Shown in pieces: positions 1 to 64,000 of a stretch of 64,000 nt of DNA. Within the stretch, counting starts at the first letter, position 1. Each line of letters opens with the position of its first letter. The translations under genes and the position numbers were made by a program. The notes under the pieces are model-generated. The model did not search any database and had not been told where the DNA came from. It saw nothing but the letters and a program-made list of their open reading frames with translations. The stretch spans positions 3,219,733 to 3,283,732 of the forward strand of contig CP012157.1 of the NCBI GenBank assembly GCA_001602455.1. The letters are read 5' to 3'. The stretch comes from Betaproteobacteria bacterium UKL13-2. Lineage in GTDB: Bacteria; Pseudomonadota; Gammaproteobacteria; Burkholderiales; Usitatibacteraceae.

Positions 1-498
1 GGTGGCGTGTTGATTCGCCGCGGTGAAATTCGGCCAGAGCACGCCTCCATGCAAGGCATCAAAGCGTGGGCCGAGCGCAACCCGCACAAACTACAGCAAT
101 ATATGAACGCCAATCCCAGCTACGTGTTCTTCAAAGAGATTTCGTCGCGTGGCAGCGGACCGATTGGCACGCTTGGTGTCCCCCTAACCGCAGAGCGTTC
201 GATTGCTGTCGATCCACGGGTCATACCGCTTGGCGTCCCGGTATTTTTATCAACAACATTCCCCGGCACCAGACAGCCGCTGAATCGGCTGATGGTTGCG
301 CAAGACACAGGCGGGGCGATCGCGGGCGCAGTACGTGTGGATTTTTTCTGGGGATTCGGCGACGATGCTGGCGCTCAGGCGGGGCGCATGAAACAAAAGG
401 GCGAGAAGTGGGTATTACTACCGCTCGGATATGACCCCAATGCTGATCAAAATAACGCGCCGAGGGTGACAACGACCAATATCAGCGCCCTCAAGTAG
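1..498 (+). CDS. mltA: MltA lytic murein transglycosylase, C-terminal part
   Basis: The window opens inside this gene, so only about the last 165 residues are present. MltA cleaves the MurNAc-GlcNAc bond of peptidoglycan, leaving 1,6-anhydro ends, and sits on the inner face of the outer membrane as a lipoprotein. What is seen is the 3D domain: SIAVDPRVIPLGVPVF followed by AQDTGGAIAGAVRVDFFWG, which carries the conserved aspartates that name the domain. The reading frame is open to base 1, so the true start lies upstream. It faces dsbC convergently. The link to wall recycling fits the amgK and murU genes 5 kb away. Confidence 0.85.
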   Translation, partial: GGVLIRRGEIRPEHASMQGIKAWAERNPHKLQQYMNANPSYVFFKEISSRGSGPIGTLGVPLTAERSIAVDPRVIPLGVPVFLSTTFPGTRQPLNRLMVAQDTGGAIAGAVRVDFFWGFGDDAGAQAGRMKQKGEKWVLLPLGYDPNADQNNAPRVTTTNISALK

Positions 499-536
499 CC
501 CGCAGCGGCTACTTCGTCGGCGGCAGCCCGCAGCGG

Positions 537-1295
537 CTACTTCTTCGTCGGCGCGGCACTTGTAGGTGGCTGAGCCGCTGCGTTAGCGGCGCTCACGGCA
601 GCAATTTTTGCCTCAATTGTCGCCAACGGAAGTGCGCCTGCAATACGCTCGCCGTCTTCGAAGAAGGTCGCGGGCGTGCCGTTTATTCTGAGCTTCTGAC
701 CAAGCGCAACGTTTTGGTCAACCGGTGTTGTACAGTTCTGCGCGGCGGGCGCAGGTGGCTTGTCGCGCAGCATCCAATCCTGCCAAGCAGCACCTTTGTC
801 CGGCGCACACCAAATCGCTTTAGATTTCACGAATGAGTCTTGCGCCAAGATCGGGTACAGGAACACATACACGGTGATATTGCTAAGCGTATTCAGATCG
901 CTCTCAAATTTCTTGCAATAACCACACAGCGGGTCTTCAAAAATTGCGATGCGCCGAGAACCATTGCCACGGACAAGTTTGATTGCGTTTTCAAATGGCA
1001 GCTCGTCGAACTTGATGGCCGTGAGTTTGCTCAAGCGTGCGTCTGTGACGTTGGCACGAGTGGCGGTGTCGATCAAATTTCCCGTGACCACGAATGACGC
1101 TTTTTCATCGGTATAGAATATTCCTGTCCCGGTAAAGACTTCGAACAAGCTGCCATAGGTGGTCTTAGTAATGCGCTCTGTCTTGAGATCGGGAAATTTC
1201 TTGGCGAGTTCTTTCTTGACCTCGTCTGGATTTGCCTGCACGCCACATGACACCGCAAAAAACGCTGCCGCTAGCGCAATCAATATATTCTTCAT
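537..1295 (-). CDS. dsbC: DsbC-type periplasmic disulfide isomerase
   Basis: This 252-residue protein should isomerise wrong disulfide bonds in the periplasm. It starts with a hydrophobic signal sequence (MKNILIALAAAFFAVSCG), continues with an N-terminal dimerisation region, and has a thioredoxin fold with the redox motif CGYC at residues 124-127 and the cis-proline loop as NGTPATFF. An upstream ATG at 1352 overlaps the previous stop as ATGA. I prefer 1295 because it puts the signal peptide at the N-terminus. The Cys in AVSCG is a weak lipobox, so a lipoprotein form cannot be excluded. It is last in the run pepP-ubiH-ubi-dsbC. Confidence 0.85.
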   Translation of the reverse strand: MKNILIALAAAFFAVSCGVQANPDEVKKELAKKFPDLKTERITKTTYGSLFEVFTGTGIFYTDEKASFVVTGNLIDTATRANVTDARLSKLTAIKFDELPFENAIKLVRGNGSRRIAIFEDPLCGYCKKFESDLNTLSNITVYVFLYPILAQDSFVKSKAIWCAPDKGAAWQDWMLRDKPPAPAAQNCTTPVDQNVALGQKLRINGTPATFFEDGERIAGALPLATIEAKIAAVSAANAAAQPPTSAAPTKK

Positions 1296-1348
1296 TCGAT
1301 CAACCCAAATATAAAAGTTATTCTTGTCCACGCGCAACTCACCAAACG

Positions 1349-2542
1349 TCATGCTCGCACCGCAAAGTCAGTTGCGAGTCGCTTAATGGGTTTTGCCCAG
1401 TCAAAGATGCCGAAACCGTCACGTCTGACCCACTTTGACACAATATCGTTCCGCGAGAAAAGTGTGTGCAGACAATCGGTCGCTTCGCTGATAGCAACGG
1501 TTGCCTCAGCCCGCCCACGCGCATAGCGACGCAGCAATGCCTCGTCGCCGAGTCCGGCGAATGCTGATCGGTTTGCAAGGGTGTCGACCAAGATACGGAT
1601 GTCCCCGAACCCCAGATTCACGCCTTGACCCGCCATTGGATGCACCGCGTGTGCGGCATCACCGATCAACGCGAGGCTAGGCGCGACGCAACGATTGGCT
1701 AGACTGCGCTTCAGGGGCACCGCCTCGACGGGCGAGGCGAGCGTCAAACGGCCGAGCGTCCTTTTACCAGCGTGCGCAACGGCCTCAACAAAATCAGTCG
1801 ATACCCAATCGGGAAGCGACTTGGCAAATTGACTGCCGACCGACCACACGATCGATATTTGTCCACTCGGCAGCGGAAGGTAGGCAAGTATCCCCTCTGG
1901 GGTGAACCATTGTCTCGCCACATTGCCATGCGGATGCTGCGTATGGAAGTTGGCGATAATGCCGACGCTGTCATAGTCCTTGAGCGAAACATCGATCCCG
2001 GCCAACTCTCGGGTTTGCGACTGGCGGCCATCGGCGGCCACCACGATATCCGCCTTGATCAGCCTGCCGTTCGACAAACTCAAGTGGCGCTGGCGCCCAA
2101 CTGAATGCATGGCGTCAACCGAAACATTCATTAGTCGTTCCACCCGACTTTCGGTCAGCACCTCATAAAGCGCTGCGACGATGGCACGATGTTCGACGAT
2201 AACCGCGAGTGGGGCTCCCTGGTCGAAGTGGATTTTAGGCAGATTGGCAGCGCGATTATCCGCATCGCTCCAAACTGATATTGCCGTGACAGGCGTGAGC
2301 CGCTCTGGTGCAATGCGCCGCCACACATCAACCGCCTCAAGCAGCGCGATCGACGTCGGCGATAGTGCATACACGCGGTGGTCAAACGTATCACCATCGG
2401 TCGGCACGATTGGCACGATTGGCACGAACGGCGCCGCACCTCGCTCGATCATCGCAACATTGACCTGCGGCAGCCTGATAGCCGCGGCGATGGCGAATGC
2501 CGCACCGACTGGGCCGCCGCCAACGGTGACAATTTGGCTCAT
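1349..2542 (-). CDS. FAD-dependent ubiquinone-biosynthesis hydroxylase (UbiF/UbiI/Coq6 family)
   Basis: This is a flavin monooxygenase that should hydroxylate the aromatic ring of a ubiquinone precursor. The N-terminus has the dinucleotide-binding motif VGGGPVGAAFA, and near residue 290 is the second FAD motif LIGDAAHAVHPMAGQGVNLG typical of the UbiH/F/I/M group. Length (397 aa) fits. Its start overlaps the stop of ubiH by 4 bases, which suggests coupled translation. The exact ring position it acts on (C1, C5 or C6) cannot be told from sequence alone. It is the second of two tandem paralogues. Confidence 0.85.
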   Translation of the reverse strand: MSQIVTVGGGPVGAAFAIAAAIRLPQVNVAMIERGAAPFVPIVPIVPTDGDTFDHRVYALSPTSIALLEAVDVWRRIAPERLTPVTAISVWSDADNRAANLPKIHFDQGAPLAVIVEHRAIVAALYEVLTESRVERLMNVSVDAMHSVGRQRHLSLSNGRLIKADIVVAADGRQSQTRELAGIDVSLKDYDSVGIIANFHTQHPHGNVARQWFTPEGILAYLPLPSGQISIVWSVGSQFAKSLPDWVSTDFVEAVAHAGKRTLGRLTLASPVEAVPLKRSLANRCVAPSLALIGDAAHAVHPMAGQGVNLGFGDIRILVDTLANRSAFAGLGDEALLRRYARGRAEATVAISEATDCLHTLFSRNDIVSKWVRRDGFGIFDWAKPIKRLATDFAVRA

Positions 2543-3678
2543 CGCTGCGCACCGAAGAGCATGCGATCTGCTAACGCACGGCGCACCGCCGGAAGCATAT
2601 CGACAGCCGCCAGTGCGGCCCCGCGCGGCCAGCGCAGCAATGCCGAATCGCCCATAAATGCGCTGGCCAGCAAATCAGTGAATCCAATCCCTGTTGAAAT
2701 ATCGGGCTCGCGCGCCTGGGCGTAGGCACGAAGCGCTGTCTGGACATCTGCCTCCTGCGTAAACGCATTTGCTAACGTCGCGGCATCGCGCAAACCGAGA
2801 TTGAACCCTTGCCCGGCCACCGGGTGCATCGCTTGCGCGGCATTGCCGATCATGACCACTTTATCGACGACGCGAGCACTTACCTGCCGTAACGTCAATG
2901 GGTAACGGCGCCGCTGACCGAGCGCCACAAATTGACCTGCGCGGCGACCGAAGTGTGTCTGAAATCGCGCCCTGACTGCGTCATCATCAAGCGTCATCAG
3001 CTCGTCGATGGTCTCGTGGCTGGCAACCCAAACCATCGAGAAATCTTTGGTGCCAGTGTATGCCGGAAGTAGCGCCGCCGGTCCTTGCGGCGTGAACCGC
3101 TCGTATGCAGTAAAGCGATGGTCGCGGTCAGCAACAAGGTGCGCCAGCATGGCCGACTGTCCATAGTCTTTTTCGTTCAGCGAAATCGATGGAAGCTTAT
3201 CTAGATTCGCGCCTCCGTCTGCCATGACGATGACATCCCCACTCGCCTCATGCGAGCCTGTTTCATCAGCATAGGTGAGCGATGCTGATCCAGAATTGAG
3301 TGTTTGCACCCGCACGCTAAATTGTGTCTGAATAGAATTCGTCGCGAGCGCACGGTCAAGCGCATCTTGTAGCGCGGCGTATGCCACAACATATCCTAAC
3401 GCTGGAACGCTCGCATCCTCGCGTCGCAGCATGACGCGACCAAATCCGCCTTTATGCGAGGTGTGAATCGCGTGGATCTCGGTTGGCTGAAGCGCTTGCC
3501 CCCATACGCCCGCCTTCTCCAGCAAGATACGCGAGCCGTGTGAGAGCGCCAGCGTGCGGGTTTCCGTGGAGGGACCTTTGCGCGCATCGATAAGTGATAC
3601 GTCCAGTCCGTGCGCCTTTGCCAATAGCGCAAAGGTTGCGCCAACGGGTCCGGCACCGATTACGAGAACGTGAGACAT
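2539..3678 (-). CDS. ubiH: UbiH-like 2-octaprenyl-6-methoxyphenol hydroxylase
   Basis: This 379-residue flavin monooxygenase of ubiquinone synthesis has the FAD motif VIGAGPVGATFA, a middle AYERFTPQGPAALLP segment that closely resembles E. coli UbiH, and the second FAD motif MIGNAAQAMHPVAGQGFNLG. The ATG at 3678 is preferred over a TTG one codon earlier. It lies 26 bases after pepP and overlaps the next hydroxylase by 4 bases. In E. coli pepP and ubiH are also neighbours, which supports the ubiH name over a generic family name. Confidence 0.87.
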   Translation of the reverse strand: MSHVLVIGAGPVGATFALLAKAHGLDVSLIDARKGPSTETRTLALSHGSRILLEKAGVWGQALQPTEIHAIHTSHKGGFGRVMLRREDASVPALGYVVAYAALQDALDRALATNSIQTQFSVRVQTLNSGSASLTYADETGSHEASGDVIVMADGGANLDKLPSISLNEKDYGQSAMLAHLVADRDHRFTAYERFTPQGPAALLPAYTGTKDFSMVWVASHETIDELMTLDDDAVRARFQTHFGRRAGQFVALGQRRRYPLTLRQVSARVVDKVVMIGNAAQAMHPVAGQGFNLGLRDAATLANAFTQEADVQTALRAYAQAREPDISTGIGFTDLLASAFMGDSALLRWPRGAALAAVDMLPAVRRALADRMLFGAQR

Positions 3679-3704
3679 CAAGTCATCTCGCTGGCACGGG
3701 TTCG

Positions 3705-5051
3705 TTAGCCTGCTGCCAGCGCGGTCGCGGCTTCGACATCCTTAACCGCTTTAGGACACGACGCCGTCAAATTTTCGTTGCCCTTCTTCGTCACCAGAAT
3801 ATCGTCCTCGATACGCACACCAATGTCCCAAAAAGCCTTCGGCACATTGTCCGCCGGGCGGATATAGATGCCGGGCTCGACCGTCACCACCATACCCGGC
3901 TCTAGGCTCACCCACTTGCCATTTGCTTGCCGGTAGTGACCGGCGTCATGCACGTCGAGGCCGAGCCAATGGCCGGCGCGATGCATATAGAACTGTTTGT
4001 AGGCTTCAGTTTCGATGACGCTGGCGAGGCTGCCCTTGCATAACTTCAGATCAATGAGGCCCTGCGCGAGCACGTTAACCGCCACCTCATGATATTTGCC
4101 GAATGGATTACCCGGCTTCACCGCCTTGATACACGCGAGTTGCGACTCAAGCACCAACTCGTAGATGTCACGCTGTGCGGGTGAAAATTTACCGGCGATC
4201 GGAAACGTCCTCGTGATATCTGCCGCATAACTTTCCAACTCGCAGCCAGCGTCAATGAGCATCAGTTCGCCTTTTTTGAGCGGTGCGCTGTTCTCACGAT
4301 AGTGCAGCACGCAGGCGTTACCGCCAGCGGCGACAATCGAGCCATAAGCCGGCTGACGCGCCCCGTTGCGGATAAATTCGTGCAGCAGCTCCGCTTCTAC
4401 TTGGTACTCGTACATTCCCGGTTTTGCCATCCGCATGGCACGGGTATGCGCGTCCGATGAGATTTTTCCGGCGCGGCGCATGATGTCGATTTCTGTCTCA
4501 TCCTTAATCAAGCGCTGAAAATCAATTTGACGGCGAACGTCGTGGACTTCCGACGGTGCCGTAATACCTTGGCGAACCTTGGCGCGCACGGCATTGAGCC
4601 ACTTCGCAATCGATGCATCCCATTCAGCGTCTGCACCGACTGGCGTATGGATCACCGCTTGGTTGCTCATCAAGTCCGGCACAAGCCGATCGAGTTCTGC
4701 AATCGGATAACACTCGTCGAAGCTGAAAATCTCCTTTGCCATCGTCGGCCCGAAACGAAAGCCATCCCAAATCTCGCGCTCAATGTTTTTCTCGCGGCAG
4801 AAAAGAATATGGCGCGGTTTTTTGCCTAACGTAATCGCCACCACCGCTTCCGGTTCGCGGAAGCCGGTGAGGTAGTAGAAATAGCTGTCCCAGCGGTAAT
4901 CGTAGTGCGTGTCGGCGTTACGCGCGGCTTCCCGCGATGTCGGCAGCAACATCAAGCCTTCTTTGAGCGACTTGGCCAATCGCTGGCGACGCTTGAGGTG
5001 TGGCGCAATGTTTGGGACAACGACGGGCAACGGCAAGTTTTCGCGTTTCAT
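3705..5051 (-). CDS. pepP: Xaa-Pro aminopeptidase PepP
   Basis: This cytoplasmic metallopeptidase removes an N-terminal residue that precedes proline. The 448 residues contain an N-terminal creatinase-like domain and a C-terminal pita-bread domain. The five metal ligands are visible: the two Asp in MLIDAGCELESYAADITRTF, His in HRAGHWLGLDVHD, Glu in VVTVEPGIYI and Glu in GVRIEDDILVT. I chose the start at 5051 (MKRENLPLP) because the earlier start adds 17 residues without family support and the chosen length matches E. coli PepP (441 aa). It is the first gene of the ubiquinone cluster. Confidence 0.9.
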   Translation of the reverse strand: MKRENLPLPVVVPNIAPHLKRRQRLAKSLKEGLMLLPTSREAARNADTHYDYRWDSYFYYLTGFREPEAVVAITLGKKPRHILFCREKNIEREIWDGFRFGPTMAKEIFSFDECYPIAELDRLVPDLMSNQAVIHTPVGADAEWDASIAKWLNAVRAKVRQGITAPSEVHDVRRQIDFQRLIKDETEIDIMRRAGKISSDAHTRAMRMAKPGMYEYQVEAELLHEFIRNGARQPAYGSIVAAGGNACVLHYRENSAPLKKGELMLIDAGCELESYAADITRTFPIAGKFSPAQRDIYELVLESQLACIKAVKPGNPFGKYHEVAVNVLAQGLIDLKLCKGSLASVIETEAYKQFYMHRAGHWLGLDVHDAGHYRQANGKWVSLEPGMVVTVEPGIYIRPADNVPKAFWDIGVRIEDDILVTKKGNENLTASCPKAVKDVEAATALAAG

Positions 5052-5169
5052 ATGCGTGCTTTCGAATGCGTGATGGAGGCGGCCGGGTAAGTAGCAGGAC
5101 AAGTAGCCGGATAAGGGCGAGGTGAGTGACGGGATGAGTGACGGGAGGAGTGAAGCGCCGAGCGCAGCG

Positions 5170-5868
5170 TCAGGTCATTTTAGCGCCGAGGCGGTGTCTG
5201 AGCGACGCTAACTGCGAAGGTGTGCCGATATTTTCCCAACGCCCGCGGTAGTGTTCTGCGGACACACGATCATTCTCCACTAACGCATCCGCCCACGGAA
5301 ACAACCTCTCGTGTTTACCGACGGGCAAATCGCGAAAGACTTTGGGATGCCAACAAGTGATACCGGCAAAATTCAATCGCTGGCCGGTTCGTGTCGCCAG
5401 CCCGCCACGGATGGCAAAGTCACCCGCCAAGTGAAAAGGCGGGTTATCGGCAAGCACAAAGTGGGCATCGACTTCGCCCGCTTCAATCTTCTGCAAGACG
5501 GGCACGAGCGAGCCGTAGTCGAAGTCAGTAAAAACGTCACCACTCACAGCAACGAATGGCGTCCGGTCTGCTTCGTGGTCCGCCGAAAAGTCAGACACCA
5601 TTGCGCGAATGCCCCCCAATGTTTCCAAGGGCGCATCGCCTTCGTGATGCAATGTGATACGCGCACCGAAGCGCCGCCCGTTACCGATGGCTTGAATCCA
5701 CTGGGTCGAATGCACCGACGTGTTGATGGCAATGTCGACGAATCCAGCCTTCACCAGCGACGCTATTTGCCAAAACACCATCGGGCGACCAGCCACATCC
5801 AGTAACGGCTTCGGCGTGTGGTCGGTCAGCGGTCGCATGCGTGCGCCAAGACCGGCGGCAAGGATCAT
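5170..5868 (-). CDS. murU: MurU-like nucleotidyltransferase (MurNAc-1-P uridylyltransferase)
   Basis: This 232-residue enzyme should convert N-acetylmuramate-1-phosphate and UTP into UDP-MurNAc, bypassing the fosfomycin target MurA. It begins with the signature MILAAGLGARMRPLT followed by KPLLDVAGRP, with a VSGDVFTDFD metal site near the middle. Length agrees with Pseudomonas MurU (about 223 aa). The frame is open far upstream, but that part is repeat DNA, so the ATG at 5868 is chosen. The gene for the preceding pathway step, amgK, lies just upstream on the same strand; a 134-bp MITE and a REP hairpin have come between them. Confidence 0.85.
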   Translation of the reverse strand: MILAAGLGARMRPLTDHTPKPLLDVAGRPMVFWQIASLVKAGFVDIAINTSVHSTQWIQAIGNGRRFGARITLHHEGDAPLETLGGIRAMVSDFSADHEADRTPFVAVSGDVFTDFDYGSLVPVLQKIEAGEVDAHFVLADNPPFHLAGDFAIRGGLATRTGQRLNFAGITCWHPKVFRDLPVGKHERLFPWADALVENDRVSAEHYRGRWENIGTPSQLASLRHRLGAKMT

Positions 5869-5884
5869 CGCACGGTACTTCAAC

Positions 5885-6018
5885 GGGAACTTCTCGAAAC
5901 CGTCGCGAGCGGGCGAAGTCCGAGCCGACGGGTTTGGCAAACACGGGACACGTACCCAGTGTACGGCGAGCACCGGAGCTGACAGATTCGCCCACGCAGT
6001 AGGTTTATAGAAGTGCCC
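5885..6018. repeat. MITE-like element, copy A (134 bp)
   Basis: The element starts with GGGAACTTCT and ends with AGAAGTGCCC, a 9/10 terminal inverted repeat. The similarity between the arms continues inward for about 32 bases (AAACC and GGGCGAA are shared). The same sequence recurs at 23887-24020 and, inverted, at 35423-35555. It has no coding capacity of its own. It sits between murU and amgK, so it separates two genes that would be expected to be co-transcribed. No target duplication is obvious here. Confidence 0.85.
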
Positions 6019-6040
6019 AAAAGGCAAAAGGCAAGCAAAG

Positions 6041-6085
6041 ACAGGCATCTTGAAGCAAAAATGGCTGCAAACGCCCGTCCATAGC
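6041..6085. repeat. REP-like hairpin repeat, copy a
   Basis: This is a member of a roughly 45-bp family with the pattern GGCGGGCATCTTCA..TTTTG..TGAAA..CGCCCG..ATAG. This copy reads ACAGGCATCTTGAAGC, then GGCTGCAAACGCCCGTCC. It starts 22 bases after MITE copy A. Other copies are at 13586, 22930, 24040, 35576, 39588 and 55877. Confidence 0.6.
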
Positions 6086-6115
6086 CGAGTTTGAATACTT
6101 GACCTGATCGCACCA

Positions 6116-7159
6116 CTAAAAAGACACCCCGCTTGTCCGGGCCAGGCCGTCGTCAATCTTGAGTTGATCAAACAATCGAGCCAACGGGAACAATGGGCTG
6201 TAACGCTCGCAGCACTTTCGAATGTAGCGCGCAAATCGTGGCGTATCGCCGAGGTACCTCGGCTTGCCATCGCGGTAGTTGATGCGGGCAAAAATTCCCA
6301 TGACCTTCAAATGGCGCTGCAACGCCATCCACTCAACATCGCGATAGAAGTCACCAAAATCATGCGGTACGGGCAGCCCGGCGCATTTGGCCTTTTCCCA
6401 GTAACGCACGGTGCCATCAAGGATGATCTCTTCTTCCCACGAAACGAACGCGTCGCGCCACAAACAGGCGATGTCGTAGCCGATGGGGCCGTACAGGGCG
6501 TCTTGGAAATCGAGCACACCCGGGTTCGGGCTCGATGCCATCAAATTGCGCGGCATAAAGTCGCGGTGCACATACACACGCTGTTGCGCGAGATTTGACG
6601 CAATCACCGTCGAGAACACTGACTCCATAGTTTCGCGCTGTTGTTGAGTCAGCTCGACTTGCAGATGTTTCGCCACGTACCAATCCGGAAACAACGATAT
6701 TTCCCGCCTTAGCACCGCCTCATCGTAGGCAGGCAGGGTGTCGGGCTTGGAAGCCAGTTGCCACTTCACAAGACTATCGGTGGCGTCGCGCATCAAGGGG
6801 CTGACATTATCCGCGTTGATGACATCGAGATAGGTTTCGCGCCCCAAGTCGGTGAGCAACAAAAATCCCCGCTCAATATCTTGCGCAAAGACGGTGGGAG
6901 TATTCAGCCCGGCGTCGGCCATCATGCGGCCAATTCGAACAAACGGGCGGCAGTCTTCTTGAGGGGGCGGCGCATCCATCGCGATGACTGTTCCGCCCTC
7001 GTGGGTTATGCGAAAATAGCGCCTGAAACTTGCGTCTGCTGATGCTGGCGCAAGTTGACCGTCGGCAACACTGTCTCCGACGGCGGCCTTTACCGCTGCC
7101 GAGGTAAGCCAAGCTGATAATTCGCGTAGACGCAGGTCTTCCGCTTCGATTGATTTCAT
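6116..7159 (-). CDS. amgK: AmgK-like amino-sugar kinase (MurNAc/GlcNAc 1-kinase)
   Basis: This 347-residue protein of the aminoglycoside-phosphotransferase fold should phosphorylate MurNAc at C1 in the cytoplasm, feeding MurU. It shows the catalytic loop VYVHRDFMPRNLM and the metal-binding VLDFQDALYGPIGYD, plus an N-terminal DASFRRYFRI segment like the nucleotide-binding loop of AmgK. The ATG at 7159 (MKSIEAEDLRLRELSAWL) is preferred over an upstream start at 7273. It is divergent from lptD, an arrangement also seen in Pseudomonas relatives. Assignment rests on the motifs and on murU next door. Confidence 0.87.
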   Translation of the reverse strand: MKSIEAEDLRLRELSAWLTSAAVKAAVGDSVADGQLAPASADASFRRYFRITHEGGTVIAMDAPPPQEDCRPFVRIGRMMADAGLNTPTVFAQDIERGFLLLTDLGRETYLDVINADNVSPLMRDATDSLVKWQLASKPDTLPAYDEAVLRREISLFPDWYVAKHLQVELTQQQRETMESVFSTVIASNLAQQRVYVHRDFMPRNLMASSPNPGVLDFQDALYGPIGYDIACLWRDAFVSWEEEIILDGTVRYWEKAKCAGLPVPHDFGDFYRDVEWMALQRHLKVMGIFARINYRDGKPRYLGDTPRFARYIRKCCERYSPLFPLARLFDQLKIDDGLARTSGVSF

Positions 7160-7177
7160 CTGTTTTCCAACACAAAT

Positions 7178-9598
7178 TTGCGCGAATTTTATCACCCCCA
7201 CACCAACGCATGCTGTTTGGGCACCTGCCATTGCCCTCAAACGACGAGGTGGCCGAGCCCCATCAAGCAGCACCAGCGCTCGTATCAGACGCTCATCAGC
7301 ATTGCGGTGTGTTCCGCGCTTGCGTCATTCTCGTCCACGAGTCAGGGGCAAACCTCCACCCCGCCCAGCCAGACCGAACTCGACGACGCCATTCGAGAGG
7401 GCTTAAAAACAGACCGCGTTTTGCCAACGCCTGGGGGTACTGTCCTACCCCGCAAAGGTGGCGGCCGCCGTACGATTGAAGCGGACCAGATCGAGGGGAT
7501 CAATCAAAAGCGCGCTGTGGCGTCCGGCAAGATAGTCATGACGCAGGACAACATGACGCTTCTTGCCGACCGCATCGACTACGAACGGGACACCGACACC
7601 GTCAATGCCAGCGGTAATATTCGGATGGATCGTGATGGTGACATCGTCACCGGAAAGTCGATGGTTCTCGCGCTCGACGCCGACACCGGCTTTGTTGACA
7701 GCCCCATATTCATGTTCGGCAAATCGCCGCTGAGACCAACGCAGCGTTATGAGGTGTTTGGTGAAGCGACACGCATGGATTTCGAGGGACCCAACAAAGA
7801 GCGGCTGTTTGCCACCACCTACACCACCTGTCGGCCAGGCGAAAACGAATGGGTGTTAAAGGTAGGTGAACTCGGGCTCGACCGCACGACAAACATCGGG
7901 ACGGGATACAACGCCTACGTTGAGTTTAAGGGCATCCCGATCATGTATGCGCCCTTCATGACCTTTCCACTGAACAACGAACGCCGCTCGGGCTTCATGC
8001 CGCCCTCCTTCGGAAGCTCATCGAAAAGCGGTGGCGAATTCGCGATACCCTACTATTGGAATATCGCACCAGACACCGATGCAACCATCACACCCAAAAT
8101 TTTTACGCGACGCGGGATACAACTAGGCACCGAGCTACGCTACCTGAGGCCGACCGCATTTGGTCAGCTCGATGCGGAGTTTTTACCGAATGATCGCAAG
8201 GCAGACAAGAATCGACTGCTGTTGTCGATACGGCACTTCCACAATCTTAGTGACCTCATCGGCCGCGGATGGAGCGGGACGGTCAACGCACAAAAAGTGT
8301 CTGACGATGACTACTTCCGCGAACTTTCCACCCGCATTTCCAACACGACCCAGACAAACTTGCCTCGCGATATTGCCCTGAACTATGCGTCGGATTTTGG
8401 TCACTTCAACCTACGAAAACTCAGCTTTCAAACCTTGCAAGACCCGCTCGCGCCAATTGTTACGCCCTACAAGCTACAGCCACAACTTACGTTCAACGCA
8501 CGGCCAGCGCGCCTTCAAGGCATCGAGTTCAATACCGTGGGCGAGTATTCAGATTTCCGTCACCCGACCTTGGTCAACGGCGAGCGATTGCTGTTTTATC
8601 CATCAGCGGCATACCCGATTACCCGACCGTTTGGCTTTATCACGCCCAAAATTGGCTACCACATCACGCGCTATCAGCTCACAAAAAACGAGACCGGCTT
8701 CGAAGGCGGCAATCGAGCGCTGCCAATCATGAGTGTCGATAGTGGTTTGGCATTTGAGCGTCCGATTCGTCTTTTCGACCAGTCCATCACGCAAACGCTC
8801 GAACCCAGATTGTTTTATCTTTACGTCCCCTATCGTAACCAGTCGAAGTTGCCGCAGTTCTCAACCTCAGAGACTGACTTCAATTTTGCGCAAATCTTCA
8901 ATGAAAATTTGTTTGTTGGTGGCGACAGAATTTCAGATGCCAAACAGCTCACAGCCGCCGTCACGACCCGCTTCATCGAGGACGCTAGCGGGATTGAACG
9001 ACTGCGTGCGGCACTCGGCCAACGCTACTATTTCCGCAATCAACAGGTAGCCTTGTCCGATACGGCACGCGGAATCACGTCGCCATCCAATCCAACGACG
9101 CCAGCACCGATCGCAAGCCGCTCCGACTTGCTTTTTGCGGTCAGCGGCCAAATGTCCGACGCATGGTCGCTCGACTCAAGCTTCCAGTACTCGACTTCTG
9201 GTTCTCGGTTTCAACGGTCTAACATTGGCGCACGTTACAACGCAGACGCCGGCCGCTTGATCAATTTTTCGTATCGCTACACCCGCGAAGACCTTAAACA
9301 AATCGACATTTCCACTCAGTGGCCATTCGGTCGGGCTGCGCCAGGATGGACACTGTTGGCGCGAGCGAACCACTCGTTGAAGGACAAGCGATTGCTCGAA
9401 GGGCTGTTGGGGGTCGAGTATAATCAGGGCTGCTGGGAATTGCGTATGGTCGCTCATCGCTTTACGACGGCGACAAACCAGTATTCGAACTCGATTCAGT
9501 TGCAACTTGAGCTGAAAGGGTTGTCGAAATTGGGAATCAACCCTTTCGAGACCATCAAGCAGAACATTGCTGGCTATCGGCGCTCTGATGATCGATGA
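7178..9598 (+). CDS. lptD: LptD, outer-membrane LPS assembly barrel
   Basis: LptD forms the outer-membrane barrel that inserts lipopolysaccharide with LptE. After a signal-like stretch, an OstA-type jelly-roll domain begins near residue 98 (IEADQIEGINQKRAVASGKI, then LLADRIDYERDTDTVNASGN). The rest is a long beta-barrel with repeated aromatic strand ends (for example FGFITPKIGYHITRYQL), and the C-terminal strands end in a LELKGLSKLGINPF pattern. About 806 residues fits the family. The start is uncertain: the listed TTG is the most upstream option and no ATG is in frame before the mature part. The stop overlaps an ATG upstream of surA. Confidence 0.9.
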   Translation: MREFYHPHTNACCLGTCHCPQTTRWPSPIKQHQRSYQTLISIAVCSALASFSSTSQGQTSTPPSQTELDDAIREGLKTDRVLPTPGGTVLPRKGGGRRTIEADQIEGINQKRAVASGKIVMTQDNMTLLADRIDYERDTDTVNASGNIRMDRDGDIVTGKSMVLALDADTGFVDSPIFMFGKSPLRPTQRYEVFGEATRMDFEGPNKERLFATTYTTCRPGENEWVLKVGELGLDRTTNIGTGYNAYVEFKGIPIMYAPFMTFPLNNERRSGFMPPSFGSSSKSGGEFAIPYYWNIAPDTDATITPKIFTRRGIQLGTELRYLRPTAFGQLDAEFLPNDRKADKNRLLLSIRHFHNLSDLIGRGWSGTVNAQKVSDDDYFRELSTRISNTTQTNLPRDIALNYASDFGHFNLRKLSFQTLQDPLAPIVTPYKLQPQLTFNARPARLQGIEFNTVGEYSDFRHPTLVNGERLLFYPSAAYPITRPFGFITPKIGYHITRYQLTKNETGFEGGNRALPIMSVDSGLAFERPIRLFDQSITQTLEPRLFYLYVPYRNQSKLPQFSTSETDFNFAQIFNENLFVGGDRISDAKQLTAAVTTRFIEDASGIERLRAALGQRYYFRNQQVALSDTARGITSPSNPTTPAPIASRSDLLFAVSGQMSDAWSLDSSFQYSTSGSRFQRSNIGARYNADAGRLINFSYRYTREDLKQIDISTQWPFGRAAPGWTLLARANHSLKDKRLLEGLLGVEYNQGCWELRMVAHRFTTATNQYSNSIQLQLELKGLSKLGINPFETIKQNIAGYRRSDDR

Positions 9599-9708
9599 AG
9601 CATACCAACGATATAGCACTTAGCCGCGCCACTCGCAGCAACTCGCTGAATCAACTCGGCGCCGCTGCCAAACACATCTTGCCCTGCGTTTTCTTGATGG
9701 ATGAACAT

Positions 9709-11145
9709 ATGAAGGCTTCGTTACCTACTTCAATCAACCACAAGCTGATAGCAACGCTGCGTCAGGTGGCAATGGCTGCCGCGATTGTGAGCGTCGCGCT
9801 GCCCGCAATGGCACAGTCACCGATTTCGCCTAACGCGCCGCTCGCTCCAAGTGCGAATCCGCTGATCCCAAGCCAGCCCAAACTTGATACCAAGCTGAGC
9901 CCCCAATCCCGTCCGTCGGGTGTGATTCAGTTGGATCGGATCATCGCGATTGTGAATAACGAGGTCATTACCCAAGGCGACCTTAGCAACCAGATGGCGA
10001 TGGTTACCAAGAATTTGCAGAAGCAAGGTACGGCATTGCCACCTCAAGACGCACTGCAAAAGCAGTTGCTCGAACGTATGATCAACGATCTCATCCAATT
10101 GCAAGAAGCCAAGGAAACCGGGGTTCGAATCGACGACGCGACGCTCGATAAAACATTGCAGCGAATCGCCGACGAAAACAATGTATCGATGACCGAATTC
10201 CGCCGTCTGCTCGAGCAAGATGGCATCGCTTGGTCGAAGTTTCGGGAAGATATTCGTGGTCAGGTCATCATGTCGCGCCTGCGTGAACGTGAAGTTGAAG
10301 GCACCGTCGGCGTAACCGAGGCAGAGGTCGACACGCAGCTTGCTCTTGAGGCGCGGGAAGCGACCACCGATCAAGAATATCGGCTGGCGCATATCTTGGT
10401 ACTGGTGCCCGAACAGGCGACCACGCAGCAAGTTGAAGCACGCCGCAAACGCGCCATGCAAGCGCTGTTAGAACTGCGGCGCGGCGCGGAGTTTGCCCAA
10501 ATCTCCGCGCAGTATTCCGACGCACCGGATGCGTTGCAGGGCGGCAGCTTGGGCTGGCGTGCCGCGAACCGTTTGCCGGCAATTTTTGTTGAGGCGATCA
10601 ACACACTCAAGTCAGGCGAGACCTCAGATATCTTGCGGTCACCAAATGGCTTTCACATCGTCAAACTGTTGGACAAACGCGGCAAGAATGCGACACCATC
10701 GATACAGCAAACACGCGGTCGCCATATCTTGATTCGCAACAAAGACGGCCTGACGGATGACGAAGCCCGCTCACGCTTGCTGCGCCTGCGTGAACGCATC
10801 ATCGGCGGTTCGGACTTTGCCGAGTTGGCAAAGGTTCACTCTGACGACCCATCATCCAGTAAAGGTGGCGACCTCGGTTGGATGTCGCCAGGTGACACCG
10901 TGCCGGAATTTGAACGCGCCATGAATCAACTGCGCGATAACGAAATTTCACAACCCTTCCAATCGCCGTTTGGCTGGCACATTGTGCAGGTGCAGGAGCG
11001 CCGTAGCGAAGGTCTGTCAGAAGAGCGCAAACGCGCGGTTGCACGTAACGCGATCCGCGCGCGCAAAGCCGATGAGGCTTACAACGATTGGCTGCGGCAA
11101 ACGCGTGATCGCGCCTTTGTCGAATATCGCCTCGAAGAAAAATAA
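9709..11145 (+). CDS. surA: SurA periplasmic chaperone and peptidyl-prolyl isomerase
   Basis: SurA escorts unfolded outer-membrane proteins, including LptD, to the BAM complex. The 478 residues hold a signal peptide ending in PAMAQ, an N-terminal chaperone domain (LDRIIAIVNNEVITQGDL), and two parvulin domains, each with the pattern seen in QYSDAPDALQGGSLGWR and VHSDDPSSSKGGDLGWM. The ATG at 9709 places the signal peptide correctly. An ATG at 9595 overlaps the lptD stop and would add 38 residues. The pair lptD-surA followed by pdxA and rsmA is the classical order known from E. coli. Confidence 0.93.
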   Translation: MKASLPTSINHKLIATLRQVAMAAAIVSVALPAMAQSPISPNAPLAPSANPLIPSQPKLDTKLSPQSRPSGVIQLDRIIAIVNNEVITQGDLSNQMAMVTKNLQKQGTALPPQDALQKQLLERMINDLIQLQEAKETGVRIDDATLDKTLQRIADENNVSMTEFRRLLEQDGIAWSKFREDIRGQVIMSRLREREVEGTVGVTEAEVDTQLALEAREATTDQEYRLAHILVLVPEQATTQQVEARRKRAMQALLELRRGAEFAQISAQYSDAPDALQGGSLGWRAANRLPAIFVEAINTLKSGETSDILRSPNGFHIVKLLDKRGKNATPSIQQTRGRHILIRNKDGLTDDEARSRLLRLRERIIGGSDFAELAKVHSDDPSSSKGGDLGWMSPGDTVPEFERAMNQLRDNEISQPFQSPFGWHIVQVQERRSEGLSEERKRAVARNAIRARKADEAYNDWLRQTRDRAFVEYRLEEK

Positions 11146-11199
11146 GCACACCCGCTCGTCGTCGTCTTGAGTTATTAAGCCCTTGAATTTGAGACACGA

Positions 11200-12147
11200 A
11201 TGAAGATTGTCGTCACCTCAGGCGAGCCGGCAGGCATTGGCCCCGATCTGTGCGCATTACTATCTGATAGCCCGTATGCCAGTGATATCACTGTGCTCGG
11301 TGACGCGGAGTTGATTGCGTCCCGCGCAGCCATACACGGCTGCGACGTTTCGCGTCTGCACATTGAACACGTCAAAACGCCAACCGCAGTTGTAGCGGGA
11401 CACCTCGACGTGGCCAACGCGCGCTATGTGTTGAACCTATTGGACCGCGCAGTTGCTGGCTGCCAATCCGGCGAATACGCGGCGATGGTGACGGCTCCGG
11501 TACAAAAATCGGTCATCGTAGAATCGGGCGTTCCCTTTACCGGCCACACCGAATATCTCGCGGAAAAAACCGGTGCACCTTATGTCGTGATGATGCTCGT
11601 GGGTGGACATGATCCGCTCTTACGTGTGGCGTTGGTGACCATCCACATGCCACTTTCGGCCGTGCCCGCCGCGATCACTCGCCACCGGCTGATTGATACG
11701 TTGCACATCGTCAACAACGACTTAAAGACAAAATTTGGCATACCGCAGCCGCGTATTTTGGTGGCGGGACTAAATCCGCACGCAGGTGAATCGGGGCACC
11801 TTGGGCGCGAGGAGATTGACGTCATCGAGCCCGTGATCCGCGCTTTGCAACATGAGGGTATGCGAGTCGAAGGCCCGCTACCCGCAGACACACTATTCAC
11901 ACACAAACATTTGGTGCGCGCTGACGCCGTGCTGGCGATGTATCACGACCAAGGCTTACCCGTGTTGAAACACGCCAGTTTTGGCCAAGGTGTGAACGTT
12001 ACGCTTGGCATGCCCATCATTCGCACTTCCGTTGATCATGGCACTGCGCTCGACCTCGCCGGTAAGCGCGACGCGATTGATGTGGGCAGTATGCGTGCTG
12101 CGATTGCGCTTGCACGCGATCTTGCCGCCCGTCGGCAACACCCGTGA
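11200..12147 (+). CDS. pdxA: 4-hydroxythreonine-4-phosphate dehydrogenase PdxA
   Basis: PdxA oxidises 4-phosphohydroxy-L-threonine with NAD in pyridoxal phosphate synthesis. The start MKIVVTSGEPAGIGPDL is a family hallmark; FTGHTEYLAEKT and the metal-ligand segment AMYHDQGLPVLKH are also present, and the tail has TSVDHGTALDLAG. At 315 aa it is slightly shorter than E. coli PdxA (329). It follows surA by 54 bases and precedes rsmA by 7 bases, so the four genes probably form one transcript. Confidence 0.93.
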   Translation: MKIVVTSGEPAGIGPDLCALLSDSPYASDITVLGDAELIASRAAIHGCDVSRLHIEHVKTPTAVVAGHLDVANARYVLNLLDRAVAGCQSGEYAAMVTAPVQKSVIVESGVPFTGHTEYLAEKTGAPYVVMMLVGGHDPLLRVALVTIHMPLSAVPAAITRHRLIDTLHIVNNDLKTKFGIPQPRILVAGLNPHAGESGHLGREEIDVIEPVIRALQHEGMRVEGPLPADTLFTHKHLVRADAVLAMYHDQGLPVLKHASFGQGVNVTLGMPIIRTSVDHGTALDLAGKRDAIDVGSMRAAIALARDLAARRQHP

Positions 12148-12154
12148 CCCCTTG

Positions 12155-12919
12155 ATGTTGCCTCGGGCAAAAAAACAATTCGGGCAGCACTTCCTGACCG
12201 ACCGGCACTACATCGATCGCATCGTCACTGCGATTTCGCCCAAGGCCGAGGATGTGATGGTCGAAATTGGTCCCGGCCCCGGTGCGCTGACGGCACCGTT
12301 ACTGGAAAAACTGTCGCATCTGGACGCGGTAGAAATTGATCGAGACCTTGCCGCCGCACTACGCGCCCGGTTTTCGCCTGATAAATTGAGCCTGCATGAA
12401 CAAGATGTGTTGGCGTTTGACTTTGCGGCACTCCCGTCGCGGTTCCGCTGTGTGGGCAACTTGCCGTACAACATCTCCACGCCCTTCTTGTTTCACTTGG
12501 GCGAATTCGCCGACGAGCTCATCGACGCGACCTTCATGCTGCAAAAAGAAGTCGTCGATCGCATGGTCGCTGATCCCGGCACACCTGACTACGGGCGACT
12601 TTCGGTGATGCTGCAATATCGGTTTGCCATGACACGCCTGTTCGTTGTGCCGCCGGGTGCTTTCACACCGCCGCCGAAAGTGGATTCGGCAATCGTGCGG
12701 ATGACGCCGCTTGGCGCCGAGCGACTAGTGGCACAAGACGAGACAAGATTCGCAGCCATGGTCATGGCGGGCTTCGGCCAGCGCCGCAAGACCTTGGGCA
12801 ATACCTTGAAGCCATTCATGACGGCAGCGCAGATTAGCGCCAGCGGGATTGATCCGCAGCGGCGTGCGGAGACGTTGAGCGTGTCAGAATTTGTTCGTCT
12901 TGCCGACTGCAGGGGTTAG
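12155..12919 (+). CDS. rsmA: 16S rRNA dimethyladenosine transferase RsmA (KsgA)
   Basis: RsmA dimethylates two adjacent adenosines near the 3' end of 16S rRNA late in 30S assembly. The 254 residues start with PRAKKQFGQHFLTD, have the SAM-binding motif VEIGPGPGALTAPLL, and the catalytic NLPYNISTPFLFHL. The ATG at 12155 lies 7 bases after pdxA; an earlier in-frame start overlaps pdxA and lacks support. Length matches E. coli (273 aa) allowing for a shorter tail. Confidence 0.94.
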   Translation: MLPRAKKQFGQHFLTDRHYIDRIVTAISPKAEDVMVEIGPGPGALTAPLLEKLSHLDAVEIDRDLAAALRARFSPDKLSLHEQDVLAFDFAALPSRFRCVGNLPYNISTPFLFHLGEFADELIDATFMLQKEVVDRMVADPGTPDYGRLSVMLQYRFAMTRLFVVPPGAFTPPPKVDSAIVRMTPLGAERLVAQDETRFAAMVMAGFGQRRKTLGNTLKPFMTAAQISASGIDPQRRAETLSVSEFVRLADCRG

Positions 12920-13002
12920 TATTGGTGGCGCGTTCGGCCCACCAACCAAAAACACCAAAACTACTAGTATCACCAGCGACATTTACATCGAGGATTTGGC
13001 AA

Positions 13003-13521
13003 ATGGAAAAAGTACTTTCAAGCGTTGGCTCGCTGCTCTACGGCATGCGCTTCTGCATGCTCTTCTTTTATGTCGGGCTAGTGGCAATTATTTTCGGCAT
13101 CCTCGGGAAGTTTCTGCTCGAGACATACAAGCTAATGCAGACATTGCTATTTGCCGACCTCGAAAAAATCAGCCTCATCATCAAAGTGTTAGAGCTCGTC
13201 GATATGACGATGGTAGCGCAGCTAGTGTGGGTCGTTGCGCTTGCGGGTGTTTCGCTGTTTGTGACGACCGGTCACTTTGATAAAACCGACATGAAAAAGC
13301 CCGATTGGCTCGACCACGTCAACACCTACAACCTCAAGCTTAAACTCGCCTTTGCCATCATTTCCATCTCAGGCGTGCATGCGCTGAAAACTTATTTAAG
13401 CGGCGATCTCACGTTAGACAACATACAGATTGTGGTGATGGTGGCGGTCATTCACTTCACGTTTGTGCTTTCAGCGATTGGCATCTCATTTGCGGAACGG
13501 TTGACTCGGGATAAGCAATAA
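13003..13521 (+). CDS. YqhA/UPF0114 family membrane protein
   Basis: This 172-residue inner-membrane protein has about four hydrophobic segments (near residues 13-37, 65-87, 108-128 and 138-160). The pattern ALAGVSLFVTTGHFD and NLKLKLAFAIISISGVHALKTYL is characteristic of UPF0114. The function of the family is unknown. The ATG at 13003 is chosen because the upstream codons are not conserved in character. It stands alone after rsmA; a REP-like hairpin follows. Confidence 0.8.
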   Translation: MEKVLSSVGSLLYGMRFCMLFFYVGLVAIIFGILGKFLLETYKLMQTLLFADLEKISLIIKVLELVDMTMVAQLVWVVALAGVSLFVTTGHFDKTDMKKPDWLDHVNTYNLKLKLAFAIISISGVHALKTYLSGDLTLDNIQIVVMVAVIHFTFVLSAIGISFAERLTRDKQ

Positions 13522-13820
13522 GCCCGACGATCAACACAACGGTCGGCATCCCGGACTTACACTCGCAAGAAAGCAGAGCCTAGAAGGGACGGCTACTTTC
13601 AGGCGTTTTTGCTCGAAAGCGGCCGTGGATAGACGAGCTAAAGTAGGCTGATGTTGAAGCCAGATAATTGTGGCGGGTCGCGATGGCTTTCTGATTTCAC
13701 GCGGCGACCCATTGAATGAAGCGGAAAGCGCGCTGATTAGTGTTCCTGATCGGGTTCCACCTAGCCATGAAATTTTCAGGCGAGACCCGCCGGAGATGCG
13801 TGTCAAAACGCATGAGCGTG
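13522..13820. other. Intergenic stretch with a REP-like hairpin
   Basis: This gap separates the convergent yqhA-like and ygjP-like genes. It holds REP-like copy b at 13586-13632 and a weak relative of the CCATGAAAT repeat around 13765-13785 (GCCATGAAATTTTCAGGCG). No convincing gene was found; open frames here are shadows of the neighbouring genes. Confidence 0.5.
13586..13632. repeat. REP-like hairpin repeat, copy b
   Basis: The copy reads GGGACGGCTACTTTCAGGC, then TTTTTGCTCGAAAGC, then GGCCGTGGATAG. It shares the central TTCAGGC, TTTTTG, GAAA and terminal ATAG of the family and has the same size. Confidence 0.55.
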
Positions 13821-14627
13821 TCAAAACGCCCGAAACTGATGATCGTGCCGATCGAGTTCTTTCTTCAGCGTTTCGAATTCTGGACACATACGTCGAACCT
13901 CTGCCCAAAACGCCGCGGAGTGATTCATGTGGCGCAAGTGCGCGAGCTCATGACATACGACATAGTCAATCAGCGCGGGGCGCGCCTTGATGAGCCGCCA
14001 AGAGAAACGTACCTCGCGTCGAGAGTTACAGCTCCCCCATCTTCCGTTGGCGCTCGACAGGAACACCTGCGGCGGCGTGAGTTGGTGGAGTCGTGCAAAC
14101 AAGAATGCACGTTGCGCAAAATGCGGCAGCGCTTGTTTTTTCAGCCAGTGCTTGACCGCCTTCTCGACGTCTGCGGGATCTGCCGTCTTCACCCGCACAA
14201 ACAAATGTGAAAGCACACGTTCAACGCAAACGCGTCGATGTCCAACATCGATCATCAGCGTGACAGGCTCGCCCATGAAAAATATCGTTGCCCCCGTTTC
14301 CCAGCGCTGCGGAACGATCCGGCGTTCCGACCACTCACCGAGCTTTTTCGCGACCCAATCCGCATGTTGGCCAATCAAGCCTTCAATGGCTGAGATAGGT
14401 GTCGTCAACGACGCTGCCACCGTCAATCCACTACCATCAATCTTTAGCCCAACACCGCGCCGACCGCGGCGTCTGACAACTTTGTAATCAACGCGCCTGC
14501 CATCGAGCGCAATCGTGTGTTCGCTTTCTTCCTTGGCCGGGCGCATCACAGCGCCGCTTGGTTTTTTCTTCTCAGTCAATGGCGCGAGAAGTCCCGCAAG
14601 CTGATCGAATAAATCGAAACTAACCAA
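13821..14627 (-). CDS. YgjP-like zinc metallopeptidase (DUF45/M48-type)
   Basis: This 268-residue protein has the zinc-protease helix HELAHLRHMNHSAAFW (HEXXH with a downstream His) near residue 226, in the usual YgjP context LIDYVVCHELAH, and an upstream RWGSCNSRREVRFSWRL segment. Substrates of this family are unknown. The listed start is a TTG 2 bases after the plsC stop; an ATG at 14546 would shorten it by 27 residues and still leave the full domain. It appears to be the last gene of the glyQ-glyS-gmhB-plsC run. Confidence 0.8.
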   Translation of the reverse strand: MVSFDLFDQLAGLLAPLTEKKKPSGAVMRPAKEESEHTIALDGRRVDYKVVRRRGRRGVGLKIDGSGLTVAASLTTPISAIEGLIGQHADWVAKKLGEWSERRIVPQRWETGATIFFMGEPVTLMIDVGHRRVCVERVLSHLFVRVKTADPADVEKAVKHWLKKQALPHFAQRAFLFARLHQLTPPQVFLSSANGRWGSCNSRREVRFSWRLIKARPALIDYVVCHELAHLRHMNHSAAFWAEVRRMCPEFETLKKELDRHDHQFRAF

Positions 14628-14629
14628 AG

Positions 14630-15382
14630 CTAGGCTCCGCTTGCGCGGTTCGCGTACTTTCGATTGGCCTCACCAGTCGATGGTAGCCTCGACATTTCTG
14701 ACTCTATCCAATCTTCAACTTCGCGTGCGACCGCTTGGGCTGTTTTTCCAACCGTTGAGATGGGCGCACCGATCGACATCGTGACCTTACCTGGATATTT
14801 CAGGAATGCATTACGCCGCCAGCACTCGCCAGCATTGTGGGCAATAGGGACCACATCGACAGCCGCGCCAGTGGCAAGCAATGAACCGCCCATTCCATAG
14901 CGTCGTCGCTCACCTGGTGCGACCCGTGTACCCTCAGGAAAAATCATCACCCAGTAGCCGCGACCAAGGCGGTCTTGTCCTTGCTCCAGTATTTGGTCAA
15001 GCGCGGTGCGACCACTCTTGCGGTCGATCGCAATTGATTTAAGACCGCCGAGTACCCAACCGATGATCGGCACCCACACAAGTTCGCGTTTAATAATCCA
15101 CACCGCTCGCGGCAGGTAGCATAGGATTGCAACGGTCTCCCATGCTGACTGGTGCTTTGCCATCACGACGACTGGGCGGGATGGCAGGTTCTCGATCCCT
15201 TTGATTTCGTAGTCGATGCCACACACGTTCTTTGCGAGCCACAGAATGCGCCGACCCCAGCCACGCGCACATTCATAACCAATATCGTGTCGCAGCACGG
15301 CCAGTGGCACGGTGAACAGGCCGTAGAAAATGGTAGTGAGTATGCCCAGCAACAGGAAGGCGGTTGAGCGGATATAGATCAT
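14630..15382 (-). CDS. plsC: PlsC-type 1-acylglycerol-3-phosphate acyltransferase
   Basis: This inner-membrane enzyme adds the second acyl chain to make phosphatidic acid. An N-terminal hydrophobic helix (STAFLLLGILTTIFYGLF) is followed by the acyltransferase motif AKHQSAWET, an HX4E variant of the usual HX4D, and by FPEGTRVAPG. At 250 aa it fits the family. The start overlaps gmhB's stop by 4 bases. The Glu variant means the acyl donor or acceptor could differ from E. coli PlsC. Confidence 0.82.
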   Translation of the reverse strand: MIYIRSTAFLLLGILTTIFYGLFTVPLAVLRHDIGYECARGWGRRILWLAKNVCGIDYEIKGIENLPSRPVVVMAKHQSAWETVAILCYLPRAVWIIKRELVWVPIIGWVLGGLKSIAIDRKSGRTALDQILEQGQDRLGRGYWVMIFPEGTRVAPGERRRYGMGGSLLATGAAVDVVPIAHNAGECWRRNAFLKYPGKVTMSIGAPISTVGKTAQAVAREVEDWIESEMSRLPSTGEANRKYANRASGA

Positions 15383-15948
15383 GCTGACTTTGGAATTGGT
15401 AGCTCTGAAACTAAGTGGCGCACAGCCTCTGCTAAGTCGGCAAATACTTTGGTACCCTTCGGTAAGCCACCCGCCTCTTTGGTCCTATTGCCCTTGCCCG
15501 TCAATACGAGTATCGGCAAGCATCCGACTTTCACGCCCGCCTGCAAATCGCGTAGCGAATCCCCAATGGTCAGCACGCCCTCAAGGCTAACCTTGAACCG
15601 CGATGCGATGTCTTCAAACATACCGATGCCGGGCTTCCGGCAACGGCATTTGTCGTCCGCGGTATGCGGGCAGAAAAATATTGCGTCGATTCGGCCACCT
15701 TGCCGGAAGACCATTTCCACCATCTTGCCGTTAATCGCCGCGAGCGTCGCCATATCGAACAAACCACGTCCAATACCCGATTGGTTGGTGCAAACAACGA
15801 CCCGGTATCCCGCTTGATTCAAGCGTGCGATGGCTTCAATCGAACCCGGTAATGGCTTCCATTCCGCAGGCGACTTGATGAACTGCGCGCTGTCAACATT
15901 AATGACGCCGTCGCGATCAAGGATGATCAGTTTTTGCGATGAATGCAT
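15379..15948 (-). CDS. gmhB: D,D-heptose 1,7-bisphosphate phosphatase GmhB
   Basis: GmhB removes the C7 phosphate of D-glycero-beta-D-manno-heptose 1,7-bisphosphate on the way to the LPS core heptose. The 189 residues show the HAD nucleophile motif IILDRDGVIN, the second HAD motif VCTNQSGIGRG, and the zinc-binding loop CPHTADDKCRCRKP typical of GmhB. It lies 18 bases after glyS and overlaps plsC. Confidence 0.9.
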   Translation of the reverse strand: MHSSQKLIILDRDGVINVDSAQFIKSPAEWKPLPGSIEAIARLNQAGYRVVVCTNQSGIGRGLFDMATLAAINGKMVEMVFRQGGRIDAIFFCPHTADDKCRCRKPGIGMFEDIASRFKVSLEGVLTIGDSLRDLQAGVKVGCLPILVLTGKGNRTKEAGGLPKGTKVFADLAEAVRHLVSELPIPKSA

Positions 15949-15966
15949 TTCAATTTTTCTGCTGCG

Positions 15967-18114
15967 CTAGGCGGCGAGTTTCGAGAGATCGGCAACACGA
16001 TTCATTTCGCGGTGCAGCGTCGCGAGTAGGCCAAGACGATTGGCACGAATGGCTGGGTCGTCGGCGTTGACCATCACTTTTTCGAAGAAAGTATCGACGG
16101 GTTCGCGCAGGGTGGCGAGCGAGGTGAGGGAAGCCGTGTAGTCGCCCCGATCAAATTGCGCTTTTGCGTGGGGCACAACAGACTCCATCGCCACCGCAAG
16201 CGCTGTTTCGGCGACTTCGGTCGTAAGTGATTTGTCGTAGGCTTCTTTCACACCGTCAGCTTTTTTCAGGATGTTACCGATGCGCTTATTCGCGGCTGCA
16301 AGAGATGGAGCTTCGGGCAGAGCCGCAAACGTGCGCACGGCATTCAGGCGGTCTTTGACTTTCTCTAACCTGTCTGGCTTCAACGAAAGCACAGCGTCAA
16401 CTTCTTGTGCGGTAAAGGCTTGATCTCGCAGCAAGCCATTCAGTCTTTCAAACAAGAAACGCTCTAGCTGGATTTGTTGGAAGCTAATCAGCGCATCACC
16501 CTCTTCGAGGTCTGTCGATACTAACTCAGGAGGGATGGTATCGAAACCCAGCTTGAGGAGGTTCTCAAGCTTCAGCGGTAGCCGCTCCTCCATGATGAGT
16601 CGCAGTACGCCAAGCGCGTGCCGACGTAATGCGAATGGATCTTTGTCGCCGGTGGGTTGTTGGCCCATGGCAAATAGGCCAGCAAGTGTTTCCAACTTAT
16701 CTGCCAACGCAACGATGACGCCGACCTGGGATCGCGGCAACGTGTCTCCCGCAAACTTGGGCTTGTAGTGATCTTCAATCGCCTCGGCGACCACGGCATC
16801 AATGCCTTCGTTGAGGGCGTAGTACTTGCCCATCGTTCCCTGTAGCTCTGGAAATTCGCCGACCATGTCGGTGACGAGATCGGCCTTGGCCAACTGCGCC
16901 GCTTGATCGACCGATGCCTGAAACACCGCGTCCTGATTGGTCAATTCGCATATTGCCTTCGCAATCGCACGAACGCGTTCCACACGCTCACCCTGCGAGC
17001 CAAGTTTGTTGTGATACACCACAGAGGCTAACTTTGGCAGACGATCTACCAACTTCGTCTTCTTGTCGGTGTTGAAAAAGAAACGCGCATCCGCAAGCCT
17101 TGGACGCACCACACGCTGGTTACCTTCAACGATATTGCGCGCATCGTCAAGCCGCATATTCGAGACGATCAGAAACCGTGACGAGAGACCGCCTTCGGAA
17201 AGGTGCAACGGAAAGTACTTCTGATTCAGCTTCATGGTGAGCGTCAGACATTCCGCTGGCACTTCCAAAAACTCCCGCTCAAATTTACCGACATAGACCG
17301 TCGGCAACTCAACCAGTGCCGTCACTTCGTCGAGGAGCGCCAAGTATTCGCTACGCTCACCTAAGGTATCGCCACACTGCTCGGCATGAGCGATCAACAG
17401 CCGCTCGATCTCGTGACGACGTTTTTTGAATGACGCAATGACACCGCCGTCTTTTTCAAGGCACGATTCATATTCGCTCGCGTGTGCAAGCGTCATCGTT
17501 TTTTCGCCTTGGAATCGATGGCCGTGAATAACATTACCCGCATGCAACCCCAATGTCTCGACGGCGACAACTTCCGCACCGTGCATCGCCACCAAGCCAT
17601 GCGCCGGGCGCACAAACTGCACAGAGTCGAGACCGTTGGCAAGCTGGTAGGTCATCATTTTCGGTATCGGCAACTTAGCCATTGAATCCAGCAACGCGGC
17701 TTGCAGCGCATCCCTCAACCACGCCCCCTTGATGGTCACGTCCAGATATACAAGTTCGTCTGCGCCATCAACCTTACGCACGGTATTTGCAAGCGTGGCT
17801 GACTCCTTCTCCAAGCGCTTTTGCAAGGCTGGCGTGGGGTTCCCCGCCGCGTCGAATGCAACCTTGACTGGCATGAGCTTTTTTAACTCTGCCCGATCAT
17901 CCGCAATGCCTGCCACATCAGCGATCCGCACCGCGAGTCGACGCGGCGTAGCGAACATCTCAACCTTTGCGTCCGCCGCCACCAATCCACGCGATATCAA
18001 ACCAGCGTGAATACCGCTCGCAAACGCATCGCCCAATTTCTTCAATACCTTCGGCGGAAGCTCTTCCGTGAACAACTCCACCAGCAACAACTCTTTTTTA
18101 GAATCTGAACTCAC
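15967..18114 (-). CDS. glyS: Glycyl-tRNA synthetase beta subunit
   Basis: GlyS is the tRNA-binding subunit of the tetrameric alpha2-beta2 glycyl-tRNA synthetase. The 715 residues begin [20 protein letters not shown] and contain [20 protein letters not shown] and [15 protein letters not shown], both strongly conserved in GlyS. Its start overlaps the glyQ stop by 4 bases, so the subunits are translated together. Confidence 0.95.
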
Positions 18115-19052
18115 GATGCGGCTTTCTTCACAACAAATTTTTCAATCGCTTCTGCGGTGGCCATTGGGAAACCCATCCGTTCACGCGAGTCGTAATAACT
18201 TTGCGCCACACTACGGGCAAGATTACGAATGCGCCCGATGTAGGCTGCACGCTCAGTTACCGAGATTGCACCCCGCGCATCAAGCAGGTTGAAGGTGTGC
18301 GCCGCCTTGAGCACTTGCTCATAGGCAGGAAGTGCCAACTGCGCCTCCATCAAGCGCTTGGCATCGGCCTCATGATCTGCAAAGTGCTGCAACAATACCG
18401 GCACGTTGGAATACTCAAAGTTATAAGTCGATTGCTCGACTTCGTTTTGGTGAAACACATCACCATACTTCAACACCTTGGTGACCCCATTCTCTTCCCA
18501 GGTCGTCCAGACCAAATCATAGACATCTTCGACGTTTTGGAGATACATCGCCAAGCGTTCAAGGCCGTAGGTAATCTCGCCGGTAATCGGCTTGCACTCG
18601 ATACCGCCCACCTGTTGGAAGTACGTAAACTGCGTGACTTCCATGCCATTCATCCACACTTCCCAACCGAGTCCCCAGGCACCGAGTGTCGGGTTTTCCC
18701 AATCGTCCTCTACGAACCGAACGTCATTCTTTTGCAGGTCGAGCCCCAACGCATCCAACGAGCCTAGGTATAGGTCGAGGATATTCGGTGGCGATGGTTT
18801 CAGCACCACTTGGTACTGGTAGTAGTGCTGCAAGCGATTCGGATTCTCGCCATAACGCCCGTCTTTTGGGCGGCGCGACGGCTGCACATAACCCGCCCGC
18901 CACGGCTCAGGGCCTAGTGCACGCAGGAAGGTTGCAGTGTGCGAGGTCCCCGCACCAACTTCCATATCATAGGGTTGCAACAGTGCGCAGCCATTGGCGT
19001 TCCAATAGTTTTGGAGCCGCAAGATAACTTCTTGGAAGGTGGGACCGAACAT
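18111..19052 (-). CDS. glyQ: Glycyl-tRNA synthetase alpha subunit
   Basis: GlyQ is the catalytic, class II subunit that activates glycine. The 313 residues start [17 protein letters not shown] and include [20 protein letters not shown] and [20 protein letters not shown], diagnostic of the family. The ATG at 19052 is used; the longer frame to 19109 adds residues not found in GlyQ. A 65-base gap separates it from lnt. Confidence 0.95.
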
Positions 19053-19117
19053 GTATTTTGACAATCGAGAGCGAAACGCCAATTTTAAGGGTTTCACCCT
19101 GTGCAGCAAAGACAGAT

Positions 19118-20671
19118 TTAACGAATTTTGTGGCTATATTCGCCCCAATACCGCGCCGCCAAGCCACTACCGATGATCAGTATGGCCACCAGCATGAGAA
19201 TCGGCCAGTCCCGCCAACGGCTATACGGCGTGGCACCGCGCATCGGCGTGGCGCTCACTTCGAGTACGCCGCGGCTAAACTGCGGCAGCGACGCGACAAT
19301 TTCGCCCTTGTCATTGATCGCGGCTGTCACGCCAGTGTTTGTCGCCCGCAGCATCCAACGCCCGGATTCGAGCGCTCGCATCTGGGACAACTGTGCATGC
19401 TGATCGGCCGCGAGATAAGTCCCGAACCACGCCATATTCGACATATTGATCAACAGCTCTGCGGCCGGAAGTGCCCGTACAATCTCGGCACCAAATGCGT
19501 CTTCATAGCAAATATTCACCGCCACCGTATGGCCACCAATTTGCATTGGCGGCTGCACTTCAGCACCGGGTGTAAATCCACTAAGTGGAATCTTTAGCCA
19601 CCGATATACCCAAGAAAACAACGGCGGCACAAACTCGCCGAACGCAACCAAGTGGTGCTTCGCGTACTGCTGTATCGGCGAAGTGCCAAACGCCACCGCG
19701 CCATTGAAGTAGCGCTGGTTACCGTCAGTGGCTGGCGATGCGTCTCGGAACACAACGCCCAACAGCACATCGCCGCCGTTTGTGCGCGCCCGGCTTGCCA
19801 TTGCTGCGGTCACGGATGGCGGTAGGCGATCGAGCATAAACGGCAGCGCCGTCTCGGGCAACACGATCAACTTGCCACGACTTTGTTCGACCAGTTGCAG
19901 ATAGTTTTCCAATGACGCTGCCGCCTGATCTTCGCGCCATTTCAAATTTTGCGGCACGTTTCCCTGCAACAGTGACACGGCAACTGGTGCGGCAGATGGC
20001 GCGGTCCATTCGACACGTCCGAGTAACGGGGCGAGCCCCCAAACCACGGCACCCGCTGTAAAAAGCCATCGTCGCAAACGTGCCTTCGGCGCCAACGTGG
20101 AGAGCCGAGCAGACCCGAGAACCACTGCGCCTGCGGTCATGGCAAGCACCAATGAAATGCCGAAAACCCCGAATAAAGGGGCGAGGCCAGCAAGGGGCGC
20201 GGGTGCAAATCCTGGCGTCTGCGTGTACCCCGCAATAAGCCACGGGAACCCAGTGACAAACCAGCCCCTAAATGCCTCGGCGGCGACGAAAGCAGCAGGC
20301 ATCAACAGTACCAGCCGCCAAATCGGCCCACATCGAATTTTTGCTTGCACATAGCCTGCCAAGGCAGGAAACAGCGATAGGTAAGCACAAAACAGGAAGA
20401 TGGCAATCGCGGCCAACGGCGCGGGCATATCGCCATAGGTATGGAGGCTCACATAAAGCCAAGGCACACCAACCAAAAAAAGTCCAAGGCCCCACGCAAA
20501 CCCGATCGCGCTCGCGTGTGCCGGGGAAGTCGAGCGCTGCCACAGCCCAAACAAGCCGACGAGCGAAATGATCACGAGTGGCCATGCGTAGAGAGGCGCG
20601 TACGCGGGTACAGCAAGCGCGCCAGCAATGACGGCCAGCGCGATACCGGACCAGGATGAGCGCACGATCAA
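19118..20671 (-). CDS. lnt: Apolipoprotein N-acyltransferase Lnt
   Basis: Lnt adds the third acyl chain to the N-terminal cysteine of lipoproteins in the inner membrane. Several hydrophobic helices fill residues 1-210, followed by a nitrilase-like domain with the catalytic triad Glu in VLPETALPF, Lys in [10 protein letters not shown] and Cys in NICYEDAFG, and a last helix near the C-terminus. The 517 residues match E. coli (512). It begins 7 bases after corC. lgt, the first enzyme of lipoprotein maturation, is at 32.5 kb. Confidence 0.93.
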
Positions 20672-20678
20672 GACCCGG

Positions 20679-21584
20679 TCAGGATTTTTTGGTCGCCGCC
20701 ATCAACGCGCCGTCTTGCGCGACTGTCGCGGAGAATGCCAGTCGTTCAACCATCAATGAGTGTACCTTGCGGCTATCCGCACGCAGCACGACGAAGCGGA
20801 AGCCGTCGAAGGTAATCGATTCATTGCGCTTGGGCACATGACCAAAGTGACTCACAACCAGCCCACCTACCGTGTCGAAATCTTCATCGGGGAAATTTGA
20901 CGAAAAATGCGCATTGAAATCTTCAATTTCAGTAATCGCCTTGACGCGATAGCGACCGGCCTTGTCGGGAAGGATATTGTCTTCAGTCTCGTCAAAATCA
21001 AACTCGTCTTCGATATCGCCGACGATTTGCTCAATCACATCTTCAATCGTGATGAGTCCCGCGACGCCGCCATATTCGTCCACCACAATCGCAATGTGAT
21101 TGCGATTGGCCTTGAATTCGCGCAATAGGACATTCAATCGCTTCGATTCTGGTACAAACACCGCTGGCCGAAGCATGTCACGCACATCGAAGTCCTCTGC
21201 GTTGGCGTAGTAGCGCAGCAGGTCTTTCGCCAACAAAATGCCGATGACGTTATCGCGGCTATCTTCAAACACAGGGAATCGCGAATGCGCCGTCTCGATG
21301 ACATTGGGGATGAACTGTTCTGGCTCATCCTCGACGTCAATCATGTCCATTTGAGAGCGAGGCAACATGACATCACGCACCTGCATTTCAGAGACTTGCA
21401 GAACGCCCTCAATCATCGTCAGCGCATCCGCGTCGAGAAGTTCTTTCTCAAGCGCACCGTGCAAGAGTTCTACGAGCTGATCTCGGTCTTCTGGCTCGCG
21501 CAGCAGCAGCGAGGATAGACGTTCCATCAGCGATCGTTTGGGAGACTCTTCCATGGGGATGATTGGCTGTTGCGACATGTGCAT
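20679..21584 (-). CDS. corC: CorC/HlyC-type CBS-domain protein
   Basis: This cytosolic protein of about 301 residues has paired CBS domains (VRDVMLPRSQMDMIDV and RPAVFVPESKRLNVLLREF) and a C-terminal CorC domain (VVDEYGGVAGLITIEDVIEQ near the middle, GGLVVSHFGHVPKRNE at the end). The family is linked to magnesium and cobalt efflux. ATGs at 21584 and 21578 are both possible. It heads the corC-lnt unit, whose order is common in betaproteobacteria. Confidence 0.88.
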   Translation of the reverse strand: MHMSQQPIIPMEESPKRSLMERLSSLLLREPEDRDQLVELLHGALEKELLDADALTMIEGVLQVSEMQVRDVMLPRSQMDMIDVEDEPEQFIPNVIETAHSRFPVFEDSRDNVIGILLAKDLLRYYANAEDFDVRDMLRPAVFVPESKRLNVLLREFKANRNHIAIVVDEYGGVAGLITIEDVIEQIVGDIEDEFDFDETEDNILPDKAGRYRVKAITEIEDFNAHFSSNFPDEDFDTVGGLVVSHFGHVPKRNESITFDGFRFVVLRADSRKVHSLMVERLAFSATVAQDGALMAATKKS

Positions 21585-21647
21585 TTTACCCGACGTGCGC
21601 GCCGCAAAAATGACAGTCGCCGCCAATGTCTGCGCCAGCCGACACAT

Positions 21648-22110
21648 TTCATGGGTCTGACGCCCCCCGACCGTAACGGAGAAATTGGTGTTTGCGAGAA
21701 GTCACAGAAGAACCAGAGCATTTCAACTTCAACGCCAGCAAATGGAAGAAAGCACAGCCCCAGTGGGGGACATGCCCGTAACGGCGCGCTTCGTCAAAAC
21801 ACGCCTCCGCGACGTGTTCTGTGGGCAACTAAAGCGGAATTAAATGGAACAGGGGCTCATGTCACCACGTTAAGTCTGTCGTCCCGGCGGACAACCACAG
21901 GCGGTGCGCCGGGGGAGACCGTTTTCTAAGTCGGTTTAGGCAAGCCATTGTCTCTAGGTTAAGAACAGAATTTCGCTTGAGACAGCGCCATTATGGTATG
22001 TCCCCGATTATTAGCTACTATTTTGCGCCAGCACCTCACCGCTGGCGAACCTGCGTGCCCAGCCGGACTCTATAATTCTTGCCTCCGCTGCACTCCTAGC
22101 AAACATCCTA
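21648..22110. other. Intergenic region with decayed repeat sequence
   Basis: This divergent gap of about 460 bases has no supported gene. It contains TTTCATGGGTCTGACGCCCC at 21648, which resembles two repeat motifs of the window. At about 21836 there is GGAATTAAATGG, then GGCTCATGTCACCACGTTAAG, which looks like a diverged version of the left end of the IS4 element at 24178-24216. GGTATGTCCCCGATTATTAG near 21994 may be another repeat edge. Confidence 0.4.
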
Positions 22111-22758
22111 ATGAAAACCTCCCGCCAGCAAATCGTTAACACCTTTGTCACCGGCACGTTGGCCGCATTGCCAATTGTCGCCACCGTCTTGATTGTTGTA
22201 TGGGCGGTGCGATTTCTTTACGCCTACATGGGACCCGGCAGTTGGTTTGGCGACTTGATGCAGGTGTTCGGCTTCGGCATGGCATCCGAATGGGTGGCCT
22301 ACCTGATCGGCCTCGGCGTGGTGGTGGCCGCAATCTTCCTGCTGGGGCTGTTGGTGCGGTTCGGCTTGACAAAGTTCCTCGCAAATCTACTCAATACTGT
22401 CGTGCAGCGTATCCCGGTGGTACGCAATATCTACGACGTGGTGAAGTCGCTGGTTGATTTGTTCGCGCAGCGTGACCAAGAAAAACTCAACGCCATGAGT
22501 CCCGTCTGGCTACACTTCGGCGGCGGTGACGGCGTCGCGGTGTTAGGCCTGCTATCCACACCTGATCCTGTGCTCGTGGCGGGTAAGCCCTATTACGCAG
22601 TAATCGTGCCGACCGCGCCGGTGCCGGTCGGTGGGGGATTGATCTACGTGCCGCAGGATTGGGTGACACCGGCCGATGTTGGTGTGGACGGCCTCACCAG
22701 CATCTATGTTTCGATGGGGGTGACATCGAACCAACACATTGGGCTGAAGAAACCTTAG
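22111..22758 (+). CDS. DUF502 family inner-membrane protein
   Basis: This 215-residue protein has two strong membrane segments (about residues 15-38 and 62-86), then VVQRIPVVRNIYDVVKSLVD and a soluble tail with VIVPTAPVPVGGGLIYVPQ, the standard DUF502 pattern. The function of the family is not established. It is preceded by the repeat-rich gap and followed by accessory DNA. Confidence 0.8.
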   Translation: MKTSRQQIVNTFVTGTLAALPIVATVLIVVWAVRFLYAYMGPGSWFGDLMQVFGFGMASEWVAYLIGLGVVVAAIFLLGLLVRFGLTKFLANLLNTVVQRIPVVRNIYDVVKSLVDLFAQRDQEKLNAMSPVWLHFGGGDGVAVLGLLSTPDPVLVAGKPYYAVIVPTAPVPVGGGLIYVPQDWVTPADVGVDGLTSIYVSMGVTSNQHIGLKKP

Positions 22759-22815
22759 TAAAAGGTGGGAAATGGTGTCTGACCCCCCATTTGGTCTTTG
22801 GGGCCATTTGGTCTT

Positions 22816-22984
22816 TGGTTGTACGTTGGGGCAACAAGCAGAGGTAACCTTAAAACTGTCGTCCCGGATGAGCATGGCGAAATTCCGGGACCCAAGTTTG
22901 CAGCATCTGTGTAGAGGGAACTCTAATATCGACGAGCATCTTCAGGCAAAACCGTTTGAAACTGTCCGTGAATGCTAGGGTTTG
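22816..22984. repeat. Direct repeat flanking vapBC, copy 1 (without MITE)
   Basis: The sequence from TGGTTGTACGTT through CTTAAAACTGTCGTCCCGG to AATGCTAGGGTTT recurs in the same orientation at 23787-24095 with only scattered differences. Here GAGGGAACT joins directly to CTAATATC. In the second copy the 134-bp MITE plus a few bases lies at that point. REP-like copy f is at 22930-22975. Confidence 0.85.
22930..22975. repeat. REP-like hairpin repeat, copy f
   Basis: The copy reads GACGAGCATCTTCAGGC, then AAACCGTTTGAAACTGTCCG. It sits in the direct repeat that lacks the MITE. Confidence 0.55.
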
Positions 22985-23090
22985 CCAAAATAATCGAGTC
23001 TGACCCTCATGGCACTATCAATCTCGATAACTACGCGAGCGCTAACTGGCCGCTTTGATTTGTGGCTCCAACCCCGTTAACCTGTCGCCG

Positions 23091-23489
23091 CTACCAAAGA
23101 CATTTCACGCGAAACAATTTCATCGCGGCGTCGTCTGTGACCAGCGTCGCGCCTTCGGCAAGCGCCTGCGCCGCGAGCATGCGGTCGAACGGGTCGCGAT
23201 GATTCACGTCAAAACTGCCGGCTCGGAGCGCGTGCCGCGCATTGATGGCGAGGTGTTCAAATCCGTCAGCAACCAAGAGCATCTCAAACTGGTCAATCGC
23301 CGTTTGTGCCCCCGGCAATTTGCCAATTCGAAACTTGGTCGCGATTTCCCAAGCGCTGGCCGCACTCACTAAAACGGAATTGGCTTCATCAGCCATGGCT
23401 TTGGTTGCACGCTTGCTTAACCTCGCATCAGCGGCCCACCACCAAAGTAAAGCGTGTGTATCCAGCAACAGCTTCAACGCGGCTCCCAC
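23091..23489 (-). CDS. VapC-like PIN-domain toxin
   Basis: This PIN ribonuclease toxin of up to 132 residues has the acidic active-site pattern: LLLDTHALLWWW at the N-terminus, the Glu in SAASAWEIATKFRIGKL, HRDPFDRMLAAQA, and ATLVTDDAAM near the end. Substrates in the family are often tRNAs. The GTG at 23489 overlaps the antitoxin by 16 bases; a TTG at 23477 (KLLLDTHALL) would also be plausible. The module lies between two direct repeats next to an insertion sequence, which suggests acquisition. Confidence 0.88.
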   Translation of the reverse strand: MGAALKLLLDTHALLWWWAADARLSKRATKAMADEANSVLVSAASAWEIATKFRIGKLPGAQTAIDQFEMLLVADGFEHLAINARHALRAGSFDVNHRDPFDRMLAAQALAEGATLVTDDAAMKLFRVKCLW

Positions 23490-23701
23490 GCCTTGAGATC
23501 TGCACTGGGGAGCGGATCAAAGAACGCTTTATCGTTGATGCCCTTCAGCCGGCCGGGCTGGCGCTTCGACGTGGCAGGTGCCAACGGCATCATGCGCGCA
23601 TAAGGCTTGCCCGCTTTCGCCAGAATGATTTCTTTACCAGCATGGGCTTGATCCAGCAGCTTTGAAAATTGCGTCTTGGCATCGTGAACGTTGACGATCA
23701 T
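23474..23701 (-). CDS. Phd/YefM-type antitoxin
   Basis: The 75-residue protein begins MIVNVHDAKTQFSKLLDQA, the standard Phd/YefM fold start, followed by IILAKAGKPYARMMPL. It should bind and neutralise the PIN toxin through its C-terminal tail and repress its own promoter. It is first in the operon, as expected, and overlaps the toxin gene. Confidence 0.88.
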   Translation of the reverse strand: MIVNVHDAKTQFSKLLDQAHAGKEIILAKAGKPYARMMPLAPATSKRQPGRLKGINDKAFFDPLPSADLKAWEPR

Positions 23702-23886
23702 GTTGCGTTCTTTAGTGGTTGTGGAAGGTGCCAGTTTGACTTAGTCCATCAACTTAGTCAACTTACGCAGCCGGCTGCAACCCTTGTGGTTGTACGTTCG
23801 GGCAACAAGCAGAGGCAACCTTAAAACTGTCGTCCCGGATGAGCATGGCGAAATTCCGGAACCCAAGTTTGCAGCATCTCCGTGGA

Positions 23887-24020
23887 GGGAACTTCTCGAA
23901 ACCGTCGCGAGCGGGCGAAGTTCGTGCCGACGGGTTTGGCAAACACGGGGCACGTACCCAATGTACGGCGAGCACCGCAGGCGCGAAATTCGCCCACGCA
24001 GCAGGTTTATAGAAGTTCCC
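23887..24020. repeat. MITE-like element, copy B (134 bp)
   Basis: This copy has perfect 10-bp terminal inverted repeats, GGGAACTTCT and AGAAGTTCCC, and is in the same orientation as copy A. It is inserted in the second vapBC-flanking repeat. REP-like copy g begins 20 bases downstream. Confidence 0.9.
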
Positions 24021-24039
24021 GAGAAGCAAACTCTAATAT

Positions 24040-24086
24040 CGGCGAGCATCTTCAGGCGAAACCGTTTGAAATCACCCGTAAATGCT
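24040..24086. repeat. REP-like hairpin repeat, copy g
   Basis: The copy reads CGGCGAGCATCTTCAGGCG, then AAACCGTTTGAAATCACCCG. It is nearly identical to copy f and close to copy e at 55877. Confidence 0.55.
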
Positions 24087-24195
24087 AGGGTTTTTCAAGA
24101 AAATCGGGCGCTCATGGCCCCTTTAACTTATAAATGGTGTCTGACCCCAATTTACAATCTCAAACAACGGCAGTCGGAATTAAAGGGGTCAGCGA

Positions 24196-25716
24196 CTCAT
24201 GGCACTACCTTAAGCGATTTTTGCCATGAAAGCGCACGGAAAGAAAGCTGGCTGAGAGCCTTCACTTGTTAAGATGCTGGTATCTAACATCAACGTCAAA
24301 ACAGAAAGGATCAGCCATGTGTGACGATACCAAAAAAACGCCTACAGTCGAGCGTTTTTCGTTTCAAGCAGTTTGTCGCCGAAGCCCCCGGCGCGGCAAT
24401 GAGCGAGGCAATACCACTGGCGCGGCTACAATCGATTGTTAATCTTGAGGTCGGCAGCTACCGTGACCGGCTCTACCCACCGTTGACGACACTGGGGCTA
24501 TTCATTGAGCAGAGTCTGTCTGCGGATGGCGCGTGCCAAGATGCCGTCGCCCGATACCTGAGCGCACGCCATGCGCGGGATCAAGCCCCTTGCAGCCTCA
24601 ACACCGGCCCTTACTGCAAAGCGCGCCAGCGGTTACCGATTTCGCTGGTAGAACAGCTGAGCGCGACCATTGGAGAGCGTCTGGAGCAATCCGCACCGAG
24701 TCAATGGCGCTGGCGAGGGCGGCGCGTCAAGCTCTTGGATGGCACCACCGTCTCGATGCCGGATACACCGGCCAATCAAGCGGCATATCCACAAAGCGGC
24801 GAACAAGCACCAGGACTAGGATTCCCGTTCGCACAACTCGTCGGCCTCCTTTCCTTGGCCACCGGTGCGGTGCTCGGTGTCGCGATGGGGTCCACCAAGG
24901 GCAAGGGTAGTGGCGAGCAAGCGCTATTTCGTGAACTGATGCCACAGCTCGACAGTGGAGACGTGATTTTGGTGGATCGCTATCACTGCACTTACTTCAC
25001 CATTGCCATGCTGTTGGCGCGTGGCGTCGATATCTTGACCCGACAACACCAGAAGCGCTTAACCTCTCCGGAGGCGATCATCGAGACCTTCGGCGGCGGC
25101 GACCGCTTGGTACGATGGGTGCGACCGCAGCGCCCGAAGTGGATGGACGCCAAGCAGTACGCCACGATGCCCGAAGAACTCATCGTTCGTCAGACCGAGG
25201 TAGGTGGTCGCGAGCTGGTGACCACACTCGTCGACGCCAAGCGCGTCTCAACGAGTGATCTCGATGCGCTCTATCGCAAGCGCTGGATGATCGAGGTTGA
25301 CTTCCGCAGCATCAAATCCGAGATCGGCATGGATATCCTGCGCAGCAAGTCGCCGGAGATGGCCAGAAAGGAAGTTGCTGTCCACCTGCTGGCCTATAAC
25401 CTGATCCGCTCACTCATGGTGCGTGCCGCCGTGCTGGCCCACGTCCTGCCGCGTGCCTTGAGCTTCAAGGCCACACTTCAGCTTTGGCACGCCTTTAGCC
25501 AACAATGGCGATGGCATCTAGGTGAGGCCACAGAATCCGTCGTGACGGCAATGCTTCGTGCAATTTCAACGAGGATCATTCCGCATCGACCAGACCGAAT
25601 AGAGCCTCATGCCGTCAAGCGACGACCAACAACGCATGCCTACTTGACAGTCCCACGTGATCAAGCCCGAGCCGCTATCCTCGAAGCGCGAAAATCGCTT
25701 AAGGTAGTGCCATGAG
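24196..25716 (+). mobile_element. IS4-family insertion sequence, apparently complete (1521 bp)
   Basis: The element is bounded by perfect 26-bp inverted repeats: left 24196-24221 beginning CTCATGGCACTACCTTAAGC, right 25691-25716. The 9-bp sequence GGTCAGCGA directly flanks both ends (24187-24195 and 25717-25725) and is the likely target-site duplication; 9 bp is within the range known for IS4 relatives. It encodes one intact transposase. The undamaged ends and duplication suggest recent insertion. Confidence 0.88.
24321..25715 (+). CDS. IS4-family DDE transposase
   Basis: The 464-residue transposase shows the first acidic motif KLLDGTTVSMPDT, the second in DVILVDRYHCTYF, and the Y-2-R-3-E-6-K signature as YRKRWMIEVDFRSIK near residue 315, followed by EVAVHLLAYNLIRSLM. 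This signature defines the IS4 family. The listed start is a GTG; an ATG at 24317 with better ribosome-site spacing is in another frame. The stop codon lies inside the right inverted repeat. It appears functional. Confidence 0.9.
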   Translation: MTIPKKRLQSSVFRFKQFVAEAPGAAMSEAIPLARLQSIVNLEVGSYRDRLYPPLTTLGLFIEQSLSADGACQDAVARYLSARHARDQAPCSLNTGPYCKARQRLPISLVEQLSATIGERLEQSAPSQWRWRGRRVKLLDGTTVSMPDTPANQAAYPQSGEQAPGLGFPFAQLVGLLSLATGAVLGVAMGSTKGKGSGEQALFRELMPQLDSGDVILVDRYHCTYFTIAMLLARGVDILTRQHQKRLTSPEAIIETFGGGDRLVRWVRPQRPKWMDAKQYATMPEELIVRQTEVGGRELVTTLVDAKRVSTSDLDALYRKRWMIEVDFRSIKSEIGMDILRSKSPEMARKEVAVHLLAYNLIRSLMVRAAVLAHVLPRALSFKATLQLWHAFSQQWRWHLGEATESVVTAMLRAISTRIIPHRPDRIEPHAVKRRPTTHAYLTVPRDQARAAILEARKSLKVVP

Positions 25717-25903
25717 GGTCAGCGACGATTTGTTTTGTGCGGTCGACACACGCCTCAAAAATTGTCGCTGACCCCTTTAATTTTCTCTTTCCGCTCGAGA
25801 AACTAAAGACGCGGGGCACGTATTCGTCGTGTTGCGACCGCGAATAAATATATCGACGCTGCCCCCTTAAATTTCCTTTGATTTCCTTCAACTTCCGTCA
25901 ACC

Positions 25904-26584
25904 TTAGAGCAGACCTTGGCTCTGCAATGCGGCTCGAACTTGCGGATTCTGTAGCGTTTTCCGGAATTGGCCAAGAAAGTTGAGATCAAACTTCTGCGCA
26001 GCAATTTCGGAAGCGAGAAAGGGATAGAAGCGCCGCAGTTCACTCATCGACAATCTGTTTTCTACGTAAGCGTACACAGCCCGCGCTCGCTCGTTGACAT
26101 ACTGATCATCAGAATTCAATCCAAGGCGATTAATGGTTTGGACAACAGCGTTAGCGTCTGCGGCCTTCAGGTTTGAGTCGGGTTCAAGCGAAAACGTAGC
26201 AAAATTTATTCGAAACCAGCCGTTGGAAATAACATATGGATCCAATACGTCTTGAAAGTTATCCTTTCGGTTATTCAGTTTTGCTCGGCAAAGTCTGAAA
26301 TTGTTCCAGTCGTACGCGAGCTTGCTATCCACCGTCTTAGGAACAAAGTGGTCGACACTCGTATGGTCGGGCCCTTTTCCCTGTCGCCTGGGGGTGAACG
26401 ACGCGGAGTAACAACAAATTCCGTTCATCGCCGTGTACAACGGCGAGTGAATGTGTCGCCAATAGTTATGTTTTGACCATTGGTGTCTTGTTGGGTTTGG
26501 CGTCGTCGACAGAAAAACTGCGCCAGGCACCTCGACCGACTGTTGGTAGGTTTGCGGCGGGAGTGGGGGTGTTATAGGAATCAA
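25904..26584 (-). CDS. HNH endonuclease, PtuB-like, of a putative defence operon
   Basis: This 226-residue protein carries an HNH-type nuclease core: SVDHFVPK (His 79), then AYDWNNFRLCRAKLNNRKDNF with the conserved Asn residues at about 94-105. The spacing resembles the HNH partners of Septu (PtuB) and retron-associated nucleases. Preceding paired cysteines (ICCYSASF) are short of a full zinc set. The best start is the TTG at 26584, which overlaps the ATPase stop by 4 bases and has GGGGTGGAG upstream; a TTG at 26629 is also open. It is last in the methyltransferase-ATPase-HNH operon. It probably cuts DNA or tRNA when the ATPase is triggered (inference). Confidence 0.72.
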   Translation of the reverse strand: MIPITPPLPPQTYQQSVEVPGAVFLSTTPNPTRHQWSKHNYWRHIHSPLYTAMNGICCYSASFTPRRQGKGPDHTSVDHFVPKTVDSKLAYDWNNFRLCRAKLNNRKDNFQDVLDPYVISNGWFRINFATFSLEPDSNLKAADANAVVQTINRLGLNSDDQYVNERARAVYAYVENRLSMSELRRFYPFLASEIAAQKFDLNFLGQFRKTLQNPQVRAALQSQGLL

Positions 26585-28470
26585 ATCTCCACCCCTTTCA
26601 CGTTTGCAAAAATCACCCAGCGAAGCCAAAAGGGATCTTCCGGCGAAAGGTATTGAGCTAAACGGGAAGTAACGTCACGGACTTGTTTTACTGTCGGTTC
26701 TCTTGCGTCCATCAGCGCCTTAGCCGCGGCTAATGCCTCCTCTGCAGAAGTTGACCCAGGATGGGTAGCGTCAAATGATGGAGACAAAAGCCAGGCATCA
26801 GAACTGCCACGAATCTCAAACGCAAGCTCATCAAGTTCTACTGAGCCAAAGTCATTGAGTTGCAAATGAAATAGCCGGTCGGAATCAGTGTCCCAAATTG
26901 GCTCCGCCGAGGCGAGAACAGTGGGTGAATGCGTGGCAAGGAAGTACTGAATAGAAAGGTCTTCGTGCAAATCATTCGCGATTTGAAGTAACGACTTGAG
27001 CAGAACGCGTTGCCATTTTGGATGAAGGTGCGATTCAGCTTCGTCGATAATTATTGCCATTTGCCGCTCTTCTCTGCGGCCCTGTAACTTCGCAAGATGC
27101 CGGTGTTCCTCCCACGCCCAGACGATTAAGTACGCAAGTGTAAGAATTCGCTTTACCCCAGCTGACTCGTAAACAATTGGGACCTCGCCATACGGATGGA
27201 TAATTGTGGGCACTTCCATCGTCCAGCCGGGAACACGCACGGGCCGTCCTACCGCAAACTCCTTGAGATCGGGTGGTTTGGCATGTTGAAGAATTCTCTC
27301 AAACGTCTTAAACGCAGATGACTCATTCGCTCTGGTCTGCCATCTCACTACATCCCGCAATAGTCCCTCGGTTTCGTCGTTGCCGTTCCAAACACTTTCT
27401 CGAGTTAAAGATACGCATGAAGTCTTTTCAACCAACCCCTGGTTGCTTGGTGCGGAGCGCTTGAGCGGATCCCAAATCGCGAATGACCCGTCCACTCGGG
27501 CATAAATGACTAAGCCGGACAGGGCTGAAACTTTGGGCACCTTCCATGCGGTTAACTTACTGTCGAAGACCGCCTTCACCTTCGCGCTTTCAGAATGGCC
27601 CGATACAGAAAACTGTATTGTGGGCGGCGTAGCCGAATCCTTGAGTGGCCGCGCAACGTGATCCGGCCATTCCCGCGTGAGCGCCCACCAAATAATATCG
27701 AGGAGGAAAGTTTTCCCGAGCCCGTTGTCTCCCGTAAAAATATTCAGACGGGAGCCTGGATGCAGGCTCATTCTTTTTGTTGGCCCAATACCTTCAAACG
27801 CCAAATACTGAAGAATCGCACCACTTTCTGGTAGTACATCCGGTGGCACGCCGTAACCTTCAATCAATTGCTCCCAACCAACTGGTCGTTCAGAAAAAAG
27901 CGCCTTGTCGCGCGAACTTAGTGGCGGAGGCTCAAATAGACGATCTACGACACGTTCATCTAGATGAAAGGTCTTAACGAATCGAACGACAACATTTTGA
28001 ATTGTCGCGGTTGGCTGCCAACCTTCCTCGCGCATGAACCAGACCGCAAAATCCACTAGAGGGAGGCGTCTACTGGGTGGTAAATGTTCCGCCAGAGCAG
28101 AAAGGAAATCTGGGCGCCAAGCCCAACGCCGCGTCCCTCGCTCGTGATCCAGCGCATCGCTAAACGCCTGCGTATTTATCGCTTGGAGCGACGTTGAAGC
28201 GTACTTAGGCCCGCGCCAGTGCCCATCAAGTTTTTTTGCTTTGAATGGGATAAAGAAATAGTCGGAACGGGGGTGCAGTCGAAAATATTTCCGAAGATGT
28301 TGTTTGTTTTCGGCGTCGAGCGCAACCTCCGCCATGGAATTTATTGGCAGATCGTTTTGGAGAAAGACAAGTAACGTCGTTCCGAAAAACACGTGGAAGT
28401 CGCTTAAGCTCGCCTGCGCCTCTCGAACGCGTGCCGCAGAGAGAAACTTAACGTCCAATTTGGTCTCCAT
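26581..28470 (-). CDS. AAA/ABC-type ATPase with novel N-terminal domain, PtuA-like
   Basis: The 629-residue protein has a P-loop ATPase of the SMC/ABC-like overcoming-lysogenisation type: Walker A GDNGLGKT (247-254), an ABC-like signature around YESAGVKRILTLAY (434-447), Walker B AIIIDEAESHLHP (472-484) and the switch histidine in FLATHSPTVLAS. This core resembles PtuA of Septu. Residues 1-215 form an extra domain with DYFFIPFKAKK and PKYASTSLQAINTQAF that I do not recognise. The start may be the ATG at 28470 or a TTG at 28458 with GGAG upstream. It overlaps the methyltransferase before it and the HNH gene after it. Confidence 0.75.
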   Translation of the reverse strand: METKLDVKFLSAARVREAQASLSDFHVFFGTTLLVFLQNDLPINSMAEVALDAENKQHLRKYFRLHPRSDYFFIPFKAKKLDGHWRGPKYASTSLQAINTQAFSDALDHERGTRRWAWRPDFLSALAEHLPPSRRLPLVDFAVWFMREEGWQPTATIQNVVVRFVKTFHLDERVVDRLFEPPPLSSRDKALFSERPVGWEQLIEGYGVPPDVLPESGAILQYLAFEGIGPTKRMSLHPGSRLNIFTGDNGLGKTFLLDIIWWALTREWPDHVARPLKDSATPPTIQFSVSGHSESAKVKAVFDSKLTAWKVPKVSALSGLVIYARVDGSFAIWDPLKRSAPSNQGLVEKTSCVSLTRESVWNGNDETEGLLRDVVRWQTRANESSAFKTFERILQHAKPPDLKEFAVGRPVRVPGWTMEVPTIIHPYGEVPIVYESAGVKRILTLAYLIVWAWEEHRHLAKLQGRREERQMAIIIDEAESHLHPKWQRVLLKSLLQIANDLHEDLSIQYFLATHSPTVLASAEPIWDTDSDRLFHLQLNDFGSVELDELAFEIRGSSDAWLLSPSFDATHPGSTSAEEALAAAKALMDAREPTVKQVRDVTSRLAQYLSPEDPFWLRWVIFANVKGVEI

Positions 28471-29365
28471 GCAGTTGCTTAACTATGTATTCGCAGAAGC
28501 TGGCGTTTAACTCGATTCCAATAGCGGGTAAGCCACGCCTTGTCGCGACCCGCATCGTCGTTCCACTGCCGGCAAACGGATCGAGCACTACCCCTCCTGG
28601 TTTGCAGCCCACCGTCAGACAACGCTCTACTAATTCGTCGGGGAAAGGCGCGGTATCTAACGCGCCGTTTGGTTTTGGTCGCGTGGATATCCGCCACACA
28701 TCTTCTGCCCAACTGTCGTTCGGCAAATCCTTTTTGTTGAAATAGTACTTTCTTGACTTGACGAACATGAACACGAACTCGTAAGAACGACTTGGTCTGT
28801 CTCTCGCCGTTGGTTCAACTAGACAATTGTCACGGTGCCAAACGATCGGCGATCTCAAAACCCAATTATCTAGGCACATTGCATTTGCGACTCGCCACGG
28901 TATTCCAATAATGGACTTCTTCTGCAATCCAATGCCAAGGCCACCACTTTTGTCTACAGCACGAAGACCAAACCGACGTTTCGTACTTTTCTTGTCGTTT
29001 CCATGTGCGGCGCCTTTTCCCGAATAGTAGGTATCACCAAGATTTAGAAATAGCACCCCGTCCTTCGTTAACTTAGAGCGCACTTTCTCCATTACCTCCT
29101 TTATTGAAGCAACATATGCTTCTACACTGTCTTCGAGACCAATCTGCCCGTTCACCTTGTAGTCGCGCAGCCAAAAATAGGGGGGCGATGTAACCACACA
29201 GTTGATGCTCTCGTCATCAAGTTGATCAAGCGCCTCTTTCGCGGGCCCATTTATCAACCGCCATCCCGGGCTAGCGTCCGACTTCCATTCGACAATTCCA
29301 ATCCCATTGTCCGCAATTCCGATGTTTACAGGCCCAGACATATTCTGTGTTTCTTTAGATTTCAT
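28448..29365 (-). CDS. Beta-class DNA methyltransferase (N4-cytosine or N6-adenine)
   Basis: The catalytic motif TSPPYF is at residues 59-64 and the SAM motif DPFAGSGTT at 262-270, in the order of beta-class amino-methyltransferases. SPPY is most often seen in N4-cytosine enzymes, but N6-adenine cannot be excluded. The region between, with RPSRSYEFVFMFVKSRKYYF, is typical of restriction-modification methylases. At 305 residues it is self-contained. It heads the operon with the ATPase and HNH genes, so it probably marks self DNA for that module. No specificity subunit is nearby. Confidence 0.88.
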   Translation of the reverse strand: MKSKETQNMSGPVNIGIADNGIGIVEWKSDASPGWRLINGPAKEALDQLDDESINCVVTSPPYFWLRDYKVNGQIGLEDSVEAYVASIKEVMEKVRSKLTKDGVLFLNLGDTYYSGKGAAHGNDKKSTKRRFGLRAVDKSGGLGIGLQKKSIIGIPWRVANAMCLDNWVLRSPIVWHRDNCLVEPTARDRPSRSYEFVFMFVKSRKYYFNKKDLPNDSWAEDVWRISTRPKPNGALDTAPFPDELVERCLTVGCKPGGVVLDPFAGSGTTMRVATRRGLPAIGIELNASFCEYIVKQLHGDQIGR

Positions 29366-29453
29366 AATTGAATTTTATGTCGGGCCAACTCGGGCTGGAC
29401 TCCTTGCGCGGTGAAAGTTTTCTTCGATGTTTGGTTGTAGGACGCCGAACTCG

Positions 29454-31142
29454 CTAATCCGTCACCGCCCCTTTGCTCGCCGTTCCCACCAACTTAAAGT
29501 ACTTGCCCAGCACACCACGGGTGTACCGCGGCGCAGGTGCTTTCCATTCGGCTCTGCGTCTTGCGATCTCGGCGTCATCCACATTCAGTTGAATCAACAA
29601 CTGCTTGGCATCGATGGTCACGGAGTCGTTTTCGCGCACGAGGCCGATGGTGCCGCCCACATACGCTTCTGGTGCCACGTGCCCGACCACCATGCCCCAT
29701 GTGCCACCAGAGAATCGGCCATCGGTAATCAAGCCCACGGTCTCGCCCAAGCCTTTGCCGATAAGTGCCGAGGTGGGCGCCAACATTTCGCGCATGCCGG
29801 GGCCGCCTTTGGGGCCTTCGTAGCGCAGCACGACCACGTCGCCATGTGTGATCTTGTCGGCCATGATGGCGTCCATCAATTCCGGCTCGGAATCAAACAC
29901 ACGTGCAGGCCCGGTGATGACGGGGTTTTTGAGGCCGGTAATTTTGGCCACACAGCCTTCGGGTGCGAGGTTGCCTTTCAGAATCGCCAAGTGGCCTTCT
30001 TTGTACATCGGGTTGTCGTATGGGCGAATCACATCTTGATCCGCCCGAGGTGCATCCGGAATATCGGCCAAGGTTTCGGCGATGGTTTTGCCGGTGATGG
30101 TCATACACTCACCAAACAAGAGGCCGGCTTTGAGGAGCATCTTCATTACCTGCGGCACACCACCGGCTTTGTGTAAATCCACCGCCACATATTTGCCGGA
30201 AGGCTTCAAGTCACAGAAGACACCAACTTTTTTGCGCACACGCTCGAAGTCATCAATCGTCCATTCCACATCAGCCGCATGGGCAATCGCTAGGAAGTGC
30301 AGCACGGCGTTGGTCGAGCCACCCACGGCCATGATGACCGAGACGGCGTTTTCGATGGATTTGCGGGTGACGATGTCGCGTGGCCGCAGGCCACTATTCG
30401 GCCCTTTTTTGACGGCCTCAACCAGCACGCGGGCAGATTCTGCGGTCGAGACCTTTTTCTCATCATCTTCCGCGGCCATGGTGGATGAATACGGCAGCGA
30501 CATACCAAGCGCCTCGAACGACGACGACATGGTGTTGGCGGTGTACATGCCACCACAGGCACCCACACCGGGGATGGCGTGGCGCTCGATACAACCAAAA
30601 TCTTCTTCGTTCATCTTGCCGGCGTTAAACGAACCCACCGCTTCAAACACGCTCACCACTTGCAGGTCTTTGCCTTTGTAGTGGCCGGGCTTGATGGTGC
30701 CGCCATAAACAAAGATGGCCGGGATATTCATGCGGCAAATGCCGATCATCGCACCCGGCATATTTTTGTCACAGCCGCCTATTGCCAATACGCCATCCAT
30801 AAATTGTGATTGGCAGGCGGTCTCAATCGAATCCGCAATCACTTCACGCGACACCAACGAATACTTCATGCCTTCGGTGCCCATCGAGATACCGTCGGTG
30901 ACGGTGATGGTGCCAAACATCTGCGGCATGCCGCCCGCGTCACGGATGGCTTTGTCGGCTGCGTCGGCCAGCGGCTGAATGCCGGCGTTGCACGGGTTCA
31001 TGGTGCTGTGGCCGTTGGCCAAACCAATGAAGGGCTTATAAAAATCGTTATCCTCGTAGCCGATGCCGCGCAGCATGGAGCGGTTGGGGGCGCGCTCAAC
31101 GCCCTGGGTGATGGTGAATGAGCGGTATTTAGGTGTGGTCAT
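29454..31142 (-). CDS. ilvD: Dihydroxy-acid dehydratase IlvD
   Basis: IlvD converts dihydroxy-acids to 2-keto acids in valine, leucine and isoleucine synthesis, using an iron-sulfur cluster. The 562 residues contain the cluster cysteines in [13 protein letters not shown] and [20 protein letters not shown], plus [19 protein letters not shown] near the C-terminus. The ATG at 31142 is preferred over a TTG three codons upstream. A Bug-type gene and then lgt follow on the other strand. Confidence 0.95.
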
Positions 31143-31236
31143 AGCGGCCAATGTACTTACGAATCAAAAAATGTTTGAATAGGTAAAGATTGTACCGGAT
31201 GGCCCGGTCGGGTCAGCCAAAACCCCTTGGACATGG

Positions 31237-32238
31237 ATGAGAAATAAGATGAAAAAAACAACAAACGTTTATTTGGCGGCGCTGTGGATTGGTATGGCGT
31301 CTTTTGCGCTGGTTGCAACGGCCGCGGCGGCACAGACCTACCCAAACAAGCCGATTCGTTTGTTGGTGCCATTTGCGCCGGGCGGCAGCTCAGAGATCGT
31401 CTCACGCGCTTACGCGGCGGAAATGTCCAAGATCCTCGGGCAAAACGTCATTGTGGAAAACAAACCCGGCGGCGCGGGCAATATCGCGATGGTGGATGCC
31501 AAAGGCCAACCGGCGGATGGTTACACGCTGATTTTGGGCCACGTTGGCACGCTCGCGGTGAACCCCGCGATGTTCGCCAAACTGCCTTACGATGTGGTGA
31601 AGGATTTTGCGCCGGTCACGTTGCTTTCCAAGGTGCCAAATATCGTCGCGGTGAATCCAGACAAAGTCGCGGCGAAAGATTTAAAGGGGTTTATTGCTAT
31701 GGCCAAGGCCAAACCTGGAAGCGTCAACTATGGCTCGGCGGGTAACGGCAGCTCCGGCCATTTAGCGATGGCGTATTTGGCACAGGTCGCCGGGGTGGAA
31801 ATGCAGCACGTGCCGTACAAGGGTACGGGTCCAATGCTGGTGGACTTAGTGGCCGGCTTGACTGAAGGCACTTTCACCGGCGCGCCGCCGCTGCTCCCAC
31901 AAATCAAAGCTGGTAAGTTGCGCGCGCTTGCTGTTGGCTCGGCAAAACGGATTCCTGCACTGCCGGATGTACCCACCGTGGCGGAGCAGGGCTTTCCGGG
32001 TTTTGAAACCTCGCAGTGGTACGGCATCTTGGCACCGGCGGGTACTCCGGAGGCGATCATCAAGAAGCTGAACGATGCGGCAGTCGCGGCGGGCAAAACC
32101 CCCGGCATTGCAGAGCGGTTATCCGCAGAGGCGGCAGAGCCTGTGACCACCACGCCGAAAGAGTTTGCGGCGTTTATCGCGCTAGAGAAAACACGGTGGG
32201 CTGAGGTGGTGAAGAAGGCGAATATTAAGGCGGACTAA
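31237..32238 (+). CDS. Bug/TctC-family periplasmic solute-binding protein
   Basis: This 333-residue protein has a signal peptide ending in ATAAAAQ, followed by TYPNKPIRLLVPFAPGGSSE, the hallmark of tripartite tricarboxylate transporter receptors, and later VNYGSAGNGSSGHLAMAYL and VPYKGTGPMLVDLVAG. Such proteins bind carboxylates or related small molecules in the periplasm. No TctA or TctB partner is nearby, so this is an orphan receptor, as is common in Burkholderiales. ATGs at 31237 and 31249 are both possible. Confidence 0.9.
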   Translation: MRNKMKKTTNVYLAALWIGMASFALVATAAAAQTYPNKPIRLLVPFAPGGSSEIVSRAYAAEMSKILGQNVIVENKPGGAGNIAMVDAKGQPADGYTLILGHVGTLAVNPAMFAKLPYDVVKDFAPVTLLSKVPNIVAVNPDKVAAKDLKGFIAMAKAKPGSVNYGSAGNGSSGHLAMAYLAQVAGVEMQHVPYKGTGPMLVDLVAGLTEGTFTGAPPLLPQIKAGKLRALAVGSAKRIPALPDVPTVAEQGFPGFETSQWYGILAPAGTPEAIIKKLNDAAVAAGKTPGIAERLSAEAAEPVTTTPKEFAAFIALEKTRWAEVVKKANIKAD

Positions 32239-32324
32239 ACTCGCGCAATTGGACACATAGAAAGTTAATGTGACAAGTGCATTAAAACACTTCAATGAGG
32301 GCACTTCAATGAGGGCACTACATT

Positions 32325-32432
32325 TAGCATGTCGCCCCGGCGTAGGCCGGGGTCCAAGGTCACGCTTCTCCGTGGTTTAGCAAACTTGGGCCCCGGCGCA
32401 GTTACGTAAATGAGCCGGGGTGACAGTTGTTT
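32325..32432. repeat. Nested CCCCGGC hairpin repeats
   Basis: TGTCGCCCCGGCGTAGGCCG folds on itself (CCCCGGC-GTAG-GCCGGGG). A second, inverted copy (CTTGGGCCCCGGC followed by GAGCCGGGGTGACAG) pairs with the first across about 80 bases with few mismatches. This looks like a REP-type pair in the 315-base gap between the Bug gene and lgt. Confidence 0.65.
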
Positions 32433-32498
32433 TGTGGTCGCCGTGCCCACAGTTACCTTAGGCCGACGCGGGAGAGTTTCTTTAGAGTAACGCCACGA

Positions 32499-32528
32499 GG
32501 CCAGTGCGATAATCGCACTGGCCTTTTT
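32499..32528 (+). terminator. Rho-independent terminator
   Basis: A perfect 11-bp stem GGCCAGTGCGA / TCGCACTGGCC with a 3-base loop is followed by TTTTT on the plus strand. It would stop rightward transcription from the Bug gene just before lgt. Confidence 0.8.
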
Positions 32529-32553
32529 CTTTGATGCACACGTCTCAAATCCA

Positions 32554-33384
32554 ATGCTCACTCATCCCCAGTTCGACCCCACCTTCCTTTCGTTAGGCCC
32601 CGTCTCAGTCAAATGGTATGGCCTGATGTATGTGACGGCTTTTGTGTTGTTCCTCGTGTTGGGGCGCACCCACGCTAAACGCCGACCCGAGCAGGGCTAC
32701 ACGGCGGAATCGGTGGAAGACATCATGTTTTACGGCATTCTCGGCGTGGTGCTGGGCGGTCGTTTGGGCTACATCCTGTTTTACAAATTCAGCTACTACC
32801 TCTCAAGCCCAATTGAGATTTTTTATGTCTGGCAGGGCGGCATGAGCTTTCATGGCGGGTTTCTCGGTGTGCTGGTGGCGATGTGGTGGTGGGGGCGTAA
32901 ACACAATCGCAGTTTTTTTGAAGTCACGGACTTCATCGCGCCACTGGTGCCGACCGGGCTCGGCGCAGGGCGGATTGGTAATTTCATCAACGGTGAATTA
33001 CCTGGGCGCATCACCGACGCCAGCACCTGGCCGTGGGCAATGTGGTTCCCGCAGATCGATGCCACCCCGGTGGCGCGTCACCCTTCGCAGCTCTACAACG
33101 TGCTCGGCGAAGGTGTGTTTTTGTTTTTGCTGCTGTGGTGGTACAGCAAGAAACCACGCGCCGTGGGGGCGGTGTCGGCAGTATTTTTGTTAGGCTACGG
33201 TGGCTTCCGTTTTTTTGCAGAATTTGCGCGCGAGCCGGATGCGTTCCTGGGCTTCCAAGCGCTCGGCATGACCCGTGGGCAGTGGCTTTGTGTGCCGATG
33301 GTGGCGTTTGGTGTGTATCTGTTGTGGCGTAGCGGATTGACTAACAAAAGTGGGTCCCCGCCTGCGCGGGGACAAGGGAAATAG
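32554..33384 (+). CDS. lgt: Prolipoprotein diacylglyceryl transferase Lgt
   Basis: Lgt transfers diacylglycerol to the lipobox cysteine of prolipoproteins at the inner membrane. The 276 residues have several membrane helices, the [15 protein letters not shown] motif and the phosphatidylglycerol-binding [16 protein letters not shown] signature. The last residues ([10 protein letters not shown]) are encoded by a GTCCCCGC hairpin repeat, so the natural tail may have been replaced. An intrinsic terminator precedes it, implying its own promoter. Confidence 0.95.
33353..33372. repeat. GTCCCCGC hairpin repeat inside the lgt 3' end
   Basis: GTCCCCGCCTGCGCGGGGAC is a perfect 8-bp stem with a 4-base loop. 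It overlaps the final codons of lgt. Such units are common dispersed repeats in proteobacteria. Confidence 0.6.
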
Positions 33385-33537
33385 GCCGGGACAGGGGCAA
33401 TTAGCGGGGGCAGGAGCAGTGCGCGGAGACGAGGCCCTTAAGCGGCGCACAAAAAAACTTGTGCGTTGCCCACTCGCGAAGCACAATGGCGCGAAACAAA
33501 ACGTCATTAGTTGTATGACCGATATCGAAGGATTGGA

Positions 33538-34554
33538 ATGAAATTTTGCATTGTTGGTGCCGGCGCGATCGGCGGCTTTGTTGGGGCAAAACTCGCTGCC
33601 GCAGGTGAAGATGTCACGTTCATCGCACGCTGGAAAAACTTAGACGCCATTCGCGCCCGCGGCATGACGGTTAAATTCCACGATGGCAGCGTGCTGGAAG
33701 CGAAGACTGTGAAGGCCACGGATAGTTTTGCCGCAGTCGGGCACGTTGATTGCGTCATCTTGGCGCTCAAGGCACATCAAGTGGAGTCCGTGGTTCATCA
33801 GCTTGAGCCACTTTTCGGCCCAAAGACGACCGTCATTACGATGCAAAACGGCATTCCGTTTTGGTATTTTGTGAATCACGGCGGTGACCTCGCAGGCACT
33901 CGCGTGGAGACGGTTGACCCGCATGGCGTGTGTCTTGAGGGGATTCCGAACGATCGCATTATCGGCTGCGTGGTCTATCCGGCCACCGAGTTGGTCGCGC
34001 CGGGGGTAGTGCAGCACATCGAAGGCGAGCGTTTCCCGCTGGGCGAACTCGACGGCAGCCAAAGCAACCGCATTAAGGACTTGTCGGACATCTTTGCCAA
34101 GTCTGGCTTAAAAGCGCCGGTGCTCGACAACATCCGCAATGAAATTTGGCTAAAGCTCTGGGGCAACCTGACCTTTAACCCAATTTCCGCATTAACGCAC
34201 GCGACCCTCGTTGATATTTGCGAAAACCCGTTTGGTCGCGCATTGGCAACAAACATGATGCGCGAGGCACAGGCAGTCGCCGAAAAACTCGGCGCCAGCT
34301 TCCGCGTGCCGCTCGAAAAGCGTATCGAAGGCGCGGCCAAGGTGGGCAAACACAAGACTTCGATGCTGCAAGATGTCGAAGCCGGGCGCGAAATCGAAAT
34401 CGACGCGCTGGTCGGTGCAGTGGTCGAACTCGGCATTCGCGCGGCAGTCCCCACCCCGACCATCCAAGCGGTGTATCAAGCGTCCAAGCTGTTAGCCGCG
34501 ACGATGAAACAGGACAAGCTCGCGATACGAGGCATTGCACTGCCCTCGGTCTAA
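33538..34554 (+). CDS. Ketopantoate reductase-family protein (PanE/ApbA)
   Basis: The 338-residue oxidoreductase begins with the NADP-binding motif MKFCIVGAGAIGGFVGAKLA, has the catalytic-lysine region ILALKAHQVESVV and the C-terminal ApbA domain with NEIWLKLWGNLTFNPISAL. The family includes 2-dehydropantoate 2-reductase, but many paralogues act on other keto acids, and no pantothenate genes are nearby, so the substrate is open. The ATG at 33538 is preferred over an upstream start at 33511. Confidence 0.8.
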   Translation: MKFCIVGAGAIGGFVGAKLAAAGEDVTFIARWKNLDAIRARGMTVKFHDGSVLEAKTVKATDSFAAVGHVDCVILALKAHQVESVVHQLEPLFGPKTTVITMQNGIPFWYFVNHGGDLAGTRVETVDPHGVCLEGIPNDRIIGCVVYPATELVAPGVVQHIEGERFPLGELDGSQSNRIKDLSDIFAKSGLKAPVLDNIRNEIWLKLWGNLTFNPISALTHATLVDICENPFGRALATNMMREAQAVAEKLGASFRVPLEKRIEGAAKVGKHKTSMLQDVEAGREIEIDALVGAVVELGIRAAVPTPTIQAVYQASKLLAATMKQDKLAIRGIALPSV

Positions 34555-34582
34555 CCTGAATTTTTCATGGCCCGCCCACTCA

Positions 34583-34618
34583 CGCGCTTTCCAACGCGCC
34601 CCATGAAATGTTCAGGCT
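34583..34618. repeat. CCATGAAAT repeat, copy 1
   Basis: CGCGCTTTCCAACGCGCC followed by CCATGAAATGTTCAGGCT matches copies at 60141-60180 and 51286-51312 and, inverted, at 37527-37567 and 59868-59910. It lies between the convergent panE-like and lrp-like genes. Confidence 0.65.
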
Positions 34619-35090
34619 ACACGTAATCAAGCGGCAGCGTGGTGGTGAACTTCATTTGCTCCATCGCAAAACTCGAACTCACATCAAACAACTCGATGGA
34701 TTTGATCAAGCGCCGATAGACCGCGTCGTACCCTGCGATGTCGGGAACGACCACACGCAACAGATAGTCGATATCGCCGCTCATGCGATATACCTCAACG
34801 ATTTCTGGAATCTCGGCGACCGCCGCAGCAAAGCGATCTAGCCAAGCCTGATTGTGTTGGTTGGTTTTGATGCCGACAAAGACCGTCACCCCGAGGTTGA
34901 TTTTTTTGGCGTCGAGCAACGCCACCCGCCGCGCGATGACTCCCGCCAACTCTAGCCGCTGCACCCGTCGCCAGGTGGGCGTGGGCGAGAGTTTTGCCTC
35001 CACGGCGAGATCCGCCAAGCTCAACATGGCGTTTTCCTGCAAAGCGTGAAGAATGCGCTTGTCGAAGGCATCCAATGCTATTTTTTCCAT
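34617..35090 (-). CDS. Lrp/AsnC-family transcriptional regulator
   Basis: This 157-residue regulator has the N-terminal winged helix (LDAFDKRILHALQENAMLSL, then LSPTPTWRRVQRLELAGVI) and a C-terminal RAM ligand-binding domain (SGDIDYLLRVVVPDIAGYD). Family members respond to amino acids. The regulated genes are not evident; the divergent neighbour is a small DUF6356-like gene. Length is standard. Confidence 0.9.
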   Translation of the reverse strand: MEKIALDAFDKRILHALQENAMLSLADLAVEAKLSPTPTWRRVQRLELAGVIARRVALLDAKKINLGVTVFVGIKTNQHNQAWLDRFAAAVAEIPEIVEVYRMSGDIDYLLRVVVPDIAGYDAVYRRLIKSIELFDVSSSFAMEQMKFTTTLPLDYV

Positions 35091-35217
35091 ATTGGCTTAT
35101 TTTTGAGTAAATCATTCTCAGATAATGCAATCTCTCGGCGATAACCGCAAGCTCTTTCCATCGGCCTTTCGTTACACTCCCTGCCACTCAACAGATGCAT
35201 CACAAGGAGCTTAGGCC

Positions 35218-35436
35218 ATGAAAAACTTCTTCACCGGACACCCGGAAACGGTCGGCGAAACGTACTGGCAGCACATGGCTGTGGCACTCAGCTTTGCAGG
35301 CGCGTTATTCGGTGCTGCGTTCGCCGCGCTGGTGCATGCGTTTTTTCCGGCGTGGTTTGAAAAGACCGCCAGCGCCAAAATCACTTATTTGCACGACCGC
35401 ATGTTGTGCAACCGGCGCAAGAGGGAACTTCTATAA
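35218..35436 (+). CDS. DUF6356-like small protein, 3' end altered by a MITE
   Basis: The 72-residue protein starts MKNFFTGHPETVGETYWQHM, has one hydrophobic segment (VALSFAGALFGAAFAALVHA) and then ASAKITYLHDRM, resembling the DUF6356 family of short membrane proteins; that family name is from memory. MITE copy C begins at 35423, so the last four or five codons (RELL and the stop) come from the repeat. The start has GGAG upstream (CACAAGGAGCTTAGGCC). The original C-terminus was probably a few residues different. Confidence 0.7.
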   Translation: MKNFFTGHPETVGETYWQHMAVALSFAGALFGAAFAALVHAFFPAWFEKTASAKITYLHDRMLCNRRKRELL

Positions 35437-35555
35437 ACCTGCTGCGTGGGCGAATTTCGCGCCTGCGGTGCTCGCCGTACACTGGGTACGTGTCCCGTGT
35501 TTGCCAAACCCGTCGGCACGAACTTCGCCCGCTCGCGACGGTTTTCGAGAAGTCC
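35423..35555. repeat. MITE-like element, copy C (inverted)
   Basis: This is the reverse complement of copies A and B: GGGAACTTCTATAAACC at the left and TTTTCGAGAAGTCC at the right, where a base is lost from the terminal repeat and one T is added inside. CAAG lies at both outer edges and could be a 4-bp target duplication, though this is weak. Confidence 0.85.
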
Positions 35556-35575
35556 AAGAATCAAACCACAAGGAA

Positions 35576-35620
35576 AGACGGGGGCTTTGAGGCAAAAGTG
35601 GCTGAAGACGCCCGTCCGTA
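35576..35620. repeat. REP-like hairpin repeat, copy c
   Basis: The copy reads AGACGGGGGCTTTGAGGC, then AAAAGTGGCTGAAGACGCCCGTCC. It lies 20 bases from the MITE although that MITE is inverted relative to copy A. Confidence 0.55.
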
Positions 35621-35909
35621 AACGACTTTTCACGCTTTTCTTCATCAGGAAGCGCTATCTTCCTGAAAATTCACAAGTTTTTTCTAGCGTTTTAGAGGAC
35701 TACCCCGTAGAATGCGTGTTGTGCATTGCAGCAAGCTTGGATTTATATCCCGCAAAGCTGTAATTCACCCGCAGTTTTGTAACACCTACGTTCATCGTCC
35801 CCCGCCCCGCTTTTCTCTTTTTGGGCTGCGTTTTGGTTCTGACGCCGCCTCTGTCGAATCGCATATAGGTTGGTGCCGGTGTTGGCGCATCAACCGCGAT
35901 TAGCTTCTC

Positions 35910-36040
35910 TCAATCGTGATCCTTCGTGACTCCTTCTGGAGCGCATTGGTATTTGCTGTGCCGTTTTTGCGATTCGCAACATTGTGTATCGCGTAACGAT
36001 GCTCCCTGCCAATGGTGTGGGGAATCATCACGATTGAAAG
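35910..36040 (+). promoter_or_regulatory. Structured 5' leader of the DEAD-box helicase gene
   Basis: The 11-bp arms TCAATCGTGAT (35910-35920) and ATCACGATTGA (36027-36037) are perfect inverted repeats, with nested CATTGG (35944-35949) and CCAATG (36009-36014). The 3' arm ends next to the probable ribosome site GAAAG (36036-36040) of the helicase ATG at 36047. Folding could hide the translation start, a known way to regulate cold-shock helicases. The region 35621-35909 has no supported gene. Confidence 0.55.
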
Positions 36041-36046
36041 TTGAAA

Positions 36047-37510
36047 ATGAAATTTGAAACACTCGGCTTAAACAAAGCCCTCCTCGAAGCCATCGCCATG
36101 ACCGGTTATACCGATCCGACCGATGTGCAAATGCGCGCTATTCCCGAAGTGCTGGCTGGTAGCGACGTTTTGGTCTCCGCACAAACCGGTAGCGGCAAAA
36201 CCGCCGCCTTTATGTTGCCCGCACTGCAATTGCTTGCCGAGCCGCACAAAGTTGCCCCGAGTGACAAAGGTGCGGGCCCGCGCGTATTGGTGCTGACACC
36301 AACCCGTGAACTCGCCATGCAAGTCACCAAAGCGACCGAAACCTATGGCCGTAAGATGAAGCGTGTTCGCACTGTCTCCATCGTTGGTGGCATGCCCTAC
36401 CCGTTGCAAAATCGTTTGCTGAAAATGGGTGTGGATATTCTTGTCGCCACCCCCGGTCGCCTGCTCGATCAAATGCAGTCTGGCCGTGTTGATTTGTCGC
36501 GTGTACAGATGCTCGTGTTTGACGAAGCCGACCGTATGCTCGACATGGGCTTCAAAGACGACATCGACGCAGTTGTGGCGAAGGTTCCGGCCGACCGTCA
36601 AACACTCTTGTTCTCGGCCACACTCGACAACAACATCACGGCAATGGCCGGCAACATGATGAAGAACCCCGTGCGTATCGACGTCTCAGGTCACAAAACA
36701 CGCCACGAAAATATCGAACAGCGTTTGCTCTACGCCGACGATCTCTCACACAAGAATCGCCTACTAGACCATCTCCTGCGTGATACCGAAGTTCAGCAAG
36801 CCATCGTCTTTACCTCGACCAAACGTGCCGCCGATGATTTAGCCCTCGATTTAATCGGCCAAGGGCACGCGGCGGGTGCATTACATGGCGACATGAAACA
36901 AGGTGCGCGTACCCGCACGCTGGAAAACTTGAAGCGTGGTCGTCTGCGTGTGTTGGTGGCAACAGATGTTGCCGCACGCGGTATTGACGTACAAGGTATT
37001 TCACACGTCATTAACTTCGACTTGCCACGCCAGGCCGAAGACTACGTGCATCGTATCGGCCGCACCGGTCGTGCTGGTCGTAGCGGTATCGCGATTTCGT
37101 TGGCTAACGTTCGCGAAAATTTCCAAGTGAAATTGATCGAGCGTTTCACCACGCAAATGATTCCGGTCATCACCATCGACGGACTCGAGCCAAAACAAAA
37201 AGTGTTTGATCGCAAGCCTCCGGGCAAGACGTTCAACCGCAAAGGCCCGCCAAGTAATAACCGCGGCAGCCACAGCAACAATGCTGGCGCTGGCAACAGC
37301 GGTGGCGGTAGTGGTAAGGCAGCTGGTGCATGGTCAAAAGAGGGTGGCGACAAGCGTTCGAGCTTTTCGAAATCGAGCCTCGGCAAACCAGCGTTCAGCA
37401 AATCCAGCGCGCCCAAGCCCGGCTTTGTCGGCAAGGCGTTGCCCGCAGCCGCACCGAAGGGCGAAGCGCCAGGCGGTTGGAAAAAAGCGAGTCACTTCGC
37501 CGCGAAGTAA
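36047..37510 (+). CDS. rhlE: DEAD-box RNA helicase, RhlE type
   Basis: The 487-residue ATP-dependent RNA helicase has the Q-motif region TDVQMRAIPEVLAGSD, motif I AQTGSGKTAAF, motif II VFDEADRMLDMGF, motif III FSATL, and motif VI YVHRIGRTGRAGR. A basic, Gly/Ser/Lys-rich tail (from about residue 390) likely binds RNA. Such proteins help ribosome assembly and RNA decay, especially in the cold. The ATG at 36047 is used rather than the in-frame TTG at 36041. Confidence 0.9.
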   Translation: MKFETLGLNKALLEAIAMTGYTDPTDVQMRAIPEVLAGSDVLVSAQTGSGKTAAFMLPALQLLAEPHKVAPSDKGAGPRVLVLTPTRELAMQVTKATETYGRKMKRVRTVSIVGGMPYPLQNRLLKMGVDILVATPGRLLDQMQSGRVDLSRVQMLVFDEADRMLDMGFKDDIDAVVAKVPADRQTLLFSATLDNNITAMAGNMMKNPVRIDVSGHKTRHENIEQRLLYADDLSHKNRLLDHLLRDTEVQQAIVFTSTKRAADDLALDLIGQGHAAGALHGDMKQGARTRTLENLKRGRLRVLVATDVAARGIDVQGISHVINFDLPRQAEDYVHRIGRTGRAGRSGIAISLANVRENFQVKLIERFTTQMIPVITIDGLEPKQKVFDRKPPGKTFNRKGPPSNNRGSHSNNAGAGNSGGGSGKAAGAWSKEGGDKRSSFSKSSLGKPAFSKSSAPKPGFVGKALPAAAPKGEAPGGWKKASHFAAK

Positions 37511-37526
37511 GTTGTTCGCGTAGCGA

Positions 37527-37567
37527 CGCCCCCTTGAAAATTTCATGGGGGGCGTTCGAAAGCGGGC
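37527..37567. repeat. CCATGAAAT repeat, copy 2 (inverted), with internal hairpin
   Basis: CGCCCCCTTGAAAATTTCAT followed by GGGGGGCGTTCGAAAGCGGG is the inverse of the copy at 60141-60180. Its CGCCCCC / GGGGGGCG arms make a hairpin right after the helicase gene. Confidence 0.6.
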
Positions 37568-37575
37568 AAGTGAAT

Positions 37576-37617
37576 GGTGTTTCGTGTTTCGTGTTTCGTG
37601 TTTCGCGTGTCGTGTTT
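37576..37617. repeat. Short tandem repeat GTGTTTC
   Basis: About four tandem units of GTGTTTC (some with a one-base change) lie between the helicase and the stop of the yaeQ-like gene. Confidence 0.7.
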
Positions 37618-38164
37618 AACCGCCGAATCCCTTCAACGGCCGCAATTCGATGTTGACCACACGCGAGGCATCGGCGAAAAAAATCTGCCCCTCTTGGATG
37701 GTCACATTGAGCTCCATGGTGCGTGCCGCCATCAACGCCAACTCGCGACTTGCCTCTGATGACACGTCGAATACGGACAAGCGATCGAGCTTGTTAAGGT
37801 CGCGTTCGTTGGCTTGCCACCACACATCCACACCGCGACCGCCGTAGGCATAGAGAATGACTTCGCTGGCCTTGCCGCACGCGCGCCGCAGTAAGCGCTC
37901 TTCGGGTAAGCCCACGTCGATCCACTGTTCAACCGCGCCCGTTAGGTCGCGCCGCCAGAGTGCGGGTTCGTCTTCATTCGAAATGCCTTTACCGAATTCG
38001 AGTCGCTCATGCACATTCAACGCGAACGCCAATACACGCACCATCATGCGTTCATCGGTCTCAGACGGATGCCGCGCGATGGTCAGCGGATAAGTGCCAT
38101 ACACGCCGCGATCAATGTCAGAGACGCCAAGCTCGGCTTTGAAGATGGTTGCTTTAAGTGCCAT
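37616..38164 (-). CDS. YaeQ family protein
   Basis: The 182-residue protein starts MALKATIFKAELGVSDIDRG and has YPLTIARHPSETDERMMVRV, ALWRRDLTGAVEQWIDVGLP and ELNVTIQEGQIFF, the YaeQ signature. The family has a PD-(D/E)XK nuclease-like fold; its cellular role is unsettled. It is the usual length. The next gene upstream on the same strand is an S4-domain protein. Confidence 0.9.
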   Translation of the reverse strand: MALKATIFKAELGVSDIDRGVYGTYPLTIARHPSETDERMMVRVLAFALNVHERLEFGKGISNEDEPALWRRDLTGAVEQWIDVGLPEERLLRRACGKASEVILYAYGGRGVDVWWQANERDLNKLDRLSVFDVSSEASRELALMAARTMELNVTIQEGQIFFADASRVVNIELRPLKGFGG

Positions 38165-38188
38165 GTAGTGCCACGAGTGCCACGCAGG

Positions 38189-38548
38189 TTACTTCGCGGT
38201 GCTTTTGGGTTTGCCGCCGCTGCGGGGGCGACGTCGTTGCGCGGGCCCCGGCGCATTTCGCGTAGATAGCGGCTTCGATGTCGGCTTTGCCTTCACCGCT
38301 TCTGCCAGCACGAGGCCAGCCGGGTTCGGCAGCACGCGAATTTCGGTGTCTTCGATCTGCACGACCTGCCCTGGCCGAATTTTGTTGCGCTTGCGAAGTT
38401 CAATCTGACCGTCGACTTTCACCGCGCCAGTCGTCACCAGCACGCCACCGGCACCGCCGCTGTCGGCAAAACCGGCGACTTTCAGCAGGTGGTTAAGCTC
38501 AATGTAATCGAGCGAGGCGTGTGATAACGGGTATTCAATGGTTTTCAT
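38189..38548 (-). CDS. S4-domain RNA-binding protein (YbcJ-like)
   Basis: The 119-residue protein begins MKTIEYPLSHASLDYIELNH and has the S4 fold around LLKVAGFADSGGAGGVLVTT, then VKVDGQIELRKRNKIRPGQ. The Arg/Lys-rich tail (RRRPRSGGKPKSTAK) adds a basic extension. It probably binds structured RNA. The ATG at 38548 is chosen over a TTG at 38557. Confidence 0.85.
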   Translation of the reverse strand: MKTIEYPLSHASLDYIELNHLLKVAGFADSGGAGGVLVTTGAVKVDGQIELRKRNKIRPGQVVQIEDTEIRVLPNPAGLVLAEAVKAKPTSKPLSTRNAPGPAQRRRPRSGGKPKSTAK

Positions 38549-38660
38549 AAACTCCAACGTCAGGGAACAGGTGCAACTGGCTAGTTTACTGGTGGTACTT
38601 GCGTCGCCACCGGCTTGCGACGAAACTAATCAGCTATCTCAACCATACGAGGACACGTAG

Positions 38661-39536
38661 ATGGCAACTGTCGCCTTTATCGGCCTGGGAAACATGGGTG
38701 GCAATATGTGCCGCCACCTGATCGCCGCAGGGCATCAACTACGTGTTTTTGCGCGTCGTGAGGATGCCATGACGCCGTACGTCGAACTCGGCGCAGTCGC
38801 TACGATTTCTCCTGCTGATGCGGCAAACGGTGCTGATTTTGTCTTCACCAACGTGACCGCGACAGCCGATGTTGAATCCGTGCTGCTCGGCGCTAGCGGC
38901 GTCATTGAAACTGCCGCGCCAGGCACCATCATCTGCGATTTCTCGACCATCGATGCGACCGCCACCCGCGCCATCGCCGCACAACTGGCAGAACGCGAAA
39001 TTGGTTTCATGGACTGCCCGGTATCCGGCGGCACGAAGGCCGCAGAAGCAGGGACACTAACAATCATGGTGGGCGGCACGGATGAACACATGGCTCGCGC
39101 TCGTCCACTGCTCGAAAAACTAGGCACGAACATTTTCCGCATGGGCAACGTCGGTGATGGACAGGTCACCAAGGCGTGTAACCAGATCGTGCAGGTCGTG
39201 GCGATACAGGGTATCGCCGAAGCGATGCTGTATGCCGAAGTGAACGATGTCGATTTACATAAAGTTGTCGAAGCGCTGATGAGCGGCTTCGCCGGCTCAA
39301 AAATGCTCGGACTGATGGGGCCGAAAATGGCCGCGCGTGACTTCGCTGCCGGTATTGAAGCGCGTTTGCACCATAAGGATTTTGGTTTGGTGGCTGACGC
39401 CGCCGCCAAACAACATCTACCGATGCCAGCCACGGCACTCGTTCACCAGCAATTGTCCAAACTCATGGAAGCGGGCTGGGGCAAGATGGATACTTGTAAT
39501 CTGCTCAGGGTGCTCGAGAAGGACATGACAAGCTGA
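38661..39536 (+). CDS. 3-hydroxyisobutyrate dehydrogenase-family oxidoreductase (GarR-like)
   Basis: This 291-residue NAD(P)-dependent beta-hydroxyacid dehydrogenase has the nucleotide motif VAFIGLGNMGGNMCRHL, the substrate loop DCPVSGGTKAAEAGTL, the catalytic lysine in GDGQVTKACNQ, and an all-helical C-terminal domain with KDFGLVADAA. The substrate may be 3-hydroxyisobutyrate, tartronate semialdehyde or a relative; sequence alone does not decide. No pathway partner is adjacent. Confidence 0.85.
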   Translation: MATVAFIGLGNMGGNMCRHLIAAGHQLRVFARREDAMTPYVELGAVATISPADAANGADFVFTNVTATADVESVLLGASGVIETAAPGTIICDFSTIDATATRAIAAQLAEREIGFMDCPVSGGTKAAEAGTLTIMVGGTDEHMARARPLLEKLGTNIFRMGNVGDGQVTKACNQIVQVVAIQGIAEAMLYAEVNDVDLHKVVEALMSGFAGSKMLGLMGPKMAARDFAAGIEARLHHKDFGLVADAAAKQHLPMPATALVHQQLSKLMEAGWGKMDTCNLLRVLEKDMTS

Positions 39537-39587
39537 CACTAAGTTTTCAACCTGATACCGCTTTTTCAATATCAAAACTCGTCGCTA

Positions 39588-39633
39588 GACGGGCGTTTCC
39601 AAGCACTTTTGCCTGAAAACGCCCACCAATAGC
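39588..39633. repeat. REP-like hairpin repeat, copy d
   Basis: The copy reads GACGGGCGTTTCCAAGCA, then CTTTTGCCTGAAAACGCCC. GGGCGTTT pairs with AAACGCCC in the stem. It lies between two same-strand genes. Confidence 0.65.
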
Positions 39634-39655
39634 CGGGTTTACTCATTTCTTTACG

Positions 39656-40996
39656 ATGAATCTTCATAGACTTCTGCAGCAGCGCGCCGCTAACAACAAT
39701 CCCGTTCGTGTGGCGTTGATCGGCGCGGGTAAATTTGGCTCGATGTTCCTCTCACAGGTTCCCCGCACGCCGGGCTTTCACGTCACCGGCATCGCCGACC
39801 TTAACCCGGCGCGTGCGATGGATTCACTTTCGCGCGTCGGTTGGCCGAAAGAAAAACACGCCGCGACCTCAATGGAAGCCGCCTCCCAATCCAGCGCGAC
39901 GTTTATTACCGATGACGCCATGTCGCTGATCGCGTCGCCCTATGTTGACGTGGTGATCGATGCCACCGGCAGTCCATCGGCAGGCATCGCGCATGTGCTC
40001 GCGTGCTGCACACATAAAAAACACATCGTCATGGTCAACGTTGAGGCCGACGCACTGGCCGGCCCGTTGCTGGCTAAACGTGCCAACGATGCGGGCATCG
40101 TCTATTCCCTCGCCTACGGCGATCAGCCAGCGCTGATTTGTGAGATGGTCGATTGGGCGCGTACCGCAGGCTTTGATGTTGTTGCGGCGGGTAAAGGGAC
40201 GAAGTACTTGCCTGAGTACCACGCCTCCACCCCCGACACCGTTTGGGGTTACTACGGCTTTACGCCGGAGATGGTTGCCGGTGGCGACTTCAACGCGCAG
40301 ATGTTCAATTCGTTCCTCGACGGCACCAAAAGCGCCATTGAGATGACGGCAGTGGCGAACGCAACTGGTCTCACACCTGCGCCGCTGGGCTTGGATTTTC
40401 CGCCTTGCGGCGTGGATGATCTTGCGCGCATCCTGAAACCGAAAGCACACGGCGGCATTCTTCATCATCGCGGTCAAGTCGAAGTGATTTCGAGTGTTGA
40501 GCGCGATGGTCGCCCGGTGTTCCGCGATTTGCGCTGGGGCGTCTATGTGACCTTCGCGGCAGACTCCGAGTACGTGCGCCGTTGCTTCAAAGAATATGGC
40601 CTCGTCACCGATGCGAGTGGTGAGTATTCAAGTATGTATAAACCATTTCATTTGATTGGCTTGGAGCTCGGCATCAGCGTGGCGAGTGCGGCATTGCGGC
40701 GCGAGGCGACCGGCGCCGCTACCGCTTGGCGCGGTGATTGTGTTGCCACTGCCAAACGTGTACTCAAGGCTGGCGAAGTGTTGGACGGCGAAGGCGGCTA
40801 TACGGTCTACGGAAAACTCATGCCCGCCGTCGATTCACTGGCAAAGGGTGCGCTGCCAATTGGCCTCGCGCATAAGGTCAAGCTGGTTCGTGATGTCGCC
40901 ATCGGTGAGACGGTAACGTGGGATCATGTTGCCATTGATTCCGGCAACACGGCCGCAGAGTTTCGGCGCGCAATGGAAGCCGAGTTCTCGGTATAA
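39656..40996 (+). CDS. SAF-domain NAD(P)-dependent oxidoreductase (homoserine dehydrogenase-like)
   Basis: The 446-residue protein has an N-terminal Rossmann motif VRVALIGAGKFGSMFLSQV, a dehydrogenase core with VDVVIDATGSPSAGIAHVL and AYGDQPALICEMVDWART, and a C-terminal SAF-like domain (GLAHKVKLVRDVAIGETVTW). This family is annotated as Gfo/homoserine-dehydrogenase-like, function unknown. A PLP lyase of the Cys/Met group follows 40 bases downstream and may share a transcript. Confidence 0.75.
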   Translation: MNLHRLLQQRAANNNPVRVALIGAGKFGSMFLSQVPRTPGFHVTGIADLNPARAMDSLSRVGWPKEKHAATSMEAASQSSATFITDDAMSLIASPYVDVVIDATGSPSAGIAHVLACCTHKKHIVMVNVEADALAGPLLAKRANDAGIVYSLAYGDQPALICEMVDWARTAGFDVVAAGKGTKYLPEYHASTPDTVWGYYGFTPEMVAGGDFNAQMFNSFLDGTKSAIEMTAVANATGLTPAPLGLDFPPCGVDDLARILKPKAHGGILHHRGQVEVISSVERDGRPVFRDLRWGVYVTFAADSEYVRRCFKEYGLVTDASGEYSSMYKPFHLIGLELGISVASAALRREATGAATAWRGDCVATAKRVLKAGEVLDGEGGYTVYGKLMPAVDSLAKGALPIGLAHKVKLVRDVAIGETVTWDHVAIDSGNTAAEFRRAMEAEFSV

Positions 40997-41036
40997 ACGT
41001 CAGAACCACACACAAATTAGCCGTCGCCATAACGTT

Positions 41037-42200
41037 ATGCGCCAATCCAAAACCACCAAACTGATTCAACAGAGCCGAACAGCCGCAAGCCACGCCAACA
41101 CCGTCAATCTGCCGATGCATCGGGCGTCGACCGTTTTGTTCGACTCCCTCGCACACATGGACGAGGTGCAAAAACGGCAAGGTGCTGATGAACAGATACC
41201 AACTTACGGCATCTTCAATATGCCGCAAGCACTTGCGCTGGAAAACACGGTCGCGGAAATCGAAGGTGGTTATCGCGCCATGTCGTTTCCGAGCGGGCTT
41301 GCCGCCATCGCCGGTGCGATATTGTCTTGCGTGAAATCTGGCGACCACATCTTGATGACCGATGGCAGTTATGACCCCGGTCGGCGCTTCTGTGATTCGG
41401 TACTCAAGCGGTTAGGTGTTGAAACGACATACTACGACCCGCTAATCGGCGCGGGCATCGAAGCACTCATTCGCCCGAACACCACCGTGGTCTATACCGA
41501 GAGCCCGGGCTCTAATACGTTTGAAATCCAAGACATTCCTGCGATTGCAAAAATCGCACATAAACACGGTGCGGTGGTCATCATGGATAACGCTTGGGCG
41601 ACAGGATTACTGTTCGACGCATTTGCCCACGGTGTGGATATGGTGGTGCAGCCTGCGACCAAATACTACGCCGGGCACTCGGATGTCTTGATTGGGCTTG
41701 TCATCGCCAATGAAAAAACCTGGCCGCAAGTCAGAGACACCAACTACATACTCGGCCAGCGAGCGGCTCCTGACGATTGTTTCCTCACCCTGCGCGGTAT
41801 GCGAACCATGGATGTAAGGTTGAAGCGGCATGCGGAATCAGCGATGACGGTGGCGCGGTGGTTGCAAGGTCGGCCAGAGGTCGCACGCGTGTTGTACCCA
41901 GCCCTAGAAAGCGACCCCGGCCACGCCATTTGGAAACGTGACTTCAATGGTGCATCAGGGTTATTTGCCATCGAGTTGAAACCTTGCTCGCCACAACAGT
42001 TGGCCGCCATGATCGACGGCTATGAATACTTTGGTTTGGGTTATTCATGGGGCGGGTTTGAAAGCCTCGTGATGACCGCTTACCCAACGCGCACCGTCAA
42101 CCCTTGGACTGGCGGGCAGTTGGTGCGTTTTAGCATCGGGCTGGAGGACGTTAATGATCTCATTGCCGATCTTGATGCAGGCTTCGCACGTTTAGGTTAG
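41037..42200 (+). CDS. metC: Cystathionine beta-lyase-family PLP enzyme
   Basis: The 387-residue enzyme of the Cys/Met metabolism family should cleave cystathionine to homocysteine, or a related gamma/beta elimination. It has SFPSGLAAIAGAILSCV, the Asp/Trp region VVIMDNAWATGLLF, and the PLP lysine in VQPATKYYAGHSDVLIG. LGYSWGGFESL near the end resembles MetC rather than MetB. The ATG at 41037 is preferred over earlier codons inside the previous gene. Confidence 0.82.
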   Translation: MRQSKTTKLIQQSRTAASHANTVNLPMHRASTVLFDSLAHMDEVQKRQGADEQIPTYGIFNMPQALALENTVAEIEGGYRAMSFPSGLAAIAGAILSCVKSGDHILMTDGSYDPGRRFCDSVLKRLGVETTYYDPLIGAGIEALIRPNTTVVYTESPGSNTFEIQDIPAIAKIAHKHGAVVIMDNAWATGLLFDAFAHGVDMVVQPATKYYAGHSDVLIGLVIANEKTWPQVRDTNYILGQRAAPDDCFLTLRGMRTMDVRLKRHAESAMTVARWLQGRPEVARVLYPALESDPGHAIWKRDFNGASGLFAIELKPCSPQQLAAMIDGYEYFGLGYSWGGFESLVMTAYPTRTVNPWTGGQLVRFSIGLEDVNDLIADLDAGFARLG

Positions 42201-42228
42201 TCCCAATGGCGTCAGCGCGGGAGAAAAC

Positions 42229-42405
42229 ATGAAGATACACATGCAGCAATACGACAGCACAAAGAATTGCGTTCGCTTCGATAGTCAGTTTGGTACAGCC
42301 GAGGCCAAATGGATGGGGGATTTGCCGGATGTCGGAAGCGATTACTATGTCGAAATCGCGATCAACAAGTGCCTAGACCCAGCAGTTCCAAGACAGTTTC
42401 TATGA
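42229..42405 (+). CDS. Small unknown protein, possibly truncated (58 aa)
   Basis: An ATG reads MKIHMQQYDSTKNCVRFDSQ, continuing to VGSDYYVEIAINKCLDPAVP and a stop. Protein-like composition suggests the start of a real hypothetical gene, perhaps cut by a frameshift near its end because the following bases do not continue in frame. I do not recognise it. It is the first element of the accessory region after metC. Confidence 0.35.
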   Translation: MKIHMQQYDSTKNCVRFDSQFGTAEAKWMGDLPDVGSDYYVEIAINKCLDPAVPRQFL

Positions 42406-42593
42406 ATGGGTCATCCCTGAGACCGGTAAGCGGCTGGGAAGGTGAAAAATGCTGTGTAGTGTGCCTGAGCGAGACACGTCAGCGGATCACTGCGGCTTCA
42501 AAGTGATGACTGATTTTGCGAATGCGGTGCAGTTTCGGCAGCCGCTTACTGATAGGAAACAAAAGGTTCACGCAACCCCACAAAAATCGCAGA

Positions 42594-42622
42594 TTGCCAA
42601 ACATAGGCCATTGGCCTACACT
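42594..42622 (+). promoter_or_regulatory. Promoter and palindromic operator of the BrnT-type TA module
   Basis: TTGCCA (42594-42599) and TACACT (42617-42622) are spaced by 17 bases, a good sigma-70 layout. TAGGCCATTGGCCTA (42604-42618), a 15-bp palindrome, fills most of the spacer and reaches the -10 box, where a bound antitoxin would block polymerase. The predicted start of transcription falls at or near the toxin ATG. Confidence 0.6.
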
Positions 42623-42627
42623 AAGCC

Positions 42628-42909
42628 ATGGAATTCGAATGGGATGAAACCAAAAGCGAAACCTGTTTTCAGGAACGGGGGTTCGACTTTGCTTATGCGG
42701 CCCAAGCCTTCTTTGACACCAATCGACTCATCCGCGCAGACCAGCGACGCGGCTACGGTGAAGAACGATTGCAACTCACAGGGCGCATCGGGTCACGCAT
42801 CTTTGTGGTGGTCTACACCCCTCGCGCCAACGCAACCCGCATCATCTCCGCCAGAAAAGCCAACACCCGAGAGGTCAAGCAATATGAAAACGACACGAAT
42901 GAAGATTGA
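42628..42909 (+). CDS. brnT: BrnT-family ribonuclease toxin
   Basis: The 93-residue protein starts MEFEWDETKSETCFQERGFD, the family hallmark, and has EERLQLTGRIGSRIFVVVYT and RIISARKANTREVKQYE. BrnT toxins cleave RNA and are held in check by a co-encoded antitoxin. It comes first in its operon, as brnT does in Brucella, and overlaps the antitoxin by 26 bases. The promoter and operator lie just upstream. Confidence 0.88.
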   Translation: MEFEWDETKSETCFQERGFDFAYAAQAFFDTNRLIRADQRRGYGEERLQLTGRIGSRIFVVVYTPRANATRIISARKANTREVKQYENDTNED

Positions 42910-43219
42910 ACCCGCAAAGATGGCTGGGCAAACCATCGGGCGAATCAACCCCGCCCAGGTCGATGCCACCACAGAAGCGCAAATTACCGTGCAAATGGCG
43001 CAAGACGAAGCATTTGCCATGCAAGACGCGGCCAAGTTTGCACGTCGGGTGCGCCGCCGCCTGGGCTTCAGCCAGGCAGAATTTGCCACCCGCATCGATG
43101 TGTCACTGGAAACCATCCGCAACTGGGAACAAGGCAAACGCAGCCCCACTGGCGCAGCCAAGGCATTGCTCAAGGTCTTGGACAAAGCGCCCGAAGCGGC
43201 GCTGGCAGCATTGCACTGA
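42884..43219 (+). CDS. Helix-turn-helix antitoxin partner of BrnT
   Basis: The 111-residue protein has a C-terminal XRE-like helix-turn-helix (RRRLGFSQAEFATRIDVSLE, then TIRNWEQGKRSP). The classical BrnA has a ribbon-helix-helix instead, so this is a variant partner. It should repress the palindromic operator upstream of brnT. The frame is open further upstream to 42449, but the ATG at 42884 in brnT's end is the plausible start. Confidence 0.78.
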   Translation: MKTTRMKIEPAKMAGQTIGRINPAQVDATTEAQITVQMAQDEAFAMQDAAKFARRVRRRLGFSQAEFATRIDVSLETIRNWEQGKRSPTGAAKALLKVLDKAPEAALAALH

Positions 43220-43301
43220 AGCAAGCCATGAAACCGTATCGTCCGAGCACGCGGCGTGATAAAAGTGGCGCAGCCGTTACAGGCTTGAGCGGTCAACACG
43301 A

Positions 43302-43614
43302 TCAACCGTGCTGCGCCCGATATTCCTGCGTCAACCCACCATAACCCCATGCCCCCGCCCGCACATCGTGCACATGGATGTAGCTTTCATGGTGCAGGAT
43401 CGGCATCAAGGCTGACAAACCTTCAAATCCTAACGCTGAAGCAATTAAATTATTATCAGTATGTTCATAAGTAGCGAAAAAAATTAAATTACTAAAGGCA
43501 TTTTTTGCAGTTTCTAAAACTTGATTCATATCCAATTGCAGATACTGACTAGCTTCATCAGCAGAAACTTCCCAACTAATTATATTTGTTAAATCAACTT
43601 TTTTTCATTGCCAT
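43302..43614 (-). pseudogene. Frameshifted unknown gene at the edge of the AT-rich island
   Basis: The open part encodes VSADEASQYLQLDMNQVLET down to GAWGYGGLTQEYRAQHG. Upstream, ATG GCA ATG AAA begins a natural N-terminus in another frame; the join is a run of seven A residues (43599-43605 as T on the plus strand), where removing one base would give MAMKKVDLTNIISWEVSADE. Base composition changes from AT-rich (start) to GC-rich (end), so it may be chimeric. Function unknown; its place next to immunity-like genes suggests an immunity protein. Confidence 0.5.
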
Positions 43615-43777
43615 GAATTGTCAAGATTTGAAATTATCCCGCAGTTATTTGGGCATTTTCAGGAATGAGAAAATACCGTGATTTTTGGGAATTAGTCCAG
43701 AGTTGATTTTGATGATTGTGATTCATTATTAAATTAGATTGTGTGGTGTTCAATTTTTTATCAGTCCATAATTGTAA

Positions 43778-44023
43778 TTATCTATTTTGCCATGTATGAC
43801 AGACAGCACACAAAGGAGCAAGTTTTAATTTTAAATTGCCACAAACATCACAATTAACTCTTTCCCTATTGATATATTCTTCTAAAGTCATTTCCACAAG
43901 AGCATCACGAGTCGTATCTTCACCACAAGTAGGACACAATTTAACAGATTCTTCAACTTGTGTCAAACAATAGGGACAAAAAATTATTAACTGATTTTCT
44001 TCATTATTGAGACTTGTCAACAT
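43778..44023 (-). CDS. Small double-zinc-ribbon protein of the AT-rich island
   Basis: The 81-residue protein has two zinc-ribbon-like halves: FCPYCLTQVEESVKLCPTCG and NCDVCGNLKLKLAPLCAVCH, eight cysteines in CXXC pairs. The start is 10 bases after the Imm26-like gene. It may be an accessory or immunity protein. The AT-rich codon use differs sharply from flanking genes. Specific function not recognised. Confidence 0.6.
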   Translation of the reverse strand: MLTSLNNEENQLIIFCPYCLTQVEESVKLCPTCGEDTTRDALVEMTLEEYINRERVNCDVCGNLKLKLAPLCAVCHTWQNR

Positions 44024-44033
44024 TTCTTATTCC

Positions 44034-44690
44034 TTATTTTTTGTTATCGTAAAATCTTTGGATATTATAACCAAGACGACTAGACATTTCATAGTATGAT
44101 TGATTTTCATTCTCACCTAAAAGACGGTATATTTCACTCCTGTGTTGTGTAAAACGCAAATCAGAACTTTTCAAGCTGAACACTTCGATACTATGTACCC
44201 AAGAATTATTTATTTCATCTATTCTTCCCAAATGATAAAGACATATTTCGCCTAAAATATGGGATGGTTTTTTAGTTTGATAAACATTGATTTTCTCAAT
44301 TTCTTCCTCTTTTAAATTAAGATTTAAAGCAACTTCTCCTCTTAAAAATTGAGCGTGTAATCCATGAGCAATTAAAGCTTCTGGAAACTCTACTTCTTGA
44401 GGATTAACATCTTGATGACCAATAATACTCCAGGTACCAGATTCTAGACAATCTGAACCTAGAAAAATACCTGGAATTAAAATTTCTGAACGATTTATGA
44501 CTGGTTTCAGGGCAGTAGATTTATAAATTTCTACTAGAAGAGAACCATTAAAAAAATATAATGGAGAATCAGGTGGTAGCAACTTAGGACGTACACACTG
44601 CTTTTTTATATCAAGCATTATACGCCCACACATATACTCATCAGTGCTGAGTTTAAAAGTAAAAATGTCGCCAGATTGAAATTTAACCAT
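44034..44690 (-). CDS. Imm26-like immunity protein
   Basis: The 218-residue protein begins MVKFQSGDIFTFKLSTDEYM, then CGRIMLDI, which matches the Imm26 family of immunity proteins that protect against polymorphic toxins. Its ATG is 8 bases after the stop of a toxin-like C-terminal fragment, the normal toxin-immunity order. The coding is AT-rich and clearly foreign to this chromosome; a cyanobacterial-type source is possible but is only inference. Confidence 0.7.
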   Translation of the reverse strand: MVKFQSGDIFTFKLSTDEYMCGRIMLDIKKQCVRPKLLPPDSPLYFFNGSLLVEIYKSTALKPVINRSEILIPGIFLGSDCLESGTWSIIGHQDVNPQEVEFPEALIAHGLHAQFLRGEVALNLNLKEEEIEKINVYQTKKPSHILGEICLYHLGRIDEINNSWVHSIEVFSLKSSDLRFTQHRSEIYRLLGENENQSYYEMSSRLGYNIQRFYDNKK

Positions 44691-44698
44691 TGGGAATT

Positions 44699-45000
44699 TT
44701 AGATACAGGGGTTATGACCTTTACTATATAATACAATTTTTTCCGGTGTAATAGCATTGATTCTATTTATTAGCTGACCGCCACCAACTCCACCATTCTG
44801 GTTAATATAGTGTTGCTCCCACACGGCTGTTTCGTATCGAGTCCATTTACCAGAACGCACAGGTTTAGATTCAATCATAGTATCAATCAGGTTTTTGGGG
44901 AAAGTTGGTGATTGACGTAATGGGTGATCTGGTGGGATGTAACCTTTACTAGTGGGATTATTGATGTAGTCATAAACTGCACTCTTTGGATCAGACGGAT
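44699..45000 (-). pseudogene. C-terminal fragment of a polymorphic toxin
   Basis: A 97-codon open stretch encodes DPKSAVYDYINNPTSKGYIP, then KWTRYETAVWEQHYINQNGG and ends YSKGHNPCI. It has no start: an in-frame TGA lies near 45005, where the AT-rich DNA meets GC-rich IS91-like sequence. The shape (nuclease-like tail followed at once by an immunity gene) is that of a secreted polymorphic toxin with its delivery part lost. Toxin class not recognised. Confidence 0.55.
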
Positions 45001-45193
45001 AGGAATTTCAACCACATGAGGCCGAGTATGGCACGGGTTATGGCACGGGTGTGGGCCATCCAAGCGGCCTTGCCTTTGGTGGTTTGGGTCGATGAAGGTC
45101 GCCCATGGTGCCAGCGCTGCGTGTCCGCTGGTTTTTGGGCTGATGCAGACGTAGGAGTGCCCCGCAGGGCATAAAAGTCGCCCTCTCCAGTAG

Positions 45194-45860
45194 TCACCAA
45201 TTGATGCGCTGGTCCACCTCATAGTCCGGTGCTGGCTGTGCGGCTCAGAGGTAGTGCGCTGCACGCTTGGGCTGCAAGGGCGCTGGCGCGGGTGGTGTAG
45301 CCATGTCCGCCGGCACCAGCCCAGGCAGACCCTCGCCCGTAATAGCTAACACAGCATGCGCTGTAGGTGCCTGCACCGGCGCGGCCAGCGCCGTCACTGC
45401 ACTGCGCAGCGGCGAGTCAGCGGCGAGTTGGGTGCCAACACACCATAGTAGCGGTGGCGGTGGGTGCGCGGTGGCGGCACCAAAGCCGCGATACGCTCGA
45501 TCAGCTCCACTGGGGTGAGTGTGAGTTCGTCTACCCGAGCGCCGCGCTTGTCAGAACTTGGCTCGCTATGTTGTTTGGCACAGCGGCACACCAAGGCGGC
45601 ACCCTCCACCCTCTTTACGCAGCCGATCCATGGCGAAGGGTGAGCGGGCACAGTAGCGCAGCAGCCGCACATGAGCACTTTGACAATACGACTGCCTGAT
45701 GACACTGCCCAGCGCCTCAAGACGCTTGCACAAAGCCAATGTCGAAAGCTGACTATACTGACGCAAAAAGCGAGACCATAATTTGTGGATTGCGATAGGG
45801 TTTCTACGCCTTTCTGCGCCATGGCACGGGGCAGCGTTCCGCGATATGCAGCGTTTCACG
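45194..45860 (-). pseudogene. Decayed IS91-family transposase, C-terminal part
   Basis: Fragments in two frames give LTPVELIERIAALVPPPRTH, then RHRYYGVLAPNSP, preceded by ARSPFAMDRLRKEGG in another frame, and the end APDYEVDQRINW followed by a stop at 45194. These are typical of the C-terminal half of IS91-type transposases. The N-terminal catalytic part is absent and the frames are broken, so it is a remnant. It borders the AT-rich island and may have helped bring it in. Confidence 0.75.
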
Positions 45861-45957
45861 GGCCAACATTGAGTTGGGCGTCAGAGGAAACACGCGCAGG
45901 CAAGGCAGCCGAGTCATTCGTAATCCCCGAAACTTGCAAGCATAAGGAGTAGCCCTC

Positions 45958-46278
45958 GTGGCAATAGATATCAACAAACTGACCGAGCCAGAACTGGTCG
46001 ATCTAAACAACCGAATCGTCGCTCGCCTGAGGTTCCTGCAGCAGATGCGAGCCCATGCGTCCATGTTGGAGTTCAGTCTCGGTGAGCGAGTGTCATTCCA
46101 GCCCGAGGGGCACCCGGTTCTGTTCGGCGTCATCACAAAGTACAACCGCAAGTCAGTCACGGTCATTACTGAAACTGGGCAACATTGGACAGTAGCCCCA
46201 AGCTTCCTACGAAAGATCAAGCCTGTACGAGAGGCCGAGTCAGACGGCGGGAATGTCATCAGCCTTCCAAAGAAGTAA
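45958..46278 (+). CDS. Conserved hypothetical protein (106 aa)
   Basis: The GTG start has a strong ribosome site (AAGGAG, 8 bases upstream). The protein begins AIDINKLTEPELVDLNNRIV and ends VTVITETGQHWTVAPSFLRK; the first part looks helical and the second like a small beta-barrel (KOW/SH3-like). I know no function for it. It stands alone after the IS91 remnant. Confidence 0.65.
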   Translation: MAIDINKLTEPELVDLNNRIVARLRFLQQMRAHASMLEFSLGERVSFQPEGHPVLFGVITKYNRKSVTVITETGQHWTVAPSFLRKIKPVREAESDGGNVISLPKK

Positions 46279-46301
46279 GTGCAGTCCTCTACTGCACTGA
46301 C
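46279..46301 (+). terminator. Hairpin after the 106-aa gene
   Basis: AGTGCAGT and ACTGCACT form an 8-bp stem with a 5-base loop directly after the stop codon. There is no clear T-tract, so it may be a weak terminator or only an mRNA end structure. Confidence 0.4.
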
Positions 46302-46390
46302 GCCGAACCTCTCCGAATCGAGAGGACATGCCACAGCAAGCTGGGTCAAGCCCCACGTCAAGAGGGTCGCTCACGCGCTTTCTGTCGTAT

Positions 46391-47143
46391 CTACGTCTTC
46401 ACCACGCGCGGCAATGGTCGCAATACGCCCTGCCCGCCGTCCACACGAATGACCTGCCCCGTGATGTGTCCTGCATGCGGCGACAAGAGATAGGCAAACG
46501 CATGTGCAACGTCGCTTGGTTCGGCGATGCGATTGGTGGGAATGAGCGCCGCGGAACGGGCTTCTGCCTCCGGTGTATTGATGAATCGCTGCGTGAGGGT
46601 TGAGCGCGTTAATCCCGGTGCCACCACATTCACCCGCACACCCTTATCGGCATAGGTTGCCGCCGCACTTAACGCCAGCCCGGTTACCGCGCACTTCGCC
46701 GCTGCAATCGCTTCATGATTCGCGAAGCCGGCTTCGGCCACGACTGAGCTTGTCATCACCGCCACTGCGGGTCGCTGCGCTTTGGTGGCCTGCAACACAA
46801 ACCACTTGAGCACATGAAAGGCCGAGGTCGCGTTAGTTGCAATTTGGTCATGCCAATCTTTTTCGGATGTCAGGTGCAAGGGGCGCACCACGGTCGAGCC
46901 AACACAATGCGCTACGCCCTCCATCATGCCAAGATCGGCGGCTTTGGCTTGTAGCAAGGTAAGGCCGTCGGCAGTGGCGAGATCGGCAACGAGCGTGTTG
47001 TGTGCCCCCTCAAGTGACGCGTTGAGCGAGCCCAACTTGGCCGCATCACGCCCGCACAACAATAATGAATCACCACGAGCATGCAGTATTGCCGCGAGCG
47101 CCGAACCGATGGCGCCTGTCGCGCCGGTAATCACAATATTCAT
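46391..47143 (-). CDS. Short-chain dehydrogenase/reductase
   Basis: The 250-residue SDR protein has the cofactor motif MNIVITGATGAIGSALAAIL, and a late VRVNVVAPGLTRSTLTQRF with VIRVDGGQG at the C-terminus. The usual Ser-Tyr-X3-Lys is altered: the sequence reads SSVVAEAGFANHEAIAAAKC, with a His where Tyr is expected and Lys kept. The substrate is unknown. It lies downstream of the photolyase gene on the same strand. The ATG at 47143 is chosen over a longer frame to 47248. Confidence 0.75.
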   Translation of the reverse strand: MNIVITGATGAIGSALAAILHARGDSLLLCGRDAAKLGSLNASLEGAHNTLVADLATADGLTLLQAKAADLGMMEGVAHCVGSTVVRPLHLTSEKDWHDQIATNATSAFHVLKWFVLQATKAQRPAVAVMTSSVVAEAGFANHEAIAAAKCAVTGLALSAAATYADKGVRVNVVAPGLTRSTLTQRFINTPEAEARSAALIPTNRIAEPSDVAHAFAYLLSPHAGHITGQVIRVDGGQGVLRPLPRVVKT

Positions 47144-47276
47144 AGGGGAAATCTCTCTTTGTTGGCACGATACCAGAAGGATGAAAACAAACGGTGCAAT
47201 TGGTCTGGGTTGATGAAGGCTATTGGCACTGCCTCGCGAATAATCCAAGGCAACGACAGTTGGAACGCAGCATTCA

Positions 47277-48818
47277 TCACAGCTTATCTATATTTTTCAA
47301 CGTAATCGCGGCCTGCGCACGCAGCGCTTGACGATCTTCTGCCGACATCTTGGTGATGTTTTTTGCCATCAGCGAGGTGCGCGGATTACTCACCAGCATC
47401 TTCTCGTGTTTGTCGAGAAAGTTCCAATACAGCGTCGTCACGGGACATGCGGTCGGCCCGGTTTTGATATCCGGTTTATAGCGACACCCGGTGCAGTAGT
47501 TCGACATGCGTTTGATGTATTGACCACTCGCAATGTATGGCTTCGAGGTAAAGCGACCACCGTTGGCATAAATTGCCATCCCTGCCACATTGGGAAGCTC
47601 AACCCACTCGACCGCGTCAACATAGACGGCGAGATACCAATCCTCAATCTCCTTCGGCGCGACCTCAGCCATTAAGCCGAAAATACCCGTCACCATCAAG
47701 CGCTGGATATGATGCGCGTAACCATAGCTCAAGGTCTGCCCGATGGCGTCTCGCATACAGTTCATGTGCGTTTCACCCGTCCAATACCATGCGGGCAATT
47801 TGCGTGTGTGCTGAAAATGGTTGGCTTCTCGCATGCCCGGCATATCGAGCCAATACACGCCGCGAATGAATTCGCGCCAGCCCAGCACCTGCCTGACGAA
47901 ACCTTCAACCGCCTCAATCGGAGCGCGGCCATTTTCAAAGGCCGCCACCGCTGCGGCAATCACCTCACGCGGATTGAGCAGCTTCACATTGAGCGCCGCA
48001 GCAATATGCGAGTGGTATAAAAACGGCTCGCCGGTCCACATCGCATCTTGGTATTGACCAAATAGGGCAAGTCGTTCTTCAATAAATCCCCGCAATGCCT
48101 CTAGCGCGTCGTCGCGTGTGACGGGCCACGCAAAGTCATCCAACGTGCCGGGATGGTCGGCGAAATGCGTTTGGATATCAGCGAAAACGTCGAGCGTGAT
48201 CGCGTCCGGCGCGACACGTCGCGTTGACGGCACCTTAGTCGGCCCGCCCTTCGGAAATGCGCCACGATTTTCCGCGTCAAAATTCCAGCGCCCTTGCAAT
48301 GGCTCATCCGCCTCCATCATGACGCTGTATCGCTTACGCATCATGCGGTAGAAATACTCAAGGCGCAGTTGTTTATACCCCTTCGCCCACTCTACAAACT
48401 CGGCACGGGTACACATGAAGTGATGGTCTTGACGCATCACGAGGTTAATTTTTTGCGTCTTGGCGAAGGACAATAATTGCTGCTCAATCCGCCAGTCGCC
48501 CGGCTCGACCATCACTACCTTTTCCGGCGCGTAGTGTTCAACCGCACTTCCCATAACCTCCACCAGCGATGTGGCTTTATGCAGCCCAATCTGCCGGTAA
48601 TCAACGACGATTTTTTTCTGCTGTAGCGCATCTGCAAAGTGACGCATCGCGGAAAAGAAGAATGCGGTGCGCGGCTTGGCCGACCAGACGTGTGTCGATT
48701 CATCACGCACCTCTGCCATTAACACCACATCAGTTGCAGGGTCGAAGCCTGCTAGCGCGGCCGACTCGTGGTCAAGCTGATCGCCGAGGATGAAGACGAG
48801 GTGACGACATTTTTTCAT
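47277..48818 (-). CDS. FeS-type bacterial cryptochrome/(6-4) photolyase
   Basis: The 513-residue flavoprotein should repair (6-4) photoproducts with blue light. The N-terminal Rossmann domain starts HLVFILGDQLDHESAAL. The C-terminal region has the iron-sulfur cysteines in NYCTGCRYKPDIKTGPTACP and MRDAIGQTLSYGYAHHIQRL, MVTGIFGLMAE, marks of the FeS-BCP group. A DUF2256 gene lies 6 bases upstream in the same operon, a common pairing for this class. Confidence 0.9.
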   Translation of the reverse strand: MKKCRHLVFILGDQLDHESAALAGFDPATDVVLMAEVRDESTHVWSAKPRTAFFFSAMRHFADALQQKKIVVDYRQIGLHKATSLVEVMGSAVEHYAPEKVVMVEPGDWRIEQQLLSFAKTQKINLVMRQDHHFMCTRAEFVEWAKGYKQLRLEYFYRMMRKRYSVMMEADEPLQGRWNFDAENRGAFPKGGPTKVPSTRRVAPDAITLDVFADIQTHFADHPGTLDDFAWPVTRDDALEALRGFIEERLALFGQYQDAMWTGEPFLYHSHIAAALNVKLLNPREVIAAAVAAFENGRAPIEAVEGFVRQVLGWREFIRGVYWLDMPGMREANHFQHTRKLPAWYWTGETHMNCMRDAIGQTLSYGYAHHIQRLMVTGIFGLMAEVAPKEIEDWYLAVYVDAVEWVELPNVAGMAIYANGGRFTSKPYIASGQYIKRMSNYCTGCRYKPDIKTGPTACPVTTLYWNFLDKHEKMLVSNPRTSLMAKNITKMSAEDRQALRAQAAITLKNIDKL

Positions 48819-48824
48819 GACAAG

Positions 48825-49001
48825 TTAGCTCTTGAGAGATGACGGCTTTTTTGCCGCGCCCTGCTTACGGCATTTATCCGAGCAGTACTTCACACTTTCC
48901 CAATTCTTTTCCCACGCCTTGCGCCAGGCCATCGGTTTGCCGCACGCCACACAGGGTTTCGTCGGCAGATAAGACTTATTGCCCTTGAATTGACCGGGCA
49001 T
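48825..49001 (-). CDS. DUF2256 small zinc-finger-like protein
   Basis: The 58-residue protein starts MPGQFKGNKSYLPTKPCVAC, then GKPMAWRKAWEKNWESVKYC and SDKCRK, giving a CXXC-X(n)-CXXXC metal site. DUF2256 proteins are often next to FeS photolyases. The function is unknown. Its ATG overlaps the sua5 stop (TGATG), so it is likely co-translated. Confidence 0.85.
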   Translation of the reverse strand: MPGQFKGNKSYLPTKPCVACGKPMAWRKAWEKNWESVKYCSDKCRKQGAAKKPSSLKS

Positions 49002-50101
49002 CAGTGTTTGCCAGCACCGACGGCGGCGCGCGACAAACGGTCGTTGATTGCATCCCAAGCGGCATCGGTAGGCGGTGCCTCAACCAGTATCATCGCTGTG
49101 CCGGCCGCATCCAACGTGCGTAAGCTTGCATAAAGATCGCGGGCGTAGTCCTCCGCTCTTGCAGGCGCCTGTAGCCATATCAGCGGCCGCAGATGGCGCA
49201 TGCCGATTCCCACTGGCGAAGGTGCCGTTTTCGGTTTCGCGGCAAATGCCAGCACGGCGACACGTTTGGCAGCAGCGAGCAGCGCATCGACTTCACGCAA
49301 GAGCGCAGCCGTCGGCAGCAACTGTAACGGCGTATTTGGGGCATAGTGCGCCGCGAGATCGCCCGATACACGGGGCACGGCACCATTCGATCGTTGCGCC
49401 GTGTCACGCGATTTAGGCATAACACCAATCACGCGCGCAATGTCCTCCGCTGAAATCGCGCCCGGGCGCAACAACACGGGCTCCTTTCCTGATAAATCCA
49501 GAATCGTCGATTCGATGCCCACATCACACGCGCCACCGTCGAGCAGCGTGATGCGTTTCTTTGGTGGGGTTTTTTCGTCCCTATTGATCAAGTCGCCGAA
49601 TTCGCTCAACACGTGCGCGGCAGTTGTTGGTGAGACATGACCAAACCGATTCGCCGAGGGTGCCGCCACAATCCCGCTACCGTATTTGGCAAAGGCTTTG
49701 AGCAGCGCCTGCGCGACCGGGTGCGCGGGACAACGTAGGCCAACCGTATTTTGGCCACCAGTGACCACATCCGGAATCGCGTCGGTCTTTTTCAGAATCA
49801 GTGTCAGCGGCCCCGGCCAAAAGGCTGCAATCAAAGGCGCGACATGGCTCGGGATGCGTTTGGCCCACTGGCTCAGGTCGTCCCCCTTGGGAACGTGAAC
49901 GATCAGCGGGTGATCCGCCGGCCGCCCTTTAGCGGCAAAGATGCGCTTCACCGCCGACTCGTTAGTGCCGTCAGCGGCAAGGCCGTACACGGTCTCGGTT
50001 GGCATGACGACAAGCTCGCCGCAGACTAAGGCATTCGCCGCATCGGTAATTTGCTTTTTGGTAGGCACACCACATTTTGCCGTAACTTCAACCTCACCCA
50101 T
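49001..50101 (-). CDS. L-threonylcarbamoyladenylate synthase (Sua5 type)
   Basis: The 366-residue protein makes the TC-AMP intermediate for t6A37 of tRNA. It has the YrdC domain with MPTETVYGLAADGTNE, then KIF-like AVKRIFAAKGRPADHPLIVH and GLRCPAHPVAQALL, and a C-terminal Sua5 domain (from about residue 225), which separates it from the shorter TsaC. The ATG at 50101 is chosen; upstream codons to 50131 are low-complexity. It starts the sua5-DUF2256-photolyase run. Confidence 0.9.
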   Translation of the reverse strand: MGEVEVTAKCGVPTKKQITDAANALVCGELVVMPTETVYGLAADGTNESAVKRIFAAKGRPADHPLIVHVPKGDDLSQWAKRIPSHVAPLIAAFWPGPLTLILKKTDAIPDVVTGGQNTVGLRCPAHPVAQALLKAFAKYGSGIVAAPSANRFGHVSPTTAAHVLSEFGDLINRDEKTPPKKRITLLDGGACDVGIESTILDLSGKEPVLLRPGAISAEDIARVIGVMPKSRDTAQRSNGAVPRVSGDLAAHYAPNTPLQLLPTAALLREVDALLAAAKRVAVLAFAAKPKTAPSPVGIGMRHLRPLIWLQAPARAEDYARDLYASLRTLDAAGTAMILVEAPPTDAAWDAINDRLSRAAVGAGKH

Positions 50102-50176
50102 TACGAGCGCTACAAGTTCTGCAAGTTCCACAAGTTCTCGCTAAGTTGTCACTCACACCGCTAAAATATCCAAATC

Positions 50177-51142
50177 ATGCCAAATGTTCCCAGTCCTTGG
50201 CGCCTGTCCGTCGCACCGATGATGGACTGGACCGACCGTCACTGCCGCTACTTCCATCGGCTACTGACCAAACGGACGCGCCTCTACACCGAGATGGTGA
50301 CGACTGGTGCTTTGATTCACGGCGACCGTCCTCGCCATCTCAGTTTCAATGTTGAAGAACATCCGGTCGCGTTACAACTTGGTGGCAGTGATGCCGCAGA
50401 TTTGGCGACTTGCGCCAAGTTGGGGCAGGATTGGGGCTACGATGAAATCAACTTAAATTGTGGCTGTCCATCGGAGCGCGTTCAGCGTGGCAGCTTTGGT
50501 GCGTGTCTGATGGCAGAGCCTACGCTGGTGGCCGACTGTGTGAAGGCGATGATCGACGCCACATCGATCCCCATCACGGTCAAACATCGCATCGGTATCG
50601 ATGCTGTCGCCGATTATGGTTTTGTGCGCGACTTTGTCGGCACCATTGCTAATGCCGGCTGCAACGTATTCATCGCACACGCCAGAAACGCTATTTTGAA
50701 AGGCTTAAGCCCCAAGGAAAATCGCGAAATTCCACCGCTGAAATATGAGTACGTCTATCAACTCAAGCGCGATTTTCCGCACCTGACCATCGTCATCAAC
50801 GGAGGTGTCGCGACAACGGCGGAAGTGCAGGCGCACTTAGAACACATTGACGGCGTGATGATCGGGCGCGAGGCTTACCACAACCCGTATTGGCTATCGA
50901 CTTGGGACCACGCATTTTTTGGCGAGAAGTTGTCCTTTTGTGAACGCGAAAACATTGAAGCGGCGATGGAGGCCTACATATCTTCCCATCTTGACAAGGA
51001 CGCCAATTTTCATGTGCATAACGTTCGCCGTCACATGGTGGGGCTGTACAAAGGACTGCCAGGTGCTCGTGCGTGGCGGCGAAAAATCACTGGCAATACG
51101 ATTGAACGTGTTGCACAGACACTCGCCGCAATGGAGGGATAA
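50177..51142 (+). CDS. dusA: tRNA-dihydrouridine synthase DusA
   Basis: This FMN enzyme reduces uridines in the tRNA D-loop (U20/U20a for DusA). It begins RLSVAPMMDWTDRHCRYFHR, has the catalytic NLNCGCPSERVQRGSFGACL, and VKHRIGIDAVADYGFVRDFV with IAHARNAILKGLSPKENREI, all typical of DusA. The 321 residues match E. coli. It is divergent from sua5. Confidence 0.93.
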   Translation: MPNVPSPWRLSVAPMMDWTDRHCRYFHRLLTKRTRLYTEMVTTGALIHGDRPRHLSFNVEEHPVALQLGGSDAADLATCAKLGQDWGYDEINLNCGCPSERVQRGSFGACLMAEPTLVADCVKAMIDATSIPITVKHRIGIDAVADYGFVRDFVGTIANAGCNVFIAHARNAILKGLSPKENREIPPLKYEYVYQLKRDFPHLTIVINGGVATTAEVQAHLEHIDGVMIGREAYHNPYWLSTWDHAFFGEKLSFCERENIEAAMEAYISSHLDKDANFHVHNVRRHMVGLYKGLPGARAWRRKITGNTIERVAQTLAAMEG

Positions 51143-51270
51143 GCTAACCATGGACGCAACATGAAGCCTATCGCTGCCGAGGACAAAGCGCCCAAGAGGG
51201 AACGTACAGGCCGGATCCACGATAACAGAGGGTACGAGCCAAATGGGTTTTCCAATCGTTCAGGGCAACC

Positions 51271-51312
51271 TCCTTCGACGCCGAGGGCGGCCCATGAAAT
51301 GTTCAGGCTCGC
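51271..51312. repeat. CCATGAAAT repeat, copy 3
   Basis: TCCTTCGACGCCGAGGGC and then GGCCCATGAAATGTTCAGGC match, inverted, the copy at 59868-59910 along the whole length. It sits between the convergent dusA and yajQ genes. Confidence 0.65.
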
Positions 51313-51798
51313 CTAATCGCGAAAATTCTCGAACTGCAACGGCACTTCGTCGATTTTGGATTTGCACAGCGCCATCACCGCCTGCAAATCATCGCGCTTC
51401 GCACCCGTGACCCGCACGGTCTCGCCCTGAATCGCAGCAGTCACCTTGAGCTTGGAATCTTTAATCAAACGCTGAATCTTTTTACCGAGTTCGGTCTCAA
51501 TGCCATTCTTGACGTTGATGATTTGCTTGACCTTGTCTCCGCCGATTTTTTCTTTGGGCTTTTCATCGAGCAGGCGGACGTCCACTTGGCGTTTCGCCAT
51601 TTTGTTCAACATGACGTCTTTGACTTGACTCAACTTGAAGTCATCATCCGCATAAAGGGTCAGCTCCAACTCTGTTTGCTCGACGCGGGCGTCTGAGCCT
51701 TTGAAGTCGAATCGATTGCTGACCTCTTTGTTGGTCTGCTCAATCGCATTTTTGAGCTCAACTTTATTTACTTCCGAGACGATGTCGAATGAGGGCAT
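51313..51798 (-). CDS. yajQ: YajQ family nucleotide-binding protein
   Basis: The 161-residue protein starts [20 protein letters not shown] and ends [20 protein letters not shown], the YajQ pattern of two RNP-like folds. Some members bind cyclic di-GMP and act as regulators. The ATG at 51798 is chosen; the open frame continues upstream only through G-rich low-complexity DNA. Confidence 0.92.
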
Positions 51799-52021
51799 GA
51801 TGTTTTGAGGTGAATGTGGGAAAGGTGGCGGAGAAGGGGGCAGGGGGCAGGAGAAGGGGGCAGGGGAGAAAACTTTGCGTACGTCGATGTTTTTGTCATT
51901 CAAAAAAATCGTTGGCCGGTATTTTTCCATAGGAGCTTTCACAGGTTGACCTACAGCGGTGGTCTTTCGAGAAAGCGCACTCTTCTCCCTTCCACCTTCC
52001 CCCTTCCACCTTCTCGCTAAG
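51799..52021. other. Intergenic region with G-rich low-complexity repeats
   Basis: Between yajQ and argG are repeated GGAGAAGGGGGCAGG units (about 51830-51870) and CTTCCACCTTCCCCCTTCC units near 51990. No gene is supported. Confidence 0.5.
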
Positions 52022-53344
52022 CTATTTCTTTTTCTTCGCCGCCGCTTTGTTCGCCGCAATCCTTAACCGCAGCGCATTGAGCTTGATGAAACCACCCGCA
52101 TCCGCCTGGTTGTATGCGCCGCCGTCGTCATCAAAGGTGGAGATCGTTTGGTCGAACAACGAATCGGTTTTGGATTCACGACCGACGCACATGACCGTTC
52201 CCTTGTAGAGCTTTAACTTAACTTGGCCATTGACCGTCGACTGCGACTGGTCAATCAGCGATTGCAACAGAATACGCTCGGGCGAGAACCAGTAACCGTT
52301 GTAAATCATGCGGCCATATCGCGGCATCAAATCGTCTTTGAGCGCCAGTACTTCACGATCCATCGTGATTGACTCAATGGCGCGGTGAGCGCGCAACATA
52401 ATCGTGCCACCGGGCGTCTCGTAACAGCCGCGTGACTTCATACCAACGTAGCGGTTCTCGACCATATCGAGGCGGCCAATACCGTGTTTGCCGCCGATAC
52501 GATTCAGCTCCGTCAGCACTTTTGCAGGCGAGAGCTTCTTGCCGTTGATTGCAACAATGTCACCCTTGACGTAGGTGAGCTCGATGTACTCGGGCTTGTT
52601 GGGCGCTTTTTCAGGTGAGACAGTAATGCGCCACATGCTGTCTTCCGGCTCGAAATTCGGATCCTCGAGAATCCCGCCTTCATAGGAGATATGCAGCAAG
52701 TTGGCATCCATCGAATACGGCGCGCCGCCCCCGCGTTTGCCAACCACGCGCTTCTTGAAATCGACGGGAATTTTGTGTTTGTCTGCATACGCAAGCAACT
52801 TCTCACGCGACAACAAATCCCACTCGCGCCACGGCGCGATGATCTTCACGTTCGGCATCAGCGCATATGCGCCAAGCTCAAAACGAACTTGATCGTTGCC
52901 CTTACCAGTCGCCCCATGCGAAATCGCATCTGCGCCGGTTTTACGCGCAATCGAAATCAATTGCTTGGCGATCAATGGGCGCGCGATGGAGGTACCGAGA
53001 AGATACTCACCTTCGTAAACGGTATTGGCGCGAAACATGGGGAACACAAAATCGCGCACAAACTCTTCACGCAAATCTTCGATGAAGATGTGTTCTTTTT
53101 TGATCCCCATCGCCAGCGCTTTTTTGCGCGCCGGCTCGACTTCCTCACCCTGGCCGATATCGGCGGTAAAGGTCACGACTTCACATTGATATTCGTCTTG
53201 CAGCCATTTCAGGATGACTGAGGTGTCTAGGCCACCCGAATAGGCCAACACCACACGTTTAGGTTTATCGCCGGTCGTGTGGGTCGCCTTCTTGCCGACA
53301 TTACGACGCTTGGAATTGGCATGATTGCCAATGGCTTCGCTCAT
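52022..53344 (-). CDS. argG: Argininosuccinate synthase
   Basis: ArgG joins citrulline and aspartate in arginine synthesis. The 440 residues have the PP-loop [18 protein letters not shown], then [20 protein letters not shown] and [20 protein letters not shown]. The ATG at 53344 removes a 57-residue upstream extension with no family match. A lysine tail (AAAKKKK) ends the protein. argF and argD lie further along on the same strand, separated by an insertion-like block. Confidence 0.94.
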
Positions 53345-53562
53345 TTGTGAACTTTCTTCAGTGCGCGCACTTGTCCCACCGAGTCTCGAAGCGCGCCAGT
53401 CGGCTGGAAAGGTCACCGTTTGCGGGGGGTAGACAGATTTGCGAGATGCAAAATTGCCTGCGGGAGTGGCGAAACGGGATCTTGCCCATGCTGGCCAGCC
53501 ACCAGCATGAGGCAATTATACGATGGTGTCGTCGCGCCACCGCGTGTTCAATCAGAGAGGCG

Positions 53563-53832
53563 TTACTTCTTCGCCGGTGTCGATACCGCCACAGGCTTGA
53601 CTTCTTGGATGGTCACGTTGGCACCGATCTCGGTTTCACCGATCGCCCGGGCCGCTGAACGCTCGATGAGTGAGGTGATACGCGGGACGAATACCTCAAC
53701 CAGCATGCTCCTGCCAGCATTAAGCGCGGCGGCGTTTGGATCGTGAAACTTCTGAAAATCGCATCGCGCTTTTGTTACCGCAAAGCAAAACATTTCATAC
53801 TCGATATACGGAACGGAGTTAACGAATAGCAA
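53563..53832 (-). pseudogene. Truncated paralogue of the secreted protein at 54915
   Basis: The last 60 residues (SLIERSAARAIGETEIGANV, then TIQEVKPVAVSTPAKK) are almost the same as the C-terminus of the 312-aa protein downstream, with about 110 bases of near-identical DNA. The upstream part (FQKFHDPNAAALNAGRSM) is only a diverged match to FTKLNDPTSVALDVGRSI. No signal peptide remains, so it is probably a decayed copy. Confidence 0.65.
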
Positions 53833-53877
53833 TCAAATCGCTCGGTCAAGTTACTAACAACACAACAAGGAATTAAC

Positions 53878-54444
53878 ATGGTGCGTCGGTTACTTAGTTC
53901 AGTTGCTCTCGTTTTGATGCTTTCGAGTGCCGCTGTTGGTTCAGCACGTGCTGACGAAGGCGAATTGGTTGGGGATACTCTTCAAATTCCTGCGTACCGA
54001 ATGGTATTCGTGGATGTTGAGAGAGAGGTGTACGAAACTTTTTTTGGGGAGATTGCGTACATTACTCTTGCAAGCCCTGAGCTATGCTCTAACGACCTGC
54101 CATGTTTAATGGCGCGAAGTGTGTGGGGCAACGGATGGGTTGCATTTCAACAAAAGGGGTGGGCTGCTGGTGTGGGCTTTGCTGTCGTGGGCGGTTACTT
54201 CGCATATCGAGATGCTGGGTGGAGAGGCGTCGCGGTTACCTTGGCAGCGGGCGGCATGGTAGGCGCTATTGGTAGGGTGGGGCAGATCATGTTCCGTAAC
54301 GCGAGATCCCTTGATGCGCGTGCCGGCGTCGTGGGCACCGCCGGAACTGGTGGAGCAGCCGTTGGCGTCTTGGCCCAAAGCTTGCTCGACCAATACGAGG
54401 AAGAGCAGAACAGTACGAAGCCGACTCCACCCAAACCGCGCTGA
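53878..54444 (+). CDS. Unknown exported protein with glycine-rich membrane segments
   Basis: The 188-residue protein has a signal peptide (VRRLLSSVALVLMLSSAAVG, then SARA), a central pair ELCSNDLPCLM that may form a disulfide, and hydrophobic Gly/Ala-rich segments (AAGVGFAVVGGYFAYRDAGW; GVVGTAGTGGAAVGVLAQSL). AAGGAATT precedes the ATG. I do not recognise a family. It lies inside the block bounded by the duplicated gene ends. Confidence 0.55.
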   Translation: MVRRLLSSVALVLMLSSAAVGSARADEGELVGDTLQIPAYRMVFVDVEREVYETFFGEIAYITLASPELCSNDLPCLMARSVWGNGWVAFQQKGWAAGVGFAVVGGYFAYRDAGWRGVAVTLAAGGMVGAIGRVGQIMFRNARSLDARAGVVGTAGTGGAAVGVLAQSLLDQYEEEQNSTKPTPPKPR

Positions 54445-54533
54445 GTTCGAGGGCGGGCGTATCTCCAGTGAACACGACGCCCGCTACCGAATCAGATACA
54501 TGTTTATGAGCTGAGGCGGAAGTAGATACCACC

Positions 54534-54800
54534 ATGAATCTAATGTTGCTCATTTTATCCGTTGCTTTCTTGTCCTTTTGCGTGGTTCCGTTTCTGTACG
54601 CCAAAAAGGCAAATGTTTTTGTTTGGGTGATCGCGTTTGCGCCCTTTACAGCTTTCGCCTATTGGAACTCAATCTGGCGAGCGTACGAGTGGCCTCCTAT
54701 CTACTACGCTCTTGAGTTTGTTGTTTTGTCGTTATCCCTCGGGGTGCTATTCGTTTGGGAAAGGAGGCGTAAAAAAGTTAAGAAAAACTCTGGGGACTAG
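54534..54800 (+). CDS. Unknown small membrane protein (88 aa)
   Basis: The protein has three hydrophobic stretches (MLLILSVAFLSFCVVPFLYA; VFVWVIAFAPFTAFAYW; ALEFVVLSLSLGVLFVW) and a basic tail (ERRRKKVKKNSGD). GGAAGTAG precedes the start. No family recognised. It shares the inserted block with the exported protein upstream. Confidence 0.5.
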   Translation: MNLMLLILSVAFLSFCVVPFLYAKKANVFVWVIAFAPFTAFAYWNSIWRAYEWPPIYYALEFVVLSLSLGVLFVWERRRKKVKKNSGD

Positions 54801-54914
54801 TTCGACGGCTCGGATCATCGGCGTTGCACAGGTATTCAGCATATGGTGTGATCACCGCAGCCCTTCCGCGTGACGGTCGGTTTTTTGCTCCGTAGGCAAC
54901 TTTTAACTCCAAAG

Positions 54915-55850
54915 TTACTTCTTCGCCGATGTCGATGCCGCCACAGGCTTGACTTCTTGGATGGTCACGTTGGCACCGATCTCGGTTTCACCGATCGCCC
55001 GGGCCGCTGAACGCTCGATGAGTGAGCCGACACTTGTTGCGAGTACTTCAGGCGGGATTGAGCGGCCGACATCTAACGCGACCGAGGTCGGGTCATTGAG
55101 CTTGGTGAAATCATGTCGCGCGTTCTTTTCGAGTACCCGCATCGTCTTGGCGTCGATCACGTACACTTGGATATACGAATACGGCGCAACGTAAACCTTC
55201 GACTTGTTCTTCTGACCATCTTCGGGGTTGGTGGTATCCGACGCCCCCTGATTTCTGACGTCGATCTCCGGATTGCCGTCTTGGCCTTCAAGCGAGCCCC
55301 CAGTCAGCGGCTGGACATAGACGCCCAGCCCATGTAGCTTTGGTCCCATGCCTTGGCGCTCAGATTGTAAGTATTTCGGCGTCGCGACAATGATTTTGTC
55401 CCAGGTCATCCGTTCTGGACGTTTCTCAAGTTCTGACACAATCTTGCCAATCGCAACCTCTTCACGATTTTGCGCCAGCACCCCCTCCATTTCAGCGGGG
55501 TTAAGCGTGATGAACACTCGTTCGCTATCAGGATGGGCGTTCCCGATTCCCGTATCAAGGCCACGCAATACCGCAAAGTTCAGCGCGTTGTTTTGAATCT
55601 TGAGCGTCTTACGAATATTGTTGTCGATGATGTTCGACCCCGTGCTTTCCTTTTGGCGCACGTAGGTAAATTGATCACCGACTGCCGAAACTAATGCAAA
55701 TACCTGCTTCTTTTCGGCTGCCGCGCTGGCGGGTTTGGCCATTGCACTCGCTGCTGGCGCAGGTGTCGCAGGCGACGCACTCACTGTCGTCGCGATCAAG
55801 CTAGCAGCAATTGTTGACGCCATCAAAAGCCGTTTTGTCTGGTTTTCCAT
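54915..55850 (-). CDS. Unknown exported protein (311 aa)
   Basis: A signal peptide (LLMASTIAASLIATTVSASP) is followed by an Ala/Pro-rich spacer and a folded domain with VFALVSAVGDQFTYVRQKES and ERMTWDKIIVATPKYLQSER, ending SLIERSAARAIGETEIGANV. A ribosome site GGAG favours the ATG at 55850 over the one at 55853. The function is not recognised. Its 3' end is duplicated at 53563. Confidence 0.6.
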   Translation of the reverse strand: MENQTKRLLMASTIAASLIATTVSASPATPAPAASAMAKPASAAAEKKQVFALVSAVGDQFTYVRQKESTGSNIIDNNIRKTLKIQNNALNFAVLRGLDTGIGNAHPDSERVFITLNPAEMEGVLAQNREEVAIGKIVSELEKRPERMTWDKIIVATPKYLQSERQGMGPKLHGLGVYVQPLTGGSLEGQDGNPEIDVRNQGASDTTNPEDGQKNKSKVYVAPYSYIQVYVIDAKTMRVLEKNARHDFTKLNDPTSVALDVGRSIPPEVLATSVGSLIERSAARAIGETEIGANVTIQEVKPVAASTSAKK

Positions 55851-55876
55851 CATTCACTCCTCATTAAAGTCCAGCA

Positions 55877-55920
55877 TTGGCGGGCATCTTCAGCGCTTTT
55901 GGCTTTGAAACACCCGCCAA
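55877..55920. repeat. REP-like hairpin repeat, copy e
   Basis: TTGGCGGGCATCTTCAGC, then TTTTGGCTTTGAAACACCCG and CCAA; TTGGCGGG and CCCGCCAA pair perfectly. It lies between argF and the exported protein gene. Confidence 0.7.
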
Positions 55921-55929
55921 CACTTGTGT

Positions 55930-56844
55930 TTAGCTATTGATCTTTCCCAACAATAAATATTCCATGAGTGCTTTCTGCACATGGAGCCTGTTCTCTGCTT
56001 CTTCCCACACCACCGACTGCGCACCCTCAAGCACCTCTTCGGTCACTTCTTCGCCGCGATGCGCCGGCAGGCAATGCATAAACAAGGCATCCTCGGCCGC
56101 TGAATCCAGCAGCTCCGTATCAACAATGAAATCGGCAAAAGCCGTTTTTCGCTTTTCCGTCTCGGCCTCGTAGCCCATGCTCGTCCAAACGTCGGTCGTG
56201 ACCAAGTGCGCACCCATCGCTGCGTCCATCGGATCGGTGAATGTCTTAAGATGCGCACGATCTGACGCCGCCACCCGAGAATCTTCCATCGCGTAACCGG
56301 CGGGCGTTGCAACATTTAGCGTGAAGCCAAAGATACGCGCCGCCTCCAGCCAGGTGTAACTCATGTTGTTTGCGTCGCCGATCCACGCCACGGTCTTGCC
56401 GGTCATTGACCCGCGGTGCTCGATGAACGTGTACACATCGGCCAACACTTGGCAGGGATGAAATTCATTGGTGAGGCCATTGATCACCGGCACGCGCGAA
56501 TGTGCCGCAAATCGCTCCACCTTATCTTGCTCGTATGTCCGAATCATGACCAGATCGACCATGCGCGAAATCACCCGCGCCGTGTCTTCAATCGGCTCAG
56601 CGCGTCCGAGTTGCGTCGACTGCGAATCCAGATTGATTGCCTGTCCACCGAGCTGATAAATCCCGGCTTCGAATGAGACGCGGGTCCGTGTCGAACTCTT
56701 TTCAAACACCATCGCCAGCATTCGATCCGTCAGCGGCTGGTAAGGAATGTACTGTTTGAATCGCTTCTTCAGGACGGTAGTGCGCTCGATAATGTGGTCG
56801 AACTCGTCCTTGCTGAAATCGGAGAGTTTAAGAAAATGTTTCAT
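55930..56844 (-). CDS. argF: Ornithine carbamoyltransferase
   Basis: ArgF makes citrulline from ornithine and carbamoyl phosphate. The 304 residues have the carbamoyl-phosphate loop SSTRTRVSFEAG, the HPCQVLAD motif, and the ornithine-binding MHCLPAHRGEEVTEEVLEG. The ATG at 56844 is 1 base after argD's stop, so the two are one operon. argG lies further downstream on the same strand. Confidence 0.95.
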   Translation of the reverse strand: MKHFLKLSDFSKDEFDHIIERTTVLKKRFKQYIPYQPLTDRMLAMVFEKSSTRTRVSFEAGIYQLGGQAINLDSQSTQLGRAEPIEDTARVISRMVDLVMIRTYEQDKVERFAAHSRVPVINGLTNEFHPCQVLADVYTFIEHRGSMTGKTVAWIGDANNMSYTWLEAARIFGFTLNVATPAGYAMEDSRVAASDRAHLKTFTDPMDAAMGAHLVTTDVWTSMGYEAETEKRKTAFADFIVDTELLDSAAEDALFMHCLPAHRGEEVTEEVLEGAQSVVWEEAENRLHVQKALMEYLLLGKINS

Positions 56845-56845
56845 A

Positions 56846-58051
56846 TCACGCCGCCTCAACCGAGATACCTGACGGCTTGGCGAGAAGCCGTTTGACGACG
56901 GCTGACAACCGTTTCACGATCTCACGCGCCTCGGATTCATTGATGATGAGCGGCGGAAGAATACGGACGACACTATCTTGTGTCACGTTTGTCAATAACC
57001 CATCCTCCAGCGCCATCTCAACTATTTCGCCGCACGACCGATTTAGTTCCAGACCTAACATCAAGCCCTGCCCTCGTACTTCTACCACGCCCGCCACGCC
57101 TGCTAGCGCGGCCTTAAGCCCATCCGCGATCACGACGCCCATCGCGGTCGCGTTGGCGAGCAAGCCTTCTTCTTCCATGATCTGCAGGGTGCGTAGCGCC
57201 GCAACTGAAACGAGTGGGCCGCCGCCAAATGTGGTGCCGTGATTTCCTGGCTTGAACACCGCCGCGGCTTTGCCATGGGCGAGACACGCGCCAATCGGCA
57301 CACCAGAACCTAAGCCCTTCGCCAGCGGCATGACATCAGGGATAATGCCCGCCCATTGATGTGCAAACCACTTGCCGGTGCGGCCAATGCCGGACTGGAC
57401 TTCGTCGATCATCAACAGCCAATTTTTCTCCGTACAAAAAGTGCGAAGTTCGCGCAAATAGTCGGCTCTGGCTTCAACGATGCCGCCCTCCCCTTGCAGC
57501 ACTTCAGACAATACCGCAACGACATCAGGGTTGTGCGCCGCAATCGCTTTGATGGCATTTATATCGTTATACGGGACACGAATAAATCCGGTGACTAACG
57601 GCTCGAACCCCGCCTGCGCCTTGCGCGAGCCAGTGGCCGCCAGCGTGGCGAGGGTGCGGCCATGCCACGCACGCTCCATGACGATGATTTGTGGATTAGT
57701 GATGCCGCGTTGATGGCCATAAAGACGCGCGATCTTGATCGCACATTCGTTGGCCTCAGCGCCTGAGTTGCCAAAGAAGACGTTGTCCATCGCCGCCAAT
57801 CCGCACAGCTTATCAGCCAGTGCCGCTTGCTCGGGAATGTTGACCAAGTTGGAGGTGTGAATCAGTCGCCCGGCTTGTTCGGTAATGGCCTTTGTCAGCT
57901 TCGGATGCGCATGTCCCAAGCCTGACACCGCGATGCCTGCAAGCGCATCCAAGATCTTGCGGCCATCTGTGGTGTGAAGCCACGCGCCTTCGCCATGCGT
58001 GAAGGCAATGTTGAGCGGCTTGTAGGTGTTCATTTGGTGAATCGAAAGCAT
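56846..58051 (-). CDS. argD: Acetylornithine aminotransferase ArgD
   Basis: ArgD is the PLP-dependent transaminase that makes N-acetylornithine. The 401 residues have FFGNSGAEANECAIKIAR, LMIDEVQSGIGRTGKWFAHQ and the PLP lysine in MPLAKGLGSGVPIGACL. ATGs at 58051 and 58033 are both possible. It overlaps nothing upstream and is followed at once by argF. Confidence 0.93.
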   Translation of the reverse strand: MLSIHQMNTYKPLNIAFTHGEGAWLHTTDGRKILDALAGIAVSGLGHAHPKLTKAITEQAGRLIHTSNLVNIPEQAALADKLCGLAAMDNVFFGNSGAEANECAIKIARLYGHQRGITNPQIIVMERAWHGRTLATLAATGSRKAQAGFEPLVTGFIRVPYNDINAIKAIAAHNPDVVAVLSEVLQGEGGIVEARADYLRELRTFCTEKNWLLMIDEVQSGIGRTGKWFAHQWAGIIPDVMPLAKGLGSGVPIGACLAHGKAAAVFKPGNHGTTFGGGPLVSVAALRTLQIMEEEGLLANATAMGVVIADGLKAALAGVAGVVEVRGQGLMLGLELNRSCGEIVEMALEDGLLTNVTQDSVVRILPPLIINESEAREIVKRLSAVVKRLLAKPSGISVEAA

Positions 58052-58309
58052 GTCTGTTTCCTCACATCATCGCTAGGTGCCATCGACTTGCTGAAATGCA
58101 CACGCAGATGGGCTTTCAAAAAACAACGGCGACACCCGCCTTGGCGAGGCCGCCGCTCGTTGAAAAGGGAGCGGTGATAGTAGGGCAAAGCGTACTTTGA
58201 CGCAACCGGCACCATCTTGCATCGTCGATGCGACGAAAAGCGGTCGTCATGGGATGAATTGGATATTGTGACCGCCGAAGCAGCGGCAAGTATCGTTGCT
58301 GCGATTACG

Positions 58310-59770
58310 TTATTGATCCGAAGGGGCCAGCGACTGGATCACCGCCTCTGCGGCAGCCTCAACATGTTTACGCAGCTCCGGTACGGCGGTCGCCTCCCAG
58401 TATTGTGCTTTGAGTAGCGGCCCAACGTAGAATATCCCGTTACTCGGCGCACCGTTCGACTCGATCACTCGGTAGTGGTCGGTCACAAGAAGACCCAAGC
58501 CCAATCCATTCGCATCGGCGGTCAGTTGCCCCTTTGCCGCAAGCCGCCAAAGTAGTGGCTCGGCATCTATGCCAGATGATGGCCCAGTGCAGTTGATGAC
58601 GCTGCCGACCGATTCCTGCTCGGCGTCTTGTTGCCCACGCCGACGTAATATGACCGACACTGAATCCCCTTGGTCTGTCAGCGCCACTAGATTGGCCGCT
58701 CTGACTATGAGTTCCCCAACCTTCATCATTGAGTTAATTTGGGCTGCCGCTTCAGGTGCCGCACGATGGCGATGACTATCCCAGTAGGGTCGCAAGTGTC
58801 GGAGGAAGCGCCGGCGCTCGACATCAGGAAGTTGCTGCCAACGCGCCGGAGCGATCGGACGTAAGCTCGCCATGACGTCACGCCAATCGCCGCCATGCGC
58901 TTCAACGCGACGTATTTGACGCCGGATGCTTTGTAAGTCTTGCCGCACCGACGTGCTGCCAAATATGTCCGGTGGCACATCGGTAAAGTCTGTGTGATCC
59001 ACCGACGCGCGATGGGGTTGAGGTATCAACCCGCGACGAGAAACGGCCAATAGGCGCAGCGGCTTGCCAGATGCTGTCGCACGTCGTTTAAGTGACATTG
59101 CCACGTCATACATGGTGAGGCCGGTGCCCATCATGAGGACTGCCTGATCCAGATCAACTTGTTCAAGCGCCCCGCTCGCCCACGGATCGCGCACGTATTT
59201 GCGGCAATGATAAATGGTCGAATCTTCAAGCGGCGGGTTTGAGGGCAAGAAATTTCCTAGCGCAAGCACGACGACCGTTGCGTGAAGCGTCGTCACTCCC
59301 GCTCCGCCTTCGTTCAGTTGAAGCGCGTACTGACCACTAAACGTGCGGTTAATGTCATCGACATTGGCGTACTGGATGGAGAGCAGGGCGCCAGTCGAAC
59401 GTCGCACGGCACTCGCGACAGCCGCCTGCAATGTTGCCTGTAAATAATCACCATACCGATGCCGTTCAACAAATGTGTTTGTCGAAGTTGATCGTCCCGA
59501 CGCATTCAGAAAATCGGCGAAGTCGTTGGGAGCATCGTCAAAGGCACTCATCCGCCCAGCCGGAACATTGAGTAGGTGCTCAGCAGAATTGGTGCCGTAG
59601 GCAAGACCGCGAGCGAGCGAGTGCGAGGACTTCCCGCTTGCATTAGTGGGCCGGTTAATCAACACAACGTCATAGACGGTGTTGCTCGTCGCACGCAGAA
59701 GATGTACGGCCATCATGGTTCCGCAAAACCCTGCGCCGATGATTGCAACAACGGGTCGACTACTCGTCAT
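58310..59770 (-). CDS. FAD/NAD(P)-binding oxidoreductase (YdhS-like)
   Basis: The 486-residue flavoprotein has the FAD motif VVAIIGAGFCGTMMAVHLLR, AFDDAPNDFADFLNASG after LLNVPAGRMS, and VLMMGTGLTMYDVAMSLKRR as second dinucleotide site, plus a late SVINCTGPSSG. It resembles the NAD_binding_9/YdhS group, function unknown. It is separated from argD by 258 bases without gene evidence. Confidence 0.75.
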   Translation of the reverse strand: MTSSRPVVAIIGAGFCGTMMAVHLLRATSNTVYDVVLINRPTNASGKSSHSLARGLAYGTNSAEHLLNVPAGRMSAFDDAPNDFADFLNASGRSTSTNTFVERHRYGDYLQATLQAAVASAVRRSTGALLSIQYANVDDINRTFSGQYALQLNEGGAGVTTLHATVVVLALGNFLPSNPPLEDSTIYHCRKYVRDPWASGALEQVDLDQAVLMMGTGLTMYDVAMSLKRRATASGKPLRLLAVSRRGLIPQPHRASVDHTDFTDVPPDIFGSTSVRQDLQSIRRQIRRVEAHGGDWRDVMASLRPIAPARWQQLPDVERRRFLRHLRPYWDSHRHRAAPEAAAQINSMMKVGELIVRAANLVALTDQGDSVSVILRRRGQQDAEQESVGSVINCTGPSSGIDAEPLLWRLAAKGQLTADANGLGLGLLVTDHYRVIESNGAPSNGIFYVGPLLKAQYWEATAVPELRKHVEAAAEAVIQSLAPSDQ

Positions 59771-59867
59771 ATTCAGAGTCCAAACTTAAAAATTGCGTGA
59801 CTACTTCGGTGCAGATTTGTCGATTAGCGCCGCATGTGGCGCGAATGGCGCGATATAATTTTGCCTA

Positions 59868-59910
59868 GGCTTGGATATTTCATGGGTCGCCCGCGGCGTC
59901 GAAGGATGTT
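59868..59910. repeat. CCATGAAAT repeat, copy 4 (inverted)
   Basis: AGGCTTGGATATTTCATGGG, then TCGCCCGCGGCGTCGAAGGA is the inverse of the copy at 51271-51312 with a few changes. Confidence 0.6.
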
Positions 59911-60140
59911 GCCTCTGGGGGATTGGTAAACCAATTTGGCTCCGTTTCTCTTTTGCCGTGGATGCGGGCTGCACGGTCGCTCTCGGGTGATTGGACGGCA
60001 AATCGGACGGCAAATCGGACGGCACCGTGGTTGCCATCGCAGTTGATAAAAACGCACCTTTCTCCCGTATTTATTTGGCAAACAAGGCTCGCGATGCGGT
60101 GGTCGGTCAGGCAAAAAATCGCTCGCCCGTTCACCTACTG

Positions 60141-60180
60141 ACCCGCTTTCGAACGCGCCCCCATGAAATGTTCAGGCTAG
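60141..60180. repeat. CCATGAAAT repeat, copy 5
   Basis: ACCCGCTTTCGAACGCGCCC, then CCATGAAATGTTCAGGCTAG agrees with copy 1 at 34583 and the inverse of copy 2 at 37527. Confidence 0.65.
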
Positions 60181-60210
60181 AAGTTGGCGGCTTCACGTCG
60201 TTGTGTTTGG

Positions 60211-60250
60211 TCTTGGTTGGTCTTGGTTGGTCTTGGTTGGTCTTGGTTGG
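60211..60250. repeat. 10-bp tandem repeat TCTTGGTTGG
   Basis: Four exact tandem units with partial units on both sides. Such a run may vary in copy number by slippage. Confidence 0.85.
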
Positions 60251-60405
60251 TCTTGTTCTGAATGGCTGAATTGTTCATGCAGCGCCGCGCAGCAGACGTC
60301 CCAATATCGTCACTCGAGCGCGACTGCAAACGCAATCTCCCCCAGTCGTTCGCCCCGCCAAACTCACTACCCCGTCCCCGTCCTTCGCCCGGCTAACGCG
60401 CTTTA

Positions 60406-60738
60406 ATGAAAACTACCCGAATTGTTATTCAAGGTATCACCAAGAACGGGCGGGCATTTCGTCCTAGTGACTGGGCAGAGCGCCTGTGCGGCATTATGTC
60501 CACGTTTGCCGGTGATCAGCAGATGCGCTACTCACCATTTGTTCGCCCCGTTTTACTCGATGGCGTGCGGTGCGTCATGGTAGAGCCCGCACTGGCTGAT
60601 GTAGAACCGCGGGCATACCGATTCCTGTTGGATTTCGCCAAAGACAACGAACTGATGATCGTGGATCCAAATGCGCCGATGGAAGGCGACGTCTGCCCGA
60701 TCCCATCGAGCGCAATGAACCAAATAAAAACGCCGTGA
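60406..60738 (+). CDS. DUF3579 family protein
   Basis: The 110-residue protein starts KTTRIVIQGITKNGRAFRPS, then DWAERLCGIMSTFAGDQQMR and RCVMVEPALADVEPRAYRFL, the DUF3579 pattern found mainly in betaproteobacteria next to rpsT and argF. Function unknown. Its last bases overlap the rpsT terminator. Confidence 0.88.
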   Translation: MKTTRIVIQGITKNGRAFRPSDWAERLCGIMSTFAGDQQMRYSPFVRPVLLDGVRCVMVEPALADVEPRAYRFLLDFAKDNELMIVDPNAPMEGDVCPIPSSAMNQIKTP

Positions 60739-60756
60739 AGCAAAACTTCACGGCGT
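60724..60756 (-). terminator. Rho-independent terminator of rpsT
   Basis: ACGCCGTGAAG and CTTCACGGCGT form an 11-bp stem with a 5-base loop. On the minus strand it is followed by TTTTTA, so it ends rpsT transcription. It overlaps the stop region of the convergent DUF3579 gene. Confidence 0.85.
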
Positions 60757-60808
60757 GTCGAGCTTCCATTTTTCAGGCGGCGCAATACCGCGCCAGCCCC
60801 AACCAGAC

Positions 60809-61087
60809 TTAAGCGGCAGCAGAGGCGCCGAGCGCCTTGATCGCTTTGGTCAGACGGCTCTTATGGCGAGCAGCCTTGTTTTTGTGAATGATCTTTTTAT
60901 CAGCGATCGAGTCGATGGTGCCGACTTGCGCTTGGAAAACGGCTTGGGCAGACGCTTGGTCACCCTTTGCAACGGCAGCGACGATTTTTTTGATCGCGGT
61001 GCGGAGTTCGGTACGCTGCGCCATGTTGTGTGCACGCTGCTTGACAGCTTGTTTTGCACGTTTGGCAGCGGATTTGATATTTGCCAT
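60809..61087 (-). CDS. rpsT: 30S ribosomal protein S20
   Basis: The 92-residue basic protein binds 16S rRNA early in 30S assembly. It starts [20 protein letters not shown] and ends [20 protein letters not shown], standard for S20. A strong hairpin terminator lies 53 bases downstream. It is divergent from hisH. Confidence 0.96.
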
Positions 61088-61383
61088 GGTTATTCCAGAA
61101 TCAATTCAAAAAAATAATCTGTTGATGCACAATCTACCGATACACAGTCTGCGACGTGAGGCTAAGAGCCGTGCTGGCGTGAAGCCCGCTTTGCTATTTG
61201 CTATTTACTATTTGAGTTTGACGTAGCGGGTGGTAAAAATTGTGCGAAGCCGCGTATTATAGCAATCCCCTCAAAAAAAGCAAATCGCCGATTTACAAGG
61301 CTTCTTTAGGCAACCCCTGGCGCCTGCCCCAATCGTGGGAGACGTTGGCGGACACCATGAGATGCGTGGCTTTCCAATATTTC

Positions 61384-62028
61384 ATGCAAAAACTTGTTGT
61401 CGTTGACTATGGAATGGGAAACCTTAGATCGGTCGCGCGGGCGTTCGAGTTCGCCAGTCGGGAGTGGCAGATTCCAACCGATGTGGTGATTTCCGGACAA
61501 CCGCAAGACGTACGCTCGGCACACAAGGTGGTTTTCCCCGGTCAAGGTGCCATGCCAGACTGTATGCGCTATTTGCGCGAAAGTGGCCTCGAAGAGGCGG
61601 TCCGAGACGCCGCAGCAGCCAAACCATTCTTCGGCGTGTGTGTCGGCATGCAGATGCTGTTCGATGTATCAGAAGAAGGCGATACCCCTGGGCTTGGCAT
61701 CTTTGGCGGTCAGGTGCGACGCTTTCAGCCTGTCGAAACAGCCACAAAAGTCCCCCATATGGGTTGGAATGACGTGACAATGACACCAGAAAACCGACCA
61801 GCACACGCAATGTTTCAAGGCCTTGCCAACAGTAATCGCTTCTACTATGTCCATTCCTACTATTGCGAACCGACAGACCCAACCATCGTTGCCGCAACGA
61901 CGCAATACATTGGGCGCTTTACGGCGGCTGTTGGGCGCGATAACATTTTCGCGACGCAATTTCATCCAGAAAAAAGCCACCACGCTGGTCTCACGGTCTA
62001 TAAGAATTTTTTGAACACTCAACCGTAG
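61384..62028 (+). CDS. hisH: Imidazole glycerol phosphate synthase subunit HisH
   Basis: HisH is the glutaminase subunit that supplies ammonia to HisF. The 214 residues have [19 protein letters not shown], the oxyanion/nucleophile loop [12 protein letters not shown] and the triad His-Glu in [10 protein letters not shown]. The ATG at 61384 is chosen over the upstream frame, which is not HisH-like. The 296 bases before it hold the divergent promoters for rpsT and his genes and a short CTATTT tandem. Confidence 0.94.
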
Positions 62029-62135
62029 CCGTACACCGCTCATCGCATCGACGCTTTCATTCCGAAATCTTTTGCCAACGCGCCCAGGCATACTGCAAGG
62101 CGCTTCATCCACCCGCCCCCTCTCCCGACATCATC

Positions 62136-62861
62136 ATGTTGATCATCCCTGCAATTGATATCAAAGACGGCCACTGTGTGCGCCTTCAACAAGGCGATAT
62201 GCAACGCGCGACGACGTTTTCAGATAACGCTGGCGAAATGGCCGCACGTTGGAAAGGCGAAGGGTGCAAACGCCTACACGTCGTTGATCTGAACGGCGCA
62301 TTTGCGGGCAAACCAAAAAACGAAGCGGCGATTAAGCAAATCATTGCAGTGATGGGCGACGATGTGCCGGTGCAAGTCGGCGGCGGTATTCGCGACCTCG
62401 ACACTATTGAACGCTACCTCGACGACGGCGTGACCTATATTGTCATTGGCACGGCGGCGGTAAAAAATCCCGGATTCCTTCACGAGGCTTGCGACGCTTT
62501 TCCCGGGCACATCATCGTCGCGCTTGACGCCAAGGACGGCAAAGTCGCTATCGACGGTTGGTCGAAATTGTCGGGGCACGACGTGGTGGATCTCGCCAAG
62601 CGCTTTCAAGACTACGGCGTCGAAGCCGTTCTGTACACCGATATTGGACGAGATGGCATGATGGGCGGCGTCAACATTGAAGCGACCGTTAAACTCGCGC
62701 AGTCACTGACCGTCCCGGTCATCGCATCGGGCGGTCTCAATGACCTCGACGATGTAAAGAAACTCAAGGCAGCCGAAGCCGAGGGCATCATGGGCGTGAT
62801 TGCCGGTCGCGCAATTTACGAAGGCAAGCTCGACTTCAAGGCCGCTCAGGCCGCGGCCTGA
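62136..62861 (+). CDS. hisA: ProFAR isomerase HisA
   Basis: HisA isomerises ProFAR to PRFAR. The 241-residue barrel starts [20 protein letters not shown], has [20 protein letters not shown] and [18 protein letters not shown]. Order hisH-hisA-hisF-hisI is conserved. The gap to hisF is 24 bases. Confidence 0.96.
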
Positions 62862-62885
62862 CGCCGTCGCGAAAGTGGTGACGCA

Positions 62886-63656
62886 ATGTTGGCCAAACGT
62901 ATCATTCCCTGCCTCGACGTCAATGCGGGTCGTGTCGTAAAAGGCGTCAATTTCCTCAACCTGCGCGACGCGGGCGACCCCGTTGAGATCGCCAAAAAAT
63001 ATAACGACGAAGGTGCGGATGAAATCACATTCCTTGACATCACGGCAAGTTCGGACGAACGTGATCTGATCTTGCATGTCATCGAAAAAGTGGCCGAGCA
63101 AGTCTTCATCCCGCTGACGGTGGGCGGCGGCGTGCGAAAAGTCGAAGACGTTAGACGGCTCATGAACGCAGGCGCAGATAAAGTCAGCATCAACACCTCA
63201 GCGATCACGAATCCTCAACTGGTACGCGATGCGGCAAACCGCTTTGGCTCACAAGCCATTGTAGTGGCCATCGACGCGCGCAAGCGTAAAGACAGCAAAG
63301 GCTGGGAAGTCTTCACCCACGGCGGTCGCCACCCGACTGGTCTCGATGCGCTCGAATGGGCGCATCGCGTCACCGTCGAATTGGGGGCGGGAGAAATCTT
63401 GCTCACGAGTATGGATCGCGACGGCACAAAATCCGGCTTTGACCTCGCCCTGACACGAGCGGTCGCAGATGCTGTCACCGTTCCTGTGATTGCCTCGGGT
63501 GGCGTAGGCGGACTTGATGATCTCGCCGATGGCGTGACGCTGGGCCACGCGGATGCGGTGTTGGCGGCGAGCATTTTTCATTTTGGCGACTACACCATTC
63601 GACAAGCCAAGGCGCACATGGCCGCGCGCGGCATCGAGGTTAGGCAGTGGCAATGA
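62886..63656 (+). CDS. hisF: Imidazole glycerol phosphate synthase subunit HisF
   Basis: HisF makes IGP and AICAR from PRFAR and ammonia. The 256 residues start [20 protein letters not shown] and have [20 protein letters not shown] and [20 protein letters not shown]. The stop overlaps the hisI ATG (ATGA). Confidence 0.96.
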
Positions 63657-64000
63657 CGATCCAAACCCCGACGATCCAAACCCCCTCATTGATTATCGAC
63701 GCGGTGAAATGGAATGCGGACGGTCTCGTGCCTGCAATCGCACAGGACTACACCACGCAAGAGGTACTGATGCTCGCCTACATGAATCGCGAGTCATTGC
63801 TGCTCACCATCGAGTCTGGTCAAGCACATTATTTTTCGCGATCGCGCTGCGCGTTGTGGAAAAAGGGCGAGACGTCGGGGCACATTCAGCAGGTACGCGA
63901 AATGCGGCTCGATTGTGATGGCGACACGATCCTGCTGAAGATTGAGCAAACCGGTGGTGTCGCCTGCCATACCGGACGGCGTCGCTGCTTCTTTATGCGG
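63653..64000 (+). CDS. hisI: Phosphoribosyl-AMP cyclohydrolase HisI, 3' end cut by window
   Basis: HisI opens the adenine ring of PR-AMP. The visible 116 residues include [35 protein letters not shown] and the zinc-ligand region [12 protein letters not shown] followed by [13 protein letters not shown]. The N-terminus carries a duplicated TIQTP from a 15-bp direct repeat (ACGATCCAAACCCCG twice). The last few codons lie beyond the window. Confidence 0.93.

Follow-up and report, generated by a model that had tools for sequence, protein, structure and literature searches.

A DNA methyltransferase linked to an N-terminally extended PtuA: a proposed restriction-modification system on a Septu chassis

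The operon analysed here lies in a 64-kb stretch of DNA (the window) and is probably a restriction-modification (R-M) system, in which the restriction enzyme is Septu PtuAB with an added recognition domain. It comprises a DNA methyltransferase (MTase), a PtuA-type ATPase and a PtuB-type HNH nuclease, which are found as three overlapping open frames on the minus strand (25904..29365; Table 1), as the original prediction had held. The strongest evidence is chassis swapping, as the same N-terminal domain (NTD) of PtuA and the same MTase family occur both on PtuAB and on McrB-type ATPases.

Table 1. Features of the operon and its neighbourhood (window coordinates)
Feature	Position	Strand	Remarks
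MTase	29365-28448	-	305 aa
PtuA-type ABC/SMC-like ATPase with N-terminal extension	26581..28470	-	629 aa
NTD of PtuA	27838..28470	-	residues 1-211; proposed target-recognition domain
PtuA ATPase core	26584..27819	-	about residues 218-629, bounded by NTD-less homologues
Walker A GDNGLGKT	27709..27732	-	residues 247-254; invariant in 12 aligned PtuA rows, window included
Walker B region IIIDEAESHLHP	27019..27054	-	invariant residues in 12 PtuA rows
PtuB-type HNH nuclease	25904..26584	-	likely TTG start; mechanical ORF reaches 26629
HNH core SVDHFVPK ... N ... N..K	26264..26359	-	invariant in 13 PtuB rows, window included
IS4-family insertion sequence	24178..25782	.	19-nt perfect terminal inverted repeat and transposase
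IS4-family transposase	24321-25715	+	beside the operon
PIN/VapC-like toxin	23091-23489	-	
Antitoxin frame	23474-23701	-	pairs with the PIN/VapC-like toxin
ilvD-like gene	29454..31151	-	outside the system; accessory genes insert on its 3' side

The operon and its surroundings

The frames of the MTase and the ATPase overlap by 23 bases. The start of ptuB is most likely the TTG at 26584, with a 4-base overlap with ptuA, rather than the position at 26629, because 12 PtuB homologues in the alignment start with M-I at this overlap.

The MTase matched Pfam N6_N4_Mtase (136 bits) and the PADLOC model MTase_II (PDLC03387, 255 bits), and its catalytic motifs are present, with TSPPY followed by DPFAGSGTT. 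This is the beta order of DNA MTases, the class originally proposed for the enzyme. Matches to PDB profiles include the DNA cytosine-N4 MTases 8s9m/8s9n and PvuII, and adenine MTases too; the predicted product is N4-cytosine or N6-adenine, the former being somewhat more likely.

The ATPase matched the PADLOC PtuA model PDLC00270 with 625.5 bits over residues 9-629, as well as Pfam AAA_15/AAA_21, and is present as a single copy in the genome. Its core was delimited from homologues that do not have the NTD, which align to the profile from position 206-218 on (fragment L016 from 295). The motif DEAESHLHP is kept in 12/12 aligned PtuA rows, window included, and D476, E477, E479, H481, L482, H483 and P484 are invariant across them. 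Two copies of the later MTase-free cyanobacterial PtuA were compared, and at least one has a one-residue change in Walker A (GDNGF, L076). The HNH protein is encoded directly downstream and matched the PADLOC PtuB model PDLC00348 with 180 bits; D83, H84, F85, K88, N100, N109 and K112 are invariant across 13 PtuB rows. Both proteins match PADLOC Septu models, which bears out the Septu-like assignment. With NCBIfam, PtuA scored 59 bits (cut-off 500) and PtuB 34 bits (cut-off 150), a difference from the PtuAB of retron type I-A.

The insertion sequence and the toxin-antitoxin pair had been taken as signs of a defence island. Both are present, and the antitoxin is presumably Phd-like, but they look incidental, because the site after ilvD carries unrelated accessory genes in six relatives of the same genus, with the ilvD tail duplicated in two. 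No tRNA was found within the window, and scans for promoters (4 versus 3.2) and terminators (6 versus 4.9) were close to chance level.

The N-terminal domain and its association with the methyltransferase

The window PtuA carries an extra NTD of around 211 residues, which the original prediction had overlooked. The window copy matched no Pfam family, and the best of 12 copies reached E 0.06, which is chance level; a sequence-profile search of the PDB gave no match at E 10, and a widened search a single chance match at E 1. The NTD is proposed to be a DNA-binding recognition domain from the genes that it accompanies.

An intact MTase lies directly upstream in 10 of the 22 distinct NTD-PtuA loci; ten others are without an MTase, one has MTase debris and one, a Thermodesulfobacteriota copy (L012), is ended by a contig border. 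The nuclease is thus linked to an MTase in the window and in nine other distinct loci, which belong to Trinickia, four cyanobacteria, two genomes from the phylum of the window and two virus contigs (L019 is included, with its PtuB falling past the contig end). The order MTase-PtuA-PtuB, with tight or overlapping joints, is common to Trinickia (Pseudomonadota), the cyanobacteria and the virus contigs, and because it recurs in such distant genomes the module is not a product of chance. Homologues of the ATPase and the HNH protein that never occur with the MTase would have counted against the predicted partnership, and this was not what was found. The MTase had been described as lying outside the standard Septu system; it is indeed a real and recurring partner, but what it accompanies is the NTD, and not Septu as such. 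This follows from the 22 NTD-less PtuA loci (two with <250 bases of upstream sequence and two encoding the same protein), none of which has an MTase of the window family (profile A4) beside it. Fisher tests of MTase against NTD gave 0.006 by locus (10/21 versus 0/11) and 0.005 after lineages were grouped by hand; these values are no more than indicative, since related loci enter them as if independent. On the tree, the presence of the NTD switches only twice; the tree was built without L013 (broken frame) and L122 (same protein as L121). A later MTase-free find (L126, from the genus of L075-L079) stands outside the 22, and L073 and L069, both truncated N-terminal pieces, were left uncounted.

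A wider statement, that NTD-less PtuA has no MTase whatsoever beside it, was dropped, as a PglX (BREX MTase) was found. This was the one such match when PADLOC was applied to the surroundings of 13 NTD-less loci (63 of the 79 ORFs there), among the 25 of 93 families listed, and from its size and place it is taken to be L118:610-4020, directly upstream of the L118 PtuA. Around 11 NTD loci that have no MTase, PADLOC was applied to 46 of the 68 neighbours and gave one match to a Type II MTase model, taken to be the C5-like ORF L078:3-1163.

The PtuA-linked MTases do not form one clade (AU p 0.0033). NTD divergence correlates with MTase divergence (Spearman 0.77), as does that of the ATPase core (0.67), these being descriptive values from 45 non-independent pairs. 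In one MTase-free group NTD identity is 68-75% in 13 of 15 pairs and that of the ATPase core 96-98%. Within the cyanobacterial clade that has the linked MTase, residues 56-118 of the NTD are strongly constrained; in one group without the MTase they are hypervariable.

Three groups retain NTD-PtuA and PtuB without an intact adjacent MTase: L003; L007/L009/L010, with the MTase debris in L010; and L011, L020 and L075-L079. These lineages count against an obligatory pair, because a lethal nuclease should not survive without protection; survival should need another protecting MTase or a changed specificity. In the genomes of L003, L007, L009 and L010 nothing closely related to the MTase is present; the best E values run from 1e-11 to 1e-18, the latter being the debris itself. 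In the third group a distant intact relative is present elsewhere in five of the seven genomes searched (L011, L075, L076, L078 and L126), scoring about 190 bits in three pieces, where the most distant PtuA-linked MTases score 213-222; L077 has only a weaker relative and L079 none at E 1e-10. Protection in trans by this distant MTase is possible in some of these genomes. PtuB is truncated in L077 and L020.

A proposed shared cassette, its mechanism and the alternatives

The NTD also occurs as a fusion with an AAA_5/McrB-type ATPase, in L153 (BLASTP E 4e-20), L071 (E 1.3e-13) and L072 (E 3e-7). In L153 the MTase is 53% and the NTD 36% identical to those of the window, and the McrC-like match is weak (E 0.028). 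The MTase beside the fusion in L071 belongs to the same Pfam family as that of the window, and L072 has a C5 MTase and a McrB part whose match to solved McrB reaches 1.8e-33. Among plasmid MTases, the four best-listed (46-52%) all precede an AAA ATPase plus a third gene, which in three of the four loci is Pfam McrBC, with weak NTD matches (E 4e-7, 4e-4 and 9e-4). The A1-A6 profile comparison gave 92.6%, and four control pairings at most 1.0%. The wider NTD profile A5, run across 349 genomes from the same phylum as the window, found just two loci, both already known, and tblastn of the NTD against plasmids gave no match.

From the genes and motifs, the recurring operon, the NTD with its co-occurring MTase and the swap of chassis, a mechanism can be proposed. 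The MTase would methylate a specific site in the host genome, and the NTD would read this same site when unmethylated, its reading being blocked by methylation. Binding of the NTD to foreign DNA would cause the PtuA ATPase to assemble or become active, and PtuB would be licensed to cut; the target of PtuAB would be DNA and not tRNA, against which stands the degradation of tRNA-Tyr reported for the related PtuAB of retron Eco7 (PMC11555353). The NTD and MTase would together form a specificity cassette for two unrelated chassis, PtuAB (ATP, HNH) and McrBC (AAA+, PD-(D/E)XK). Self/non-self marking combined with a predicted ATP-dependent nuclease, as first suggested, is the best reading, since PtuA and PtuB are identified by profile and the MTase is a recurring partner.

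It is unlikely that the operon is instead a methylation-guarded abortive effector, in which PtuAB is a toxin of tRNA or of any DNA, held quiet by the NTD while host sites are methylated, and growth arrest follows when a phage blocks methylation or replaces the DNA of its host. A parallel exists in PrrC, which guards a type I system, and the gene architecture and the link between NTD and MTase fit equally. The McrBC chassis that bears the same NTD and MTase belongs, however, to enzymes that restrict DNA directly, and the MTase-free lineages survive, although in the account of retron Eco7 (PMC11555353) PtuAB alone is reported to be toxic, to degrade tRNA-Tyr and to be neutralised by its retron partners. 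A plain Septu with a hitch-hiking MTase, acquired nearby as an orphan or self-protection gene, is improbable. The common order and tight joints in distant lineages, the MTase family following the NTD onto McrBC-type genes, and the constraint on residues 56-118 when MTase-linked all argue against it, whereas it would be in keeping with the PADLOC assignment of both proteins, the 22/22 NTD-less loci without a window-family MTase and the persistence of NTD-PtuAB without the MTase in three groups. There is very little likelihood that the NTD reads a methylated site in a type IV-like manner, with the MTase marking or competing at targets and the MTase-free lineages being modification-dependent: modified bases are reported to be read by McrB-type NTDs elsewhere (PMC7680126, PMC11090510), and MTase-free lineages exist, with fast-varying NTDs in one group, but such an enzyme would cut its own MTase-bearing host, and the MTase-linked McrBC systems LlaJI and PcaI are described as acting on unmodified sites.

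Significance and comparison with known systems

There is no settled account of how Septu distinguishes an invader from its host: the reported targets of PtuAB are nicked phage DNA in one instance and tRNA-Tyr in a second. Here PtuAB seems to have been given an address, in the form of a recognition domain and its matching MTase, and its activation can therefore be tested by comparing a methylated with an unmethylated DNA. The chances are about even that Septu PtuAB and McrBC act as exchangeable engines of a single swappable cassette, made up of a new DNA-reading domain and its MTase, which would make this the first R-M system to run on an ABC/SMC-like ATPase with an HNH partner. On this view, loss of the MTase would release the NTD from its tie to a single site and let it become hypervariable; one and the same domain would restrict at a fixed site in some lineage and act as a diversifying sensor elsewhere. 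The proposed recognition domains would also form a new family common to two unrelated nuclease machines, and the lineages that have kept or lost the MTase offer a natural experiment on the evolution of such a domain.

Septu type I (PDLC00270, PDLC00348) shares the PtuA core and PtuB by profile, their adjacency and their order, and the window differs in its NTD and linked MTase. The model PDLC00270 spans the NTD, and NTD-PtuA proteins are therefore already filed as Septu. The PADLOC description (PMC8565338) names two forms of Septu, type I and a reverse transcriptase-containing type II, and no MTase type. The PtuA and PtuB of retron type I-A (Ec78/Eco7; PDB sequences 9vkz, 9kjx and 9e8z) are related to those of the window. 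The operon does not fit retron type I-A, which has a reverse transcriptase and an msDNA locus: no reverse transcriptase is found among the genes read beside ptuAB, the neighbours being the MTase, the ilvD-like gene, the IS4 transposase and the toxin-antitoxin pair.

McrBC-type R-M systems, of which LlaJI, BsuMI and PcaI are examples, likewise combine an MTase, an ATPase with a DNA-reading N-terminal domain and a nuclease, and the window's NTD and MTase family also occur on the McrBC chassis. As precedents for the proposed mechanism, LlaJI is described as reading an unmodified asymmetric site via a B3 domain, and PcaI as McrBC-like, with a Dcm-like MTase and activity on unmethylated DNA. A B3 fold is one candidate for the window NTD, which has no PDB match by sequence profile. 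In place of an AAA+ McrB GTPase and a PD-(D/E)XK McrC nuclease, the window has PtuA (ABC/SMC-like) and PtuB (HNH). A census of McrBC (eLife 2024, PMC11090510) describes McrB GTPases as often associated with DNA MTases and their specificity domains as modular; its main text has no occurrence of Septu and appears not to cover the PtuAB chassis. No named three-gene system of this kind was found in the open-licence library searched, and the classification of ABC ATPases by Krishnan et al. 2020 could already contain it (sources drawn on: PMC7680126, PMC8989522, PMC8565338, PMC11090510, PMC12707154, PMC11555353). Septu PtuAB and McrBC-type R-M are already known; what appears to be new is the NTD with its linked MTase on PtuAB.

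The methyltransferase-ATPase-HNH cassette and its setting

The original prediction of three overlapping minus-strand genes, encoding a DNA methyltransferase (MTase), a Septu-type ATPase (PtuA) and its HNH nuclease partner (PtuB), was borne out at the expected place. All three proteins are named by PADLOC profiles, and no Pfam match above cut-off was obtained for the HNH protein. The catalytic motifs are intact in the window and conserved among aligned homologues. The MTase motifs are in beta order, and the solved structures nearest to it include both cytosine-N4 and adenine enzymes. The TSPPY motif favours N4-cytosine methylation, from which N4-cytosine is predicted to be somewhat more likely than adenine as the modified base.

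The prediction had overlooked about 211 residues that precede the ATPase part (core) of PtuA. In the window's copy, this N-terminal domain (NTD) had no Pfam or PDB match. Homologues bearing it match the full PtuA profile from position 1 and others from 206-218, the exception being locus L016 (from 295), a fragment whose contig begins inside the gene.

Coordinates of features in the window and, where a locus from the homologue scans is named, in that locus
Feature	Position	Strand	Basis
MTase	29365-28448	-	PADLOC and Pfam profiles
PtuA-type ATPase, 629 residues	28470-26581	-	PADLOC profile; Pfam gives ATPase class
PtuB-type HNH nuclease	25904 to about 26584	-	PADLOC profile
ilvD-like gene	29454-31151		
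107-base repeats	22816-22922 and 23787-23893		
Repeated translated piece	23763-24029 and 35294-35590		
L118, pglX-like gene and PtuAB pair	610-5919		
L072, McrB-type locus	5683-9154		
L144, MTase-McrB-McrC-like cassette	3978-7906		

The G+C content of the cassette is about 49-52% per 800-base window, against mostly 54-60% in its surroundings. There is one copy in the 3.39 Mb source genome, and a search of 99 other genomes, chosen as relatives, found no copy. It is located after an ilvD-like gene, which was found in six of 12 same-genus relatives searched (L146-L151) and is followed in each by unrelated accessory genes, named by eye, including toxin-antitoxin-like pairs and, in L146, an MTase-like ORF. 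In L147 (204 bases) and L149 (133 bases) the ilvD tail is duplicated. Given these accessory genes and duplicated tails, the region on the 3' side of the ilvD-like gene appears to be a hotspot for insertion. Elsewhere in the window, 107-base repeats (94% identical) bracket a toxin-antitoxin pair, and a translated segment at about 23.8-24.0 kb is repeated near 35.3 kb.

Occurrence and divergence of the N-terminal domain

Scans with PtuA or NTD queries gathered 22 distinct NTD-PtuA loci, ten of which have an intact MTase directly upstream: the window, Trinickia L002, cyanobacterial L004, L005, L006 and L008, L080 and L081 from genomes of the window's phylum, and virus contigs L019 and L082. The MTase is cut by the contig end in L012 (Desulfobacterales), is debris with stops in L010, and is absent upstream in the other ten (L003, L007, L009, L011, L020 and L075-L079). 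On the core tree, the 12 loci without an intact adjoining MTase form three groups (L003 and L012; L007, L009 and L010; L011, L020 and L075-L079). An MTase of the window's family was beside none of 22 NTD-less PtuA loci, a set of 14 plus eight of one cyanobacterial genus (about 1.5 kb upstream each), in which L121 and L122 encode an identical protein and L013 and L016 have <250 bases upstream. The long-branched L019 joins the NTD-less, MTase-less L014 on the core tree (support 99/95), and the two loci thus differ from each other in both NTD and MTase.

One NTD-less PtuA, probably that of L118 (Aeromonas caviae), lies directly behind a BREX pglX gene; the L118 pair is apparently within a BREX system, the member being assigned from its size. 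NTD-less PtuA also occurs at other places in eight of 16 searched genomes of the cyanobacterial genus with MTase-free NTD-PtuAB (L129-L136).

Five of seven genomes of the third, MTase-free group (those of L011, L075, L076, L078 and L126) encode a distant intact MTase relative elsewhere, scoring about 190 bits in three pieces, compared with 559 for the window-type copy in positive control genome G491. The L077 genome has solely a weaker relative, and none was detected at E 1e-10 in that of L079. Protection in trans is therefore possible in some of these genomes, and by the same enzyme in all is excluded.

In the MTase-free cyanobacterial group L020 and L075-L079, ATPase cores are 96-98% identical and NTDs 68-75% identical, with indels, in 13 of 15 pairs (exceptions: L020-L077, 97%; L075-L078, 86%). 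Over alignment columns 56-118, dN is 0.26-0.45 and dS 0.13-0.72 in 13 of 15 pairs, and the remaining two have an allele in common (dN 0.000 and 0.014); the core has dN 0.009-0.019 and dS 0.06-0.12. The raised NTD dS suggests exchange of alleles in addition to selection. PtuB of this group falls into two allele classes, with identities among full-length L075, L076, L078 and L079 of 62-64% between classes and 87-88% within; beside near-identical PtuA cores, this hints at allele exchange. In the MTase-linked clade (L004, L005, L006 and L008; six pairs), columns 56-118 have dN 0.05-0.09 and dS 0.26-2.84, and the stretch from column 119 to the core is more variable (dN 0.10-0.25). The MTase-free pair L007/L009 (dN 0.041, dS 0.053) is too close to be informative. 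In this comparison of one group per side over short stretches, the pattern resembles that expected of a target-reading surface constrained by a partner MTase.

The same domain and methyltransferase family beside McrB-type ATPases

Searching from the NTD and MTase side showed the NTD to be present on McrB-type ATPases also. The NTD of L153 is 36% identical to that of the window over 149 residues (E 4e-20) and is carried on an AAA_5-type ATPase; the L153 MTase is 53% identical to the window MTase, with a weakly McrC-like gene (E 0.028) in between. L071 has an NTD match (E 1.3e-13) on an AAA_5 protein, neighboured by a 404-aa protein that weakly matches PDDEXK_7 (E 0.075); an N6_N4_Mtase gene converges on both. 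In L072 the NTD match (E 3e-7) is in one half of a protein and the remaining half matches solved McrB at 1.8e-33; a C5 MTase adjoins. By eye, a PIN-type toxin-antitoxin-like pair occupies the expected McrC place in this cyanobacterial locus.

Neighbourhoods were examined for five of 154 listed plasmid MTase records. Behind each of the best four (46-52%; Mycobacterium paragordonae, Sphingobium, Mesorhizobium and Roseibium) lie an AAA ATPase gene and a third gene. The third gene is Pfam McrBC in all but M. paragordonae, where Pfam gave no match for it; the fifth (H10, 42%) has neighbours of another kind. In a profile-profile comparison, the NTDs of Sphingobium, Mesorhizobium, Roseibium and virus contig L144 reached 92.6% against the PtuA NTD over 59 columns, and control pairings (n=4) at most 1.0%. 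L144 carries an MTase of the window's family alongside this related NTD. Its cassette is near portal-like genes, the third gene and neighbours being assigned by eye.

Among 31 virus contigs from the MTase scan, the best four (49-57%) have either a PtuA partner (L082 and L152, the latter being L019's contig) or one of AAA_5 type (L153 and L154, with only a visual resemblance to the NTD in L154). In the remaining 27 (at most 47%), one without a called MTase frame, the stretch examined gave no match to the NTD, PtuA or a McrB-type protein. A single clade for PtuA-linked MTases was rejected (AU p 0.0033) on a tree with long branches, as L080 and L081 lie outside the group that unites five of six McrB-linked MTases with the remaining PtuA-linked ones.

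Possible mechanism and comparison with known systems

NTD-PtuA proteins are not new as Septu, because the PADLOC Septu model already includes them. The sections available of the PADLOC paper (PMC8565338) describe no MTase type of Septu, and no report of a three-gene MTase-PtuA-PtuB system was found in the open-licence literature, the sole scope of the search.

Alternatively to the restriction reading given below, PtuAB may here be an abortive guard, since in other systems, from the portions of the reports available, it acts on nicked phage DNA in one case and on tRNA-Tyr (PMC11555353). That PtuAB persists in three groups lacking the MTase is the main evidence against the simplest reading, in which the NTD would locate an unmodified DNA site, PtuA would assemble or become activated with ATP, and PtuB would then cut. 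There is established precedent for McrBC-like enzymes that have a partner MTase and target unmodified sites, as the accessible accounts of LlaJI (via a B3 domain) and PcaI describe, and MTase linkage is frequent for McrB (PMC11090510). By analogy with LlaJI and PcaI, this simplest reading would have PtuAB bearing the same kind of specificity cassette as McrBC-like enzymes.
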